Assembly: GCA_017555875.1 (NCBI GenBank)
Contig: JAFZFN010000019.1
Span: 1 to 51,753 of the forward strand
Direction of reading: 5' to 3'
DNA from: Bacteroidaceae bacterium
GTDB lineage: Bacteria; Bacteroidota; Bacteroidia; Bacteroidales; Bacteroidaceae
Length of the DNA stretch: 51,753 nucleotides
Positions 1-51,753 of this stretch are shown here, piece after piece. Every line of letters begins with the position of its first letter. The first letter of the stretch is position 1. The notes below the pieces were generated by a model. That model was not told the origin of the DNA. It made no database searches and worked only from the letters and a program-made list of their open reading frames with translations. Position numbers and translations under genes: made by a program.

Positions 1-1
1 A

Positions 2-391
2 TGCAAGAACCCCAAAGGGGATGAAAGCAAGACCTACTACTCAGGCAAAGCCGTCAAGACCGGCGAATACACCTTCGACGACCTCGCTGCCGACATCAAC
101 AACTCTACCACCGTGACCAAGGCCGACGCCTTGGCCGTGCTAGCCAGCGTGAAGCCCTTCATCACCAAGGCCCTCCTCGGCGGACAGGTCGTAGTGCTGC
201 AGGACATAGGCCGATTCCAGGTCACCCTCCAGGGCAAGTGCTACCCCGCAGAGGCACTCACCGACGAAGAGTTCTCACCCGCATCGATGATCAAGAGCCA
301 CCGCATCGTGTTCCGCCCCGAAGCCAAGCTCAAGAAGGACATCAACGCAGGCATCTCCATCAAGCGCATATCGTCAGAGGCGATGGAGTAA
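2..391 (+). CDS. HU-HIG-type DNA-binding protein, 5' partial
   Basis: The reading frame is open from base 2, so the start lies before the window; 129 residues are visible, ending in a TAA stop. The segments GEYTFDDLAADI, ADALAVLASVKPFI, GGQVVVLQDIGRFQVTL and the later RIVFRPEAKLKKDI match the HU/IHF-like domain of the Bacteroidetes HU-HIG group, in which the usual HU beta-arm core is followed by a basic tail. Such proteins bind DNA non-specifically and probably bend or compact it. The smalltalk peptide lies 195 bases downstream on the same strand, a pairing often seen in Bacteroides genomes. The family is judged from sequence pattern only; the missing N-terminus prevents a length comparison. 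Confidence 0.8.
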   Translation, partial: CKNPKGDESKTYYSGKAVKTGEYTFDDLAADINNSTTVTKADALAVLASVKPFITKALLGGQVVVLQDIGRFQVTLQGKCYPAEALTDEEFSPASMIKSHRIVFRPEAKLKKDINAGISIKRISSEAME

Positions 392-400
392 TTACTCAAT

Positions 401-580
401 GTACTATTTGACTATTTACAATTTACGATTGATTTACGATTTGGCTATTTCTCAATTTACCATCGCGTAATGTTTGTAAATGACTAAATGGTTAAATAGT
501 ACATAAATAGTAAATAGTAAATTGTCAAATTGTAAATTACAAAGGATTGTAAATTACAAAGGATTGTAAAATTGTAAATT
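401..580. repeat. AT-rich direct and inverted repeats
   Basis: Low-complexity stretch between the HU-like gene and the smalltalk peptide. A 17-base unit (TTGTAAATTACAAAGGA) occurs twice in tandem at 530-563 and partly a third time. GTACTATTT at 401-409 is matched by AAATAGTAC at 494-502, so the transcript could fold into a long weak hairpin. Variants of 'aaattgtaaatt' recur throughout. No coding potential is seen. Confidence 0.7.
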
Positions 581-586
581 ACCCCC

Positions 587-676
587 ATGAACAACACTTG
601 GAAAACCGTCATTAAGGTGCTTGCCGCCGTACTGGCAGCGATCGCAAGTGCCTTGGGCATCAACATCATGGTGTAG
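587..676 (+). CDS. Smalltalk family small protein (29 aa)
   Basis: ATG at 587 to TAG at 676 encodes 29 residues: a short polar start (MNNTWKTVIKV), then an alanine/leucine/isoleucine-rich helix that could cross or lie on a membrane, ending INIMV. This matches the Bacteroidetes 'smalltalk' family of about 30 residues (typically M-N-x-x-T-W-K, then V-I-K-V-L/I, then a hydrophobic alanine-rich segment). These peptides usually lie beside HU-like genes and an N-acetylmuramoyl-alanine amidase; the HU-like gene is here, the amidase is not within reach. The start has no clear purine-rich ribosome site (ACCCCC precedes it), which is common in Bacteroidetes. Function is unknown. It is easily missed by gene callers because of its size. 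Confidence 0.75.
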   Translation: MNNTWKTVIKVLAAVLAAIASALGINIMV

Positions 677-755
677 TGGACAATCCCCTACCCTAACCCC
701 ACACCTCCATCCCTCCCGGGACGCACGGAGCGTGAGGTAACATCAGACAACACAA

Positions 756-799
756 GAGAGAGTACCCCTCACGCGAGGGTGCTCTCTCAATCTTTTTTT
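756..799 (+). terminator. Intrinsic terminator after the smalltalk gene
   Basis: GAGAGAGTACCC (756-767) pairs with GGGTGCTCTCTC (777-788) with one G.U pair, followed by a run of seven T at 793-799. It would end transcription from the HU/smalltalk side before the convergent mutarotase gene. Confidence 0.75.
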
Positions 800-863
800 C
801 ATTCTCCTCATCGCACCACCACACCCTCATGCGAGGCATGCGCGAAGCGATGTACGTGGAGGA

Positions 864-1241
864 TCAGTAGAGACGGAAGATGCGGTCCATCATCTGCCAC
901 TTGTCGGTGGCCTTGTCACCCTCGCTACACTGCTGGAAGATGGACATGAAGTCCTCCCACTCCTGCTGGCGGGGGAGCGTGGAGAGGCGCTCCATGGCAC
1001 TGTCCCACTCGAAGTCCAAGGGGGTCTCGACGATCATGAAGAGGCGGTTACCGAGGAGGTAGATCTCCATCTCGAGGATGCCGACACTGCGGATGCCCTC
1101 AAGGATCTCTGCCCACACCTGACCCTGGGAATGGCGGTGGATGTACTCGCGGATGAGCGCGTCGTCGGGCTTGAGGTCCATGGTGCGGCAGTAGCGCTTC
1201 ACGGGCACCTGATAGGGTTGGGTAGGATAACCTGTTGTCAT
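864..1241 (-). CDS. L-rhamnose mutarotase (RhaM/YiiL) family protein
   Basis: 125 residues. The pattern RYCRTMDL near residue 17, HRHSQGQVWAEI (about 35-46), then EMEIYLLGNRLFMIVET and the closing WQMMDRIFRLY fits the RhaM family of small dimeric alpha-beta barrel mutarotases that interconvert alpha and beta anomers of deoxy-sugars (rhamnose; relatives act on fucose). The conserved histidine of the R-x-H motif after the first strand is present. Family members are about 104 residues; the extra N-terminal 15-20 residues are usual in Bacteroides homologues. It starts 58 bases after the tgt stop on the same strand and may be read through from it. No rhamnose or fucose catabolic genes lie in the window, so the substrate is not set by context. 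Confidence 0.8.
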   Translation of the reverse strand: MTTGYPTQPYQVPVKRYCRTMDLKPDDALIREYIHRHSQGQVWAEILEGIRSVGILEMEIYLLGNRLFMIVETPLDFEWDSAMERLSTLPRQQEWEDFMSIFQQCSEGDKATDKWQMMDRIFRLY

Positions 1242-1299
1242 AGCAAGAAAGATATATATAATGAATGGTTACTGTCTCTCACACTTCTCACGGCAGCGG

Positions 1300-2433
1300 T
1301 CACAATCGCGTAGCCAAGCGCTTGACCATCACAGCCTTCCACGAGGAGAAGTCACCGGCAATGATGTGCTGACGGGCCTCGCCCACGAGCCAGAGGTAGA
1401 AGGCAAGGTTGTGGATAGAGGCTATCTGCATGGCCAAGAGCTCTTGGGCATGGAAGAGGTGGCGCAGGTAGGCCTTGGTGTAGAGCGTGTCGACCACCGA
1501 AGCACCATCGGCCTCGATGGGGGAGAAGTCGAATTCCCACTTCTTGTTCTTCATATTGATGATACCATCCTTGGTGAAGAGCATTCCGTTGCGACCATTA
1601 CGGGTGGGCATCACGCAGTCGAACATGTCGACACCGCGCTCGATGCCTTCGAGCAGGTTCATCGGAGTACCCACACCCATGAGGTAGCGCGGCTTGTCGG
1701 TGGGGAGTATCTCGTTGACGACCTCGATCATCTCATACATCTTCTCCGTAGGCTCACCTACAGCCAAGCCGCCAATGGCATTACCCTCGGCACCCTTCGA
1801 AGCGATGAACTCGGCTGACTGGCGACGCAGGTCGGGATATACACAGCCCTGCACGATGGGGAAGAGGGATTGGTGGTAGCCATATTTGGGTTCGGTAGAG
1901 TTGAAGCGGTCGAGGCAGCGGTCGAGCCAACGGTGGGTGAGCTCCATGGACTTCTTGGCATAGCCATAGTCGGCATCACCAGGCGTACATTCGTCAAAAG
2001 CCATCATGATGTCGGCACCGATGGTGCGCTCGATATCCATCACACGCTCGGGAGTAAACAGATGTTTCGACCCGTCGATGTGGGAGCGAAACTCGACACC
2101 CTCCTCCCTCATCTTGCGGATGCCCGAGAGAGAGAACACCTGGAAGCCTCCACTGTCGGTGAGCATGGGGCGGTCGAAGCCGTTGAACTTATGGAGTCCG
2201 CCAGCACGCTCGATGACCTCCAAGCCGGGACGGAGGTAGAGGTGATAGGTGTTGCCCAGGATGATCTGAGCCTTGATGTCCTCCTTGAGCTCGGTGAGGT
2301 GAACGCCCTTGACGGAGCCCAGCGTGCCCACGGGCATGAAGATGGGGGTCTCGATCTGTCCGTGATCGGTGGTGATGAGTCCCGCACGGGCATGGGTCTT
2401 GGGATCGGTGTGTTGGAGTTGGAATTTCATCAT
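1300..2433 (-). CDS. tgt: tRNA-guanine (queuine) transglycosylase
   Basis: 377 residues, full family length. It replaces guanine 34 of GUN-anticodon tRNAs by preQ1 in queuosine synthesis. Visible motifs: DSGGFQVFSL at 93-102 (general acid/base Asp93), MAFDEC around 144-149, GGLAVGE at 221-227, and GVDMFDCVMPTRNGRNG at 267-283 carrying the expected nucleophile Asp272. The C-terminal zinc site is odd: the CxCxxC cluster usual before 'AYLHHL' is absent (VDTLYTKAYLRHLF, 314-327), while the partner histidine of SIHNLAFY (His341) remains. I recall a similar loss in other Bacteroides Tgt proteins. It starts MM; either Met is possible. A good promoter lies 76 bases upstream. Confidence 0.95.
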   Translation of the reverse strand: MMKFQLQHTDPKTHARAGLITTDHGQIETPIFMPVGTLGSVKGVHLTELKEDIKAQIILGNTYHLYLRPGLEVIERAGGLHKFNGFDRPMLTDSGGFQVFSLSGIRKMREEGVEFRSHIDGSKHLFTPERVMDIERTIGADIMMAFDECTPGDADYGYAKKSMELTHRWLDRCLDRFNSTEPKYGYHQSLFPIVQGCVYPDLRRQSAEFIASKGAEGNAIGGLAVGEPTEKMYEMIEVVNEILPTDKPRYLMGVGTPMNLLEGIERGVDMFDCVMPTRNGRNGMLFTKDGIINMKNKKWEFDFSPIEADGASVVDTLYTKAYLRHLFHAQELLAMQIASIHNLAFYLWLVGEARQHIIAGDFSSWKAVMVKRLATRL

Positions 2434-2508
2434 TCGTTACTGCATTTTTAGTAGAGGCTGCTCGGACCTTTTTATCACGAAGCGCAAACAGTCTCCTCGA
2501 TTCGGATA

Positions 2509-2540
2509 CAAAAGTAATGCATTTTTTCGAGCCATGCAAC
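2509..2540 (-). promoter_or_regulatory. Promoter of tgt
   Basis: On the minus strand the -7 box TACTTTTG (2509-2516) fits the Bacteroidetes consensus TAnnTTTG, with TTG (2537-2539) 20 bases further upstream as -33 box. It is 76 bases before the tgt start and is clear of the upstream exb terminator. Confidence 0.75.
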
Positions 2541-2576
2541 GCACGGCCCACACTATCACACGCCCTGCGAGCAATA

Positions 2577-2611
2577 CAAAAAGAGAGGACGGGTAAAAAC
2601 CCGCCCTCCTC
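2577..2611 (-). terminator. Intrinsic terminator of the exb operon
   Basis: On the minus strand GAGGGCGGGT, a T-rich loop and ACCCGTCCTC form a stem (2585-2611), followed by TCTTTTTG. It lies 33 bases beyond the last exbD stop and separates this operon from the tgt promoter. Confidence 0.75.
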
Positions 2612-2643
2612 AAGTATAAATCATCTAGACGAATGACTTCTTA

Positions 2644-3108
2644 TTACTGACGCTTACCACCAGAGTAAACGATGTTGAGAGCCCAAGCCTCACGCAGCGC
2701 CATCTTGATGTCGGTGACGATACCCATCTGGGTGTCCTCATCAATCTTCATAGATACACGCATGAAGGGCTTGTCGCGCTCGGGCATCGCCTCACGCTCC
2801 TGGTAGATGTACTCACCGATGGCATCTACTTCAGCGAAGTCATCGTTGAGCTGGATACGTGTAGCAACACCCATCTTGGAGCGGAACTCCTTGGTAGGCT
2901 TACCCACGTATACGTAGGTGATGAGCGACTTCTTCTCCAACTTCTCGATCTCGGTGCCCTTGGGAGTGTTGAACTCCACCTTCAGCGTCACCTCACGCAT
3001 TGAGGTTACCATCATGAAGAAGAACAGGATACTGAAGATCAAGTCAGGGAGTGACGAGGTATTCAGTTCAGGAACTTCCTTGCTACCATTCTTATTAAAC
3101 TTTCCCAT
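2644..3108 (-). CDS. exbD: ExbD/TolR family biopolymer transport protein (second copy)
   Basis: 154 residues: a short cytoplasmic start, one membrane helix at about 20-40 (LPDLIFSILFFFMMVTSM) with the proton-path aspartate Asp22 in PDLIF, then a periplasmic domain. ExbD works with ExbB and TonB to couple the inner-membrane proton gradient to outer-membrane transporters such as SusC-type proteins. It follows the first exbD with only two bases between them and is the last gene of the operon. The periplasmic domain differs clearly from its neighbour, so the two are not a recent duplication; paired ExbDs are common in Bacteroidetes. Confidence 0.93.
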   Translation of the reverse strand: MGKFNKNGSKEVPELNTSSLPDLIFSILFFFMMVTSMREVTLKVEFNTPKGTEIEKLEKKSLITYVYVGKPTKEFRSKMGVATRIQLNDDFAEVDAIGEYIYQEREAMPERDKPFMRVSMKIDEDTQMGIVTDIKMALREAWALNIVYSGGKRQ

Positions 3109-3110
3109 GA

Positions 3111-3737
3111 TTAGTTTCCTCCATACTTTTTAGGTTCAGCCTCTGAAATCTTCAAAGGATACACACCACGCACGGCCAAGGCCTCATCAGACTCGGGATC
3201 GAGGTGACGATAGTACTTGCCGAATTTCTCACGTGAGAACTCATCGCGCAACTCGTTGTAGGCTGCCATCAGCTCATTCTGGATCTGGAAGTACACCTCA
3301 TAGCTTGTGCTACGGTCGGTCTGCACAGAGATGATGTGGTTCTTAGTCACAGGGTGAGCACCGAGGATGGGCAGAGGGGGATCTGCGGGATGGAACTCAG
3401 GCATGTTTGACTTGTTCTCAGGGTTGGCGATGAACTCCTTGGCGATAGCACGCAAGTCTGAGGGCTGTACGTCCATCACAGTCACGCGCTTCGACTCGTC
3501 ACCATAGTAGTACATGATTTCGTTGTTCATGTTGACAGAAACAACCAACACGTTTCTACCCTTCACCTTGACATCCTCTTCCTGCTGGTTGGGATCGGGG
3601 GGAGGCGGCAGACGGCGCACCAGACCCGTATCGGTATCCATCGAAGTGGTGATCAAGAAGAAGATCAAGAGGATGAACGAGATGTCGGCCAACGAGCTAC
3701 CATTCAATCCAGGAACTTTTCTTTTCTTCTTTGCCAT
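3111..3737 (-). CDS. exbD: ExbD/TolR family biopolymer transport protein (first copy)
   Basis: 208 residues, longer than a typical ExbD (about 140). A basic N-terminus (MAKKKRK) precedes one membrane helix at about 14-33 with the essential Asp18 in LADISFILLIFF. Then come a proline-rich stretch (RRLPPPPDPNQQEED, about 42-56), a periplasmic domain, and a charged C-terminal extension of roughly 50 residues. It is expected to form the proton channel with ExbB. It begins 28 bases after the four-helix membrane protein and is followed at once by a second exbD. The C-terminal extension is characteristic of the Bacteroidetes form; its role is unknown. Confidence 0.93.
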   Translation of the reverse strand: MAKKKRKVPGLNGSSLADISFILLIFFLITTSMDTDTGLVRRLPPPPDPNQQEEDVKVKGRNVLVVSVNMNNEIMYYYGDESKRVTVMDVQPSDLRAIAKEFIANPENKSNMPEFHPADPPLPILGAHPVTKNHIISVQTDRSTSYEVYFQIQNELMAAYNELRDEFSREKFGKYYRHLDPESDEALAVRGVYPLKISEAEPKKYGGN

Positions 3738-3765
3738 AAATAAAATCTCCTATTAATTATGACTC

Positions 3766-4236
3766 TTATTTCTTGAAGATTCCTGTCAAGCTAGCAATCA
3801 ACGCAACAGCTGTCACACCGAGCAATGCGTATACAGTGTAAATGATTGCGTCGGTCAACTGCAACCAAAATGCATCTTCATAAAGTCCTGTACCGGTCAT
3901 GAGGGGTGATGCATCACCGATGAACCATGCCACTACCAATACGGGGATAAACAACCACAAGCCAACCTTGGCAAGCACCTTGCCCCAAGTAGGCATGTTA
4001 GAGTCGACCTTACCACCCTTAGCGCCTACAGCACCGACAACAGTGCACACACCGCAGATGGCTGCCAAAGCATACATCCAGTACATCAATAGGTCTGTAA
4101 ATTGCGGTGACTTGTAGAGGCCGCTGGGAAGCGACTCCTGATTTCCGAATCCAACGCAGAAGAACAGTACGAACACCACCACAGAGAGGATGAGCAGTAC
4201 GTAATATACGATGGATGCTATTTTACTCGCTTTCAT
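3766..4236 (-). CDS. Four-helix membrane protein of the exb operon, unknown function
   Basis: 156 residues with four predicted membrane helices at about 8-30, 48-72, 88-107 and 126-152, and a short basic C-terminus. I recognise no catalytic motif. It sits between exbB (24 bases upstream) and the first exbD (28 bases downstream) on the same strand, a position conserved in Bacteroidales exb operons, so it is probably an accessory subunit of the ExbB-ExbD motor or a factor for its assembly. That role is inferred from position only. The polar loops are short, which makes a transporter of its own less likely. Confidence 0.75.
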   Translation of the reverse strand: MKASKIASIVYYVLLILSVVVFVLFFCVGFGNQESLPSGLYKSPQFTDLLMYWMYALAAICGVCTVVGAVGAKGGKVDSNMPTWGKVLAKVGLWLFIPVLVVAWFIGDASPLMTGTGLYEDAFWLQLTDAIIYTVYALLGVTAVALIASLTGIFKK

Positions 4237-4260
4237 TGTTGTTTTCAGTTAATGAGGTTA

Positions 4261-5079
4261 TTACTTCTTCAAGTTGTACTTCATGATCAAATCCAAGAGG
4301 GTGATAGAGCTATCCTCCATGTCGGTGGTGAGAGACTCAATCTTAGAAAGGATGAAGTTGTAGAATACCTGAAGAACGAGAGCTACGATAATACCGAAGA
4401 TAGTGGTAATCAAGGCCACCTTCATACCGCCGGCAACAACGGTGGGGCTGATATCACCTGCCTTCTGGATGTCGTCGAACGCCATAACCATACCGATCAC
4501 AGTACCCAAGAATCCGAGTGAGGGAGCCATCGCGATGAAGAGAGTTACCCATGAGCAGTTCTTCTCAAGTGCTGCAGACTGTACGCCACCGTAAGAAACT
4601 ACTGAACGCTCAACTACGTCAAGACCCTCGTCGATACGCAAGAGACCCTGATAGCAGATAGAGGCAACAGGACCGCGAGTGTTGCGGCAAACCTCCTTAG
4701 CACCCTCAACGTCGCCCTTAGCCAAAGCAGCCTCGATGGCAGCCATGAGCTTCTTGGTGTTCACCTCAGCGAGGCTCAAATAGATGATACGCTCGATACA
4801 GAAAGCCAAACCGAGAACCAATGCGATAGCTACCAATGACATGAAGCTTGCATCACCCTCGATAAACTTGGTCTTAAGAGCCTTGTGCATACCTACGGTC
4901 TCTTCTTCTACTGCAGCTACGGGAGCCTCAACTGCTGCTGAGTCTGCTGCTACTGAATCAGCTGCTACTGAGTCAACGGCCTCTGTCTGTACAGCTACCT
5001 CGTCCTGAGCAACTACTGTCTGTGACAATCCAAATGAAAGGATTCCGAACATTGCAAATACTGCAAAAAACTTTTTCAT
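4261..5079 (-). CDS. exbB: ExbB/TolQ/MotA proton-channel family protein
   Basis: 272 residues. A signal peptide (about 1-24, ending VVAQ) precedes an acidic alanine-rich linker with a short repeat (VAADSVAADSAA, 38-49). The MotA/TolQ/ExbB domain has three helices: about 79-102, 177-202 and 218-244. The segments FIAMAPSLGFLGTVIGMVMAF and GGMKVALITTIFGIIVAL are the family core. It forms the pentameric channel that powers TonB. The cleavable signal plus periplasmic linker is longer than in E. coli ExbB but usual for Bacteroidetes. First gene of a four-gene minus-strand operon. No convincing TAnnTTTG box is seen in the 58 bases before it, so its promoter may lie near or beyond the tRNA. Confidence 0.93.
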   Translation of the reverse strand: MKKFFAVFAMFGILSFGLSQTVVAQDEVAVQTEAVDSVAADSVAADSAAVEAPVAAVEEETVGMHKALKTKFIEGDASFMSLVAIALVLGLAFCIERIIYLSLAEVNTKKLMAAIEAALAKGDVEGAKEVCRNTRGPVASICYQGLLRIDEGLDVVERSVVSYGGVQSAALEKNCSWVTLFIAMAPSLGFLGTVIGMVMAFDDIQKAGDISPTVVAGGMKVALITTIFGIIVALVLQVFYNFILSKIESLTTDMEDSSITLLDLIMKYNLKK

Positions 5080-5137
5080 TGTGTTTTTACTTTTAATTAA
5101 TACTATTATTGTTTGTTGTTACTAAATTCTCATTCTG

Positions 5138-5225
5138 CGGAAAGAAGGGGATTCGAACCCCTGATACGCTTTTGACGTATACACGCTTTCCAGGCGTGCC
5201 TCTTCAACCACTCGAGCACCTTTCC
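5138..5225 (-). tRNA. tRNA-Ser (anticodon GGA)
   Basis: The reverse strand reads GGAAAGGTGCTCGAG at the 5' end, the anticodon loop CTGGAAA (anticodon GGA, for UCC/UCU), a long variable arm (ATACG, loop, CGTAT) typical of class II tRNAs, the T arm GGGGTTCGAATCCCC, and an acceptor 3' strand TCTTTCC followed by discriminator G. Length is 88 bases. The encoded 3' end continues CA, not CCA, so CCA is added afterwards. The acceptor stem has one G.U pair. It lies between exbB and sppA, on the exb strand. Confidence 0.95.
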
Positions 5226-5307
5226 AAAGTCCTCGCAACGCGAAGCTTTGTATGGAAACCTGCGCGAAAGAAAGAAACGGATTCCTACTTCACGCCAATT
5301 TCATTTG

Positions 5308-5315
5308 CAAAAGTA
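5308..5315 (-). promoter_or_regulatory. Possible promoter -7 box of tRNA-Ser
   Basis: The minus strand reads TACTTTTG, a fit to TAnnTTTG, 82 bases upstream of the tRNA 5' end. No clear TTG is found at the right distance, so this is tentative. Confidence 0.4.
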
Positions 5316-5462
5316 TTGTTTTTTTTCTTTGCAGCCATAAAAAACGCAATTATTCTTCAAAAAAAGTTGTTTTTTTAAGATTTCAATCACCAGCGCCCAG
5401 CAATATGAGCCCCGACAAGCAAAATAATCGGAGCTATCGTAGGAGAATTCAAAGCAAAAACA

Positions 5463-5470
5463 TACCTTTG
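5463..5470 (+). promoter_or_regulatory. Promoter -7 box of the sppA operon
   Basis: TACCTTTG fits TAnnTTTG exactly, 41 bases before the sppA start. A -33 TTTG is not evident. This is the only good box before the sppA-lpxK-punA-thiL series. Confidence 0.6.
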
Positions 5471-5511
5471 TGACAGTATTCAACATTTAACACATATAAT
5501 ATATAGGTATT

Positions 5512-7290
5512 ATGAAAGATTTCTTGAAGTACACACTCGCCACCATCGTGGGATTGCTTGCATGCACAATCATCATGACCATCATCGGCGTGATAGGCAT
5601 TGTGGGTATGGCCGCATCGTCAGATGTAGCCACCGTAGTCGACGAAAACAGCATATTCAAGCTTGAGCTCAAGGGTATGGTCACCGAACGGCTGGCCGAC
5701 AATCCCTTCGCCGCACTCATGAGCGAAGAGCAGACTGCCCTGGGCCTCGAAGACATCCTTGCCAGCATCCAGAAAGCCGGCGACAACGAATACATCAAAG
5801 GCATATACCTCGAAGCGGGAGGCATCGTGGCAGACCCCGCCAGCATAGAGGAGATACGCAACGCCCTGGTCAAGTTCAGGCAGACGGGCAAGTTCGTCGT
5901 AGCCTATGGCGACAACTACTCGCAGGCCGACTACTACATCAGCAGCGTGGCCGACAAGGTGATCCTCAACCCACGAGGCATGGTCGACTGGCATGGCATG
6001 GCCTCACAGACCATATACCTCAAGGACCTGCTCGACCAACTGGGCATAGAGATGGAGGTATTCAAGGTGGGTACATACAAGTCGGCCGTAGAGCCCTACA
6101 CCTCGACGAAGATGAGCGACGAGAACCGCGAACAGATTACCGCCTACATCACCTCCATCTGGGACAACATGGTGGATGGCGTGTCACTCTCGCGCAACAT
6201 CAGCGCCGAGCAGCTCAACGAATATGCCGACCGCTACATCGCCTTCGAAGGTGCCGAGGCTAGCCTCGAGGCAGGCCTCGTCGACACATTGCTCTACATG
6301 GACGGCACCAAGGCCTACCTGAAGCAGCTCATGGAGGTGGACGAGGATGACCGACTGGCCATACTCTCTATAGACGAGATGAAGAACCTGCAGAAGAACG
6401 TGCCACTCGACAAGAGCGGCAACATCATCGCCATATACTATGCCGAAGGACAGATCGTGGACACACCCTCAGAGGGTAACTTCAGCGGTACACCCGAGAT
6501 CGTCGGTGAGAAGGTGGCCATGGACCTCAGCAAACTGCGCGACGACGAGACCGTCAAGGCCGTCATCCTGCGTGTAAACTCACCCGGCGGCAGCGCCTTC
6601 GCCTCAGAGCAGATATGGAACGAGGTGGTGAGACTCAAGGAGAAGAAGCCCGTCATCGTGTCGATGGGTGGCTATGCCGCATCGGGCGGATACTACATCT
6701 CATGTGCTGCCGACACCATCATTGCACAGCCCAACACCATCACTGGCTCGATCGGCATCTTCGGCATGTTCCCCAATCCACATAAGCTCATCAACAACAA
6801 GCTCAAGCTCAACATCGAGACCGTTAAGACCAACCGCTTGGCCGACTTCGGCAGCATGAGCCGCCCGTTCAACACCGAGGAGCGTGCCGTGATGCAGCGC
6901 TACATCAATGAGGGATACGACCTCTTCGTGAAGCGTTGCGCCGACGGACGAGGCATGAGCACCAAGGACATTGAGGCTGTGGCCCAAGGCCGTGTGTGGA
7001 CAGGAGAGATGGCCATGGAACGCGGACTGGTGGACCTGCTCGGCGACATCGAGATGGCCAAGGAAATCGCCGCACAGAAAGCGGGCATCGAGAGCTACAC
7101 GCTCATCAGCTACCCCAAGGAGGCTGGTGCACTGGAGATGTTGCTCGACCAGACCAAGGAAAGCTACATCGAGACACGAGTGGGCAAGGTGGCAGGACAA
7201 TTCAAAGACGAGCTGAACCTCATCTACAACATCGAGCAGATGAATCGACTGCAGGCACGACTGCCTTTCGAGATACACCTCATGAACTGA
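5512..7290 (+). CDS. sppA: Signal peptide peptidase SppA, 67K type
   Basis: 592 residues, the length of the long tandem-domain SppA. One N-terminal membrane anchor (about 8-35) is followed by two S49 protease domains. The Lys/Ser dyad is split between them as in E. coli: Lys190 in KVGTYKSAVEP of the first half and Ser391 in GGYAASGGYYIS of the second. SPGGSAFASEQIW (358-369) and TGSIGIFG (411-418) are further conserved segments. It degrades cleaved signal peptides and other membrane-associated peptides at the periplasmic face of the inner membrane. First gene of a plus-strand series; lpxK starts 22 bases after its stop. Confidence 0.95.
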   Translation: MKDFLKYTLATIVGLLACTIIMTIIGVIGIVGMAASSDVATVVDENSIFKLELKGMVTERLADNPFAALMSEEQTALGLEDILASIQKAGDNEYIKGIYLEAGGIVADPASIEEIRNALVKFRQTGKFVVAYGDNYSQADYYISSVADKVILNPRGMVDWHGMASQTIYLKDLLDQLGIEMEVFKVGTYKSAVEPYTSTKMSDENREQITAYITSIWDNMVDGVSLSRNISAEQLNEYADRYIAFEGAEASLEAGLVDTLLYMDGTKAYLKQLMEVDEDDRLAILSIDEMKNLQKNVPLDKSGNIIAIYYAEGQIVDTPSEGNFSGTPEIVGEKVAMDLSKLRDDETVKAVILRVNSPGGSAFASEQIWNEVVRLKEKKPVIVSMGGYAASGGYYISCAADTIIAQPNTITGSIGIFGMFPNPHKLINNKLKLNIETVKTNRLADFGSMSRPFNTEERAVMQRYINEGYDLFVKRCADGRGMSTKDIEAVAQGRVWTGEMAMERGLVDLLGDIEMAKEIAAQKAGIESYTLISYPKEAGALEMLLDQTKESYIETRVGKVAGQFKDELNLIYNIEQMNRLQARLPFEIHLMN

Positions 7291-7312
7291 TAGACACCTA
7301 GCAGATGCGACC

Positions 7313-8425
7313 ATGAGCAAAAATACCACAAAAAGACACTGGGCACTGACCCCACTATCCTGCCTGTATAGACTGGTGGTGGGAGTGCGCAACAAACTGT
7401 TCGACTGGAAGGTTATGCCCTCCGAAGAGTTTGACCTGCCAGTCATTTCTGTGGGTAACCTGACCGTGGGAGGAACAGGGAAGACTCCACACACCGAGTA
7501 CCTCATCAGCCTGCTCAAGGAGAAGCACAAGGTCGCACTGCTGAGCCGTGGATATAAGCGAAAGTCCAGCGGATTCCAACTGGCATCAGCCAAGAGCACC
7601 GTCAAGGACATTGGCGACGAGCCCTATCAGATCAAGGTGAAGCACCCCGACATACACGTAGCTGTAGATGCCAATCGGCGACATGGCATACGCCGCCTGT
7701 GCAAGGAGAGCAAGACCAAGGACGTCGAGGTCATCCTGCTCGACGATGCCTTCCAGCACCGCTATGTGACACCTGGCATCAACATCGTCTTGATGGACTA
7801 CAACCGACCCATATACGAGGATGAGTTGATGCCCATGGGAATGCTACGCGAGCCCCTCTCCAGCCTCGACAGAGCACATATCGTCATCGTCACCAAATGC
7901 CCTGAGGGCATCAAGCCCATAGACTTCCGCATCGTGGCCAAGAACCTCGAGCTGCGACCCTACCAGCGGCTCTTCTTCACCACATTCAGCTACGGAGACC
8001 TGAGGGCCTACAGAGCACCACACCGCAAGAAGCCCTTGACGACTCTCACCCCCAACACCCACATCCTATTGGTCACTGGCATAGCCTCGGCACAGCCATT
8101 GAAGGAGAAGTTGCAAGAGCACACCTCATACATCATCCATCTGGAGTATCGAGACCACCACGACTACACCCGCAACGAATGGCAAGAGATCAGTAGGAGG
8201 TTTGCAGGCATCGCCGCAGAGGACAAGCTCATCATCACCACGGAGAAAGATGCCGCCCGACTCAGCGCCCTCAGCCTCGACAAGACCATCGAGGACAATC
8301 TCTACATCCTCCCCATCGAGGTGGAGTTCTTACAAGATCAGCAAGACACATTCAACAATCACATAACCGACTATGTTAACAAAAATTCAAGAAACCGCAT
8401 CGTTCATCAGAGAACGCATGCATAG
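7313..8425 (+). CDS. lpxK: Tetraacyldisaccharide 4'-kinase
   Basis: 370 residues. It phosphorylates the 4' position of tetraacyldisaccharide-1-phosphate in lipid A synthesis at the cytoplasmic face of the inner membrane. The Walker A motif [14 protein letters not shown] lies at 47-60, preceded by a helix expected to touch the membrane; LSRGYKRK (77-84) and the LLDDAFQHR motif (142-150) are typical. The C-terminal domain has the usual [10 protein letters not shown]. The last 53 bases overlap the start of the purine nucleoside phosphorylase gene in another frame, and the C-terminal residues ([15 protein letters not shown]) look unconstrained. Confidence 0.95.
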
Positions 8426-9185
8426 CGCTCCCGAGACCGCCATCATCCTCGGCACAGGCCTAGGTAGTCTTGTCAACGAAATAACCGAGAAGTACGAACT
8501 CAAGTACGAAGACATCCCCAACTTCCCCCTGTCCACCGTCGAGGGACACAGTGGCCGACTCATCTTCGGCAAGCTGGGCGACAAAGACATCATGGCCATG
8601 CAGGGCCGCTTCCACTACTACGAGGGATACTCGATGAAGGAGGTTACCTTCCCCGTCAGAGTGATGCGCGAGCTGGGCATCAAGACCCTCTTCGTGTCGA
8701 ACGCAGCGGGTGGCATGAGCCCCGACTTCATGATTGGCGACCTGATGATCATCACCGACCACATCAACACCTTCCCCGAGCATCCGCTCCGCGGCAAGAA
8801 CATCGACTACGGCCCTCGCTTTCCCGACATGAGCGAGGCTTATGACCGAGGCCTCATCGCACAAGCCAAGGAGATCGCAACGGAGAAGGGCATCCGCATC
8901 GTGGAGGGTGTCTACGTAGGAGTCAGTGGACCCACCTTCGAGACCCCTGCCGAATACAGATACTTCCGCACCATCGGCGGCGACGCTGTAGGCATGAGCA
9001 CCGTACCCGAAGTCATCGTGGCTAAGCATTGCGGCATCCGCGTCTTCGGCATGTCGGTCATCACAGACCTCGGCGTCGAAGGCAAGATCGTGGAGGTTAC
9101 CCACGAGGAGGTGCAGGAAGCTGCCGACAAGGCACAGCCCTTCATGACAGAGATTATGCGCGAATTGATCAACAGAGCCAACTGA
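8373..9185 (+). CDS. punA: Purine nucleoside phosphorylase (trimeric, PNP-I family)
   Basis: 270 residues, full length. It cleaves purine (deoxy)nucleosides with phosphate to free base and (deoxy)ribose-1-phosphate. Phosphate and ribose site motifs: GTGLGS (27-32), GHSGRL (58-63), GRFHYYEG (78-85), SNAAGG (109-114), [12 protein letters not shown] (185-196), GMST (207-210). The base-binding Asn of the human enzyme (SLITN) aligns with Asp232 (SVITD), a change linked to use of 6-amino purines. The start ATG at 8373 is within lpxK; it is preferred because the N-terminal [16 protein letters not shown] is conserved in Bacteroides homologues. The overlap suggests translational coupling. Confidence 0.93.
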
Positions 9186-9252
9186 TTATCCAACCTACAC
9201 TCTCGGATTTCTCAGAGCTCCGAGAACTTATAAATCCCTATAGATAGAAGAA

Positions 9253-10290
9253 ATGGAACAAAACAAGAGAACCCCCATATCAACCCTCGGAGAGTTTGGC
9301 CTCATCCGCCATCTCACCGAAGGCTTCGAGCTGCAGAACGCCTCATCCAAATATGGAGTAGGCGACGATTGTGCCGTGCTCGAGTACCCTGAGAAGCAGA
9401 TACTCGTCACCACAGACCTCCTGATGGAGGGCGTACACTTTGACCTGACCTATGTGCCCCTCAAGCACCTTGGCTACAAGGCCGTCATGGTAAACCTCTC
9501 GGACATCTATGCCATGAACGGCACACCCCGACAGATCACCGTGTCGCTGGCCATCAGCAAGCGCTTTGGGGTGGAAGACATGGAGCAGCTCTATGCCGGC
9601 ATGCGCCTCGCCTGCGAAGCACACCATGTGGACATCGTGGGTGGCGACACCACCTCGTCGCTCACGGGACTGGCCATCAGCATTACAGCAATCGGTGATG
9701 CGCCCAAGGACAAGGTAGTGTACCGCAACGGGGCACAAGAGACCGACCTCATCTGCGTGTCGGGCAACCTCGGAGCCGCGTACATGGGACTCCAACTGCT
9801 GGAGCGCGAGAAGAGCGTCTTTATGGGTGAAGGTAACGCACAACCCGACTTTGCAGGCAAGGAATACCTCCTCGAACGCCAGCTCAAGCCCGAGGCACGC
9901 CGCGACATCATCGCTGCCCTGGCGGAAGCAGGCATACAGCCCACCGCCATGATGGACATCTCAGACGGACTCTCGTCAGAGCTCATGCACATCTGCAAGC
10001 AAAGTGGCAAGGGATGCCGCGTCTATGAAGAGCACATCCCCCTTGATTACCAGACCGCGGTGATGGCCGAGGAGTTCAACATGAACGTCATCACCTGTGC
10101 CCTCAACGGAGGCGAAGACTATGAGCTGCTCTTCACCGTCCCCCTCACCGACCACGAGAAGGTGAGCAAGCTGGAGGGAGTACGTCTCATCGGACACATC
10201 ACCAAGCCCGAGCTGGGCTGCATGCTCATCACTCGCGATGGAGGCGAGATGGAACTCCGCGCCCAAGGTTGGGAAGCGCTGAAAGACTAA
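9253..10290 (+). CDS. thiL: Thiamine-monophosphate kinase
   Basis: 345 residues. It phosphorylates thiamine monophosphate to the active cofactor thiamine pyrophosphate. AIR-synthase-fold motifs are clear: GVGDDCAVL (35-43), TTDLLMEGVHF (53-63), NLSDIYAMNG (81-90), IVGGDTTSS (128-136) and MMDISDGLSSEL near 235-246; the aspartates bind Mg-ATP. The N-terminal FGLIRHL is also conserved. It starts 67 bases after the phosphorylase gene on the same strand and is probably the last gene of that operon. No thiamine riboswitch is seen before it, so it is presumably constitutive. Confidence 0.94.
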   Translation: MEQNKRTPISTLGEFGLIRHLTEGFELQNASSKYGVGDDCAVLEYPEKQILVTTDLLMEGVHFDLTYVPLKHLGYKAVMVNLSDIYAMNGTPRQITVSLAISKRFGVEDMEQLYAGMRLACEAHHVDIVGGDTTSSLTGLAISITAIGDAPKDKVVYRNGAQETDLICVSGNLGAAYMGLQLLEREKSVFMGEGNAQPDFAGKEYLLERQLKPEARRDIIAALAEAGIQPTAMMDISDGLSSELMHICKQSGKGCRVYEEHIPLDYQTAVMAEEFNMNVITCALNGGEDYELLFTVPLTDHEKVSKLEGVRLIGHITKPELGCMLITRDGGEMELRAQGWEALKD

Positions 10291-10364
10291 GTCGACCATC
10301 CACACAAGCATAAATGTAATAATAAAGGAAAACTTTTATCTAACCATTTTAACAAACCACACCA

Positions 10365-13300
10365 ATGAAAAAGAGAACCTTACTATCAACTCTGCTCACT
10401 CTCTTTGCGTCAGCAACTCTATGGGCAGTACCCTTTGTGACAACAACCGTTACAGACGGAGCCTTTGCCAATGGCACCTCATGGTACACCCTACGACTCG
10501 GCAACGGAGGCGCAGTGTTAGCCGACAATGAAGGAGCCGCCTACATCAGCGTCGGACGTGCCACCACACAATACGAAGCCAAAGACCTCTGGTGCTTCGT
10601 GGGCAACGACACCGATGGCTACACCATCTACAACAAGCAGGCAGGCCCCAGCAAGGTCCTGGCCTCTCCCTCCGCTATGGACAATCAGGGAGGCAACACC
10701 TACCCCACCCTTTGCGATGCAGCCACCCTGCCCGCTGGCCATATCGCCACATGGGACTTCCCCTCGTCGGACAAGATTGCCAATGTCGAGGGATACTACA
10801 TGCAGCTCCACGGCACCAGCCATAAGGTGAACAACTTTGGCGGCAACGGCAAGCTAGCCTTCTGGACGGGCGGCGCCGATGCAGGATCAACACTGCAGAT
10901 AGCCCTTGCCGAGACCTCACTCGAGGTGTTGGCATCGACAGGGACATTCACCGCTAGCAACAGCAACAAGACCTGGCACTCCAAGTGGGAGAGCAGTGTG
11001 ATCAGCGGTTTCAGCCTCAGCACAGGAGCCAACAACATGACCACCTCTGGCGACTATATTGCGGGTTATTCCGGTCAGTCCGGTTCGTCAACCTACACCC
11101 TCACAGCTCCCGAGGACTTCATCGTCGAGAGCTACAGCTTCGACTTTGCCAACACCAATGGCGACGCCAGCTACGCACTCACCCTCAACATTGGCGGCAA
11201 GAGCTACACCTCATCGGTAACGACACAACATGTCGCTGTGAGCGGACTCGAGGAGCACGTAGCTACCTTCACACAGAGCGGTGCAAACAAGGGTGTTACC
11301 TTCACCAACTTCATCGTAAAGATAAAGCGCAGTACCATCGTCCCCGAGCCTCAGTTCGAGGTGTTCCCCACCCCCACCTCTGGCGCTATTCCCTATCGCA
11401 TACCTGCCATCGCCACCGCATCCAATGGCGACCTCATCGCTGTGGCCGACTACCGTCATAGCCGTGCCGACATCGGTATGGCCAACAACGGACGCATCGA
11501 CCTCCATGCCCGCATCAGTCACGACAACGGAAAGACCTGGGGCGACATCTTCCCCATCGTCGAGGGACAAGGCGCAGCAGGTGTCAACACCCCTGGACAG
11601 ATGTATGTCGGCTTTGGCGACCCCTGTATCGTAGCCGACCGCGAGAGCAGCCGTGTGCTTGTGCTCAGCTGCTCGGGCAACGTCTCCTTCCCCAATGGCC
11701 AGCGAGACAACCACCAAGGCATCGCCCACTTCTACAGTGATGACTATGGTAAGACCTGGAGCAAGCCCGTGGACCGCTCCGAGAGCATCTACTCACAGCT
11801 CGACAACACCCCCTACGGCCCAGTACGCGCCATGTTCGTTGGCTCCGGCAAGATCTCTCAGAGTAAATATATCAAAGTAGATAAGTACTACCGCCTCTAC
11901 TGCTCCGTATTGGTCAAGGATGTGAGTGGTGCCCACGTCAACTTTGTGCTCTACTCCGACGACTTCGGTGAGAAGTGGACCATCCTCGGCGACCCCAACG
12001 TAGCCCCCATACCTGGCGGTGCCGATGAGCCCAAGGCCGATGAGCTCCCCGATGGCTCGGTACTCGTCAGCTCACGTGTCGGCGGCGGACGCTACTACAA
12101 TATCTTCTCCTACACCGATAGCAAGAAGGCCGAGGGTAGCTGGGGCACCCATAGCTTCTCGGGCAACACCAACAATGGCACCACAGCCATCAGCAACTCC
12201 ACCAATGGCGAGATCATCAGCCTTCCCGCCAAGCGCCTAGCCGATGGCAAGCCCGTCTACCTGCAACTGCAGTCCGTACCCTTCGGCTCGGGCCGTGCCA
12301 ATGTGGGGATCTATTATAAGGAGCTAGAGAGTCTGGCCGACTTTGTCACCCCCGCCGACCTTGCCAAGGACTGGGACGGCCGTCATCAAGCCAGCTACCT
12401 CAGCTCGGCATACTCTACCCTCTGCTGGCAGGCCGACAACACCCTAGCCTTCCTCTACGAGGAGGATACCTATGGCACCAATGGTGGCGGATATACCATC
12501 GTATATAAGAACTACTCGCTGGAGCAGATCACCGACAGCGCCTACACCTACTACCCCGAGCTCGACAACCGCGCTTTCATCACCGAGGGCATCGAGGCCA
12601 AGCTATCGACCGTAGAGCTGGGCACAGGCAACTACGTGGGTTGTCTTTACCCCGAGGCAGAGGCGCTTATCAATGCAGCCATCACGGCCTACACCGACTC
12701 ACCCTCGCAGTCGGCCTACGAGGCAATCAACGATGCCATCATCAATGCCCCCGCCATAGAGCTCGTGCCTGGTGCATGGTACCGCATCCGCAACACCGAG
12801 CGCTCTAGCGCCACGCTCTACCTACAGCCTGGAGCAGAGCGCATCAGCACCGCCACATCGGGCACGGCCAATGCAGACCAGTACTTCGCATTCGTCCCCA
12901 CAGCAGATGAGGACCAATACTACCTCTACAACGGCAACTACGAGTACTACCTCGGTCCGCTCGGAGCCAATGAGACAGAGCCTGTCGTGACTACAGACAC
13001 CAATGCAGCTGGTGTATGGACCGTCACCACACGCAGCAGCGGCAAGAGTTCGCTCGTATGTGCCAACAAGACTGGCGGCAACGCAGGCCTCCACCTCTCT
13101 GGAGACAACAAGCGCCTTGTGCCCTGGACAACCGATGCAGCAGCTTCGCTTTGGTACATCGAGCCTGCCGAGGAGTATGGCGTCACCATAGGCAGCAAGG
13201 CCTACACCACCATCAATCTCCCCTTCGGTGTCATCCTTCCCGAAGGGCTCACCGCCTACTATGCAGACACCGTGTCTACCATCAACGACGTAGAGTGCAT

Positions 13301-13727
13301 GGTCATCCACCCCTATGCCCACAATAGCGTGCCGGCCAATAGCCCCGCCATCCTCATAGGCAACAAAGGTGACTACACGCTCGCCATCAGCGACAAGGCC
13401 GTCGACTGCGGCTACACCAACCTCCTACGTGGTGTGCTGAAACAGCAGAGCATCAGTGGCAGCGATGGCAACGTGTACCTCCCCAATGGAGAGATGACCT
13501 TCAAGAAGCGTTCGATGACCTCCATCAACGTAAGTGCCAACACCGCTTACTACATGTATCCCAAGGCAGGCTCTACCCTTGCTCTACACATCGACATACC
13601 TGCTGGCGTCGAGACCACCGAGACGGACAAGGAGATTGTGTTCTACGACCTGCAGGGCAACCGAGTATCTCGCCCCACTACGGGACTCTACATCACCTCT
13701 GATGGGCGTAAGGTATTGATCAAGTAA
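10365..13727 (+). CDS. nanH: Secreted exo-alpha-sialidase (GH33), multidomain
   Basis: 1120 residues; releases terminal sialic acids from glycoconjugates. A signal peptide (about 1-21) precedes a beta-rich region of about 300 residues that may bind carbohydrate. The catalytic propeller starts with the arginine motif PYRIPAIA (Arg345), then RHSRAD (364-369). Asp boxes are SHDNGKTW (385-392), SDDYGKTW (458-465) and SDDFGEKW (531-538); SSAYSTLCW near 680-688 should hold the nucleophilic tyrosine. The C-terminal third has helical, ricin-like (VPGAWYRIRN) and beta-sandwich segments, and ends in a short tail (YDLQGNRV...GLYI) shared with the BspA-like protein. It stands alone on the plus strand, with no nan catabolic genes nearby, so it may act for attachment or cross-feeding. 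Confidence 0.92.
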   Translation: MKKRTLLSTLLTLFASATLWAVPFVTTTVTDGAFANGTSWYTLRLGNGGAVLADNEGAAYISVGRATTQYEAKDLWCFVGNDTDGYTIYNKQAGPSKVLASPSAMDNQGGNTYPTLCDAATLPAGHIATWDFPSSDKIANVEGYYMQLHGTSHKVNNFGGNGKLAFWTGGADAGSTLQIALAETSLEVLASTGTFTASNSNKTWHSKWESSVISGFSLSTGANNMTTSGDYIAGYSGQSGSSTYTLTAPEDFIVESYSFDFANTNGDASYALTLNIGGKSYTSSVTTQHVAVSGLEEHVATFTQSGANKGVTFTNFIVKIKRSTIVPEPQFEVFPTPTSGAIPYRIPAIATASNGDLIAVADYRHSRADIGMANNGRIDLHARISHDNGKTWGDIFPIVEGQGAAGVNTPGQMYVGFGDPCIVADRESSRVLVLSCSGNVSFPNGQRDNHQGIAHFYSDDYGKTWSKPVDRSESIYSQLDNTPYGPVRAMFVGSGKISQSKYIKVDKYYRLYCSVLVKDVSGAHVNFVLYSDDFGEKWTILGDPNVAPIPGGADEPKADELPDGSVLVSSRVGGGRYYNIFSYTDSKKAEGSWGTHSFSGNTNNGTTAISNSTNGEIISLPAKRLADGKPVYLQLQSVPFGSGRANVGIYYKELESLADFVTPADLAKDWDGRHQASYLSSAYSTLCWQADNTLAFLYEEDTYGTNGGGYTIVYKNYSLEQITDSAYTYYPELDNRAFITEGIEAKLSTVELGTGNYVGCLYPEAEALINAAITAYTDSPSQSAYEAINDAIINAPAIELVPGAWYRIRNTERSSATLYLQPGAERISTATSGTANADQYFAFVPTADEDQYYLYNGNYEYYLGPLGANETEPVVTTDTNAAGVWTVTTRSSGKSSLVCANKTGGNAGLHLSGDNKRLVPWTTDAAASLWYIEPAEEYGVTIGSKAYTTINLPFGVILPEGLTAYYADTVSTINDVECMVIHPYAHNSVPANSPAILIGNKGDYTLAISDKAVDCGYTNLLRGVLKQQSISGSDGNVYLPNGEMTFKKRSMTSINVSANTAYYMYPKAGSTLALHIDIPAGVETTETDKEIVFYDLQGNRVSRPTTGLYITSDGRKVLIK

Positions 13728-13751
13728 ACAATCCTGATAGACAAGACTATT

Positions 13752-13781
13752 AAGGGGGTGTATCAATCGATACACCCCCTT
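13752..13781. terminator. Bidirectional terminator between the sialidase gene and sdaA
   Basis: AAGGGGGTGTATC (13752-13764) and GATACACCCCCTT (13769-13781) are perfectly complementary with a four-base loop. It lies 25 bases after the sialidase stop and 24 bases before the end of the convergent sdaA. T-runs are short on both sides. Confidence 0.8.
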
Positions 13782-13804
13782 CTTGTATAATGTACTACCA
13801 AGAA

Positions 13805-15037
13805 TCAGAAGAACATCGAGGAGTCTTCGCCTCCCCACATCTGCTTGTAGTCTTGTGCAAGTCCGCCTTCGGAGGTTTCCTTGTAGAGCGATGGGAGGTC
13901 GTGGCCGGTCTTCTTCATCACCTCGACTACCTTGTCGAACGAGACACGATGCACGCCATCGGTAAACATGGCATAGGAGTTGGCATCCATGGCGCGAGCT
14001 GCGGCGTAGGCATTGCGCTCGATGCAGGGAATCTGCACGAGTCCACAAACGGGGTCACAAGTGAGTCCTAGGTGGTGCTCGAGGCCCATCTCTGCAGCAT
14101 ACTCAATCTGCGAGGGCATGCCTCCGAACAACTGTGCTGCCGCAGCAGCTGCCATAGCGCAGGCTACGCCGACCTCACCCTGGCAACCTACCTCGGCACC
14201 CGAGATGGAGGCATTGGTCTTGACGATGTTGCCAAACAGGCCTGCAGTGGCCAAGGCACGTAGGATACGCTGCTCGGAGAAGTTGCGCGACTTGTACAGG
14301 TGATAGAGCACTGCTGGCAACACGCCACACGAGCCGCATGTGGGGGCGGTGACGATCTTGCCTCCAGCAGCGTTCTCCTCGCTCACGGCCAAGGCGTAGG
14401 CAAAGAGGAAGCCGCGCGTACGCATCGACTGCTGATAGCCCTCGGCACGAACATAATAATTAGCTGCCTTGCGACGCAGGGCGAGCGGACCAGGGAGCAC
14501 ACCTTCCTGCTCGAGGCCATGTTCGACGGCTGCCTTCATGGTGTTCCACACGTCGTGGAGGTAGTCCCAGATCTCGGGTCCCTCACACTCTTCGACATAC
14601 TCCCAGTAGCTCTTGCCTGTAGAGATACACCATGAGAGGATATCTGTAGCGGTGCTCATGTCATATACCTGCTTGTGCTCGATAGGAGCTTGTCCCTCTT
14701 CTGCCAAGGCACCACCGCCGACGCTATAGACTGTCCACTCGGCAAGTCGCTCGCCTCCTGCATCGAGGGCGCGAAACTTCATGCCATTGGGATGGAAGGG
14801 GAGGAACACCTTGGGCTCCCACACGATGGTGGTGCGATGTTCTCCCAGCACCTCGAGGATGGCTTGGTCTGTCATGTGTCCCTTACCAGTGGCTGCGAGA
14901 CTGCCGTAGAGGGTCACCTCGAAACGAGCGGCTTCGGCGTTGCGTGCGAGAAACTGTGTGGCGGCATTGCGTGGGCCCATCGTGTGACTGCTCGAGGGGC
15001 CGTGGCCTATACGATAGAGTTCTTTGAGTGAATACAT
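13805..15037 (-). CDS. sdaA: L-serine ammonia-lyase, iron-sulfur type, single chain
   Basis: 410 residues. It deaminates L-serine to pyruvate and ammonia with a [4Fe-4S] cluster. The beta-domain motif GPSSSHTMGPRNAA (13-26) and the alpha-domain TAPTCGSCGVLPAV (230-243) are typical. Candidate cluster cysteines are Cys285 (VGCQGE), Cys327 and Cys338 (TCDPVCGLVQIPC); spacings of 42 and 11 match the known single-chain enzymes. Somewhat shorter than E. coli SdaA (454), as is usual in Bacteroidetes. Minus strand; tandem TTAGGAA-like repeats separate its start from the dipeptidase gene end. Confidence 0.95.
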   Translation of the reverse strand: MYSLKELYRIGHGPSSSHTMGPRNAATQFLARNAEAARFEVTLYGSLAATGKGHMTDQAILEVLGEHRTTIVWEPKVFLPFHPNGMKFRALDAGGERLAEWTVYSVGGGALAEEGQAPIEHKQVYDMSTATDILSWCISTGKSYWEYVEECEGPEIWDYLHDVWNTMKAAVEHGLEQEGVLPGPLALRRKAANYYVRAEGYQQSMRTRGFLFAYALAVSEENAAGGKIVTAPTCGSCGVLPAVLYHLYKSRNFSEQRILRALATAGLFGNIVKTNASISGAEVGCQGEVGVACAMAAAAAAQLFGGMPSQIEYAAEMGLEHHLGLTCDPVCGLVQIPCIERNAYAAARAMDANSYAMFTDGVHRVSFDKVVEVMKKTGHDLPSLYKETSEGGLAQDYKQMWGGEDSSMFF

Positions 15038-15045
15038 GTTTATAA

Positions 15046-15075
15046 TTAGGAGTTAGGAATTAGGAATTAGGAATT
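15046..15075. repeat. Short tandem repeat (TTAGGAA-like, about four units)
   Basis: TTAGGAG TTAGGAA TTAGGAA TTAGGAA followed by TT, just upstream of sdaA, then a second loose repeat 'aaatcataaatcataaat'. Seven-base units such as these can slip in replication. They occupy the likely 5' leader of sdaA. Confidence 0.7.
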
Positions 15076-15094
15076 GCAAATCAGAAATCATAAA

Positions 15095-16852
15095 TCATAA
15101 ATTAGAATTATGGTTTTGTACGAGGTGCATCACACGCAGGAAGTTGCCTCCCCAGAGCTTCTCGATGTCGTGTGGGCTGAAGCCTTCTGCACGGAGCCGA
15201 CGGGTGAGGTTGATGACCTCGGATGCATCGGCACAACCGATGATGCCTCCGTCGCCGTCAAAGTCGGTGCCTATGCCCACATGGTCGATGCCTGCCACGT
15301 GTACCATGTGTGTGATGTGGCGCACGGCGTCGTCGATGGTGGCGCCGCCCTCCTTGCGCAAGAATCCGTCGTAGAGACACACCTGCACCACGCCGCCCGA
15401 GGAGGCAAGTGCGCGGAGCTGGTCGTCGGTGAGGTTGCGCGGATGGTCACACAGTGCACGTGCCGAAGAGTGGCTACACACGATGGGAGTGCGGCTGGCC
15501 TCGATCGCTTGATAGAAGCTGCTCTCGGCAGCGTGGGAGAGGTCTACCATCATGCCCACGCGGTTCATCTCGCTTATGGCACTGCGTCCTAAGTCGCTGA
15601 GCCCACCATGCTCGCTATTGCCACGGGCAGAGTCACACAGGTCGTTGTCGCCATTGTGACAGAGAGTCATGTACACGACACCTCTGCTGCGGTAGTGCGC
15701 TATGCGCTCCAGGTCGCGCCCTATGGCATAGCCGTTCTCGATGCCCAGCATCAGCGCCCTGCGTCCCTCGCGCTTGATTCGGTAGAGGTCCTCGGGGGTG
15801 TAGGCTATGGCCACGCTGTCGGCATTGTGGCTCACCATGGCCTCTATCTGGTCGAGCAGGTGGTCGGCCTTGGCCTTGGCGGCCTCGAGCGAGGCCTCAT
15901 CGCGCTCCAGCTGACGCAGGTAGGCCACCATGATGGTCGCATCGAGTCGTCCCTCGGTCATCTTGTGCAGGTCGACGAGTATGCGTGGGTCACGCTGCTC
16001 GAAGCGTATCTGCTGGTCAAACTTCATGGGAGTGTCGCAATGAGTGTCGAGCGTGAGCACTTGGCGGTGCAACTCGCGTGATTCGGCATAGGAACGTGCC
16101 TCGCCTACGAGCCACTCGAAGAGGGGCAGCATGGAGCGGTCGCCAGCGAGTATCATGCACTCGGGGTGCCACTGCACGCCGAGCATCGACTTGTGACGGG
16201 TGCTCTCGACCGCCTCGATGAGTCCATCCGCCGAGCATGCCACTGCGGCAAACCCTGGCGCTGCCTCCTTCACTGCCTGATGGTGGAAGGAGTTGACGGG
16301 CAACACATCCTTTTGGAATATGCGATGCAGGAGGCTCTCTGAGTCGATGCGCACGGTATGCGTAGCCACGTGGCGATCTGTATTCTGACTATGCTTGAGC
16401 GTGGCTGATGCCTCCTTGTAGATGTCTTGATAGAGCTTGCCACCGAGCGCAGCCGTCATGACCTGCAGTCCACGACAGATGCCGAGGATGGGTATCTGAC
16501 GATTGGCGGCGAGTCGCACGAGCATCAGTTCGTGCCAGTCGCGGGCGGGGTTGATGCCCCCGAGCTCACGCAAGGGCTCCTCGCCCAGATAGAGGGGATT
16601 GATGTCGCCTCCGCCCGAGAAGATGAGCGCATCTACCCCTTCGAGCAGACTGATCATCACGTCGGTGTCGTCGCAAGGCGGTATGATGAGCGGCGTGCCC
16701 CCAGCCTCGATGACGGAGCGATAATATCCCTCGAGCAAGGTGCACTTGCCTGTGTCGTAGTTGCCCGTGATGCCGATGATGGGGCGGGGCTTGGACGGAG
16801 GGAAGGAGGAGTGCAGCTCGGTGTATCCTCTCTCTATATTGAATGTGGGCAT
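15095..16852 (-). CDS. Fused class I glutamine amidotransferase (C26) and membrane-type dipeptidase (M19)
   Basis: 585 residues, two enzymes in one chain. Residues about 22-250 are a PuuD-like gamma-glutamyl hydrolase: SGGGDINPLYLG (79-90), nucleophile Cys126 in LGICRGLQ, and His229/Glu231 in VQWHPE. Residues about 262-580 are a renal-dipeptidase-type M19 metallopeptidase: HxD metal ligands His271/Asp273, Glu372 (GIENG), His440 (DLSH), His461 (CSHSS) and Asp530 (GIGTDFDGDGG). Both active sites look complete. No signal peptide, so it is probably cytoplasmic. It could remove gamma-glutamyl groups and then split the dipeptide, for example in glutathione-like or murein peptide recycling. Nine bases separate it from the upstream Lrp-type gene, so they may be co-transcribed. 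Confidence 0.9.
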   Translation of the reverse strand: MPTFNIERGYTELHSSFPPSKPRPIIGITGNYDTGKCTLLEGYYRSVIEAGGTPLIIPPCDDTDVMISLLEGVDALIFSGGGDINPLYLGEEPLRELGGINPARDWHELMLVRLAANRQIPILGICRGLQVMTAALGGKLYQDIYKEASATLKHSQNTDRHVATHTVRIDSESLLHRIFQKDVLPVNSFHHQAVKEAAPGFAAVACSADGLIEAVESTRHKSMLGVQWHPECMILAGDRSMLPLFEWLVGEARSYAESRELHRQVLTLDTHCDTPMKFDQQIRFEQRDPRILVDLHKMTEGRLDATIMVAYLRQLERDEASLEAAKAKADHLLDQIEAMVSHNADSVAIAYTPEDLYRIKREGRRALMLGIENGYAIGRDLERIAHYRSRGVVYMTLCHNGDNDLCDSARGNSEHGGLSDLGRSAISEMNRVGMMVDLSHAAESSFYQAIEASRTPIVCSHSSARALCDHPRNLTDDQLRALASSGGVVQVCLYDGFLRKEGGATIDDAVRHITHMVHVAGIDHVGIGTDFDGDGGIIGCADASEVINLTRRLRAEGFSPHDIEKLWGGNFLRVMHLVQNHNSNL

Positions 16853-16861
16853 ATCCGTATA

Positions 16862-17323
16862 TTAATCTACCGCGATGGGGAGTTCCTTCTTAATGCTTTG
16901 GTCGAGCGATATCATGGTCTCCGTGGCCATGACGCCAGGGATCTCTTGTATGTGTTCGTTGAGCAGGGTCATCAGATGCTCATTGTCGCGGGCATAGAGC
17001 TTGAGGATGATGCTATAGGGCCCTGTAGTGAAGTGTGCCTCCACGATCTCGGGTATCCGTTTCAGCTCTTCGATGGCCTCTTTGTACATGGATCCCTTGG
17101 CTAGCCTCAGGCCGATGTAGGTACAGGTGTGGTAGCCCAGCTTCTTGGGGTTGGTGTGGAATCCCGATCCTGTGAACACGCCCAGTTCTGTCAGTCTCTG
17201 CACGCGCTGATGTATGGCTGCTCGTGAGACTCCGCATTCGTCGGCTATGTCCTTGAATGCTGTGCGGGCGTTCTTGGCGAGCATATCCAAGATACGCTTG
17301 TCGATTTCGTCAATCTTTTCCAT
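16862..17323 (-). CDS. Lrp/AsnC family transcriptional regulator
   Basis: 153 residues, standard length. The N-terminal winged HTH (about 4-55) starts IDEIDKRILDMLAKNAR and holds the recognition helix VSRAAIHQRVQRL; the C-terminal RAM/ligand domain (about 65-150) has the usual AHFTTGPYSIILKL pattern. Such proteins form octamers that sense amino acids. It lies directly upstream of the amidotransferase/dipeptidase gene (nine bases) and near sdaA, so control of amino-acid or dipeptide breakdown is a reasonable guess from context. Confidence 0.92.
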   Translation of the reverse strand: MEKIDEIDKRILDMLAKNARTAFKDIADECGVSRAAIHQRVQRLTELGVFTGSGFHTNPKKLGYHTCTYIGLRLAKGSMYKEAIEELKRIPEIVEAHFTTGPYSIILKLYARDNEHLMTLLNEHIQEIPGVMATETMISLDQSIKKELPIAVD

Positions 17324-17364
17324 CGTATCAGATGTATGTATAGTAAAAACATTAAAAGTGGTAG

Positions 17365-17372
17365 CAAATGTA
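17365..17372 (-). promoter_or_regulatory. Promoter -7 box of the Lrp/AsnC gene
   Basis: The minus strand reads TACATTTG (fits TAnnTTTG), 41 bases before the start. No well-placed TTG -33 box is visible. Confidence 0.5.
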
Positions 17373-17432
17373 TAGTATTTTTTTCAAATAGCCTACACTG
17401 CCACCACTTTTTGTTAGGGAAAGGGTATTATT

Positions 17433-17960
17433 TTATAAGATTTGCTCCTTGAACCGCTTGACCGACTCAGCCACTTGTGCATTATTCTCCAGGCGATCGG
17501 CGCAGAAGAGATGCTGTGCCCGAGCATAGTGGGGTCGGCGATGCTCGAGCATGTCGGTGATGTAGTGGCGCAGCTCGTCTGCCGTCTTCCCCTTGACCAG
17601 CGGACGCTGCACACGGGCTATGGTGAGTCGTGTGTGGATGACGTCGACCGACGCTTCGAGGAATACGGTGATGCCCTGCGCGTTCATGTAGTCCATATTG
17701 TCGAAGAAGCAGGGTGTGCCCCCACCCGTAGCGATGATAACGTTCTCAAACTCAGCCACCTCGTGCAGCATGCGCTGCTCTATCTGCCTGAAGGCCTCCT
17801 CGCCCCGCTCGGCAAAGATCTGCCCGACGGTGCTGTGATAGCGGTTCTCGATGTAGTGGTCGAGGTCGATGAACTGCAGTCCGAGGTCGCGCGCCAGTGC
17901 CTTGCCCAGCGTAGTCTTGCCTGCAGCCATGAATCCGATGAGGAGGATGCGTGTTGACAT
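17433..17960 (-). CDS. aroK: Shikimate kinase
   Basis: 175 residues, normal size. It phosphorylates shikimate in the chorismate pathway. Walker A is GFMAAGKTT (9-17); shikimate contacts are DLD (32-34) and ATGGGTPC (77-84); the LID region includes ARVQRPLVKGK. It follows topA with 18 bases between, so the two are likely one transcript, an arrangement I believe is common in Bacteroidales. Confidence 0.95.
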   Translation of the reverse strand: MSTRILLIGFMAAGKTTLGKALARDLGLQFIDLDHYIENRYHSTVGQIFAERGEEAFRQIEQRMLHEVAEFENVIIATGGGTPCFFDNMDYMNAQGITVFLEASVDVIHTRLTIARVQRPLVKGKTADELRHYITDMLEHRRPHYARAQHLFCADRLENNAQVAESVKRFKEQIL

Positions 17961-17978
17961 ATGCCTTCTCCCCTCCGA

Positions 17979-20306
17979 TTACTTCCGTCTCCTTCTCGGT
18001 GCAGCGGGCTTCTCTGCAGCCTTCTCGATGATGGCCATGCACGCAGCGAGGTCGAGCGATGTGGGGTCGGTGCCCGTAGGTATCTTATAGTTCTTGCCTC
18101 CCATGGCGATGTAGGGTCCATAGCGTCCGTTGAGGATCTCCACCTCGGGGTTCTCGGCAAAGGTCTTTATCTGACGTTGCTGTTCGAACTGGCGTTTCTT
18201 TTCGATGAGGTCGATGCCCTCCTCCAAGGTCAGCGCCATGGGGTCGGTGCCGCTGGGCAGGCTCACATACTGCTTGCCTAGCTGCACGTAAGGGCCGAAG
18301 CGGCCTACATTCACCACGATCGGCGAACCCTCATACTCACCCAGCGTACGAGGCAGAGCAAAGAGGGCCAGTGCCTCCTCGAGGGTGATGGTGTCGATAG
18401 ACTGCCCCTTCTGCAATTGGGCAAAGCGGGGCTTCTCTGCATCGGATGCTGAGCCCACCTGTACTACTGGGCCGAAGCGGCCGATCTTCACCGACACGGG
18501 GCGCCCGCTGGCAGGGTCGGTGCCGAGCACTCGCTCACCCACCTTGTACTCCTGCTTGGCGGTCATGGCCTGCTCGATGAGGGGGTCAAAGTCCTTGTAG
18601 AACTCGTCGATGACCTCGGCCCAGGGCTTCTGTCCTTCGGCCACCTCGTCGAACTCCTTCTCCACGGTAGCCGTGAAGGCATAGTCGAGCACCTGAGGGA
18701 AGCTGACGGTGAGGAAGTCGTTGACCACGGTCCCCACATCGGTCGGCACCAGTCGGGCCTTCTCCTTGCCATAGGTCTCGCGCGTCTGCTTGTCGGTGAC
18801 CTTGCCTCCGCGGAGCTTGAGCACGTTGATGGTGCGCTCCTGCCCTGCGCGGTCCTCCTTGGCCACATATTCGCGGTTCTGTATCGTGCTGATGGTGGGC
18901 GCATAGGTTGATGGGCGCCCTATGCCCAGCTCCTCGAGCTTGTGCACGAGGCTGGCCTCGTTGTAGCGGCGGGGGTGCTGTGTGTAGCGCTCCGTTGCGG
19001 TCACCTCGGTGTAGTGCAGTTCCTGTCCTTGACTGACAGAGGGCAGCATGGGTACATCCTGCGCATCCTCGGCCTCGTCCACTGCGGCCTCTCGGTACAC
19101 ACGGAGGAATCCGTCAAACCTCACCACCTCGCCCATGGCCACGAAGGTGTAGGCCTCTCCGCTCATGCTGATGGTGATGGTGGTCCTTTCCATCTGTGCA
19201 TCGGCCATCTGCGAGGCTATCGTGCGCTTCCAGATGAGCTCGTAGAGTCGGCGCTCGGCCGCTGTGCCCTCGATGGTCTGTCGGTCCATATAGGTGGGGC
19301 GTATGGCCTCGTGTGCCTCCTGTGCTCCCTTGGTCTTGGTCTTGAAGTTGCGTGCCTTGTGATACTCGGCCCCCATGCTCTCGACGATGGCCCTCTTGCT
19401 GGCCCCTAGGCAGAGCGATGAGAGGTTGGTCGAGTCGGTACGCATGTAGGTGATCTGTCCCGACTCGTAGAGTCGCTGCGCGATGGTCATCGTCTGCGAC
19501 ACCGAGAAGCCCAGCTTGCGGGCCGCCTCCTGCTGCAGGGTCGATGTGGTGAAGGGTGCTGCGGGGATTCGCAGTGTGGGCTCGGTCTCCACATTTTCTA
19601 TTGTGAAGGTGGCCTCCTTGCATGAGTGCAGGAAGGCCTCTGCCTCCGCCTTGTCGCCAAATCGTGTGGTGAGCTCAGCCTTCAGCTCGGTGGTGCCGCC
19701 CGTCGCATCGGGCACCTCGAAGAGGGCCACCACGCGATATGCCGCCTCGGGGCGGAATGCCTGTACCTCGCGCTCGCGCTCCACGATGAGGCGCACGGCC
19801 ACCGACTGCACTCGTCCTGCCGAGAGCGAGGGCTTCACCTTCTTCCACAGCACGGGCGAGAGCTTGAATCCCACGATGCGGTCCAGCACGCGGCGTGCCT
19901 GCTGTGCATTGACGAGGTTGATGTCTATCTCTCGGGGGTTCTGTATGGCGGCGATGATGGCGTCTTTGGTGATCTCGTGGAACACAATGCGCTTGGCCCT
20001 CTCGGGTGTGAGCCCGAGCACCTCATACAGGTGCCAGCTGATGGCCTCTCCCTCGCGGTCTTCATCGGATGCGAGCCACACCATCTCGGCGCTTGCGGCA
20101 GCCCTGCGCAGGTCGTCCACGACCTTCTTCTTGTCGGCAGGTATCTCATAGGTGGGGACATAGGTCCTCGTGTCGATGCTGAAATCCTTCTTCTTCAGGT
20201 CACGGATGTGTCCGAAGCTCGACATCACCTTATAGTCCTTGCCAAGGAACTTTTCTATTGTTTTCGCTTTAGCGGGAGACTCCACTATCACCAGGTTCTT
20301 TTGCAT
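17979..20306 (-). CDS. topA: DNA topoisomerase I
   Basis: 775 residues from the ATG at 20306; an upstream in-frame Met at 20351 would add 15 residues, but MQKNLVIVESPAKAKTIEKF is the conserved beginning. It relaxes negative supercoils by a type IA mechanism. The TOPRIM domain has Glu9 (VES) and DEDREGE (81-87); catalytic Tyr287 is in SGQITYMRTDST. The C-terminus has three Topo_C repeats (GRFGPVVQVG, GRFGPYVQLG, GRYGPYIAMG) and a basic tail (PAAPRRRRK), with no four-cysteine zinc fingers, the usual Bacteroidetes form. First gene of a pair with aroK. Confidence 0.95.
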   Translation of the reverse strand: MQKNLVIVESPAKAKTIEKFLGKDYKVMSSFGHIRDLKKKDFSIDTRTYVPTYEIPADKKKVVDDLRRAAASAEMVWLASDEDREGEAISWHLYEVLGLTPERAKRIVFHEITKDAIIAAIQNPREIDINLVNAQQARRVLDRIVGFKLSPVLWKKVKPSLSAGRVQSVAVRLIVEREREVQAFRPEAAYRVVALFEVPDATGGTTELKAELTTRFGDKAEAEAFLHSCKEATFTIENVETEPTLRIPAAPFTTSTLQQEAARKLGFSVSQTMTIAQRLYESGQITYMRTDSTNLSSLCLGASKRAIVESMGAEYHKARNFKTKTKGAQEAHEAIRPTYMDRQTIEGTAAERRLYELIWKRTIASQMADAQMERTTITISMSGEAYTFVAMGEVVRFDGFLRVYREAAVDEAEDAQDVPMLPSVSQGQELHYTEVTATERYTQHPRRYNEASLVHKLEELGIGRPSTYAPTISTIQNREYVAKEDRAGQERTINVLKLRGGKVTDKQTRETYGKEKARLVPTDVGTVVNDFLTVSFPQVLDYAFTATVEKEFDEVAEGQKPWAEVIDEFYKDFDPLIEQAMTAKQEYKVGERVLGTDPASGRPVSVKIGRFGPVVQVGSASDAEKPRFAQLQKGQSIDTITLEEALALFALPRTLGEYEGSPIVVNVGRFGPYVQLGKQYVSLPSGTDPMALTLEEGIDLIEKKRQFEQQRQIKTFAENPEVEILNGRYGPYIAMGGKNYKIPTGTDPTSLDLAACMAIIEKAAEKPAAPRRRRK

Positions 20307-20338
20307 AATCTTCAACGTTGCTTTCACAAATTCGGGCG

Positions 20339-20346
20339 CAAATGTA
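20339..20346 (-). promoter_or_regulatory. Promoter -7 box of topA
   Basis: Minus-strand TACATTTG, 32 bases before the ATG at 20306. Its position would make the ATG at 20351 untranscribed, which supports the shorter start. The -33 element is not clear. Confidence 0.55.
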
Positions 20347-20450
20347 GACAAAAAATCATTACCCCTATAATAATATAGGTATAAAAGTGCTTTTTTTCGG
20401 TTTTTTTAGCTTTGCCGCGGGGGACGAAAGGGGGGAAAACATCGCCCTGC

Positions 20451-22568
20451 CTACACCTCCTTCATCGAGAGACTGATGCGCTTGCGAGCGTGGTCCACCT
20501 CGAGCACCCTCACGGTGACGTGCTGATGCACCGAGACGATGGTGGTGGGGTCGGACACATAGCGGTCGGCCAGCTGCGACACGTGCACCAAACCATTCTC
20601 CTTGACGCCTATGTCGACAAAGCAGCCGAAGTTGGTGACATTGGTGACGATGCCGGGGAGCACCATACCTGCCTTGACATCGTCGATGGTGCGCAGGCGC
20701 TCATCGAAGCTCCACACCTCGATGGCTTCTCGAGGGTCGCGCCCGGGCTTCTCCAGCTCGGCCATGATGTCCTTCAAGGTGGGCAGACCTACCGCATCGC
20801 TCACATACCTATCTATATCTATCTGCGCACGACGCTTGTCGTCGGCAATGAGCTCAGCCACCGAGCAACCGAGGTCGCGGGCCATCTGCTCCACGAGGCG
20901 GTAGCGCTCGGGGTGAACGGCGGAGTTGTCGAGCGGGTTCTTGGCATCGGGGATGCGGAGGAAGCCAGCCGACTGCTCGTAGCTCTTCTCTCCCATGCGG
21001 GGCACACGCTTCAGCTCGCTACGCGAGGCGAAGGCTCCGTGCTCGGCGCGGTAGTCGACGATGTTCTGCGCCAGCGTGGCATTGAGTCCCGACACATAGG
21101 TGAGCAGGTGCTTGCTGGCGGTGTTCACATTCACCCCCACGGAGTTGACACAATGCTCCACGGTGCGGTCGAGCGACGATTTCAGTTCATTTTGGTTCAC
21201 ATCGTACTGGTATTGTCCCACCCCGATGGACTTGGGGTCAATCTTCACCAGTTCGGCCAAGGGGTCCATCAGTCGGCGGCCTATGGACACGGCACCACGC
21301 ACGGTGACATCATAGTCGGGGAACTCGTCGCGGGCCACCTTCGAGGCCGAATAGATGGATGCCCCATCCTCGCTCACCACGAACACCTGCAGCTGGCGGT
21401 CGTAGCGCTGCGAGGTGACAAACTGCTCGGTCTCGCGACTGGCCGTGCCATTGCCGATGGAGATGGCCTCTATCCTGTATTGCTCCACGAGGCGCGTGAG
21501 CTTACGCGCAGCACCGGCATAGTCCGACTTGGGCGGATGGGGATAGATGGTCTCGTTGTGCAAGAGATTGCCCTGCGCATCGAGGCATACCACCTTACAT
21601 CCCGTGCGGTAGCCGGGGTCGATGGCCAGCACGCGCTTCTGCCCGAGGGGCGGAGCCAAGAGGAGCTGCTTCAGATTAGCTGCAAACACGCGGATGGCCT
21701 CCTCGTCGGCCTTCTGCTTGGAGCTATTGGCAAACTCGGTCTCTATGGAGGGACGCAAGAGGCGCTTGTAGCCGTCGCGCACGGCAAGAGCCACCTGCTC
21801 GGCACATTCGCCCGAGGTGCGCACATATTGGCGTTCGAGGCGCTCGATAGCATTAGCATCATCGGCAGGGGCAATCGTGACACGCAGGAATCCCTCGTTC
21901 TCGCCACGGCGAATGGCCAGCATGCGGTGCGACGAGCAGCGCGAGAGCGGTTCGCTCCAGTTGAAATAGTCGCGGTACTTGTCGGCCTCGGCCTCCTTGC
22001 CTGCGACGACCTTGGAGGTGATGCGTGCCTCGCGGGCAAAGATGCCACGTAGGGCGTTTCTCGACCGCTCGCTCTCGCTCACCCACTCGGCAATGATGTC
22101 GCGCGCTCCCTGCAGGGCCTCATCGGCACTCCTCACCTCGCCCTTGACGAAGCGCATGGCCATACTCTCCACACCCCCTCCGTTCTGCGCCATCAGCATC
22201 TTGGCCAGCGGTTCGAGTCCCTTGGTGCGAGCCACCTCGGCACGTGTGCGGCGCTTGGGTTTATAGGGAAGGTAGATGTCCTCGAGTTCGGTGGAGTCCA
22301 TACACTTGGCTATACGAGCACTCAGCTCGTCGGTCATCTTGCCCTGCTCCTCGATGGTGGCGACGATGGTCTCCTTGCGCTTCTCGAGCTCCACCAGCTT
22401 CTTGTGTGCCGTGTCGATGGCAGCAATCTGCACCTCATCGAGGCCGCCCGTCGCCTCCTTACGGTAGCGACTGATGAAGGGGATGGTAGCTCCTTCGGCT
22501 AATAACTTCAGCGTGTTGGCCACGGCCTGCTCCGAGAGGCCTAATGTTCGGGAAATATATTTGTTCAT
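20451..22568 (-). CDS. tex: Tex-family S1 RNA-binding transcription accessory protein
   Basis: 705 residues. The Tex N-terminal helical domain (starting NKYISRTLGLSEQAVANTL) is followed by a YqgF/RuvX-like fold (about 320-440, VLAIDPGYRTGCKVV), tandem helix-hairpin-helix motifs (about 480-560, VSGLNATLAQNIVDYR) and a C-terminal S1 domain (about 630-705, GIVTNVTNFGCFVDIGVK...ISLSMKEV). Tex proteins bind nucleic acid and affect transcription and stress or toxin gene expression; the mechanism is not settled. It lies upstream of topA on the same strand with its own promoter. About 685 bases of non-coding DNA lie upstream. Confidence 0.94.
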   Translation of the reverse strand: MNKYISRTLGLSEQAVANTLKLLAEGATIPFISRYRKEATGGLDEVQIAAIDTAHKKLVELEKRKETIVATIEEQGKMTDELSARIAKCMDSTELEDIYLPYKPKRRTRAEVARTKGLEPLAKMLMAQNGGGVESMAMRFVKGEVRSADEALQGARDIIAEWVSESERSRNALRGIFAREARITSKVVAGKEAEADKYRDYFNWSEPLSRCSSHRMLAIRRGENEGFLRVTIAPADDANAIERLERQYVRTSGECAEQVALAVRDGYKRLLRPSIETEFANSSKQKADEEAIRVFAANLKQLLLAPPLGQKRVLAIDPGYRTGCKVVCLDAQGNLLHNETIYPHPPKSDYAGAARKLTRLVEQYRIEAISIGNGTASRETEQFVTSQRYDRQLQVFVVSEDGASIYSASKVARDEFPDYDVTVRGAVSIGRRLMDPLAELVKIDPKSIGVGQYQYDVNQNELKSSLDRTVEHCVNSVGVNVNTASKHLLTYVSGLNATLAQNIVDYRAEHGAFASRSELKRVPRMGEKSYEQSAGFLRIPDAKNPLDNSAVHPERYRLVEQMARDLGCSVAELIADDKRRAQIDIDRYVSDAVGLPTLKDIMAELEKPGRDPREAIEVWSFDERLRTIDDVKAGMVLPGIVTNVTNFGCFVDIGVKENGLVHVSQLADRYVSDPTTIVSVHQHVTVRVLEVDHARKRISLSMKEV

Positions 22569-22608
22569 CGTATCTTATGTTTTCTATGTTCACCTTTTTT
22601 TGCATTCG

Positions 22609-22616
22609 CAAAGGTA
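22609..22616 (-). promoter_or_regulatory. Promoter -7 box of tex
   Basis: Minus-strand TACCTTTG, an exact TAnnTTTG, 40 bases before the start. It lies outside (tex-proximal to) the inverted-repeat segment. No TTG lies at the usual distance. Confidence 0.55.
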
Positions 22617-22893
22617 AGGACAAATTATGAATTTTGGCTTAATCAACCTTATTTCTTTTCTCCCTCCGACCTCTGCAAAGCTACTACATTCCTTTTTCGG
22701 CCTCCGTCACTTAGTCAGGGAAACGCATCATAGAAAAATCCGTTCCCTCGATGGAATCGGCTTTTTTTGAAATTTTCCCCATCGATTTCAGGTTACAAAA
22801 GTTCATAAATGGGTTGGCATTGGCAAGCCATCATGTCTACACAATGGCATAGCACAGCATGGCTAAACTATCTAAAAGCACTGTCACTCTTCA

Positions 22894-22907
22894 GGGGGGG
22901 GGGGGGG
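22894..22907. repeat. Homopolymer run of 14 G
   Basis: Fourteen consecutive G between TTCA and AGGTAATC, inside the inverted-repeat segment. Runs of this length change by slippage and are also prone to sequencing or assembly error. Neither flanking gene reads through it. Confidence 0.85.
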
Positions 22908-23007
22908 AGGTAATCACAAGCTACACAAATCCACATTACCATTCGATACAAAGACAACAAACAGGTTACCAATATATTGCGATATTTTTTCAAACTTTTT
23001 CGAGGGC

Positions 23008-23047
23008 TTGAAAAAAAATTATCACTATAGTGAAAAAATTTTTTCAA
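23008..23047. repeat. 40-bp imperfect palindrome centred on TCACTATAGTGA
   Basis: The halves 23008-23027 and 23028-23047 match at 17 of 20 positions as inverted copies; all mismatches are A against T. The central 12 bases are a perfect palindrome. It could be a protein-binding site or an RNA hairpin. As a terminator it is unconvincing because its arms are A/T-rich in both directions. Confidence 0.7.
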
Positions 23048-23253
23048 CAAAGCGAAAAAAATTTTTCTAGCCTATGAAAAATAAAATTGGAGGGCTACAA
23101 ACTCGAGTACTTAGCCGTCAGTACAGCAGTACCTACAAAGAAGTACTAGAAAATCGCTTTGTCCATTTTCTCTATGCCCTACGTATCCGTCGATGTTTCC
23201 CGCTATCGCTCTGCCAATGCCAACCCATTTATGAACTTTTACCACCGTGTTTT

Positions 23254-24135
23254 TCAGTATTTCACCCTGAAATAGTCCAGCAAAGCCATGTAGTTGTCTT
23301 GTGCCGTGAGGCAGGTGTCCATCAGGTAGCCCTTGATGTGAGGCCAATGTTGCAGGCCGCGGTAGTAGAACATCTTCAACTCATCAGTGATGATGAACGG
23401 CACATGCCCATTGGCCAAGCACTCCTTGAACATGACGAGCCGCCCCACGCGGCCATTGCCATCTTGAAAGGGATGTATGCACTCAAACCTATGATGCAGG
23501 TCGAGGATATCCTCCAGCGTCTTCTCTCCCTTGGCATTATATTCCCTCAGCAACCGCTGCATCTCTCGGCGCACATCCTCGGGAGGCGTCGTCTCATTGC
23601 CACCCACCTCATTGGGCAGACGCTTATATTCGCCCACGGCAAACCACTCGTGCCGGCTATCCGAGGTGCCGCTCTTCAGCATCTCGTGTAGCCCCTTGAT
23701 GAACGGCTCGGTGAGGCGCTCTTCGGCACGATCGATGATGAGGTCTATGCAGCGGAAGTGGTTGCTCGTCTCTATGATATCGTCCACATTGACGCTCTCA
23801 GTGGTGATGCCTATGGTGTTGGTCTCGAAGATATAGCGCGTCTGGTCGTGTGTGAGGCGGCTGCCCTCTATGTGGTTTGAGTTATAGGTGAGGTCAATCT
23901 GTGTGCGGTGATAGATACCCCCTTTCAGGCGCATCTGCTTCTGCTCGCGTAGCGTTTTGAGCAGTGGCGATGCGTATGCTTTGCCCCACTTGGGCAGAGT
24001 GGCCTCTGCAGGGATGTTCCAGGTCTTACCCGTGAGGAAAGCCCCTTCAATCTTACCCGTAGCACAATAGTTACGCACCGTACGCTCCGACACCCCACAC
24101 TGTCGGGCAAAGTCTGAAACAGATATATACTCCAT
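23254..24135 (-). CDS. Fic-domain protein with N-terminal helix-turn-helix
   Basis: 293 residues from the ATG at 24135, chosen over an in-frame TTG six bases earlier because AAGGAGG lies seven bases before it. Residues about 3-42 form an HTH/MerR-like domain (SVSDFARQCGVSERTVRNY). The Fic fold follows, with the full active motif HPFQDGNGRVGR (221-232) and an N-terminal inhibitory motif SNHIEG (86-91; class II type S-x-x-x-E-G). Fic enzymes mostly transfer AMP from ATP to a hydroxyl side chain, and the inhibitory helix holds them inactive. The HTH and the palindrome over its own promoter suggest that it is also its own repressor. No antitoxin gene adjoins it. It lies in the least gene-dense, repeat-rich part of the window. 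Confidence 0.9.
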   Translation of the reverse strand: MEYISVSDFARQCGVSERTVRNYCATGKIEGAFLTGKTWNIPAEATLPKWGKAYASPLLKTLREQKQMRLKGGIYHRTQIDLTYNSNHIEGSRLTHDQTRYIFETNTIGITTESVNVDDIIETSNHFRCIDLIIDRAEERLTEPFIKGLHEMLKSGTSDSRHEWFAVGEYKRLPNEVGGNETTPPEDVRREMQRLLREYNAKGEKTLEDILDLHHRFECIHPFQDGNGRVGRLVMFKECLANGHVPFIITDELKMFYYRGLQHWPHIKGYLMDTCLTAQDNYMALLDYFRVKY

Positions 24136-24161
24136 AACCAATCCTCCTTAGCAAACCCTCT

Positions 24162-24226
24162 TATCGGCAAGTTTTCTTCATTATAACACTGCAAAGATAC
24201 TATTTCTTGCCGATACCGGCAAGAAA
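24162..24226 (-). promoter_or_regulatory. fic promoter overlaid by a palindromic operator
   Basis: On the minus strand TATCTTTG (24192-24199) is an exact -7 box and TTG (24220-24222) lies 20 bases upstream as -33 box. A perfect palindrome, TTTCTTGCCG-ATAC-CGGCAAGAAA (24203-24226), covers the spacer and the -33 box. A further copy of the half-site, TATCGGCAAG, occurs at 24162-24171, between promoter and gene, and is the reverse complement of CTTGCCGATA (24206-24215) in the palindrome. This layout is typical of repression by a dimeric HTH protein, probably the Fic protein itself. Confidence 0.75.
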
Positions 24227-25000
24227 TGACGGTTTATTCTAGTATATAGGGGTATATTTCCGATAAACTTTTGTTCCCTTTTACTTCCTCGTGCATAAAA
24301 AACGTACTTTATTTACTTTCGAGAAACAACTATCTCCTTCGAGCGTTTGCATTGTTCGGTTAAGAAAAAAATCGAAGAGCATGAAATAAATCATCATTCA
24401 TAATTGACTTTGGCCCCTCCGAGCGTCGAACTTTGTTTCAAAATTCAGAATTAAATTGTAATTTTAGTTTGCTGCGCAACCTGAAGATAGGCTACGGCTC
24501 GCTGAAAAAAGTTCAAATAAATTTGGCTTCTTGCTCGCCTTGCACCACCTTTAATCTATGCTCGCATAGCTTGGAATTAGGCTGCGGCTCGGAAAAACAC
24601 AAATAAATTTGCTTTTTCTCTCGCCTTGCACTAATTTTGCAGCATCCGAGGGGAGAAATCCTCGGTTCAAGAATGCGTTTCTTGCTTTATCCCGTAAATC
24701 GAAATCGCCAATTTCAAGCTGAGGGATGAGGACAATGCAACGCTCATTCTGTTTGTATATCCACACAAGTACAGCCCATGCTGTACCCCACAAGGTATAT
24801 ACGACAGCGTGGGGTATTTGTTTCTCAGTTCATTTCAGCATGGTGTTTGGCGATACCTGATTTACGATGAGCGCGACAAGTCTCTACGCTTTTCTTGTAT
24901 CCGTTAGTCAAACACATCATTAACGCTGACTTTGGGGGACTTATAGGCAATAGTTGAGACAATTAACTATTTCATTATTAACTATAAGTACAACAAAACT
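24227..25000. other. Non-coding accessory stretch upstream of the BspA-like gene
   Basis: Nothing here reads as a real gene. It holds a possible extra half-site (TTCCGATAAACTT, from 24258), two degenerate copies of an interspersed repeat (24486-24640), and a short hairpin TACCCCAC/GTGGGGTA (24784-24791 with 24809-24816). The BspA-like gene's promoter should lie near 24930-24960 (TTTG at 24931, then TAGTTGAG), but the match is weak. Confidence 0.5.
24486..24640. repeat. Two diverged copies of an interspersed repeat
   Basis: Copy A (24486-24557) and copy B (24576-24640) share the blocks GGCT(A/G)CGGCTCG, CAAATAAATTTG and CTCGCCTTGCAC in the same order. I recall similar blocks in intergenic DNA of several Bacteroides genomes. 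A short open frame over them (24551-24793) follows repeat sequence and is not taken as a gene. Confidence 0.6.
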
Positions 25001-28000
25001 ATGCAAAAAACAAAACATTGGCTGATGACGATAGCAACGCTATTGTGCAGCATCATGGTGAATGCAGCAACCTATCCCGACTGGACTTCCACCAACAAAG
25101 GGCAAGGTAATTCGACCTCCTCAAACACTTACACTATTAGCGCAGCCGCTGGTGATGTACTCACTTTTGACTGGGAAGTAAGTAGTGAAAGCGGTTGGGA
25201 CAAGCTTATTGTTACTGTGGATGGAACAGAAATTCTCAACGAGAGTGGTGAAGCATCTGGCACTTATCAGCACACATTCGACGCTTCTGGAGCTCACACG
25301 ATGATAGTCAAATATACCAAGGATGGAAGCGCTGACTATGGAGAAGACTGTGCTATGATTTACAATATCGTTTTGGATGATATAGATGAAATCGTAACCT
25401 CAGGCACCTGCGATAGAGGTATTACATGGAGTTTAAGCAGTCGAGGAGTATTGAGAATAGAAGGTAGTGGTGATGCTATTTCAAATCCCTGGATAGACTA
25501 TTCATTTGACATCAAAAAAATAGTCATCGGCAATGGTGTTACAAGTATCGGAGATGGACTTTTCTTCGGATGTAATCGTCTTACCTCCATCTCTATTTCT
25601 GAGAGTGTGAAATCTATAGGATACAATGCTTTTAGAGATTGCAGCAGTCTTATTGACGTTGACATCCCCGAGGGTGTGACAAAAATCAACTCATTTGCTT
25701 TTATGTCTTGTAGCGATCTCACCTCGGTTACCATTCCTCAAAGCGTAACCAATATAGCACCTAAGGCTTTTTATGGTTGTAGCAATCTTTGTTCTATTAT
25801 TGTAGAAGAGGGTAATCCCATATATGACTCCCGTGAGGACTGTAATGCTATCATCGTGTCTAGCTACAACTCGTTGGCTGTAGGATGCAAAGCGACAATT
25901 ATCCCCCAAAGTGTGACGATTATTGAAAATGAAGCTTTCGCAGGAATGGCCATCAAATCCATCGTAATACCAAAGGATATAACATCTATTGGAAGCATGG
26001 CGTTTGAAGATTGCCAGCTTACCTCCATAACATGTGAGGCCATTACTCCTCCTACTATAGAATATTATACATTTGAATCATATTACTTGGATAGGTCCAT
26101 TCCCGTATATGTTCCTGAGTCATCTATTCCATATTATCAATCTTCTGAGTATTGGAGCGAATTTACAAATTTTCAACCCATAACCCCATCCAATGCCTGT
26201 GGTGATAACTTAACTTGGGAACTTACAGGAGAAGGCGAACTAATAATCGAAGGTTATGGGCCCATGTACGACTATATCGAATCTTCCTTGCCATGGGGAG
26301 ATTACACATACAGAGAACTTATAAAAACAGTAACTATAAAAGGAGATGTCACCTCTATTGGAAACTCGGCATTTCACGGCTGTTATAACCTCACAACTAT
26401 CACCATCCCAGAAAGTGTAACCAAGATTGGGAACAACGCGTTTAAGGGTTGTTATGAGCTAACCTCCATTACCATTCCAGAGAGTGTAACGTCTGTTGGA
26501 CGATCTGCTTTTGAGAATTGTTCTGGATTGACCACCATTACGCTACCAGAAGGGATAGTCTCAATTGAAAATAAAACATTTTACAGGTGTTATGGACTTA
26601 CTTCTATCACTATTCCAGAAAGTGTAACATCTATTGGGGACAAGGCATTCTATTATTGTAATTTCCTCACTATTACTATTCCAGAAGGAGTAACTTCAAT
26701 TGGTGAGAGTGCTTTTGAGCAATGCTCTGAATTGACCTCCATTACACTACCAGAAGGTATAACCACAATTGGTAATAAAACATTTTACGGGTGTGGTATG
26801 CTTACTTCTGTCACTATCCCTGAGGGTGTGACATCTATTGGAGAGAGCGCATTCGAATATTGTTCCAATCTTGCTAGCATTTCTATTCCAGCTAGCGTAA
26901 CTAAAATTGGAGACTATGCATTCAGATATTTAGGGAATGTTTCTACCATAAATGTGGCGGAGGGTAATACCACTTATGATTCTCGTGAAGATTGCAATGC
27001 ACTTATTGAATCAAGCAGCAATAAACTGATTTTAGGAAGCTCCTCAACGGTTATTCCTCAAACTGTAACTTCTATCGGAGAGTATGCTTTCTATCGTTGC
27101 AGGAATCTAACCTCCATAAATATTCCCACAGGAGTTACTTCGATTGGCAAATATGCTTTCTCTGAATGTAGCAATCTATCCTCTATCGTTATTCCAGAAG
27201 GAATTACAATAATCGAGGAAGCGACATTCTCTCATTGCGAGAATTTAACCTCCATAACCATTCCTAAGAGCATATCTTCAATCGGCGACTATGCTTTCTT
27301 TATGTCGGGCTCAAAATTGACAGCGTTGACTTGTCAGGCGTCAACACCCCCTAATGTAAATTACTATACATTTGAAGGCATTAATAAATCTGTACCTGTA
27401 TATGTGCCTGCTTCTTCGATTTCTGCTTATCAAAAAGCCACGTATTGGAGTAAGTTTACCAATATACAACCTATTGTATTGGATGTAGAGATAAGTGATG
27501 CAGAAGGTAGTTTTGAGCAGGAAGGAAATGAGACCTGTACCAGCATTACCTACACCCGCACCTTCAACAACACCAATTGGCAGTCACTCTACGTACCCTT
27601 TGATATCGACTACAATAACATCAAGGATGATTTCGATGTAGCATATATCAACGACGTACACCAATTCGATGACGACAATGACGGAAGCATCGACCGTACA
27701 CAGGTGGAGGCCATCAAGATTACCACAGGCGTGCTCGATGCAAACTATCCCTACTTGATACGAGCCAAGGAGGTGGGCGAAAAGGTCATCACCTTGGAAG
27801 ATGCCGTGCTATATGCTACAGAGGAGAACTCTATCGACTGCTCATCGGTATTCCGCAACTACACATTCACAGGCTCATATACCACAAAGACTGCTGTAAA
27901 TCTCCCTGCAAGCGAGGGCTACTATGCACTAACTGGTGGCGAATGGAAGCAACTCTCCGAGACAGCCAAACTGGGTGCTTTCCGCGTATATCTGAAGATT

Positions 28001-28201
28001 GACTGTCGTGTGGCTGGTGAGGAGGTAGCAGAAGCCATCAGCATGCGTGTCGTTGGTGAGGACGGAGATGACGCTACGGGAATTGATACCTCAGAATTCA
28101 AAAGTCAGAATTCAGAATTCATCTACGACCTGATGGGCCGCCGCGTAGAGAACCCCGCCAAGGGCGTATACATCGTGAATGGTGTGAAGCGTGTATTCTA
28201 A
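25001..28201 (+). CDS. BspA-type leucine-rich-repeat surface protein
   Basis: 1066 residues. Signal peptide about 1-23; a beta-sandwich-like module about 24-125; then two arrays of 23-residue TpLRR/LRR_5 repeats (typical unit LTSITIPESVTSIGDKAFYYC) at about 170-390 and 430-820, each introduced by a similar motif (ITWSLSSRGVLRIEG near 141; LTWELTGEGELIIEG near 402). A C-terminal domain (about 843-1030) is followed by the tail YDLMGRRVENPAKGVYIVNG. Relatives bind host matrix proteins or other bacteria. Codons are AT-rich up to about base 27,530 and GC-rich after it, so the repeat part looks acquired or recombined. A 52-residue peptide gene follows after 18 bases. Confidence 0.9.
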   Translation: MQKTKHWLMTIATLLCSIMVNAATYPDWTSTNKGQGNSTSSNTYTISAAAGDVLTFDWEVSSESGWDKLIVTVDGTEILNESGEASGTYQHTFDASGAHTMIVKYTKDGSADYGEDCAMIYNIVLDDIDEIVTSGTCDRGITWSLSSRGVLRIEGSGDAISNPWIDYSFDIKKIVIGNGVTSIGDGLFFGCNRLTSISISESVKSIGYNAFRDCSSLIDVDIPEGVTKINSFAFMSCSDLTSVTIPQSVTNIAPKAFYGCSNLCSIIVEEGNPIYDSREDCNAIIVSSYNSLAVGCKATIIPQSVTIIENEAFAGMAIKSIVIPKDITSIGSMAFEDCQLTSITCEAITPPTIEYYTFESYYLDRSIPVYVPESSIPYYQSSEYWSEFTNFQPITPSNACGDNLTWELTGEGELIIEGYGPMYDYIESSLPWGDYTYRELIKTVTIKGDVTSIGNSAFHGCYNLTTITIPESVTKIGNNAFKGCYELTSITIPESVTSVGRSAFENCSGLTTITLPEGIVSIENKTFYRCYGLTSITIPESVTSIGDKAFYYCNFLTITIPEGVTSIGESAFEQCSELTSITLPEGITTIGNKTFYGCGMLTSVTIPEGVTSIGESAFEYCSNLASISIPASVTKIGDYAFRYLGNVSTINVAEGNTTYDSREDCNALIESSSNKLILGSSSTVIPQTVTSIGEYAFYRCRNLTSINIPTGVTSIGKYAFSECSNLSSIVIPEGITIIEEATFSHCENLTSITIPKSISSIGDYAFFMSGSKLTALTCQASTPPNVNYYTFEGINKSVPVYVPASSISAYQKATYWSKFTNIQPIVLDVEISDAEGSFEQEGNETCTSITYTRTFNNTNWQSLYVPFDIDYNNIKDDFDVAYINDVHQFDDDNDGSIDRTQVEAIKITTGVLDANYPYLIRAKEVGEKVITLEDAVLYATEENSIDCSSVFRNYTFTGSYTTKTAVNLPASEGYYALTGGEWKQLSETAKLGAFRVYLKIDCRVAGEEVAEAISMRVVGEDGDDATGIDTSEFKSQNSEFIYDLMGRRVENPAKGVYIVNGVKRVF

Positions 28202-28219
28202 TCATAAGAAAAAAAGAAT

Positions 28220-28378
28220 ATGAAAAACGAATATATCAAGCCTCAGATGGAGGCCATAGAGATAGAGGTGGAGACTGTGATGATGCAAGGGTCGTTCTCC
28301 GATGTCGTAGAGGGCGAGACGAGCGACACCTTTGACAGCAGAAGTCGCCGTGGCTCATGGGGTAACCTATGGGAATAG
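28220..28378 (+). CDS. Small acidic peptide (52 aa) following the BspA-like gene
   Basis: ATG at 28220 to TAG at 28378. It starts MKNEYIKPQMEAIEIEVETV, continues with an acidic glycine/serine-rich middle, and ends in a basic-aromatic tail SRRGSWGNLWE. The M-K-x-E-Y-I/M-K-P start and the R-R-G-x-W-G-N-L-W end are familiar from small Bacteroides/Prevotella peptides of about 50-60 residues that follow surface-protein genes. Function unknown. The split into a conserved leader-like front, a variable acidic middle and a Trp-containing end resembles precursor peptides, but no modifying enzyme is nearby. A terminator follows, so it shares the BspA transcript. Confidence 0.75.
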   Translation: MKNEYIKPQMEAIEIEVETVMMQGSFSDVVEGETSDTFDSRSRRGSWGNLWE

Positions 28379-28419
28379 GTTCGAGTCCTCGGCATGACGC
28401 TTGCGTCCCGAAATGAAAA

Positions 28420-28450
28420 ATGGGCAAGGAGTTTTTTACTCTTTGCCCAT
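28420..28450. terminator. Bidirectional terminator between the BspA/peptide genes and hisS
   Basis: ATGGGCAAGGAGT (28420-28432) pairs with ACTCTTTGCCCAT (28438-28450) with one G.U pair and a T-rich loop. It sits 41 bases after the peptide stop and 22 bases beyond the end of convergent hisS. Confidence 0.7.
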
Positions 28451-28472
28451 CTGTTTCTATTAGCAGTATTGC

Positions 28473-29834
28473 TTATCCGAGCCGCTCCACGAGCTGATCG
28501 ATGGTCATCGCTCCCTGCTCACCGCTGACCATGTTCTTCACCGAGAGCTGGCCGCTCTGCATCTCGCTCTCGCCCACCATCACTACGTAGGGGATGGCGT
28601 GGTCGTTGGCAAAGGACATCTGCTTCTTCATCTTCACACTATCGGGGTAGAGCTCGGCAGCGATGCCTGCAGCGCGTAGCTTGGCCACGAGGGGGAGGCA
28701 GTAGGCGGCCTCGGCAGCACCGAAGTTGACAAACATCACCTGTGTGCCACGAGCAGCGCTCTTGGGATAGAGGTCGAGCTGGTTGAGCACGTCATAGATG
28801 CGGTCGGCACCGAAGGAGATACCTACGCCCGACACGCCAGGCATGCCGAAGATGCCGGTGAGGTTGTCGTAGCGGCCACCACCCGAGATGCTGCCAATCT
28901 GCACATCGAGGGCCTTGACCTCGAAGATGGTACCGGTGTAGTAGTTGAGTCCGCGAGCGAGGGTGAGGTCCACCTCTACCTCGTTCTTGATGTCAAGATG
29001 GGTGAGGCTGCTGAGCACAAACTCCATCTCGTCGACGCCCTTGAGACCCGTCTCGCTGGCTGCGAGCACGGTGCGCAGGGTGGCGAGCTTGCTCTGGTTG
29101 TCGCCACTGAGCTGGATGATGGGCTGGAGGGTCTCGATGGCCTCGGCGGGGATGCCCTTCTCGGCGAGCTCGGCATTGACATTGTCAAGACCAATCTTGT
29201 CGAGCTTGTCGATGGCTACGGTGATATCGACTATCTTGTCGGCCTGACCGATAATTTCGGCGATACCGGTAAGGATCTTGCGGTTGTTGATCTTGATGCT
29301 CACGCGGATGCCGAACTTCTGATACACGGCATCAATCATCTGCACGAGGTCTACCTCATTGAGCAGCGAGTCGCTGCCTACGACATCGGCATCGCACTGG
29401 TAGAACTCGCGGTAACGGCCCTTCTGCGGACGGTCGGCACGCCACACGGGCTGAATCTGGAAACGTTTGAAGGGGAACGACAGTTCGTCGCGGTGAGCCA
29501 CCACGTAGCGGGCAAAGGGCACGGTGAGGTCGTAGCGGAGACCCTTCTCGCACACCTTGGCGGCGAGCTTCAGGGCATTGCGCTCGAGGAGGTCTTCATC
29601 GGACACCTTACCAAAGCAGTCGCCCGAGTTGAGTATCTTGAACAGGAGTTTGTCGCCCTCTTCGCCATACTTGCCCATGAGGGTAGAGAAGTTCTCCATC
29701 GCGGGGGTCTCGATGGGCTGGAAGCCGAAGGTGTAGAACACCTCGCGGATGGTGTCGAATATGTAGTTGCGCTTTGCCATCTCGGCAGGCGAGAAGTCGC
29801 GTGTACCTTTAGGAATAGAGGGTTTTGTTGCCAT
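28473..29834 (-). CDS. hisS: Histidyl-tRNA synthetase
   Basis: 453 residues. It charges tRNA-His. Class II core: motif 2 region [20 protein letters not shown] (about 142-161), the histidine-specific [13 protein letters not shown] (about 288-300) and motif 3 SGGGRYDNL; then a C-terminal anticodon-binding domain (about 350-453, with VMFVNFG and [10 protein letters not shown]). The N-terminal [12 protein letters not shown] is the usual start. Monocistronic on the minus strand, with a well-formed promoter and a terminator shared with the BspA side. Confidence 0.96.
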
Positions 29835-29865
29835 ACTGTCTTCTGATTTTTTGCATTACGTGGTG

Positions 29866-29895
29866 CAAAAGTACAAAAAAAGTCGCGTCCGACAA
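29866..29895 (-). promoter_or_regulatory. Promoter of hisS
   Basis: Minus-strand TACTTTTG (29866-29873) with TTG (29893-29895) 19 bases upstream, 32 bases before the ATG. No T-box or leader peptide is seen. Confidence 0.75.
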
Positions 29896-29932
29896 GCGAA
29901 CACGACTCTTTATATCGATGAACGGCCATCTT

Positions 29933-30613
29933 TTAGTCTCTGCGACCCAGGTAGATCATCACATAGTAGACCAACGTGGCGAGTGAGCTGAGCGCCGCCA
30001 CCACATAGGTGTAGGCTGCTGAGCGCAGGGCACTCTCGGCATCGCGCTGATTGTACGATGAGGTGATACCCGACTTATCGAGCCACACGAGAGCACGCTT
30101 GCTGGCATTAATCTCCACGGGAAGGGTGATAAAGCTAAACAGAGTGCTCATTGCAAACAAGCCAATACCAAATAGCAATATGCCAGGGAAGCTCTCGACG
30201 CATAAGATACCGATGAGCAATATCCATGACACATACTTGGAGGCGAACGACACTACGGGGACGAGCGACGAGCGCATACGCAAGGGACCATAGGCCGTGG
30301 CATGCTGCACGGCATGGCCACACTCGTGGGCTGCCACCGCCGCGGCTGCCACGCTACATGAGGAGTAGACATCGCGGCTGAGGTTGACGGTGTGGTTGGC
30401 AGGGTTGTAGTGGTCGGTGAGGTGACCCTCGACGCAGGTGACCTTGACATCGTAGATGCCATGGTCGCGCAGCATCTTCTCGGCCACGTCGCGGCCTGTC
30501 ATGCCTCCGCCAACGGGTATCTCGGAATATTTCTTGAACTTGCTGTTCAAGTTGGCCTGCACAATGTAGCTGAGCAGGGCGATTCCGATGAAAATTATCC
30601 AGATTGGGTTCAT
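29933..30613 (-). CDS. Membrane zinc metallopeptidase (YugP family)
   Basis: 226 residues, family length. N-terminal helix (about 4-20), then the zinc motif AAHECGHAVQHA with HECGH at 96-100, two or three further helices (about 120-166 and 200-222), and Glu167 in PVEINASKRAL as probable third ligand. YugP proteins are intramembrane or membrane-bound proteases with unknown substrates. It is alone: hisS with its own promoter follows, and a MITE-like repeat element begins four bases before its start codon, so its ribosome-binding region and promoter must lie in or beyond that element. Confidence 0.88.
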   Translation of the reverse strand: MNPIWIIFIGIALLSYIVQANLNSKFKKYSEIPVGGGMTGRDVAEKMLRDHGIYDVKVTCVEGHLTDHYNPANHTVNLSRDVYSSCSVAAAAVAAHECGHAVQHATAYGPLRMRSSLVPVVSFASKYVSWILLIGILCVESFPGILLFGIGLFAMSTLFSFITLPVEINASKRALVWLDKSGITSSYNQRDAESALRSAAYTYVVAALSSLATLVYYVMIYLGRRD

Positions 30614-30616
30614 AGT

Positions 30617-30762
30617 GGAGACCCACCTAAATCCTCCCTGTGAGGGAGGACTTTCCGTCAGCGCGGTAGTCGTGGGTATTCTTATTAGTTTAACAATTAA
30701 TGAATATAAAAGGAATCATTACTCTAAGCCCCCTCCCTCACAGGGAGGGATGGGGTGGGTCC
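30617..30762. mobile_element. MITE-like element with 34-bp imperfect terminal inverted repeats
   Basis: The left end (30617-30650, GGAGACCCACCTAAATCC...) and right end (30729-30762) are inverted copies with a few mismatches. Each end is itself a small palindrome (CCTCCCTGTGAGGGAGG, and CCCTCCCT-CAC-AGGGAGGG). The 78-base middle is AT-rich and non-coding. It fills almost all the space between purA (stop at 30764) and the start of the YugP-like gene (30613). No transposase is present; it could be a MITE or a pair of REP-type hairpins. Confidence 0.65.
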
Positions 30763-30763
30763 T

Positions 30764-32032
30764 TTACTCCATATATCTCTCAATCGTCTGATCACGGTCG
30801 GGACCCACAGAAACGATCTTGATGGGGCACTCCAACTCTTCCTCAAGGAAGGTGATATAGTTATTGAACTCTTCGGGGAACTCATCCTCAGAGGTCATCT
30901 TGGTCATATCGCACTGCCAACCGGGAAGCTCAGCATAGATGGGCTCTACCTCACCCTCGATTGAGTAGGGGAACTCCTCTGTCTCAACGCCATTGATGCG
31001 ATAAGCCACGCAAGCCTTGATGGTCTCGAAGGTGTCGAGCACGTCGCTCTTCATCATGATGAGGTGAGTAACACCGTTGACCATGATAGAATATTTCAAT
31101 GCTACGAGGTCAATCCATCCGCAACGACGCTTACGGCCAGTAACCGAACCAAACTCGTGACCGAGAGTGCAGAGCTTGTCGCCCACCTCGTCAAACAACT
31201 CTGTAGGGAAGGGACCACTACCTACGCGTGTGCAGTAAGCCTTCATGATACCATACACGTTGCCAATCTTGTTGGGGGCAATACCCAAGCCTGAGCAAGC
31301 ACCAGAGCAGATGGTGTTCGACGAGGTCACGAAGGGGTATGAGCCGAAGTCGATATCCAGCATCGTGCCCTGTGCGCCTTCGCAGAGCACGCTCTTCTCG
31401 GTCTTGAGCAGATTGTTGATCTCGTGCTCGCTATCGACCAAGGGGAACTGGCGGAGGTACTCGATACCTGCCATCCACTCCTTCTCGATCTCGGTGATGT
31501 CGTACTCATAGTTCATGCTCTTGAGGATCTCCTCATGGCGAGCCTTGGCCTTGGCATAGATAGCGGGGAAGTCGCCGAGGATGTCGCCCACACGGAGGCC
31601 ATTGCGGCTGATCTTGTCGGTATAGGTGGGACCGATACCCTTACCTGTGGTGCCTACCTTGGCATCGCCCTTGGCAGCCTCATAGGCAGCGTCGAGCACG
31701 CGGTGGGTGGGCATGATGAGGTGGGCCTTCTTGGAGATATGAAGACGCTCCCGCAACGGATGGCCCGATGCCTCGAGCGCCTCGGCCTCGGCCTTGAAGA
31801 GGGCGGGGTCGAGCACGACACCATTACCGATGATGTTCACCTTGTCGCCCTGGAAAATGCCCGAGGGGATGGAACGAAGCACATACTTCTGTCCCTCAAA
31901 CTCGAGTGTGTGACCCGCATTGGGACCGCCCTGAAAACGGGCTACCACATCGTAGCGCGGAGTGAGCACATCAACGACCTTACCTTTACCTTCATCGCCC
32001 CACTGGAGGCCTAACAATACATCTACTTTCAT
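30764..32032 (-). CDS. purA: Adenylosuccinate synthetase
   Basis: 422 residues. It makes adenylosuccinate from IMP, aspartate and GTP, the first step to AMP. The GTP/Mg loop LQWGDEGKGKVVDVL (9-23) and GGPNAGHT (about 35-42) are typical, as are GTTGKGIGPTYTDK and TRKRRCGW-like (TGRKRRCGWIDL). The ATG is two bases after the stop of the Fur-family gene, so the two are co-transcribed. The stop codon abuts the MITE-like element. Confidence 0.96.
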   Translation of the reverse strand: MKVDVLLGLQWGDEGKGKVVDVLTPRYDVVARFQGGPNAGHTLEFEGQKYVLRSIPSGIFQGDKVNIIGNGVVLDPALFKAEAEALEASGHPLRERLHISKKAHLIMPTHRVLDAAYEAAKGDAKVGTTGKGIGPTYTDKISRNGLRVGDILGDFPAIYAKAKARHEEILKSMNYEYDITEIEKEWMAGIEYLRQFPLVDSEHEINNLLKTEKSVLCEGAQGTMLDIDFGSYPFVTSSNTICSGACSGLGIAPNKIGNVYGIMKAYCTRVGSGPFPTELFDEVGDKLCTLGHEFGSVTGRKRRCGWIDLVALKYSIMVNGVTHLIMMKSDVLDTFETIKACVAYRINGVETEEFPYSIEGEVEPIYAELPGWQCDMTKMTSEDEFPEEFNNYITFLEEELECPIKIVSVGPDRDQTIERYME

Positions 32033-32034
32033 GA

Positions 32035-32544
32035 TTATATGATTTGTTGTTTCTTTTGTTCTCTTAACTTGCGCTCACGTGTCTCCTTGCGACGCTTGGC
32101 TGCGATACACTTGGAGCAGGTGCCATACATGTAGAGCGCTGTGTGGTCGATGGAGAAGCCCTTGCTGTGGGCATTCTCGATCACCTGACGCAGCTTGTCG
32201 TCGTGCACCTCGGTGACGCTGCCACACGACATGCAGATGCGGTGAAAGTGAGTAGTCATGTTGAATGACTTCTCATACTGGGAACTGTTGGCAAACTTGT
32301 GACGGATGACCAGATGAGCCGCGGTGAGGAGCTCCATGGTGTTGTAGAGCGTGGCACGGCTCACATGGAACTTGCTCGCATTCATCACGTCGAGCAGCTC
32401 CTCCATGGTGAAATGGCCCTCTATGGAATAGATTGCATCAAGGATGGCAAAACGCTCCTGCGTCCTGCGAAGACCCTTATTTTGCAGATACTGCTCAAAG
32501 GTGCTATGCACCGCTTCCTTTACTCTTTCTCGCATAGTACACAT
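32035..32544 (-). CDS. Fur/PerR family metal-dependent regulator
   Basis: 169 residues; ATGs at 32544 and 32535 are both possible. An N-terminal winged helix (about 15-85, LRRTQERFAILDAIY and SRATLYNTMELL) is followed by the dimer/metal domain with THFHRICMSCG (98-108: His99, His101, Cys104, Cys107) and CSKC (143-146), the two CxxC pairs of the structural zinc site. The C-terminus is very basic (RRKETRERKLREQKK). It could sense iron or peroxide; motifs alone do not decide. It is the first gene of a pair with purA, an order I believe is conserved in Bacteroidales, so purine synthesis may follow metal or oxidative status. Confidence 0.9.
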   Translation of the reverse strand: MCTMRERVKEAVHSTFEQYLQNKGLRRTQERFAILDAIYSIEGHFTMEELLDVMNASKFHVSRATLYNTMELLTAAHLVIRHKFANSSQYEKSFNMTTHFHRICMSCGSVTEVHDDKLRQVIENAHSKGFSIDHTALYMYGTCSKCIAAKRRKETRERKLREQKKQQII

Positions 32545-32555
32545 AAAGTAGCAAA

Positions 32556-32588
32556 CAAAGGTAAAGAATTAATTTGAAAAAACTCAAT
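32556..32588 (-). promoter_or_regulatory. Promoter of the Fur-family/purA operon
   Basis: Minus-strand TACCTTTG (32556-32563) with ATTG (32585-32588) 21 bases upstream, 11 bases before the first possible ATG. The -33 box lies inside the stem of the terminator of the upstream operon. Confidence 0.75.
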
Positions 32589-32613
32589 AAATCGCGAAGA
32601 TTTATCGAGTTTT
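32575..32613 (-). terminator. Terminator of the nine-gene SusCD/protease operon
   Basis: On the minus strand AAAACTCGATAAATC, loop TTCGC, GATTTATTGAGTTTT form a 15-bp stem with one mismatch (32579-32613), continuing into TTTTTTC. It lies 45 bases after the last gene of the operon. Confidence 0.75.
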
Positions 32614-32657
32614 ATACAGTTTTAATAAAATGCAGATGAAAAGTCCGCAGGCCGAAG

Positions 32658-33125
32658 CTACTCGAGAGGGCGACGCACAGCCTCGACAATGGCAGCCGGC
32701 ACCTCGGGGACACGCACGAAACACTGCACCTCGGACGGCTCCTCGCGGGCAGTCCAGGTCATCGACTCCTCAAAGAGGTCGGTGATGACATACGAGTAGG
32801 ACCAGGGGCCACGATCATAGTCATACACGCCGCTGATGACATCGCCCACACGCCAGTCATACTCCAGCTCATAGGTGCCTGTCTCCAAGACTGGATACAT
32901 GGAGGCCGTGTTCTGATAGATCTCGAAGCCATACTTGCGGTCTATCGCGACATACACATAGGTCCCCTCGGCAAGGGCGTTGCCATTCAAGGTCTCGAGT
33001 TTCCACACACCCTCCAGGTTGTAGGGCTTCACCTCCAAAGGCTCTGGAGCCTCAATAATCTCGTTGTCGCAGGCTGCAAACAGCGCTACGGTAAGCAGCA
33101 TCAACAGGTTGGTCAGTTTCTTCAT
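32658..33125 (-). CDS. Small beta-rich lipoprotein (lipocalin-like), last gene of the SusCD operon
   Basis: 155 residues. A signal peptide with lipobox ALFAAC (lipid Cys19) is followed by acidic residues (DNEIIE) that suggest export to the cell surface. The rest is beta-rich: LEGVWKLETLNG at the start and TGTYELEYDWRVGDVISGVYDY later resemble lipocalin-like Bacteroidetes lipoproteins, in which 'G-x-W-x-L' opens the barrel. No catalytic motif. It ends the nine-gene operon, 27 bases after the DUF1573 gene. Fold assignment is tentative. Confidence 0.75.
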   Translation of the reverse strand: MKKLTNLLMLLTVALFAACDNEIIEAPEPLEVKPYNLEGVWKLETLNGNALAEGTYVYVAIDRKYGFEIYQNTASMYPVLETGTYELEYDWRVGDVISGVYDYDRGPWSYSYVITDLFEESMTWTAREEPSEVQCFVRVPEVPAAIVEAVRRPLE

Positions 33126-33152
33126 ATCGTTGGTTATAATTCTTGTTTCTAC

Positions 33153-33950
33153 TTATTTCTCAATCACAATGCGCAACGTGCGTTCAGAGGGCCTCCCCCC
33201 TACTCCCTCGACAATCAGCGGAGCCTCGATGATGCCTCCCTCCGCAGCAGGGAGCTTGTCCACATCGACAGCAATCACCAGGTCGGCCTCAGCGCCAGGA
33301 GCGATGACGGCAGGCTCGGTGTAGAGCTTGGCATAGGGAGGCAAGATACGTGACGTTAGGCGCAAGGGGCGGCTGCCACTATTGGCACAGAGGACACGTC
33401 GCGTGGTGATGCCATGGGCAGGCAGGTCGATAAAGGACACCACCTTGCGCTTCAGTCGCAACACACCCATCGAATGGGGCAGATGGCGCCACACATCACT
33501 CTCGACCACCTCGCCATAGAGCGAGAGACGGGCCATGGGCTGGCTCTCATAGCCCTCGACATAGACAAAAGCGTCGACATCAATGGTGCCTGGCCTATTC
33601 TTGGGGTTGAAGGTGAGCGTAACCTCCATCTCACCTCCTGCAGCGACAGACACGGAGTCATAGGCGGCGACGGTGCATCCACAAGTGGTACGCACTCGGG
33701 CAATGCGTAGCACCGATTGGCTCACATTGCGCAGACGGAAGGTGCGACTAATCGGGCTGTCCTGCTCTGACAACTCACCCAAATCATAGGATGAATGGTC
33801 GGCATGAAGTATCTTGTCGGCTTCACCATAGAGCGAAGGGCTCACGATAGAATCTATCTGAGCTCGAGTAAGGTTGCTGACCGTTGCCTGGGCAGCGGCA
33901 GTCACAGCAACCCATACCATACAAACCAATATGTGGATTCTATAAGACAC
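33153..33950 (-). CDS. DUF1573 domain protein, exported
   Basis: 265 residues with a signal peptide (about 1-20, ending AAAQA). The middle carries the DUF1573 signature: FRLRNVSQSVLRIARVRTTC-type strands, then TTCGCTVAAY and LTFNPKNRPGTIDVDAFVY. This is an immunoglobulin-like fold found in exported Bacteroidetes proteins. A second similar beta domain probably fills about 165-265. Without a lipobox it is likely periplasmic. It follows the S8 protease by 34 bases and precedes the last lipoprotein gene. Its role in the complex is unknown; a chaperone or scaffold function is only a guess. Confidence 0.85.
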   Translation of the reverse strand: MSYRIHILVCMVWVAVTAAAQATVSNLTRAQIDSIVSPSLYGEADKILHADHSSYDLGELSEQDSPISRTFRLRNVSQSVLRIARVRTTCGCTVAAYDSVSVAAGGEMEVTLTFNPKNRPGTIDVDAFVYVEGYESQPMARLSLYGEVVESDVWRHLPHSMGVLRLKRKVVSFIDLPAHGITTRRVLCANSGSRPLRLTSRILPPYAKLYTEPAVIAPGAEADLVIAVDVDKLPAAEGGIIEAPLIVEGVGGRPSERTLRIVIEK

Positions 33951-33984
33951 CTTAGCTCTCCTATTTTATTTTAAGTGAGATTCT

Positions 33985-36084
33985 TTACATCCACCCATTA
34001 TCATAGCCACCCTTTCGCACAGTGATGGCGATGGTCTGCTCGCCGCAAACCTGTGAGTTCTCCTTGTCGTGCAGCTCGATGGTAGCGGTTGTCGCGCCAG
34101 GCTCGATGCCTGTCACTACCAGCTTGGTGTCGTCCACGATCACGGCATCAGCAACGGTCGAAGAGGCAAGCTTCACGATGTAGTGGACGCTATTACCCTC
34201 TACAAAGTATCTCGCCAAGTCGATGGTCTGCACCTCGCCTGGAGCTACGGTGACGTTGGGGACACGCATATCACTGCCTGCTCCACCACCAATGGCACGC
34301 AACAATGCGCCTGCATCGATGAGCGTACCCATCTTGCCGCGATAGTCATTGAGGTTCATCTGCACCACTGTGTAGCCTGCCGATGAGTGGTTGTAATTAT
34401 AGGTCTTGGTCTTGCCGCGATAAAGAGAGTCCAAGATGTCGCGCGAGGTCTCACGCATCAGCTCCACGAACTCCTCAGCCTTGAAGTGACGGCGCATCTT
34501 TGCAGCATACGACAAGCCCAAGGCAGCCACGCCTGACACGTGGGGACAGCTCATCGAGGTGCCCTCGTAATATCCATAGCCGTCCTGGCCATCAACCACA
34601 AGCGTTGAGAGGATAGCGCCATTGGGACTCTCAATACCGATGCCACTATTGTTCTCGAGCAATGTGCCATAGTACTCGGTATCGCCACCTGGGGCAGAGA
34701 AGTCGACCTCCACGCCATAGTCGGTATAGCCAGCAGGAGTATAGTCAGCAGCAATAGCCGCCACGCTCAAGCACTTGGAGTAGGCCGAAGGGAAGGCAGG
34801 CATGGCCGAGTATTCATTGCCCGCAGCAAAGATAGCAATTCCTCCCTCGATGACACCGTTGGGCGAACCGGCATTGTGGATGAAGTAGTCGATGGCCTCC
34901 TTCTCCAGAGGATAGAGCGTAGCCCACTCCTCCTCAGACGCGGGGCCAGGGGTGTAGCCATCCATCATGTTGGCCAACGCACTGTTGTAGCCCCAGCTAC
35001 ACTGCACGATGACAGCGCCATTGTCGGCGGCATACTTGAAGGCACGAGCCTCCTGAGCCAAGGTCACCGAGTACATGCCGTCGATGACCTGACACGACAT
35101 GATGCGAACTCCCGTGCCTGGAGTGCCATTGCCACCGGCAACACCACATACGCCAAGGTCATTGTTGTTGACCGCAGCGATGGTGCCTGCCACGTGAGTG
35201 CCGTGGCCCGTGTCGTAGTTCTCTGACCAGCAGATGATGGGCGAGTCCTTCACAAAGTTGTATCCATACTTGTCGCCTGCATAGCCGTTGCCATCATTGT
35301 CCTTCTTCGAGGCGTACTCTTCATCCTCATTGACCCACATATTGGCAGCAAGGTCGGGGTGATTCCACATCACACCCTCATCGAGCACAGCGACAATGAT
35401 CTCGGGGTCGCCAGCCTCGGGGTAGATTTTCCAAGCCTCACGGCAGTTGACATCGGCACCGGGAAGCGCCAGTGCATCCCACTCGGGTTGCTCTATCTCA
35501 GGGTAGCCACCATTGTTGATGTAGCCCCACTGGTAGTACAAGCCCTCATCATTGAACGGGGCACCTGCCACACGAGCACCACTCTTGAGGCGCTCACGGC
35601 TGATGGCGACGGGCTTGCTCTTGTCGCGGTCGACGCGCTTCAGCTTGGTATTGCACTGCACCTTGGACACCTCGCCCAAACGTCTGAGGCTGGTGATTGC
35701 CACCTTGAGGTCGGTAGACTTGTCGAAACGCACGATGTACCATAGGTGCAAGCCATTGGCACGGGCACGCTCCTCGTGACGAGGATCAATAGGGAACACA
35801 CGCTCGAGCTCATAGCCGCCAAGGATGCGCAACACCTCGTCGGTAGAGGGGATGCCACTGCGAGTCATTGCTTGGCCCGAAGCGGCAATCTGGTCAAGGA
35901 TATCGGTCATCTCGGGTACAAACTTGATGAGCAGTTCGCCCTCCTCAGCACCCTCAGGGATGAAGGCATCGGTGTGTTCAACCTCCACACCACCCGGAGC
36001 GATGACATCTGCATCGTTACAAGCGGTCACAAACAAGCCCATGATAAGGGCTACTATATAGGTTCTTTTCATATTCATAGTCAT
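33985..36084 (-). CDS. S8 (subtilisin-like) serine protease, surface lipoprotein
   Basis: 699 residues from the ATG at 36084; ATGs at 36078 and 36072 are also possible, and a longer frame would need a TTG. Lipobox VTAC (Cys22) is followed by NDAD. A prodomain-like region (about 50-150, GELLIKFVPEM) precedes the S8 domain with a complete triad: Asp235 (VLDEGV), His294 (DTGHGTHVAG), Ser510 (GTSMSCPHVSG), and oxyanion Asn423 (AAGN). A C-terminal beta domain (about 600-690) follows. Probably displayed on the outer membrane to cut proteins for the SusCD importer encoded upstream. It starts nine bases after the LRR gene. Confidence 0.93.
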   Translation of the reverse strand: MTMNMKRTYIVALIMGLFVTACNDADVIAPGGVEVEHTDAFIPEGAEEGELLIKFVPEMTDILDQIAASGQAMTRSGIPSTDEVLRILGGYELERVFPIDPRHEERARANGLHLWYIVRFDKSTDLKVAITSLRRLGEVSKVQCNTKLKRVDRDKSKPVAISRERLKSGARVAGAPFNDEGLYYQWGYINNGGYPEIEQPEWDALALPGADVNCREAWKIYPEAGDPEIIVAVLDEGVMWNHPDLAANMWVNEDEEYASKKDNDGNGYAGDKYGYNFVKDSPIICWSENYDTGHGTHVAGTIAAVNNNDLGVCGVAGGNGTPGTGVRIMSCQVIDGMYSVTLAQEARAFKYAADNGAVIVQCSWGYNSALANMMDGYTPGPASEEEWATLYPLEKEAIDYFIHNAGSPNGVIEGGIAIFAAGNEYSAMPAFPSAYSKCLSVAAIAADYTPAGYTDYGVEVDFSAPGGDTEYYGTLLENNSGIGIESPNGAILSTLVVDGQDGYGYYEGTSMSCPHVSGVAALGLSYAAKMRRHFKAEEFVELMRETSRDILDSLYRGKTKTYNYNHSSAGYTVVQMNLNDYRGKMGTLIDAGALLRAIGGGAGSDMRVPNVTVAPGEVQTIDLARYFVEGNSVHYIVKLASSTVADAVIVDDTKLVVTGIEPGATTATIELHDKENSQVCGEQTIAITVRKGGYDNGWM

Positions 36085-36093
36085 AGTCAATGC

Positions 36094-37821
36094 TTATTCG
36101 AATTCCTCTACAATCTCATACTTTTTTCTATAGCCAGGGAAGAAATTGTAATAGTATTCATAATTCGTCGGCTCATTGTCAAACTTCACCAAATCACCTT
36201 CCGAGTTGAGTCCATTCTCCTTCTGCATATAGATCAGCGACTCGGGGAACCAATCGAGCAGGTGAGGATGATAGAGCATCCAGTGAGGGAGATTGCCCGT
36301 GAAGAAGTTGAGGTTGAGCGTGAGGCGCTTCATATTGGGCATAATCTTGGGCATGCCCACGAGGTTCCTGATGGTGTCGCCTCCCCATGCGGTGACATCC
36401 TCTTCGGTCCACAAGGGCACATCGGCATCGGGTATGGTGTCGCCATCAACAATGGTAGTAAAGGTCGGCAGCTCACCCTCGATGTAGTTATTTGACAGGC
36501 GCAGCTCCTCAAGCGTATCCCATAGCAGCAGACGTCGCAGCACATCGCTATTGTTCACATTGAAATGAAGGCCGATGCCATCTTCATAGGTATCCTTCTT
36601 GCTGAGGTTCGAGAGCGACCAACGACGGCAATCAATGAAATCGAGCTTCTTCAGCTTGGGGAAATTCTCCTTGGTAAGGATGGCTGGGATCGACTCAAAA
36701 TTATTGGAGCTGAGGTCGAGCGACTCGAGCTTATCGCCAAGTTTGACGAAATCGTCGGGCAAGGACACCAATCCGAAGGCTCCAATCTGCAGGTGCTTCA
36801 GGTATTCGAGGTCGCAGATCTCACTGCCAAGTTCGATGCTCAGCAGCATGGTGTTCACATTACTATATATATTGAGTGTCTCGATATACTTGAGGTAACG
36901 CAACTCTTGAGGGATGCTCTCCTTGGTGTAGCACATCATGAAGTTGGCCGAGCGCACACGACCTACGGCCTCGCGAGGCACCTCACCGCTGAGGATCTCC
37001 TTATCGGTGCTTTCCCAAAGGGTTATGTTGTTCCAATACTGCATGTTCTCACTCACTTCCCATGGGCTGAGCAGCTGCAAGCGATTGATAATGGTCACAA
37101 TAGCCAATGAGTCACCCAAGCGACTATCAGGGATGACAGGAGCAGCCTCCTGAGTGAGCGTCAGCATGGCAGACTTCTCCAATCTGTCAGCATCCTCATT
37201 GAGCGGAAGGAAATTGACAAAGGCTACACGGCCTGTGGTGTCAGAGTTGATCTTCCAATCGAATCTGACCTTTGCTGTGCGTGGTCGAGATGGACGGTCC
37301 AGATTGGGTCTCACCTCAGCCTGCTTGGGAGTAATCCACTCGATGGGGTTGTTCAAGCTATCGACAATGCTCACCTTGAAGTTCACATTGGTGCGCACCT
37401 CGACCTCGAAGTAGCGATCGGCAACGCTATTGGTAGCTGAGGCTATGGTCATGGCCGTATCCTTGAGGTTGATAAACTTGCCATATCCACCTTGCTCGAC
37501 CATCACAAAATACTGGTCGCCCTCGACAGTCTGAAAGGTCAACTTTGCATCACGCAAGCCATTCTGCAATGTAGAGTCTACGAGGATGCTACACTTGGTG
37601 CTACCAACACCATTGGCGGGAGAGATGCTTATCCAAGGTCTATTGGAGCTGACAAACCACTCGACACCTGAGGTCACGAACAGTGACTCGACACCACCTT
37701 CGGGATCTGCATAAATCGTATTCTTTTCTATTTCGAAGCCTAAAGCCTCAATACCATTCTCTTGGTCACAAGAGACGAAGAGAGCAGCAACAATAGCGAA
37801 AAATATAGAGAATCTTTTCAT
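36094..37821 (-). CDS. BACON/LRR lipoprotein
   Basis: 575 residues. Lipobox LFVSC (Cys18) followed by acidic DQENGIE. A BACON-like immunoglobulin domain at about 30-115 (GGVESLFVTSGVEWFVSSN, then FMVEQGG-type ending YFVMVEQGG) and probably a second one to about 230 (MLTLTQEA). Then leucine-rich repeats, about 310-500 (LESLDLSSNNFESIPAIL, LEELRLSNNYIEGELP, MKRLTLNLNFFTGNLP). A binding role at the surface fits: LRRs for a protein ligand, BACON as a spacer. It lies between the 913-residue LRR lipoprotein (18 bases) and the S8 protease (nine bases). Confidence 0.85.
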   Translation of the reverse strand: MKRFSIFFAIVAALFVSCDQENGIEALGFEIEKNTIYADPEGGVESLFVTSGVEWFVSSNRPWISISPANGVGSTKCSILVDSTLQNGLRDAKLTFQTVEGDQYFVMVEQGGYGKFINLKDTAMTIASATNSVADRYFEVEVRTNVNFKVSIVDSLNNPIEWITPKQAEVRPNLDRPSRPRTAKVRFDWKINSDTTGRVAFVNFLPLNEDADRLEKSAMLTLTQEAAPVIPDSRLGDSLAIVTIINRLQLLSPWEVSENMQYWNNITLWESTDKEILSGEVPREAVGRVRSANFMMCYTKESIPQELRYLKYIETLNIYSNVNTMLLSIELGSEICDLEYLKHLQIGAFGLVSLPDDFVKLGDKLESLDLSSNNFESIPAILTKENFPKLKKLDFIDCRRWSLSNLSKKDTYEDGIGLHFNVNNSDVLRRLLLWDTLEELRLSNNYIEGELPTFTTIVDGDTIPDADVPLWTEEDVTAWGGDTIRNLVGMPKIMPNMKRLTLNLNFFTGNLPHWMLYHPHLLDWFPESLIYMQKENGLNSEGDLVKFDNEPTNYEYYYNFFPGYRKKYEIVEEFE

Positions 37822-37839
37822 ATAGTCCTGTATTATGCT

Positions 37840-40581
37840 TTATTGTAATAAGTAGTCGCATCCACGAATATCCTGATCCTTATCATAAATGAGCAGATTG
37901 TATCCCAGACGGTAGTAGTCACACACCTCCGAGAGGTCGATCGAGATGTTGGGGTTGCCCTTTATCTCGAAATATCGGAGATAGGGTGATATGCGGTCCT
38001 CGACCTTACGCAAGTCGTTGTAACCCACATAGAAGGCCACAAGGCTAGGACAGGTGTAGAGTCCCGTGGGCCAAGTCTTGAGGATGCTATTGCCCTGTGC
38101 ATCGCGCTGATAGCGCAAGCCAAACGTAGTGAGGTAACCACAATCGAGCGGCTCATAGGGAAACTCGCTGAAGCAGTTGTGGCTGAGGTCGATACCATAG
38201 AGATAGGGCAAGTTGGTAGACCAGAAGTCTGACGGCTTCTCGGGGTCAGGCGAGAGGGTCGTGAGCTGATTGAAGCTAAGGTCAAGGGTCTGCAAGAGAT
38301 GAGAGTTCTTGCCCGTCATAGAGCCTGCAGGGATGTGCTTCATACCATTGCCCGAGAGGATAAGCGTCGTGATGGGCGAACCCGTCTTGAAGAGCACGGC
38401 GGGCATCTCCTCCAAGCGATTGTATGAGAGTGAGACAGAAGCTGCATTGATGCCGTGATGGGCGTCGCCATTCTCAAAACCTGAAATCAGGTTGTACGAG
38501 AAGTCCACTGAAGCCATGATGTTTACAGACTTGGCGTTGAACACGTCGGGCACCTCGGTAAGCAAGTTATTCGTACAAGAGAACAACTCCACATCATAAT
38601 AGCCGAAGAAGTATTTGTATCCATCCTCGTCAAGCTGGCCAGGGATACTGGTAATCTTGTTATTGTCGAGATAGACCTTCACGAGGTTCACATTCTTACC
38701 GAAGGGATGGAGCGTCTTGATCTGATTGTGGGTACAGTCAAGTAATCCCAACTTGACCATCTTGCTCAGCTTCTCATAGGGAGGGAACTCCTCCAGCTTA
38801 TTGTAGCCCATGTAGAGCATCTGCAGACGATCGCCGCTGTTGCCATCGATGATATCAATCCAGTTGTTGCGCAAGCTATCAGCCTCAATACCGGTATTGC
38901 AGGCAATATTGAGCGACTGGAGCTCGGGCAGACCATCCTCGTCGAACATCTCCATGGGGAGACTTGTGAGGTTGGCGCAGTTGTAGATTTCTACATCGGT
39001 AAGCGACTTCAACTTCTTCCAACTCCACAACTTCTGCTCCTGCTCCTCATAAAATTCGGGGTAAGCTGTATCCTCCTTGACATCGACAAAGAAGTTATTG
39101 ACCGTGATGGGCGAGTTGGCAATGTAGAATTGCTGCAACTTGGTGAGGCGCATCATAGCACGAGAGATACCCTGAATATTGTTGGTCCTCATGCCAAAAT
39201 GCACATCCTTCAGTTCGATGCGACTGCTAGGACGGATGGCTGGCTGCTTGGCGTCGCGGTTTACCTGATCACGCAAGATATCAGACAATCCCTCACGAAC
39301 GTCACGAGCAAGGAACTTGTCATGATAATCCATGCGGATAGACTGCTTCTGCTCGATGCTCATGTCGGCGCTAGCATTCTCGGTGAGACGTCCGCCCAAC
39401 AACTCATCGTGAGTGCCGAGATAAAGTATAGCCAACTCGGTAAGCTGACCGATGGCATCAGGCACAACACCACTAGCACCCATACCGGCAAATGACAGTG
39501 ACTCGACACGACCATTGGCACCTAGAATGACACCAGGCTGCTGTCCCCACATGTCGAGGTCTTTATTAAAATCCCAGTTGCATCCAGGGACCTCGGCCTC
39601 GCCATGATAGCTCCAGTTGGGACCATCGAGAGCAAGCCATATCTCCTTCAGTGCGAGATAGTCCTTGATGTACTCGGCAGTCTCACTCAACTGGATGGTG
39701 ATGTTCACCGAATCATTCAACTCATTGTCGCGTATGAAGAACGAGGGGGCATCCTCTGCCACCATCGCCGTCTCGAGTTCATTCTTGGCCTTCTTATCAG
39801 AATAGGTTGTGTAGCTCATCACGCGATACTCGCCAGCCTTGAGCCACACCATGGTGTCTACAACCAATGAAGTGGTCTGCGCATTGTGCTCAGAGCCATC
39901 CATCGAGCCATTATGGAATCCCTCCTCAAGGATGACAGGGACCTTACTTATCACTGAAGGTTCCTGTGTCTCGACATTCTTCACAGTAAAGCTAACAGCT
40001 TTGATATCACTGAAGGGATAAGCGCCTCCATCTGCAGCACGAGTGGTGGGAGTGGTAAAGGCTTCAGGCTTGACCAAACGGAACGTCGCCTTACCGCGCT
40101 CTCTCACCTTCACAGAGAGGTCCTGATAGACAAGTCCGTCAGGGATTATCGTGAAGGGTAAAGACAAATCATCTACAGTCGTGATTACGCTGTCCAACTT
40201 ATTGTACAATTTGTAGCTAGTCACCTTGTAATCACCAGCCAACAACTGGAGCTTATCACTACGAACGCCATAGGCAGCATTCTCCTCGCTGTAGGAGCGA
40301 AGGACCAGCGTCTGCTCTATCTCCGAGAAATCAGGGCGTTGCAATGACACCCCGACCTTACATGCCTCCGAAAGATACTCCAATGTCGTCTCATCCTCTG
40401 CACGAGAGGCACTCGCCTTGGGCGCTGTATCGTTCTTGAAGAGTCTGAACTGCACATAACCATATGCTGCGCCCAGCTCCTCTTGTTCAGTACAACCAGT
40501 GAGGTTTGCCATCGCAAACACTGCAACAAATACCGCTACGAGAGCTCTACTGAATAATGAAAATTTCATATATCGGTTCAT
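37840..40581 (-). CDS. DUF4458-like/LRR lipoprotein
   Basis: 913 residues. Lipobox NLTGC (Cys30) with TEQEEL after it; a start at Met5 (40569) is equally good. Residues about 36-160 (YGYVQFRLFKND, then LLAGDYKVTSYKLYNKLD) resemble the Bacteroides DUF4458 domain, followed by a related beta domain to about 300. Typical LRRs cover about 340-870 (LGLLDCTHNQIKTLHPFG, VYLDNNKITSIP, LQTLDLSFNQLTTL), with a start like that of plant-type LRR proteins (WLALDGPNWSYHGEAEVPGC). Likely a surface receptor for a protein or peptide. In the operon between the 670-residue lipoprotein and the BACON/LRR lipoprotein. Confidence 0.82.
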   Translation of the reverse strand: MNRYMKFSLFSRALVAVFVAVFAMANLTGCTEQEELGAAYGYVQFRLFKNDTAPKASASRAEDETTLEYLSEACKVGVSLQRPDFSEIEQTLVLRSYSEENAAYGVRSDKLQLLAGDYKVTSYKLYNKLDSVITTVDDLSLPFTIIPDGLVYQDLSVKVRERGKATFRLVKPEAFTTPTTRAADGGAYPFSDIKAVSFTVKNVETQEPSVISKVPVILEEGFHNGSMDGSEHNAQTTSLVVDTMVWLKAGEYRVMSYTTYSDKKAKNELETAMVAEDAPSFFIRDNELNDSVNITIQLSETAEYIKDYLALKEIWLALDGPNWSYHGEAEVPGCNWDFNKDLDMWGQQPGVILGANGRVESLSFAGMGASGVVPDAIGQLTELAILYLGTHDELLGGRLTENASADMSIEQKQSIRMDYHDKFLARDVREGLSDILRDQVNRDAKQPAIRPSSRIELKDVHFGMRTNNIQGISRAMMRLTKLQQFYIANSPITVNNFFVDVKEDTAYPEFYEEQEQKLWSWKKLKSLTDVEIYNCANLTSLPMEMFDEDGLPELQSLNIACNTGIEADSLRNNWIDIIDGNSGDRLQMLYMGYNKLEEFPPYEKLSKMVKLGLLDCTHNQIKTLHPFGKNVNLVKVYLDNNKITSIPGQLDEDGYKYFFGYYDVELFSCTNNLLTEVPDVFNAKSVNIMASVDFSYNLISGFENGDAHHGINAASVSLSYNRLEEMPAVLFKTGSPITTLILSGNGMKHIPAGSMTGKNSHLLQTLDLSFNQLTTLSPDPEKPSDFWSTNLPYLYGIDLSHNCFSEFPYEPLDCGYLTTFGLRYQRDAQGNSILKTWPTGLYTCPSLVAFYVGYNDLRKVEDRISPYLRYFEIKGNPNISIDLSEVCDYYRLGYNLLIYDKDQDIRGCDYLLQ

Positions 40582-40601
40582 AATCTTTTTCTTATCTTTT
40601 C

Positions 40602-42614
40602 TTAGAGTCTAGTTATCACAAGCGCTTTGAGGACATTGGTGTCTGCATCAATGAAATAGATAATGAAGTCCTCATCCATAAAGTACTCTATCGTACCATC
40701 TTCTGTGACATTCTTAATGTTAGCAGAGAGAGTGACAAGCATATAATTGCCCTCGATCTCCTCCATGATGCCATGCTCCTCAGTGTAGTGGTCTTCTGAG
40801 CCCTTACCTGCTTTGTACTTCACACCACTCTTTGCATAGATCTCCACACGGTCCTGGTTATCGGCATTGCTCGTATCCCATACGCTGAGAGGCAGCAAGG
40901 GATTGATGATGTAGGGCATGCTCAGGTCCAGGCTACATCTGAAGACTTTGTTGGCCTCGACACCCTTAGTTGTTGCTATAGCCAGCCACTCGGGGTCTGT
41001 CTCCTTGGTCACTGCGAGGACCTCCATTCCTGTGGCCTTCGTCCTGAAGACCTTCATGGCATTGGCCTCATCGGCTTCTTGGACAAACTTGGCCACTACG
41101 AACTGACCTACATTGTCCTTTATCTCAAGCAGGCCATCAACATCCCAGAACAACACTTCTGCGAGCTCGTCAAAGTAGCTCTCGGTGCCATATCCAAACG
41201 CCTCAGCAAAGGGGAGCGGTAGAGCAAAGAGGTGCATGATGCGCTCGCTGCCCACATTCTCCTTGAAGCCAATCTCTACATTGCCGAATGAGTCATCTGC
41301 CACATCAAGCCAGCTATCCTCAACCGTAAGCAGCTGACAACCTACTTGACTATCATAGCTCACACATACCAAGTCGTAGCCCTCAAGAGTCTCTATGGCA
41401 ACCTTCATCGGAGCATCGCAAGTATCTCCCATGATTGCATCGCAGTAGGTCTTGCCATCAACAGCGACTCTTATGTTCCACTGTGCTTCGGGATCAATCG
41501 TGATTACCGCACCACTCTCCTGCTTCATCTCCACCATACGATACAGTGCGGCTTCCTCGCGGAGTTCCATCATACCTTCGACCTCTTCGCAAAGGAATTC
41601 CAAGACCTCTTCAGTGCCTCCCAAGCTATCGGTAATGGCTTGAGGGAGCGCCATCAAGAGCTGCTGGCGTTCGAGCAAGGCATTGATCTCATTGACAGAC
41701 ACCTCCACCACTCCGTGCAAATCGTCCTGTATGGTCACCCATCCTTCATCCTCCGACAAGATATAGTATCCACAACTCTCATCATAGCCCAATGACACAA
41801 TCTCGTATTCGTCGTTAGCAGCGACGATGCTGAACGACACAGGCATCTCATACTCCTCAACGCCCAAGAACGCTTGCTTGGCATCGTATGACACCACGAG
41901 CACCTCTTCCAGCTGTTGGCTGATGCGGATCTCCCGAGGATTCATTCCTGCATACTGCACATGGAAGCTGCGATGAACGGTGCTGTCCTTTGTCATGCGC
42001 AGCGAGTCGTTCGCATTGTTTATCACATACTTCATCGAGTCATCCATCATGCTCAGCGTCAGCACCTTGCCATCACGCTCCATCTGTACCCAAGAGGGGC
42101 AGTCATATTTCAGAAGATCCATGTCAAAGTTTGGCGATAGGTCCAGGACGAGCTTCCCTTCGGCACCGATTATCAGTGATTCTCCGTCAGCATATACCTG
42201 TCCATTGCTACTCACCTCCACCTCATAGGCCTTTGCAGCACGGCGAGTGATGTAAGCGATGACGCGGCTCTCTCCATTCATATATAAAGTGATGGAAGCC
42301 CTATCGTCTGCAAACAAATTACCACGATCATTTACGACAAAGTTCACCGTGTGCTCTCCAGGCTTTCCGCCCAAGCTCTTGTCTTCGCCATTGATGCGGC
42401 ACCAATCTTTATCTGAATTGATATTCCAGTTGTAACCTACATTGAAAGACACGGCAACCGTCTCTCCACATGTTGCATCTACCACCAACGTATCGGTGGG
42501 GAAGCCCAACACAGTGGTGCCTCCCATGATGTCATCATCACAAGATCCCATGAGCCACGCAGCCATTACGACCATGCACGACAACAATATGTTATGTCTA
42601 TTTCTATTCTTCAT
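40602..42614 (-). CDS. BACON-like lipoprotein of unknown function
   Basis: 670 residues. Lipobox LMGSC (Cys25) followed by DDDIMGG, a strong acidic surface-export type sequence. A BACON-like domain covers about 35-125 (TVAVSFNVGYNWNINSDKDW). The rest holds at least three similar blocks with phrases such as YEIVSLGYDESCGYYILSED, YDLVCVSYDSQVGCQLLTVE and MEVLAVTKETDPEWLAIATT, so an internal repeat of about 150-170 residues is likely. No enzyme motif is visible. I cannot name a family with confidence (possibly DUF5003-like). It follows the DUF4843-like gene by 15 bases. Confidence 0.75.
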   Translation of the reverse strand: MKNRNRHNILLSCMVVMAAWLMGSCDDDIMGGTTVLGFPTDTLVVDATCGETVAVSFNVGYNWNINSDKDWCRINGEDKSLGGKPGEHTVNFVVNDRGNLFADDRASITLYMNGESRVIAYITRRAAKAYEVEVSSNGQVYADGESLIIGAEGKLVLDLSPNFDMDLLKYDCPSWVQMERDGKVLTLSMMDDSMKYVINNANDSLRMTKDSTVHRSFHVQYAGMNPREIRISQQLEEVLVVSYDAKQAFLGVEEYEMPVSFSIVAANDEYEIVSLGYDESCGYYILSEDEGWVTIQDDLHGVVEVSVNEINALLERQQLLMALPQAITDSLGGTEEVLEFLCEEVEGMMELREEAALYRMVEMKQESGAVITIDPEAQWNIRVAVDGKTYCDAIMGDTCDAPMKVAIETLEGYDLVCVSYDSQVGCQLLTVEDSWLDVADDSFGNVEIGFKENVGSERIMHLFALPLPFAEAFGYGTESYFDELAEVLFWDVDGLLEIKDNVGQFVVAKFVQEADEANAMKVFRTKATGMEVLAVTKETDPEWLAIATTKGVEANKVFRCSLDLSMPYIINPLLPLSVWDTSNADNQDRVEIYAKSGVKYKAGKGSEDHYTEEHGIMEEIEGNYMLVTLSANIKNVTEDGTIEYFMDEDFIIYFIDADTNVLKALVITRL

Positions 42615-42629
42615 TGTCTGATATTCTTA

Positions 42630-43535
42630 TTAGTACCCTTGATTCTGCAATATGCGAGCCTCATCGTCGCTAATCCACTCTATGGCATGGATAAAGGTAC
42701 CCACCGTATTGGTTCCAGCTGCCATGCCCGGTACCCACAGAGTGACAAACTGGTAGATAAACTTCTCGCAAGAGCTATAGTAGCTCACCTGCGAAGAGGG
42801 CTGATAGATATGAAGCATGCCATCGCCATACTTCGTGCCGAAGGCCTCACCCGTAGTCACCAGAGGCTGGTCATCCATCTCGATGAGCGGGTTGAGCGCG
42901 TCGTCTGTCGAGAATCTCAGCTTCACATCATAGCCATCATAGTATAGGTCATGCATGATGATTGTCCTTCTCTCCTCGTCGGTCTCGTCCACCGAGGTCT
43001 TGATCAGGCGGTTGTATCCTCCAGCATAGTTGTAAAGGAAGGTAGAGGTTATCATGGCATATCCGGTGAAGGCATTGATATCAAAGGGGCATACCTTGCG
43101 CAGCACCACGCGAGTAGTGTCGCCACCATAAAGGTCCCAGTGATACTTATCATTTGCGATGAGGTGAAGCACCACCTCGGGGTCATAGTCCACTGTGAGG
43201 TTGTCAGCATGTCCCTTGATGCGAAGGTTACCCACCATCTCACCAGCCTTGATGGTGACTGTGTTTGACAAGAGGGTGTAATGCACACCTTCGATAGCAT
43301 TGCTATACTTATCGACCACCTCTACGGCTACTGTGCGGTCCTTATCGCTCACCGTAGTTGCAGCGATTTCCACATCAAACACCTCGGTGTTGTTCTCCAC
43401 GCCCAGCACGGTGAGCGTATCGGCAAACATGATATACTCACCTCCGTCATACAAGGCACGCTCCTCTTCGCAGCTTGTCATGCCTGCGAGCAGCCCCAGC
43501 GAGATGATTGTTCCGAGCAAAATATTTTTCTTCAT
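42630..43535 (-). CDS. DUF4843-like lipoprotein
   Basis: 301 residues. Lipobox AGMTSC (Cys22) followed by EEERALYD. YDGGEYIMFADT, VENNTEVFDVEIAATT and VSDKDRTVAVEVVDKYSNA are typical of the DUF4843 lipoproteins that often follow SusD genes in Bacteroidetes. It is probably an accessory surface subunit that binds the substrate beside SusCD. Fifteen bases separate it from susD upstream and from the BACON-like gene downstream. Confidence 0.82.
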   Translation of the reverse strand: MKKNILLGTIISLGLLAGMTSCEEERALYDGGEYIMFADTLTVLGVENNTEVFDVEIAATTVSDKDRTVAVEVVDKYSNAIEGVHYTLLSNTVTIKAGEMVGNLRIKGHADNLTVDYDPEVVLHLIANDKYHWDLYGGDTTRVVLRKVCPFDINAFTGYAMITSTFLYNYAGGYNRLIKTSVDETDEERRTIIMHDLYYDGYDVKLRFSTDDALNPLIEMDDQPLVTTGEAFGTKYGDGMLHIYQPSSQVSYYSSCEKFIYQFVTLWVPGMAAGTNTVGTFIHAIEWISDDEARILQNQGY

Positions 43536-43550
43536 TCGTCCTTTCTCCTA

Positions 43551-45107
43551 TTACTTATTACTTTCGTTTGGTAAGATATTGGCTCCGGGCGACTCCAACT
43601 CATGTTGTGGTATGGGCCACACGAACAAGGGATTGTCGGCCTCAATCTTGAGGCTGCTGCCATTCGAGAGCGACTGGTCCTGCGGTGTACGCTCAAATCC
43701 TTTGTGCCAACGCTTGAGGTCCTGCAGACGGAAGCCCTCCATATAGAGTTCCTTCACGCGTTCCTCTTCTATTATGTCCATTGCATTGTCTGCGGTGAGG
43801 CTTGCCGACGCGCCTGAGCTGTAACGTGCCTCGCGGAGCTCTGCGATGTCCTTTGATGCCTTGGCATAGTCAGGAGTCTCCTTTTGTGCATAGGCCTCGG
43901 CACGGATGAGGTACTGCTCAGACAGGCGGAACACCTGTGGCTCACACACATGGATGAGCTGCGCCGCATCGAACAACTCCTGATTGCCCCAATACTTCGA
44001 GAGCAGAGGCCATGTGAGTCCATGGCTATGTCCTGTCGTAGCAGAGGTGAAGGTGGCACCATAGCGCAAGTCGTTGCTGGCATAGAGGCCGAAGACCCAC
44101 TGGGCAGGCACATAGTCGGGCTTGTAGGACTGGAAGTCCCAGTTGAAGAATATCGAGCCCAACGCTCCTCCATACGATGTGGTGGTGAAGCCCACCTCCC
44201 AGATGGTCTCGGTAGAGAGGTTGTAGCGCCACATGTACTCGTAGTAGCTTACGGGCTTGTTGGTCATCGTGATGTAATCAGGCATGTCGGTATACTTTGT
44301 GCTTGCGCTCGACAACAGGAACTGTCCGCTCTCGATGAGCAAGGTCGAGTACTTGATGGCATTCTCATAATCCTTCATGTAGAGAGCCACACGTGAGCGA
44401 AGCGCATACACCGTATATATGCTGAAGTAGGGGCTGCCATAGAAGGTCAAGGTAGCATCCTTCTCCTCCTCCTCGGTGAGCTGCAGGCAGTCCTCGGCAC
44501 GCTCGAGGTCCTCGAGGACAAAGTCGTAGGACTCCTTCAGCGTGGCACGCTTCAGCGAGTCATTGCTGTAATACTCCTTGCGCAACACCACACCGAGCTC
44601 ATGCTGTGCCATCTCATCGCTATCGTAGGCTTTACAGAAGAGCTTGATGAGCTCCGAGTAGGCCAATGCGCGAGCAAAGTAGGCCTCGCCGCAATACTGC
44701 TGCAGACGGTCAAAGTCCTCATCGTTGTACACATTGTCGCGCACCTTGTCGGCGTTGGCCAACAGGAAGTTGCATCGACCGATGACATTGTAGAGCGCTC
44801 CATACACTGAGGTGATCTGCGAGTTGGTGGCCAAGATCTCCCAGCGCCACACGTCACCATAGGTGTTGGTGTAGCCATTGACCGCGTAGGCCAAGTCGGC
44901 CTGGATGTCGGGGAGCAGCGTGAGGTAGCCACTATATAGTGCACCATTCATCCAAGCATTGTAGATGCCTATGACGGCCTGATTGGCATCCTCGATAGTC
45001 GTGATGGCGTTGCCCGCAGGGATCTCGTCTTGAGGGAACTTGTCAAGACAAGATGAGAGCACACATGCGCTGAGCGCAACAAGTAGATATATTCTGAATT
45101 TCTTCAT
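43551..45107 (-). CDS. SusD/RagB family surface lipoprotein
   Basis: 518 residues. Lipobox VLSSC (Cys19) with LDKFPQDE. The SusD fold is clear from TTIEDANQAVIGIYNAW, EAYFARALAYSELIKLFCKAYD (TPR region), YLIRAEAYAQKE and the C-terminal ELYMEGFRLQDLKRW. It forms the hinged lid over its SusC partner, closing on ligand before import. It lies 12 bases after susC. The absence of sugar-active enzymes and the presence of a protease in the same operon suggest peptide rather than glycan binding. Confidence 0.95.
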   Translation of the reverse strand: MKKFRIYLLVALSACVLSSCLDKFPQDEIPAGNAITTIEDANQAVIGIYNAWMNGALYSGYLTLLPDIQADLAYAVNGYTNTYGDVWRWEILATNSQITSVYGALYNVIGRCNFLLANADKVRDNVYNDEDFDRLQQYCGEAYFARALAYSELIKLFCKAYDSDEMAQHELGVVLRKEYYSNDSLKRATLKESYDFVLEDLERAEDCLQLTEEEEKDATLTFYGSPYFSIYTVYALRSRVALYMKDYENAIKYSTLLIESGQFLLSSASTKYTDMPDYITMTNKPVSYYEYMWRYNLSTETIWEVGFTTTSYGGALGSIFFNWDFQSYKPDYVPAQWVFGLYASNDLRYGATFTSATTGHSHGLTWPLLSKYWGNQELFDAAQLIHVCEPQVFRLSEQYLIRAEAYAQKETPDYAKASKDIAELREARYSSGASASLTADNAMDIIEEERVKELYMEGFRLQDLKRWHKGFERTPQDQSLSNGSSLKIEADNPLFVWPIPQHELESPGANILPNESNK

Positions 45108-45119
45108 AATGCATCGGAA

Positions 45120-48056
45120 TTAGAAGGTTAGCTCCATGCCAAGAGAGAACTGGCGCGACATGGGGTACTGCGCTGCATACACATTGCTGGTCGACTCAGG
45201 GTCGATGCCACTAAACTTAGTGAAGGTGAGGAGGTTCTGCCCCTGCACATAGATACGTGCTCCCTCGATACCCTTCATCTTCTCCAGGGTCTTGCGCTGG
45301 AAGGTGTAGCTCAGCATCAGGTTCTTCATGCGGAGGAACGAGGCATCCTCGAGGAAGCGCGAGTCCATCTGCGGGGTCACACCATAGCGAGGGATGTCGG
45401 TGATGTCGCCAGGCTTCTTCCAGCGGTCATAGAGGAGTCGCTTCGACTGGTTGTACACGGTGTAGAGTCCGTTGCTCTCCTCGAAGAAGCGGTCATTGTT
45501 GAACATCCAGCGGTCGGCCACCCAAGCAAACTGCGTGCTCAGCCCTAGGCCTCTCCACGACACCGAGGTACCGAATCCGCCCTGCCATGGTGCCATGTAG
45601 GTCTTGCCGACAAGCACCTTGTCTGACTCGCGGAACTCGGTGGTGATGTTGCCCTTCTGGTCATACCAGAGCGCATCACCATTGGCGGGGTTGACACCGG
45701 CATAGCGATTGATGAAGAACTCGCCCACGGGATGTCCCACCACCAGCTTGGTCGAGGTGCCCGACATTTCATACTCGTTCAGGCCGTTATACAGCTCGGT
45801 AATCTCATTGTGGTTGTACGATGCGTTGGAATTGATGTTCCACACGAAGCGCTCTGTGCGGAAGACATCATAGTTGACCGACATCTCCACACCGCGATTG
45901 ACCATGGCGCCCACATTGTCCCAGCGTTGGCCAAATCCATTGTTGGCATAGGATTGGGGCACGAGCATCAGCATGTCTGTCGTGCGCTTGTTGTAGAACT
46001 CCACGTCGACATTGAGGCGGTGCCAGAATCCGAGGTGCAGCGCGAGGTTGCTGCTCCAGAGCTGCTCCCAGCTGAGATTGGGGTTGCCCTCACTCGAGGG
46101 AGCGATGCCCGACTCACCATTATATATATAGCCACCGCCCACGAGCTCCAAGTGGTCATAGTTGGGGATGGCCGAGTTGCCCGACGTACCGGTGCTGAGT
46201 GCCACCTGCGCATTGGTAATCCATGTATAGGGGCGCATGAACTTCTCCTTCAGCACGTTCCACATCAAGCCCACCGACCAGAAACTGGCCCAACGGCCAT
46301 TCTTACCGAAGCGCGACGAGGCGTCGGTACGGAGCGAGAAGTCAGCATAATACTTATCCATGTAGTTGTACTCACCGCGTCCGAAGAACGACAGGTAGCT
46401 GTAGCTGGAGTAGCTCCTTCCCCACGAGGTGGCCATCGTGCCGGTCGAGAGGTTGGTGAGGTAGTCGTTGTTCTGACCGCGTGTCACCACCTGGAAGCTC
46501 TCCGAGCGGAAGTTCACTCCCTCTTGTCCGAGCATGAAGTTGAAGTCGTGCACATAGTCAAGGTTGAGCTTATAGTTGGCCGTGTTGGTCGCTGTGAGCT
46601 GCATCGCGTGGCTCATGGCATTTCCTGCCGAGCCTATGCCGTTGTTGCCGGGGAAGCTGGGCAGCGACTTCACGTCGGTCGTCGAGAGCGAGAAGTCCAC
46701 ACCCAGCTGTGAGCGCAATGTGAGGTTCTTCACTGGGGTCATCTCGGCATACACCGTGCTCAGCAGCTTATACTTCTCCATCTCCTGAGGGTTGCTTGCC
46801 ATCCACTCGATGGGGTTCTGTGTCGTTCCTGCCCATGAGCCATCCTTCGAAGAGGCGATGCTACCATCCTTCTTGTAGGGGTTCCAGTAGGGGAGCATGA
46901 ATCGGCTTGCTGAGATGGGGGTGTAGAGCGTATAAGCTCCCTCCTCGGCCTGCTGCACCTGCTCATAGGTCATCATCGTGTTGGTACCCATCTTGAGCCA
47001 CTCGCCCGTCTTCACATCGGCATTGCTGCGGAGCGAATAGCGTCTGAAGGTAGACCCCATGGCGATACCGTCCTGGTCAAAGAAGTTACCCGACACAAAG
47101 TAGTTCATGCGCTCTGTCGCGCGGCTCACTGAGAAGTCATAGTTCTGCAGCAGGGCGCGATTATTGAAGATGGCCTCCTGCCAATTGATGTCGGTCTGAC
47201 GCAGCAGGTCATAGTCCTGTCCCTTGTCGAGTCCCAGCTCCTTCTCGAAGGCGATACGCTCCTCGGTGTTCATCAGCATCCACTCCTTGGAGCTAGCCAG
47301 CTGCGACACGCCTCCCATGGCACGTAGTGTCACCTTGGCCTTCTCCATCTGTGTGCCACGCTTGGTCGTGATCACCACCACGCCATTGGCGGCACGGGCA
47401 CCATAGATTGATGTGGACGATGCATCCTTGAGCACCGACACCGACTCGATGTCGTTGGGGCTGATCGTGTTGAAGTCGGCACTCGAGATGGGCACACCAT
47501 CGAGGATGAAGAGCGGAGCCGTACCCGAGTTGATGGAGTTGGTACCACGTATCTGGAACGTGGCCGCCTTCGAGGGCTCACCCGAGTTGGAGAGCACCAT
47601 CAGTCCGGGGCTCTGTCCCTGCAGTGCCTGGTCAAATCCCGCTGCGGGGATCTCGGCAATCTTGTCGGCCTTGACCATCGATACCGAACCTGCCACGGTA
47701 CCCTTCTTTCTCACTCCATACGCCACGACGACCACCTCTTCCATGAGTTGTGCGTCCGACAGCATCTCGATGTCGAGCTTGCCCGTCTTGGCTGTCACCT
47801 TGTGCTGCTGCTCCTGCATACCGAGATAGGTAAAGCTCAACAGCACCTCCTTGCCGGTCAGTTCGATGGAGTAGTTTCCATCAAAGTCTGTCACCGTTCC
47901 GTTCGTCGACCCATCCAACGGGCGTATTGCTACACCGATCAGAGGCTCACCATCCTCCTTGGAGATGACCGTACCCTCGACCACGAAGCTCTGTGCGAGC
48001 AGCGTGCCGAAGGAGACCATCATTCCAAGAATGACTGCTAATAGTCTTTTCTTCAT
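45120..48056 (-). CDS. SusC/RagA family TonB-dependent outer-membrane transporter
   Basis: 978 residues. Signal peptide about 1-21; a carboxypeptidase-regulatory-like domain (about 25-98, VEGTVISKEDGEPLIGVAI); the TonB-box region (MEEVVVVAYGVRKK, about 105-118); a plug (about 119-230, with IRGTNSINSGTAPLFILDGVP); and a beta-barrel ending RQFSLGMELTF, with the terminal aromatic needed for BAM insertion. It imports ligands held by the SusD lid, powered by ExbB-ExbD-TonB (an exb operon lies at 2.6-5.1 kb). At 978 residues it is at the short end of the family. First gene of the nine-gene operon; no adjacent anti-sigma or hybrid two-component regulator. Confidence 0.95.
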   Translation of the reverse strand: MKKRLLAVILGMMVSFGTLLAQSFVVEGTVISKEDGEPLIGVAIRPLDGSTNGTVTDFDGNYSIELTGKEVLLSFTYLGMQEQQHKVTAKTGKLDIEMLSDAQLMEEVVVVAYGVRKKGTVAGSVSMVKADKIAEIPAAGFDQALQGQSPGLMVLSNSGEPSKAATFQIRGTNSINSGTAPLFILDGVPISSADFNTISPNDIESVSVLKDASSTSIYGARAANGVVVITTKRGTQMEKAKVTLRAMGGVSQLASSKEWMLMNTEERIAFEKELGLDKGQDYDLLRQTDINWQEAIFNNRALLQNYDFSVSRATERMNYFVSGNFFDQDGIAMGSTFRRYSLRSNADVKTGEWLKMGTNTMMTYEQVQQAEEGAYTLYTPISASRFMLPYWNPYKKDGSIASSKDGSWAGTTQNPIEWMASNPQEMEKYKLLSTVYAEMTPVKNLTLRSQLGVDFSLSTTDVKSLPSFPGNNGIGSAGNAMSHAMQLTATNTANYKLNLDYVHDFNFMLGQEGVNFRSESFQVVTRGQNNDYLTNLSTGTMATSWGRSYSSYSYLSFFGRGEYNYMDKYYADFSLRTDASSRFGKNGRWASFWSVGLMWNVLKEKFMRPYTWITNAQVALSTGTSGNSAIPNYDHLELVGGGYIYNGESGIAPSSEGNPNLSWEQLWSSNLALHLGFWHRLNVDVEFYNKRTTDMLMLVPQSYANNGFGQRWDNVGAMVNRGVEMSVNYDVFRTERFVWNINSNASYNHNEITELYNGLNEYEMSGTSTKLVVGHPVGEFFINRYAGVNPANGDALWYDQKGNITTEFRESDKVLVGKTYMAPWQGGFGTSVSWRGLGLSTQFAWVADRWMFNNDRFFEESNGLYTVYNQSKRLLYDRWKKPGDITDIPRYGVTPQMDSRFLEDASFLRMKNLMLSYTFQRKTLEKMKGIEGARIYVQGQNLLTFTKFSGIDPESTSNVYAAQYPMSRQFSLGMELTF

Positions 48057-48149
48057 TATGTGATTGTAAAATTTTATTACACAACGGTTTACGATTCATT
48101 TCGCCCATCCCAAGCGCCCGCGCCTAGCACGCCAAAATCAAATCGGCCG

Positions 48150-48157
48150 CAAAATTA
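48150..48157 (-). promoter_or_regulatory. Promoter -7 box of the susC operon
   Basis: Minus-strand TAATTTTG fits TAnnTTTG, 93 bases before the susC start; the leader is unusually GC-rich (GGCGCGGGCGCTTGGG). No clear -33 TTG. Confidence 0.5.
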
Positions 48158-48225
48158 CACATAATTATCGAAAAAACCTAATCATTAACTACTGAGAGAC
48201 TGACTTTTAACATTTATAACATATG

Positions 48226-48245
48226 GAGCCCTACCATAGGGCCTC
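48226..48245. terminator. Hairpin between dgt and the susC promoter
   Basis: GAGCCCTA (48226-48233) pairs with TAGGGCCTC (48237-48245) with one bulged C. It lies 33 bases beyond the dgt stop and may end dgt transcription, although a T-run is lacking. Confidence 0.4.
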
Positions 48246-48277
48246 ACCCGTCATCGCCCCGTGGAGAGAGGGAGTTG

Positions 48278-49612
48278 CTACACGGCGGGCAGACTGTTGC
48301 CGTTGATCTTGCGGTACAGGTCGAGGGCAAACACGTCGGTCATGCCCGAGAGGTAGTCAAAGACGGCCTGCACCTTGCCAAACAGCGTCGGGGCATGCAG
48401 GTCATACTGGCTGCTCACCCTATCGATGAGCAGCTGCGAGTAGGCCTTGTCGGGATGGGTGACAGCATCTATCATGAGCTCGATGAGCGTGTTGATGATG
48501 CGGAAACCCGCCAGCTCGATGTCAAGCACGTCGCGTGAGCGATAGATCTTCTTCACGGCCACCTCGGAGCAGTGCTTGTAGGCTTGGCGGCAGCAGTCGC
48601 TCGTGTGCTTGATGAGCGCCTCGCTGAATGTCCCGCTGAGGATCTCCTCCTCGTGGCGCATAAAGGCGTCGACACACTCGTCGATGAGTATGCCTATCAC
48701 CTTGGAGCGCAGGTAGGCGATCTGCTCGTTCTGGTCGCTCACCATGCCGAGCACCTCGGCCAGATGGCCCCGCTTGTGCTCCTGCACGAAGGGGGTGAGC
48801 AGCGCGACGGTCTCCTCAAGGGTCAGGATCTTCAGCTTGAAGGCATCCTCGATGTCCATCAGCTGATAGCAGATGTCATCGGCCGCCTCGACAAGAAACA
48901 CCAGCGGATGCCTACAGTAGCGGAGCGGCTCGCCTTCGCCACTCAGCCTGATGAGCCCCAGCTCGTCGGCAATGGTGCGGAAGGTCTCGGCCTCGGTCTG
49001 GAAGAACCCGAACTTCGACTTTCCCCCGGCGTAGCACGATGAGTAGGGATACTTCACGATGGAGGCCAACGTCGAGTAGGTCAGCGCAAACCCTCCCTTG
49101 CGCCTACCATTGAACTGGTGTGTGAGCAGACGGAAGGCATTGGCATTACCCTCGAAATGCACGATATCTTCCCATTCCATCGGGGATAATTGGTCGCGCA
49201 GCACACCACCCTTGCCCTCGGAGAAGTAGGTCGAGATGGCCCTCTCTCCCGAGTGTCCGAAGGGGGGATTGCCCAGGTCGTGAGCCAGGCAAGCCGCCGA
49301 GACGATGTTGCCCATCTCGCCCACGAGCGAGTCGGCCAGCTCGGGGCGCTTCTTCACGATGGCGCGGCTCACCTTGTTGCCGAGCGAGCGCCCCACACAG
49401 GCCACCTCGAGGCTATGCGTGAGCCTGTTGTGCACGAAGACGCTCCCTGGCAGGGGAAACACCTGCGTCTTGTTCTGCAATCGGCGAAAGGGGGCCGAGA
49501 AGATGAGCCTGTCATAGTCGCGCAAGAAATCAGAGCGGTCATCACTGCCCTCATTGCCATACGACTCCATCCCCAGCCGCTTGGGCGATATCAACGTTCT
49601 CCAGTCCATCAT
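48278..49612 (-). CDS. dgt: dGTP triphosphohydrolase
   Basis: 444 residues. It cleaves dGTP (or other dNTPs) to nucleoside and triphosphate. HD-domain signatures: RRLQNKTQVFPLP (43-55), HNRLTHSLEVACVGRSLG (61-78; His66), CLAHDLGNPPFGHSGE (108-123; His111, Asp112). It starts MM. Monocistronic on the minus strand, diverging from the methyltransferase-like gene; a -7 box TACATTTG is 45 bases upstream. The gene resembles the Bacteroides long form of Dgt rather than the short archaeal one. Confidence 0.93.
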   Translation of the reverse strand: MMDWRTLISPKRLGMESYGNEGSDDRSDFLRDYDRLIFSAPFRRLQNKTQVFPLPGSVFVHNRLTHSLEVACVGRSLGNKVSRAIVKKRPELADSLVGEMGNIVSAACLAHDLGNPPFGHSGERAISTYFSEGKGGVLRDQLSPMEWEDIVHFEGNANAFRLLTHQFNGRRKGGFALTYSTLASIVKYPYSSCYAGGKSKFGFFQTEAETFRTIADELGLIRLSGEGEPLRYCRHPLVFLVEAADDICYQLMDIEDAFKLKILTLEETVALLTPFVQEHKRGHLAEVLGMVSDQNEQIAYLRSKVIGILIDECVDAFMRHEEEILSGTFSEALIKHTSDCCRQAYKHCSEVAVKKIYRSRDVLDIELAGFRIINTLIELMIDAVTHPDKAYSQLLIDRVSSQYDLHAPTLFGKVQAVFDYLSGMTDVFALDLYRKINGNSLPAV

Positions 49613-49656
49613 TTGATTTATGATTTTTTAGCTACACTTCATTATGTTTCTTATTG

Positions 49657-49664
49657 CAAATGTA
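49657..49664 (-). promoter_or_regulatory. Promoter -7 box of dgt
   Basis: Minus-strand TACATTTG, 45 bases before the start; a TTG at 49688-49690 is 23 bases further, slightly too far. Its -33 region overlaps that of the divergent promoter. Confidence 0.5.
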
Positions 49665-49683
49665 CATCTTTTTTCCATTCACA

Positions 49684-49715
49684 TTGGCAATACTCATCTA
49701 TTTTTGTTATTTTTG
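49684..49715 (+). promoter_or_regulatory. Promoter of the methyltransferase-like gene
   Basis: TTG (49685-49687) and TATTTTTG (49708-49715), 20 bases apart. The box ends only 11 bases before the ATG at 49727, so the transcript should have almost no leader. Confidence 0.65.
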
Positions 49716-49726
49716 CGCAAAAATGC

Positions 49727-50392
49727 ATGATGAACAAGTGGATACGCAGACGACGCAACACACTCGGCTACGGCGTGCAGAGCCCTAGCGACTTCTACTT
49801 CGTGCAGCACGTGCTGCGCGAGCAATCGCCCTACTACGCCTACGAGGCCATCCATGAGCTACACGCCCAAGGGCACCTCCCGAGCTACAGCGAGGCCATC
49901 GACCGCCTGCTGTTCCGCCTGGCCAACCACATACACCCCAGCCTCATAGTCGAGGTGGGCGCTGGCACCTCCATCGTCACCATGAGCATGGCCTGCCCAT
50001 CGGCTCGGTGCATAGCCGTCGCCCCATCGGTCCAGCAGGCCGAAGCGATGCGTCACATCGCCTCTGAGCACCCCTCGGTAGAGGTAAAAAACACCGATGA
50101 AATGGCACTTTTTTCGCTCCTCACCCCTGACGACTGCCCCATCGGCCTCCTCCACATCGCCCATGCCGAGCACTATGCCGAGGTGCTCGATGCCGCCCTC
50201 CCCCACATGGCCCCCCACGGGCTCATCATCGTCGAGGGCATCCGCAGCGACCGCAGCCGACAACAGTGGTGGACCTCCCTGCACGGAAGCCAGGCCACGG
50301 GCACGAGCTACGACCTGGGCGACATAGGGCTCCTCGCCCTCGACCCATCGCGCCACGCGCAAGCCTACTGGGTGAAGGTCAGGAAACGATAA
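49727..50392 (+). CDS. Class I SAM-methyltransferase-fold protein, unknown substrate
   Basis: 221 residues from ATG at 49727 (or 219 from the next ATG). The frame stays open far upstream, but that part is antisense to dgt, and the promoter at 49684-49715 fixes the start. An N-terminal helical part (NTLGYGVQSPSDFYFVQHVL, about 11-30) is the mark of a Bacteroidetes family; then a Rossmann-type domain with IVEVGAGTSIVTMSM (SAM-loop-like), a further strand CPIGLLHIAHAEHY, and HGLIIVEGIRSD. The aspartate/glutamate after the second strand is unclear, so SAM binding is not certain. The adenosyltransferase gene starts 43 bases downstream. Confidence 0.75.
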   Translation: MMNKWIRRRRNTLGYGVQSPSDFYFVQHVLREQSPYYAYEAIHELHAQGHLPSYSEAIDRLLFRLANHIHPSLIVEVGAGTSIVTMSMACPSARCIAVAPSVQQAEAMRHIASEHPSVEVKNTDEMALFSLLTPDDCPIGLLHIAHAEHYAEVLDAALPHMAPHGLIIVEGIRSDRSRQQWWTSLHGSQATGTSYDLGDIGLLALDPSRHAQAYWVKVRKR

Positions 50393-50435
50393 CCCCTCGC
50401 CATTGCCCCAACACCTCATAGCAACACCCATTCAT

Positions 50436-50996
50436 ATGAAAAAGATCCACATATACACCCGCACAGGCGACCTAGGCAGCACCTCGCTCATCGGGGGCAG
50501 CAGAGCCAAGAAGCACGACCTGCAGCTCGAGGCCTATGGCACCATCGACGAACTCAACGCCCACATGGGCCTGCTCATCGCCCTCCTCGGCGACACCGCC
50601 GACACCCACCCCCTGCGATGGATACAGTCGCGCCTGTTCGATGTGGGCACCCATTTGGCCATGCCCCGCACCGAGGGCAACGCCGTGCCCTGCCCCATCA
50701 CCGAGGCCCATGTGTCACACCTCGAGACACTCATCGACACCACCGACGCCCAGCTCGCCCCCCTGCACTCCTTCGTGCTCCCCGGAGGGAGCGTCGCCGC
50801 TGCTGAGTGCCACGTGTGCCGCACCGTCTGCCGCCGTGCCGAGCGGCTCATCACAGCCATGGGCGAGACACTCCCCGTGAGCCCCTCGGCGTTGGCATTC
50901 ATGAACCGCCTGTCCGACTTTCTGTTTGTCTGCGCACGCCTCATCAACAAAAAAGAGGGTGTAGACGAAAAATATTGGGCTTCGGATAGTGATTGA
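50436..50996 (+). CDS. Cob(I)alamin adenosyltransferase, PduO type
   Basis: 186 residues from the ATG at 50436 (a TTG at 50403 in the same frame is not needed). It makes adenosylcobalamin from ATP and reduced cobalamin. Motifs: the ATP-binding N-terminus YTRTGDLGST (7-16), EAYGTIDELNAHMG (32-45), VCRRAERL (131-138) and NRLSDFLFVCAR (157-168). Normal size for the trimeric family. It probably shares a transcript with the methyltransferase-like gene. The window shows no B12-dependent enzyme and no cobalamin riboswitch before it. Confidence 0.94.
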   Translation: MKKIHIYTRTGDLGSTSLIGGSRAKKHDLQLEAYGTIDELNAHMGLLIALLGDTADTHPLRWIQSRLFDVGTHLAMPRTEGNAVPCPITEAHVSHLETLIDTTDAQLAPLHSFVLPGGSVAAAECHVCRTVCRRAERLITAMGETLPVSPSALAFMNRLSDFLFVCARLINKKEGVDEKYWASDSD

Positions 50997-51010
50997 TAAA
51001 AAAAAATTAT

Positions 51011-51018
51011 ACTTTTGC
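51011..51018 (+). promoter_or_regulatory. Promoter -7 box of the DUF2795-like gene
   Basis: TACTTTTG, an exact TAnnTTTG, 53 bases before the ATG and 14 bases after the upstream stop. TTG at 50993 is too close for a standard -33 box. Confidence 0.55.
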
Positions 51019-51071
51019 AGCCTCATATACAAATAGGTTTACAAAAATTTTAACGAATAGGAGAATACACT

Positions 51072-51293
51072 ATGTATTGGACACTTGAATTGGCATCAAA
51101 GATGGAGGATGCCCCCTGGCCCGCAACCAAGGAAGAGCTTCTCGACTACGCCATGCGCTCAGGAGCCCCCATGGAGGTCATCGAAAACTTGCAGGAGATG
51201 GAAGACGAGGGTGAGATCTACGAGAGCATCGAGGATCTGTGGCCCGACTACCCCAGCAAGGAGGACTTCTTCTTTGACGAGGAGGAGTATTAA
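51072..51293 (+). CDS. Small acidic DUF2795-like protein
   Basis: 73 residues, very acidic, especially at the C-terminus (EDFFFDEEEY). The first half MEDAPWPATKEELLDYAMRS with APMEVIENLQEM fits the DUF2795 pattern (W-P-A-x-K-x-E-L-x-x-Y-A). It is widely conserved in Bacteroidetes; function unknown. It has its own promoter and terminator, suggesting a short, abundant transcript. The ORF frame is unambiguous; an overlapping +2 frame is a shadow. Confidence 0.85.
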   Translation: MYWTLELASKMEDAPWPATKEELLDYAMRSGAPMEVIENLQEMEDEGEIYESIEDLWPDYPSKEDFFFDEEEY

Positions 51294-51321
51294 GCAAAGG
51301 GGAGCTACCGACATTAGACAA

Positions 51322-51366
51322 TCGAGGGTGTGTCCGTATCACGCGACACGCCCTCGACCTTTTTTC
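51322..51366 (+). terminator. Intrinsic terminator of the DUF2795-like gene
   Basis: TCGAGGGTGTGTC (51322-51334) and GACACGCCCTCGA (51345-51357) form a 13-bp stem with one G.U-type pair, followed by CC and a run of T (51360-51365). Confidence 0.85.
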
Positions 51367-51432
51367 TTTGGAGACAACACCCGTAGTGTGATGATGAACG
51401 CTCTCCCGACAAAGGTCCTCTTCCTAACTCAT

Positions 51433-51482
51433 TGCCGACGCGAAAGGAGCGTCGGTTGCGACGACGGGAGGTTTATCTCCCC
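51433..51482. repeat. Two consecutive small hairpins in a probable interspersed repeat
   Basis: CCGACGC-loop-GCGTCGG (51433-51453) and GGGAG-GTTTAT-CTCCC (51467-51482). They lie in GC-rich DNA that follows the terminator and codes for nothing credible. The phrase 'gggaggtttatctcccc' is one I associate with repeated intergenic sequence in Bacteroides, from memory only. Confidence 0.45.
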
Positions 51483-51552
51483 AAAGGAGTGCGAAACGTA
51501 AGTGAAGCTTTTAGGGATACGCGCATTATGCGCGTGCGCCACGCGAGGCAAA

Positions 51553-51749
51553 AAGTCCGAAGTCCGAAGTCCGAAGTTACCTGCGCTGTGGCCGTTTTTT
51601 TCGCGAGTGAGAACTATAAAAAAAGAGGCTTATTTAAGTATTATATATACTACGTATATCTAATACAAAAATAAGGATTTTTTTACCTCATCCTTTTTGC
51701 GCCATCTCGGAGCGCGGAATATAACTTCGGACTTCGTACTTCGGACCTT
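51553..51749. repeat. Inverted AAGTCCG-type repeats around an AT-rich segment
   Basis: AAGTCCGAAGTCCGAAGTCC... (51553-51578; three tandem units of AGTCCGA) recurs in inverted form at 51723-51749 (AACTTCGGACTTCGTACTTC...). The 144-base middle is AT-rich with a TATATATACTACG run and no gene. It could be a REP-like or MITE-like unit; the window ends four bases after it. Confidence 0.65.
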
Positions 51750-51753
51750 GCAA

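Follow-up and report, generated by a model that had tools for sequence, protein, structure and literature searches.

The window, by which we mean the whole 51,753-nt stretch of DNA analysed here, carries on its minus strand, from position 48056 to 32658, nine open reading frames arranged head to tail. These frames and the signals that flank them are as follows.

48150..48157, minus strand: promoter -7 box TAATTTTG, of the TAnnTTTG type
45120..48056, minus strand: SusC/RagA-type TonB-dependent outer-membrane transporter, 978 aa (TonB plug and barrel; TIGR04056, 783 bits)
43551..45107, minus strand: SusD/RagB-type lid lipoprotein, 518 aa (SusD_RagB profile; RagB, 73.5 bits)
42630..43535, minus strand: DUF4984 lipoprotein, 301 aa (PF16372; N domain predicted to be Calx-beta/DUF1735-like, followed by a C domain)
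40602..42614, minus strand: hypervariable lipoprotein of slot 4 (B), 670 aa (DUF5003/BACON family, assigned through relatives)
37840..40581, minus strand: DUF4458 and leucine-rich-repeat (LRR) lipoprotein, 913 aa (Pfam; solved relatives 4ecn and 4eco)
36094..37821, minus strand: BACON-like and LRR lipoprotein, 575 aa (Pfam, order in the family)
33985..36090, minus strand: subtilisin-like protease with lipobox, S8_N plus S8 (D237, H296, N425, S512)
33153..33950, minus strand: DUF1573 protein, 265 aa (Pfam; the window copy is without lipobox)
32658..33125, minus strand: small lipocalin-like lipoprotein, 155 aa (Lipocalin_4 through relatives)
32579..32613, minus strand: intrinsic terminator hairpin, 15-bp stem followed by a T run

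The gaps between successive frames, from SusC to the lipocalin-like gene, are 12, 15, 15, 20, 18, 3, 34 and 27 bases, and median gaps among homologous loci are 3-21 bases. A first-pass annotation had given the range as 9-34 bases; the tight packing and the maximum of 34 stand, while the minimum falls to 3 nt if S8 starts at an upstream TTG, a later in-frame ATG bringing the gap back to about 9. A promoter box of this type, which is that of Bacteroidales, is present in 65 of 75 loci in the stretch from -250 to +60 around the first gene, as opposed to 49 of 525 internal gene starts used as a control and 21% of shuffled first-gene stretches. The terminator hairpin folds on the opposite strand too, and the 66-base stretch that was folded has an energy of -16.2 kcal/mol. 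Thus, the earlier description of a nine-gene SusCD operon with a protease and LRR lipoproteins, a single promoter box before it and a terminator after it, was borne out by the frames, their domains and their recurrent order (see below), and by the box at 48157-48150 and the hairpin at 32613-32579. The nine-gene block is conserved and looks like one transcription unit.

Two of the domain assignments, those of slot 4 and of the small lipoprotein, required relatives of the window proteins. The third gene had been called DUF4843-like, a label that has to be replaced: PF16132 stays under its cut-off, and the profile match is to DUF4984 (PF16372, E 1.2e-56). Its predicted structure (pLDDT 87.5) consists of a Calx-beta/DUF1735-like N domain and a second domain, with 3p02 of B. 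ovatus as the best whole-protein match, a loose one (TM 0.35); none of the BT2261-64 chains appeared in the matches listed for this model, which excludes nothing. The description of slot 4 as BACON-like holds for part of the family, in which BACON is matched by 8 and DUF5003 by 15 of the 19 aligned members, but not for the window copy, which matches neither at E 0.01 and yields a weak predicted structure (mean pLDDT 69.7) with generic Ig-like matches only. In slot 6 the BACON and LRR matches lie slightly under the Pfam cut-offs, LRR_1 excepted, and Lipocalin_4 (PF13648) was found at E 0.01 in 16 of 19 members of the small lipoprotein family, the window copy reaching only E 0.023. A near full-length relative of the DUF4458-LRR protein has been solved as 4ecn, which is presumably BT_0210. 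Another LRR-containing surface protein, of the BspA type (1066 aa, LRR_5, Pfam 459 bits), is encoded outside the operon at 25001-28201.

To look for homologous loci, we used eight aligned LRR proteins as the query against named genomes, kept the best 80 matches, which represent 79 loci, and ran profiles for the nine slots on the six-frame open frames of 85 sources (the window, L035-L039 and the 79 loci). L026-L034, which come from the same genomes as other loci, and the weakly matching L040 were excluded, and 13 truncated loci were dropped from the 85, leaving 72. The exact nine-gene order is present in 55 of these 72 usable loci, the window counted, from Bacteroides, Phocaeicola, Prevotella/Leyella and Alistipes, although the loci, collected by way of the LRR protein and including some close relatives, do not represent independent draws. 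This was the comparison across Bacteroidales genomes by which the initial proposal was to be checked, and it came out in its favour. The other 17 comprise nine loci without SusC-SusD; L057 and L114, without a detected DUF1573 gene; L042, with the last two genes swapped; L092, with SusC in two pieces; L044, which ends past the BACON/LRR gene; and L037, L038 and L039, which are divergent. Loss of the protease in L044 was considered and rejected, since the genome has a 75% identical S8 on a different contig, the match being interrupted by one stop; in G006, to which L046 belongs, S8 is likewise on another contig, without a stop.

A search that was not anchored on the LRR protein, with DUF4984 alone in 301 genomes of the family, found it in 33 genomes and 8 of 30 genera, and each of these 33 belongs to the 34 genomes with DUF4458. 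At 24 of the 28 strong DUF4984 places (E < 1e-50), S8_N lies on the same contig at a distance of 6.5-7.7 kb, start to start; at the remaining four, S8_N is on other contigs (G002, G006 and G014) or the contig is too short (one case). Seven divergent DUF4984 places among the 301 genomes (one in each of six genomes, of which G577 has another) had no S8_N nearby. DUF4458 itself was detected in 10 of the 19 genomes from the genus and in 7 of 295 from the order, the window's own genome counted, and in the order sample it shares a contig with DUF4984 in 5 of 5 non-own genomes having DUF4984. Chance clustering is ruled out by the recurrent order together with this unanchored DUF4984/S8_N/DUF4458 linkage.

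Traces of the same locus in another species can be found in published B. thetaiotaomicron data. In the accessible part of PMC10434189, the products of BT0207-08 are named RagB/SusD and DUF4984, and those of BT0211-13 are named BACON, S8 peptidase and DUF1573, in the order of the window operon. We infer that the whole block BT0206-BT0214 is the B. thetaiotaomicron version of the locus; the published entries indicate that the operon is not peculiar to the window genome. Table 6 of the same source lists BT0207-08 and BT0211-13 as lower under iron depletion, a decrease that is not convincing because the P values are 0.084-0.57. A BT_0212 mutant, according to the available text of PMC6282197, retained EspB cleavage, which rules out only a sole role of BT_0212 on EspB. 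In the literature covered, we found no function assigned to the locus.

The SusC and SusD genes are adjacent, as in SusCD-type transport loci. Among solved structures, the window SusC scores 602 bits with RagA and 398 bits with the next transporter, 8aa4. A control SusC paralogue from the same genome (L121) shows the opposite preference, with 162 bits for 8aa4 and 133.5 for RagA, so the likeness to RagA is not common to every SusC, as judged from the one paralogue compared. By sequence, the window SusC is closest to RagA among the solved SusCs. For SusD, the 73.5 bits with RagB are hardly above the 70.4 obtained with 3kez, which is named a putative sugar binding protein. The analogy with RagAB of Porphyromonas gingivalis, drawn at the outset, is upheld by sequence for SusC; for SusD, RagB is the best solved match by a narrow margin. 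RagAB is likewise a SusC-SusD pair with a TonB plug. The window pair, however, stands at the head of a block of nine genes, among them protease and receptor genes of a kind that is not known beside ragAB. RagAB is a peptide importer according to the parts available of PMC11817032 and PMC11992087. A more remote parallel is the BT2261-BT2264 complex, which includes extra lipoproteins and whose SusC is only a distant relative of the window SusC (5fq6, 104.7 bits). Its SusCD, BT2263-64, is cited in the accessible text of PMC7782687 as a peptide importer with bound oligopeptide ligands. In regard to TonB, it may be mentioned that genes for possible energisers of TonB, two of them ExbD-like and one ExbB-like, are located at 2644-5079 on the same contig as the operon.

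The protease has retained its catalytic apparatus throughout the family: in the alignment, the catalytic D and H and the oxyanion N are kept in 73 of 73 copies and S in 72, the alignment having a gap for the remaining copy, which is cut off with its contig before this residue. All four residues typical of a subtilase are present in the window copy (D237, H296, N425, S512), as is a lipobox, ACNDAD. These alignments support the view that the operon usually includes a subtilase which is intact and bears a lipobox. S8_N also occurs outside the DUF4984 context, in 56 of the 301 family genomes altogether, and is thus commoner than DUF4984, which indicates that this protease family acts elsewhere as well; some subtilases serve as maturases. 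By a simple pattern, a lipobox is present in 60 of 70 SusD, 69 of 80 DUF4984, 70 of 79 slot 4, 79 of 85 LRR, 74 of 82 BACON/LRR, 66 of 73 S8 and 56 of 70 lipocalin-like copies, and rarely in SusC (3 of 68) and DUF1573 (4 of 68), the latter protein being probably periplasmic. Acidic strings past the lipid-bearing Cys may direct lipoproteins to the surface, and the five residues past the lipobox Cys contain on average 1.7-2.7 D/E in six of the lipoproteins and 0.9 in SusD, although the pattern at times takes an earlier Cys, as happens with SusD and slot 4 of the window.

Conservation differs widely between the slots. In the 57 loci with all nine genes, mean pairwise identity is 68% for SusC, the most conserved operon protein, 63% for SusD and 58% for S8, but only 26% for slot 4. 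Within the genus, the identity of the window slot 4 protein to its counterparts in nine loci is 33-48%, as compared with 86-90% for SusC in the eight that have it. Slot 4 is possibly the specificity part, or a part exposed to immunity or phage. In 26 loci, of which 23 are from Alistipes/Rikenellaceae, there is a tenth gene downstream on the same strand, mostly of about 800 aa and lipoprotein-like (e.g., L065:17594-20047); it is absent from the window and belongs to no Pfam family where tested.

The nine loci in which SusC-SusD is absent (L066, L086, L087, L091, L093, L094, L095, L098 and L101) all belong to Alistipes/Rikenellaceae, start at DUF4984 and keep the seven genes through the lipocalin-like one. 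We considered that SusCD might be encoded in trans in these genomes and searched them for SusC together with seven control genomes. Controls yielded full-length matches at 78-100% identity (100% being the query's own), whereas in the nine genomes, which are MAGs and may be incomplete, there was no full-length close SusC, the best match having 329.8 bits at 32% identity and the relatives being distant (29-44% over the matched part), so this explanation was rejected. An assembly break was likewise rejected, since tblastn detected no SusC or SusD remnant in the nine loci at E 0.01, and since L087, in the only pair aligned, keeps the upstream region of L084: these two loci, without and with SusCD, respectively, form a sister pair in the S8 tree, with about 270 bp upstream in common, including the promoter box. 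On a quick S8 tree, the SusCD label changes five times, with at least four changes forced by the starred branches, a pattern which recombination could mimic. Judging from these comparisons, SusC-SusD was apparently lost several times in Alistipes/Rikenellaceae. The divergent form (L037-L039) consists of SusCD, DUF4984, a BACON protein, LRR and BACON/LRR, followed by a further LRR protein in place of the protease, DUF1573 and lipocalin. Taken together, the SusCD-less loci and the protease-less divergent form imply that import and cutting are separable.

We also inspected the neighbourhood for the attributes of polysaccharide utilization loci (PULs). The window operon is flanked by an HD-domain protein gene upstream and by Fur, PurA, zinc peptidase and HisRS genes downstream. 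As had been claimed for the locus, none of the 25 other window frames scanned, a part of all frames, gave a match to a glycoside hydrolase, sulfatase or PUL-type regulator above the Pfam cut-off; a 1120-aa frame has a BNR match below its cut-off, and the window contains an AsnC-type regulator at 16865-17323. Thus, neither the carbohydrate-active enzymes nor an HTCS, SusR or ECF/anti-sigma regulator by which a PUL is recognised were found in this search, the neighbours being the HD-domain, Fur and PurA genes. For the homologous loci, part of the 431 flanking frames was scanned, 46 same-strand neighbours jointly and some also singly, and 25 of 57 families were listed. GH2 genes lie 39-45 nt past the last gene on the same strand in L112 (17836-19538) and L047 (9768-12332), and, in L042 (1-993) and L046 (1-957), on the opposite strand some 1.9 kb upstream, all four loci being from the window's genus; outside this genus, there was no glycoside hydrolase among the matches listed for these frames. 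Accordingly, regular association with glycan enzymes, which was to count against the proposal, was not seen across lineages, but GH2 does occur near these four loci. FecR, typical of PULs, precedes SusC in one homologue, L114. Directly before SusC in L042 (1153-2805) and L046 (1096-2775) is a streptopain-like peptidase C10 with a Spi/I69 propeptide, and this second secreted protease counts for protein utilisation. Nuclease genes, at one point suspected inside the operon of L061/L070, are instead found upstream of L107 and L116.

The explanation that we favour, at a probability of about 0.52, is a RagAB-like operon for the utilisation of proteins and peptides, in which proteins are captured at the surface and cut, and the peptides imported. 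Most lipoproteins would be brought to the cell surface by the acid-rich strings that follow their lipid-bearing Cys; there, the LRR and BACON/DUF5003 lipoproteins would capture proteins or large peptides, slot 4 providing an adjustable specificity or exposed part; the subtilase would cut the captured proteins, and SusC-SusD would close over the resulting oligopeptides and import them with TonB energy. DUF1573 would work in the periplasm, and the lipocalin-like protein may bind a ligand or restrain the protease. Of the original idea of a protein-utilisation analogue of a PUL, the conserved block, the intact lipobox-bearing subtilase and the RagA-like SusC speak in favour, while the nine loci without SusCD and the divergent form without protease do not fit. 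The GH2 neighbours, FecR in L114, the proximity of SusD to 3kez, the option that the subtilase is a maturase and the BT_0212 result with EspB also count against it, and the third and fourth GH2 neighbours caused us to lower our estimate from 0.55 and to raise slightly that for a glycan-related function.

The loci without importer could alternatively mean that the core is a surface receptor and protease module with a non-nutritional task, such as adhesion, remodelling of surface or matrix proteins or destruction of incoming proteins, to which SusCD is a useful but dispensable partner. The retention of DUF4984 through lipocalin in these nine loci, the repeated changes of the SusCD label, the upstream region common to L084 and L087 and the hypervariability of slot 4 are all consistent with such a module; we nevertheless consider it rather unlikely, as SusCD is first in most loci, SusC is the most conserved protein, and the divergent variant has SusCD and no protease. 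The GH2 genes bring up an improbable alternative, utilisation of glycoproteins or glycans with sugar enzymes mostly encoded elsewhere, the protease opening the protein backbone as is thought for the M60-like BT4244 in the mucin PUL BT4240-50. BACON and Calx-beta/DUF1735-like folds do occur in PUL lipoproteins, and that PUL resembles the window locus in encoding a surface protease with SusCD. As far as the accessible part of PMC11992087 goes, a CAZyme PUL with a protease has precedent, and BT4240-50 has glycosidases. The scanned window frames, in contrast, have no glycoside hydrolase above the cut-off, those listed near homologous loci are confined to one genus, and SusC is RagA-like. Finally, the protease could free protein-bound haem, iron or cobalamin for uptake by the lipocalin-like protein and SusCD, for which one might cite the Fur-family gene after the operon, the usual presence of the lipocalin-like lipoprotein and the response of the B. 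thetaiotaomicron genes to iron depletion. Such micronutrient piracy is highly improbable: the Fur gene is past the terminator and adjoins purA, and only L033 of the 15 loci compared, with flanks of differing lengths, had Fur. Iron piracy genes are expected to rise under iron depletion, and the listed change is a fall of doubtful significance (PMC10434189, in the part available).

Returning to protein utilisation, the separability of import and cutting suggests a possible, though doubtful, extension, namely that these operons form a distinct class of protein-utilisation loci with a modular capture-and-cut half. Several Alistipes lineages would have dropped SusC-SusD behind a retained promoter and kept the protease and receptors, so that they may free peptides extracellularly while having no dedicated importer for them, acting as public-goods cutters or using the surface proteins for a second function, while the divergent variant would have kept the importer and placed a third LRR receptor where the protease stands. 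SusCD systems have been treated mainly as sugar importers, and sugar-harvesting gene sets are well known; what is new here is how broad and strict the linkage is, that SusC resembles RagA, and that importer and cutter have been split repeatedly. If the protein-utilisation reading is correct, a widespread and conserved SusCD operon that includes a protease and receptor-like proteins, normally without sugar enzymes, would represent a dedicated protein-nitrogen route in gut Bacteroidales, testable in B. thetaiotaomicron, where the operon genes have tags, and the importer-free Alistipes would be a natural experiment on splitting cutting and importing between cells. Elsewhere in the window, at 15095-16852, a 585-aa frame encodes a fusion of a glutamine amidotransferase-like peptidase C26 with an M19 dipeptidase.
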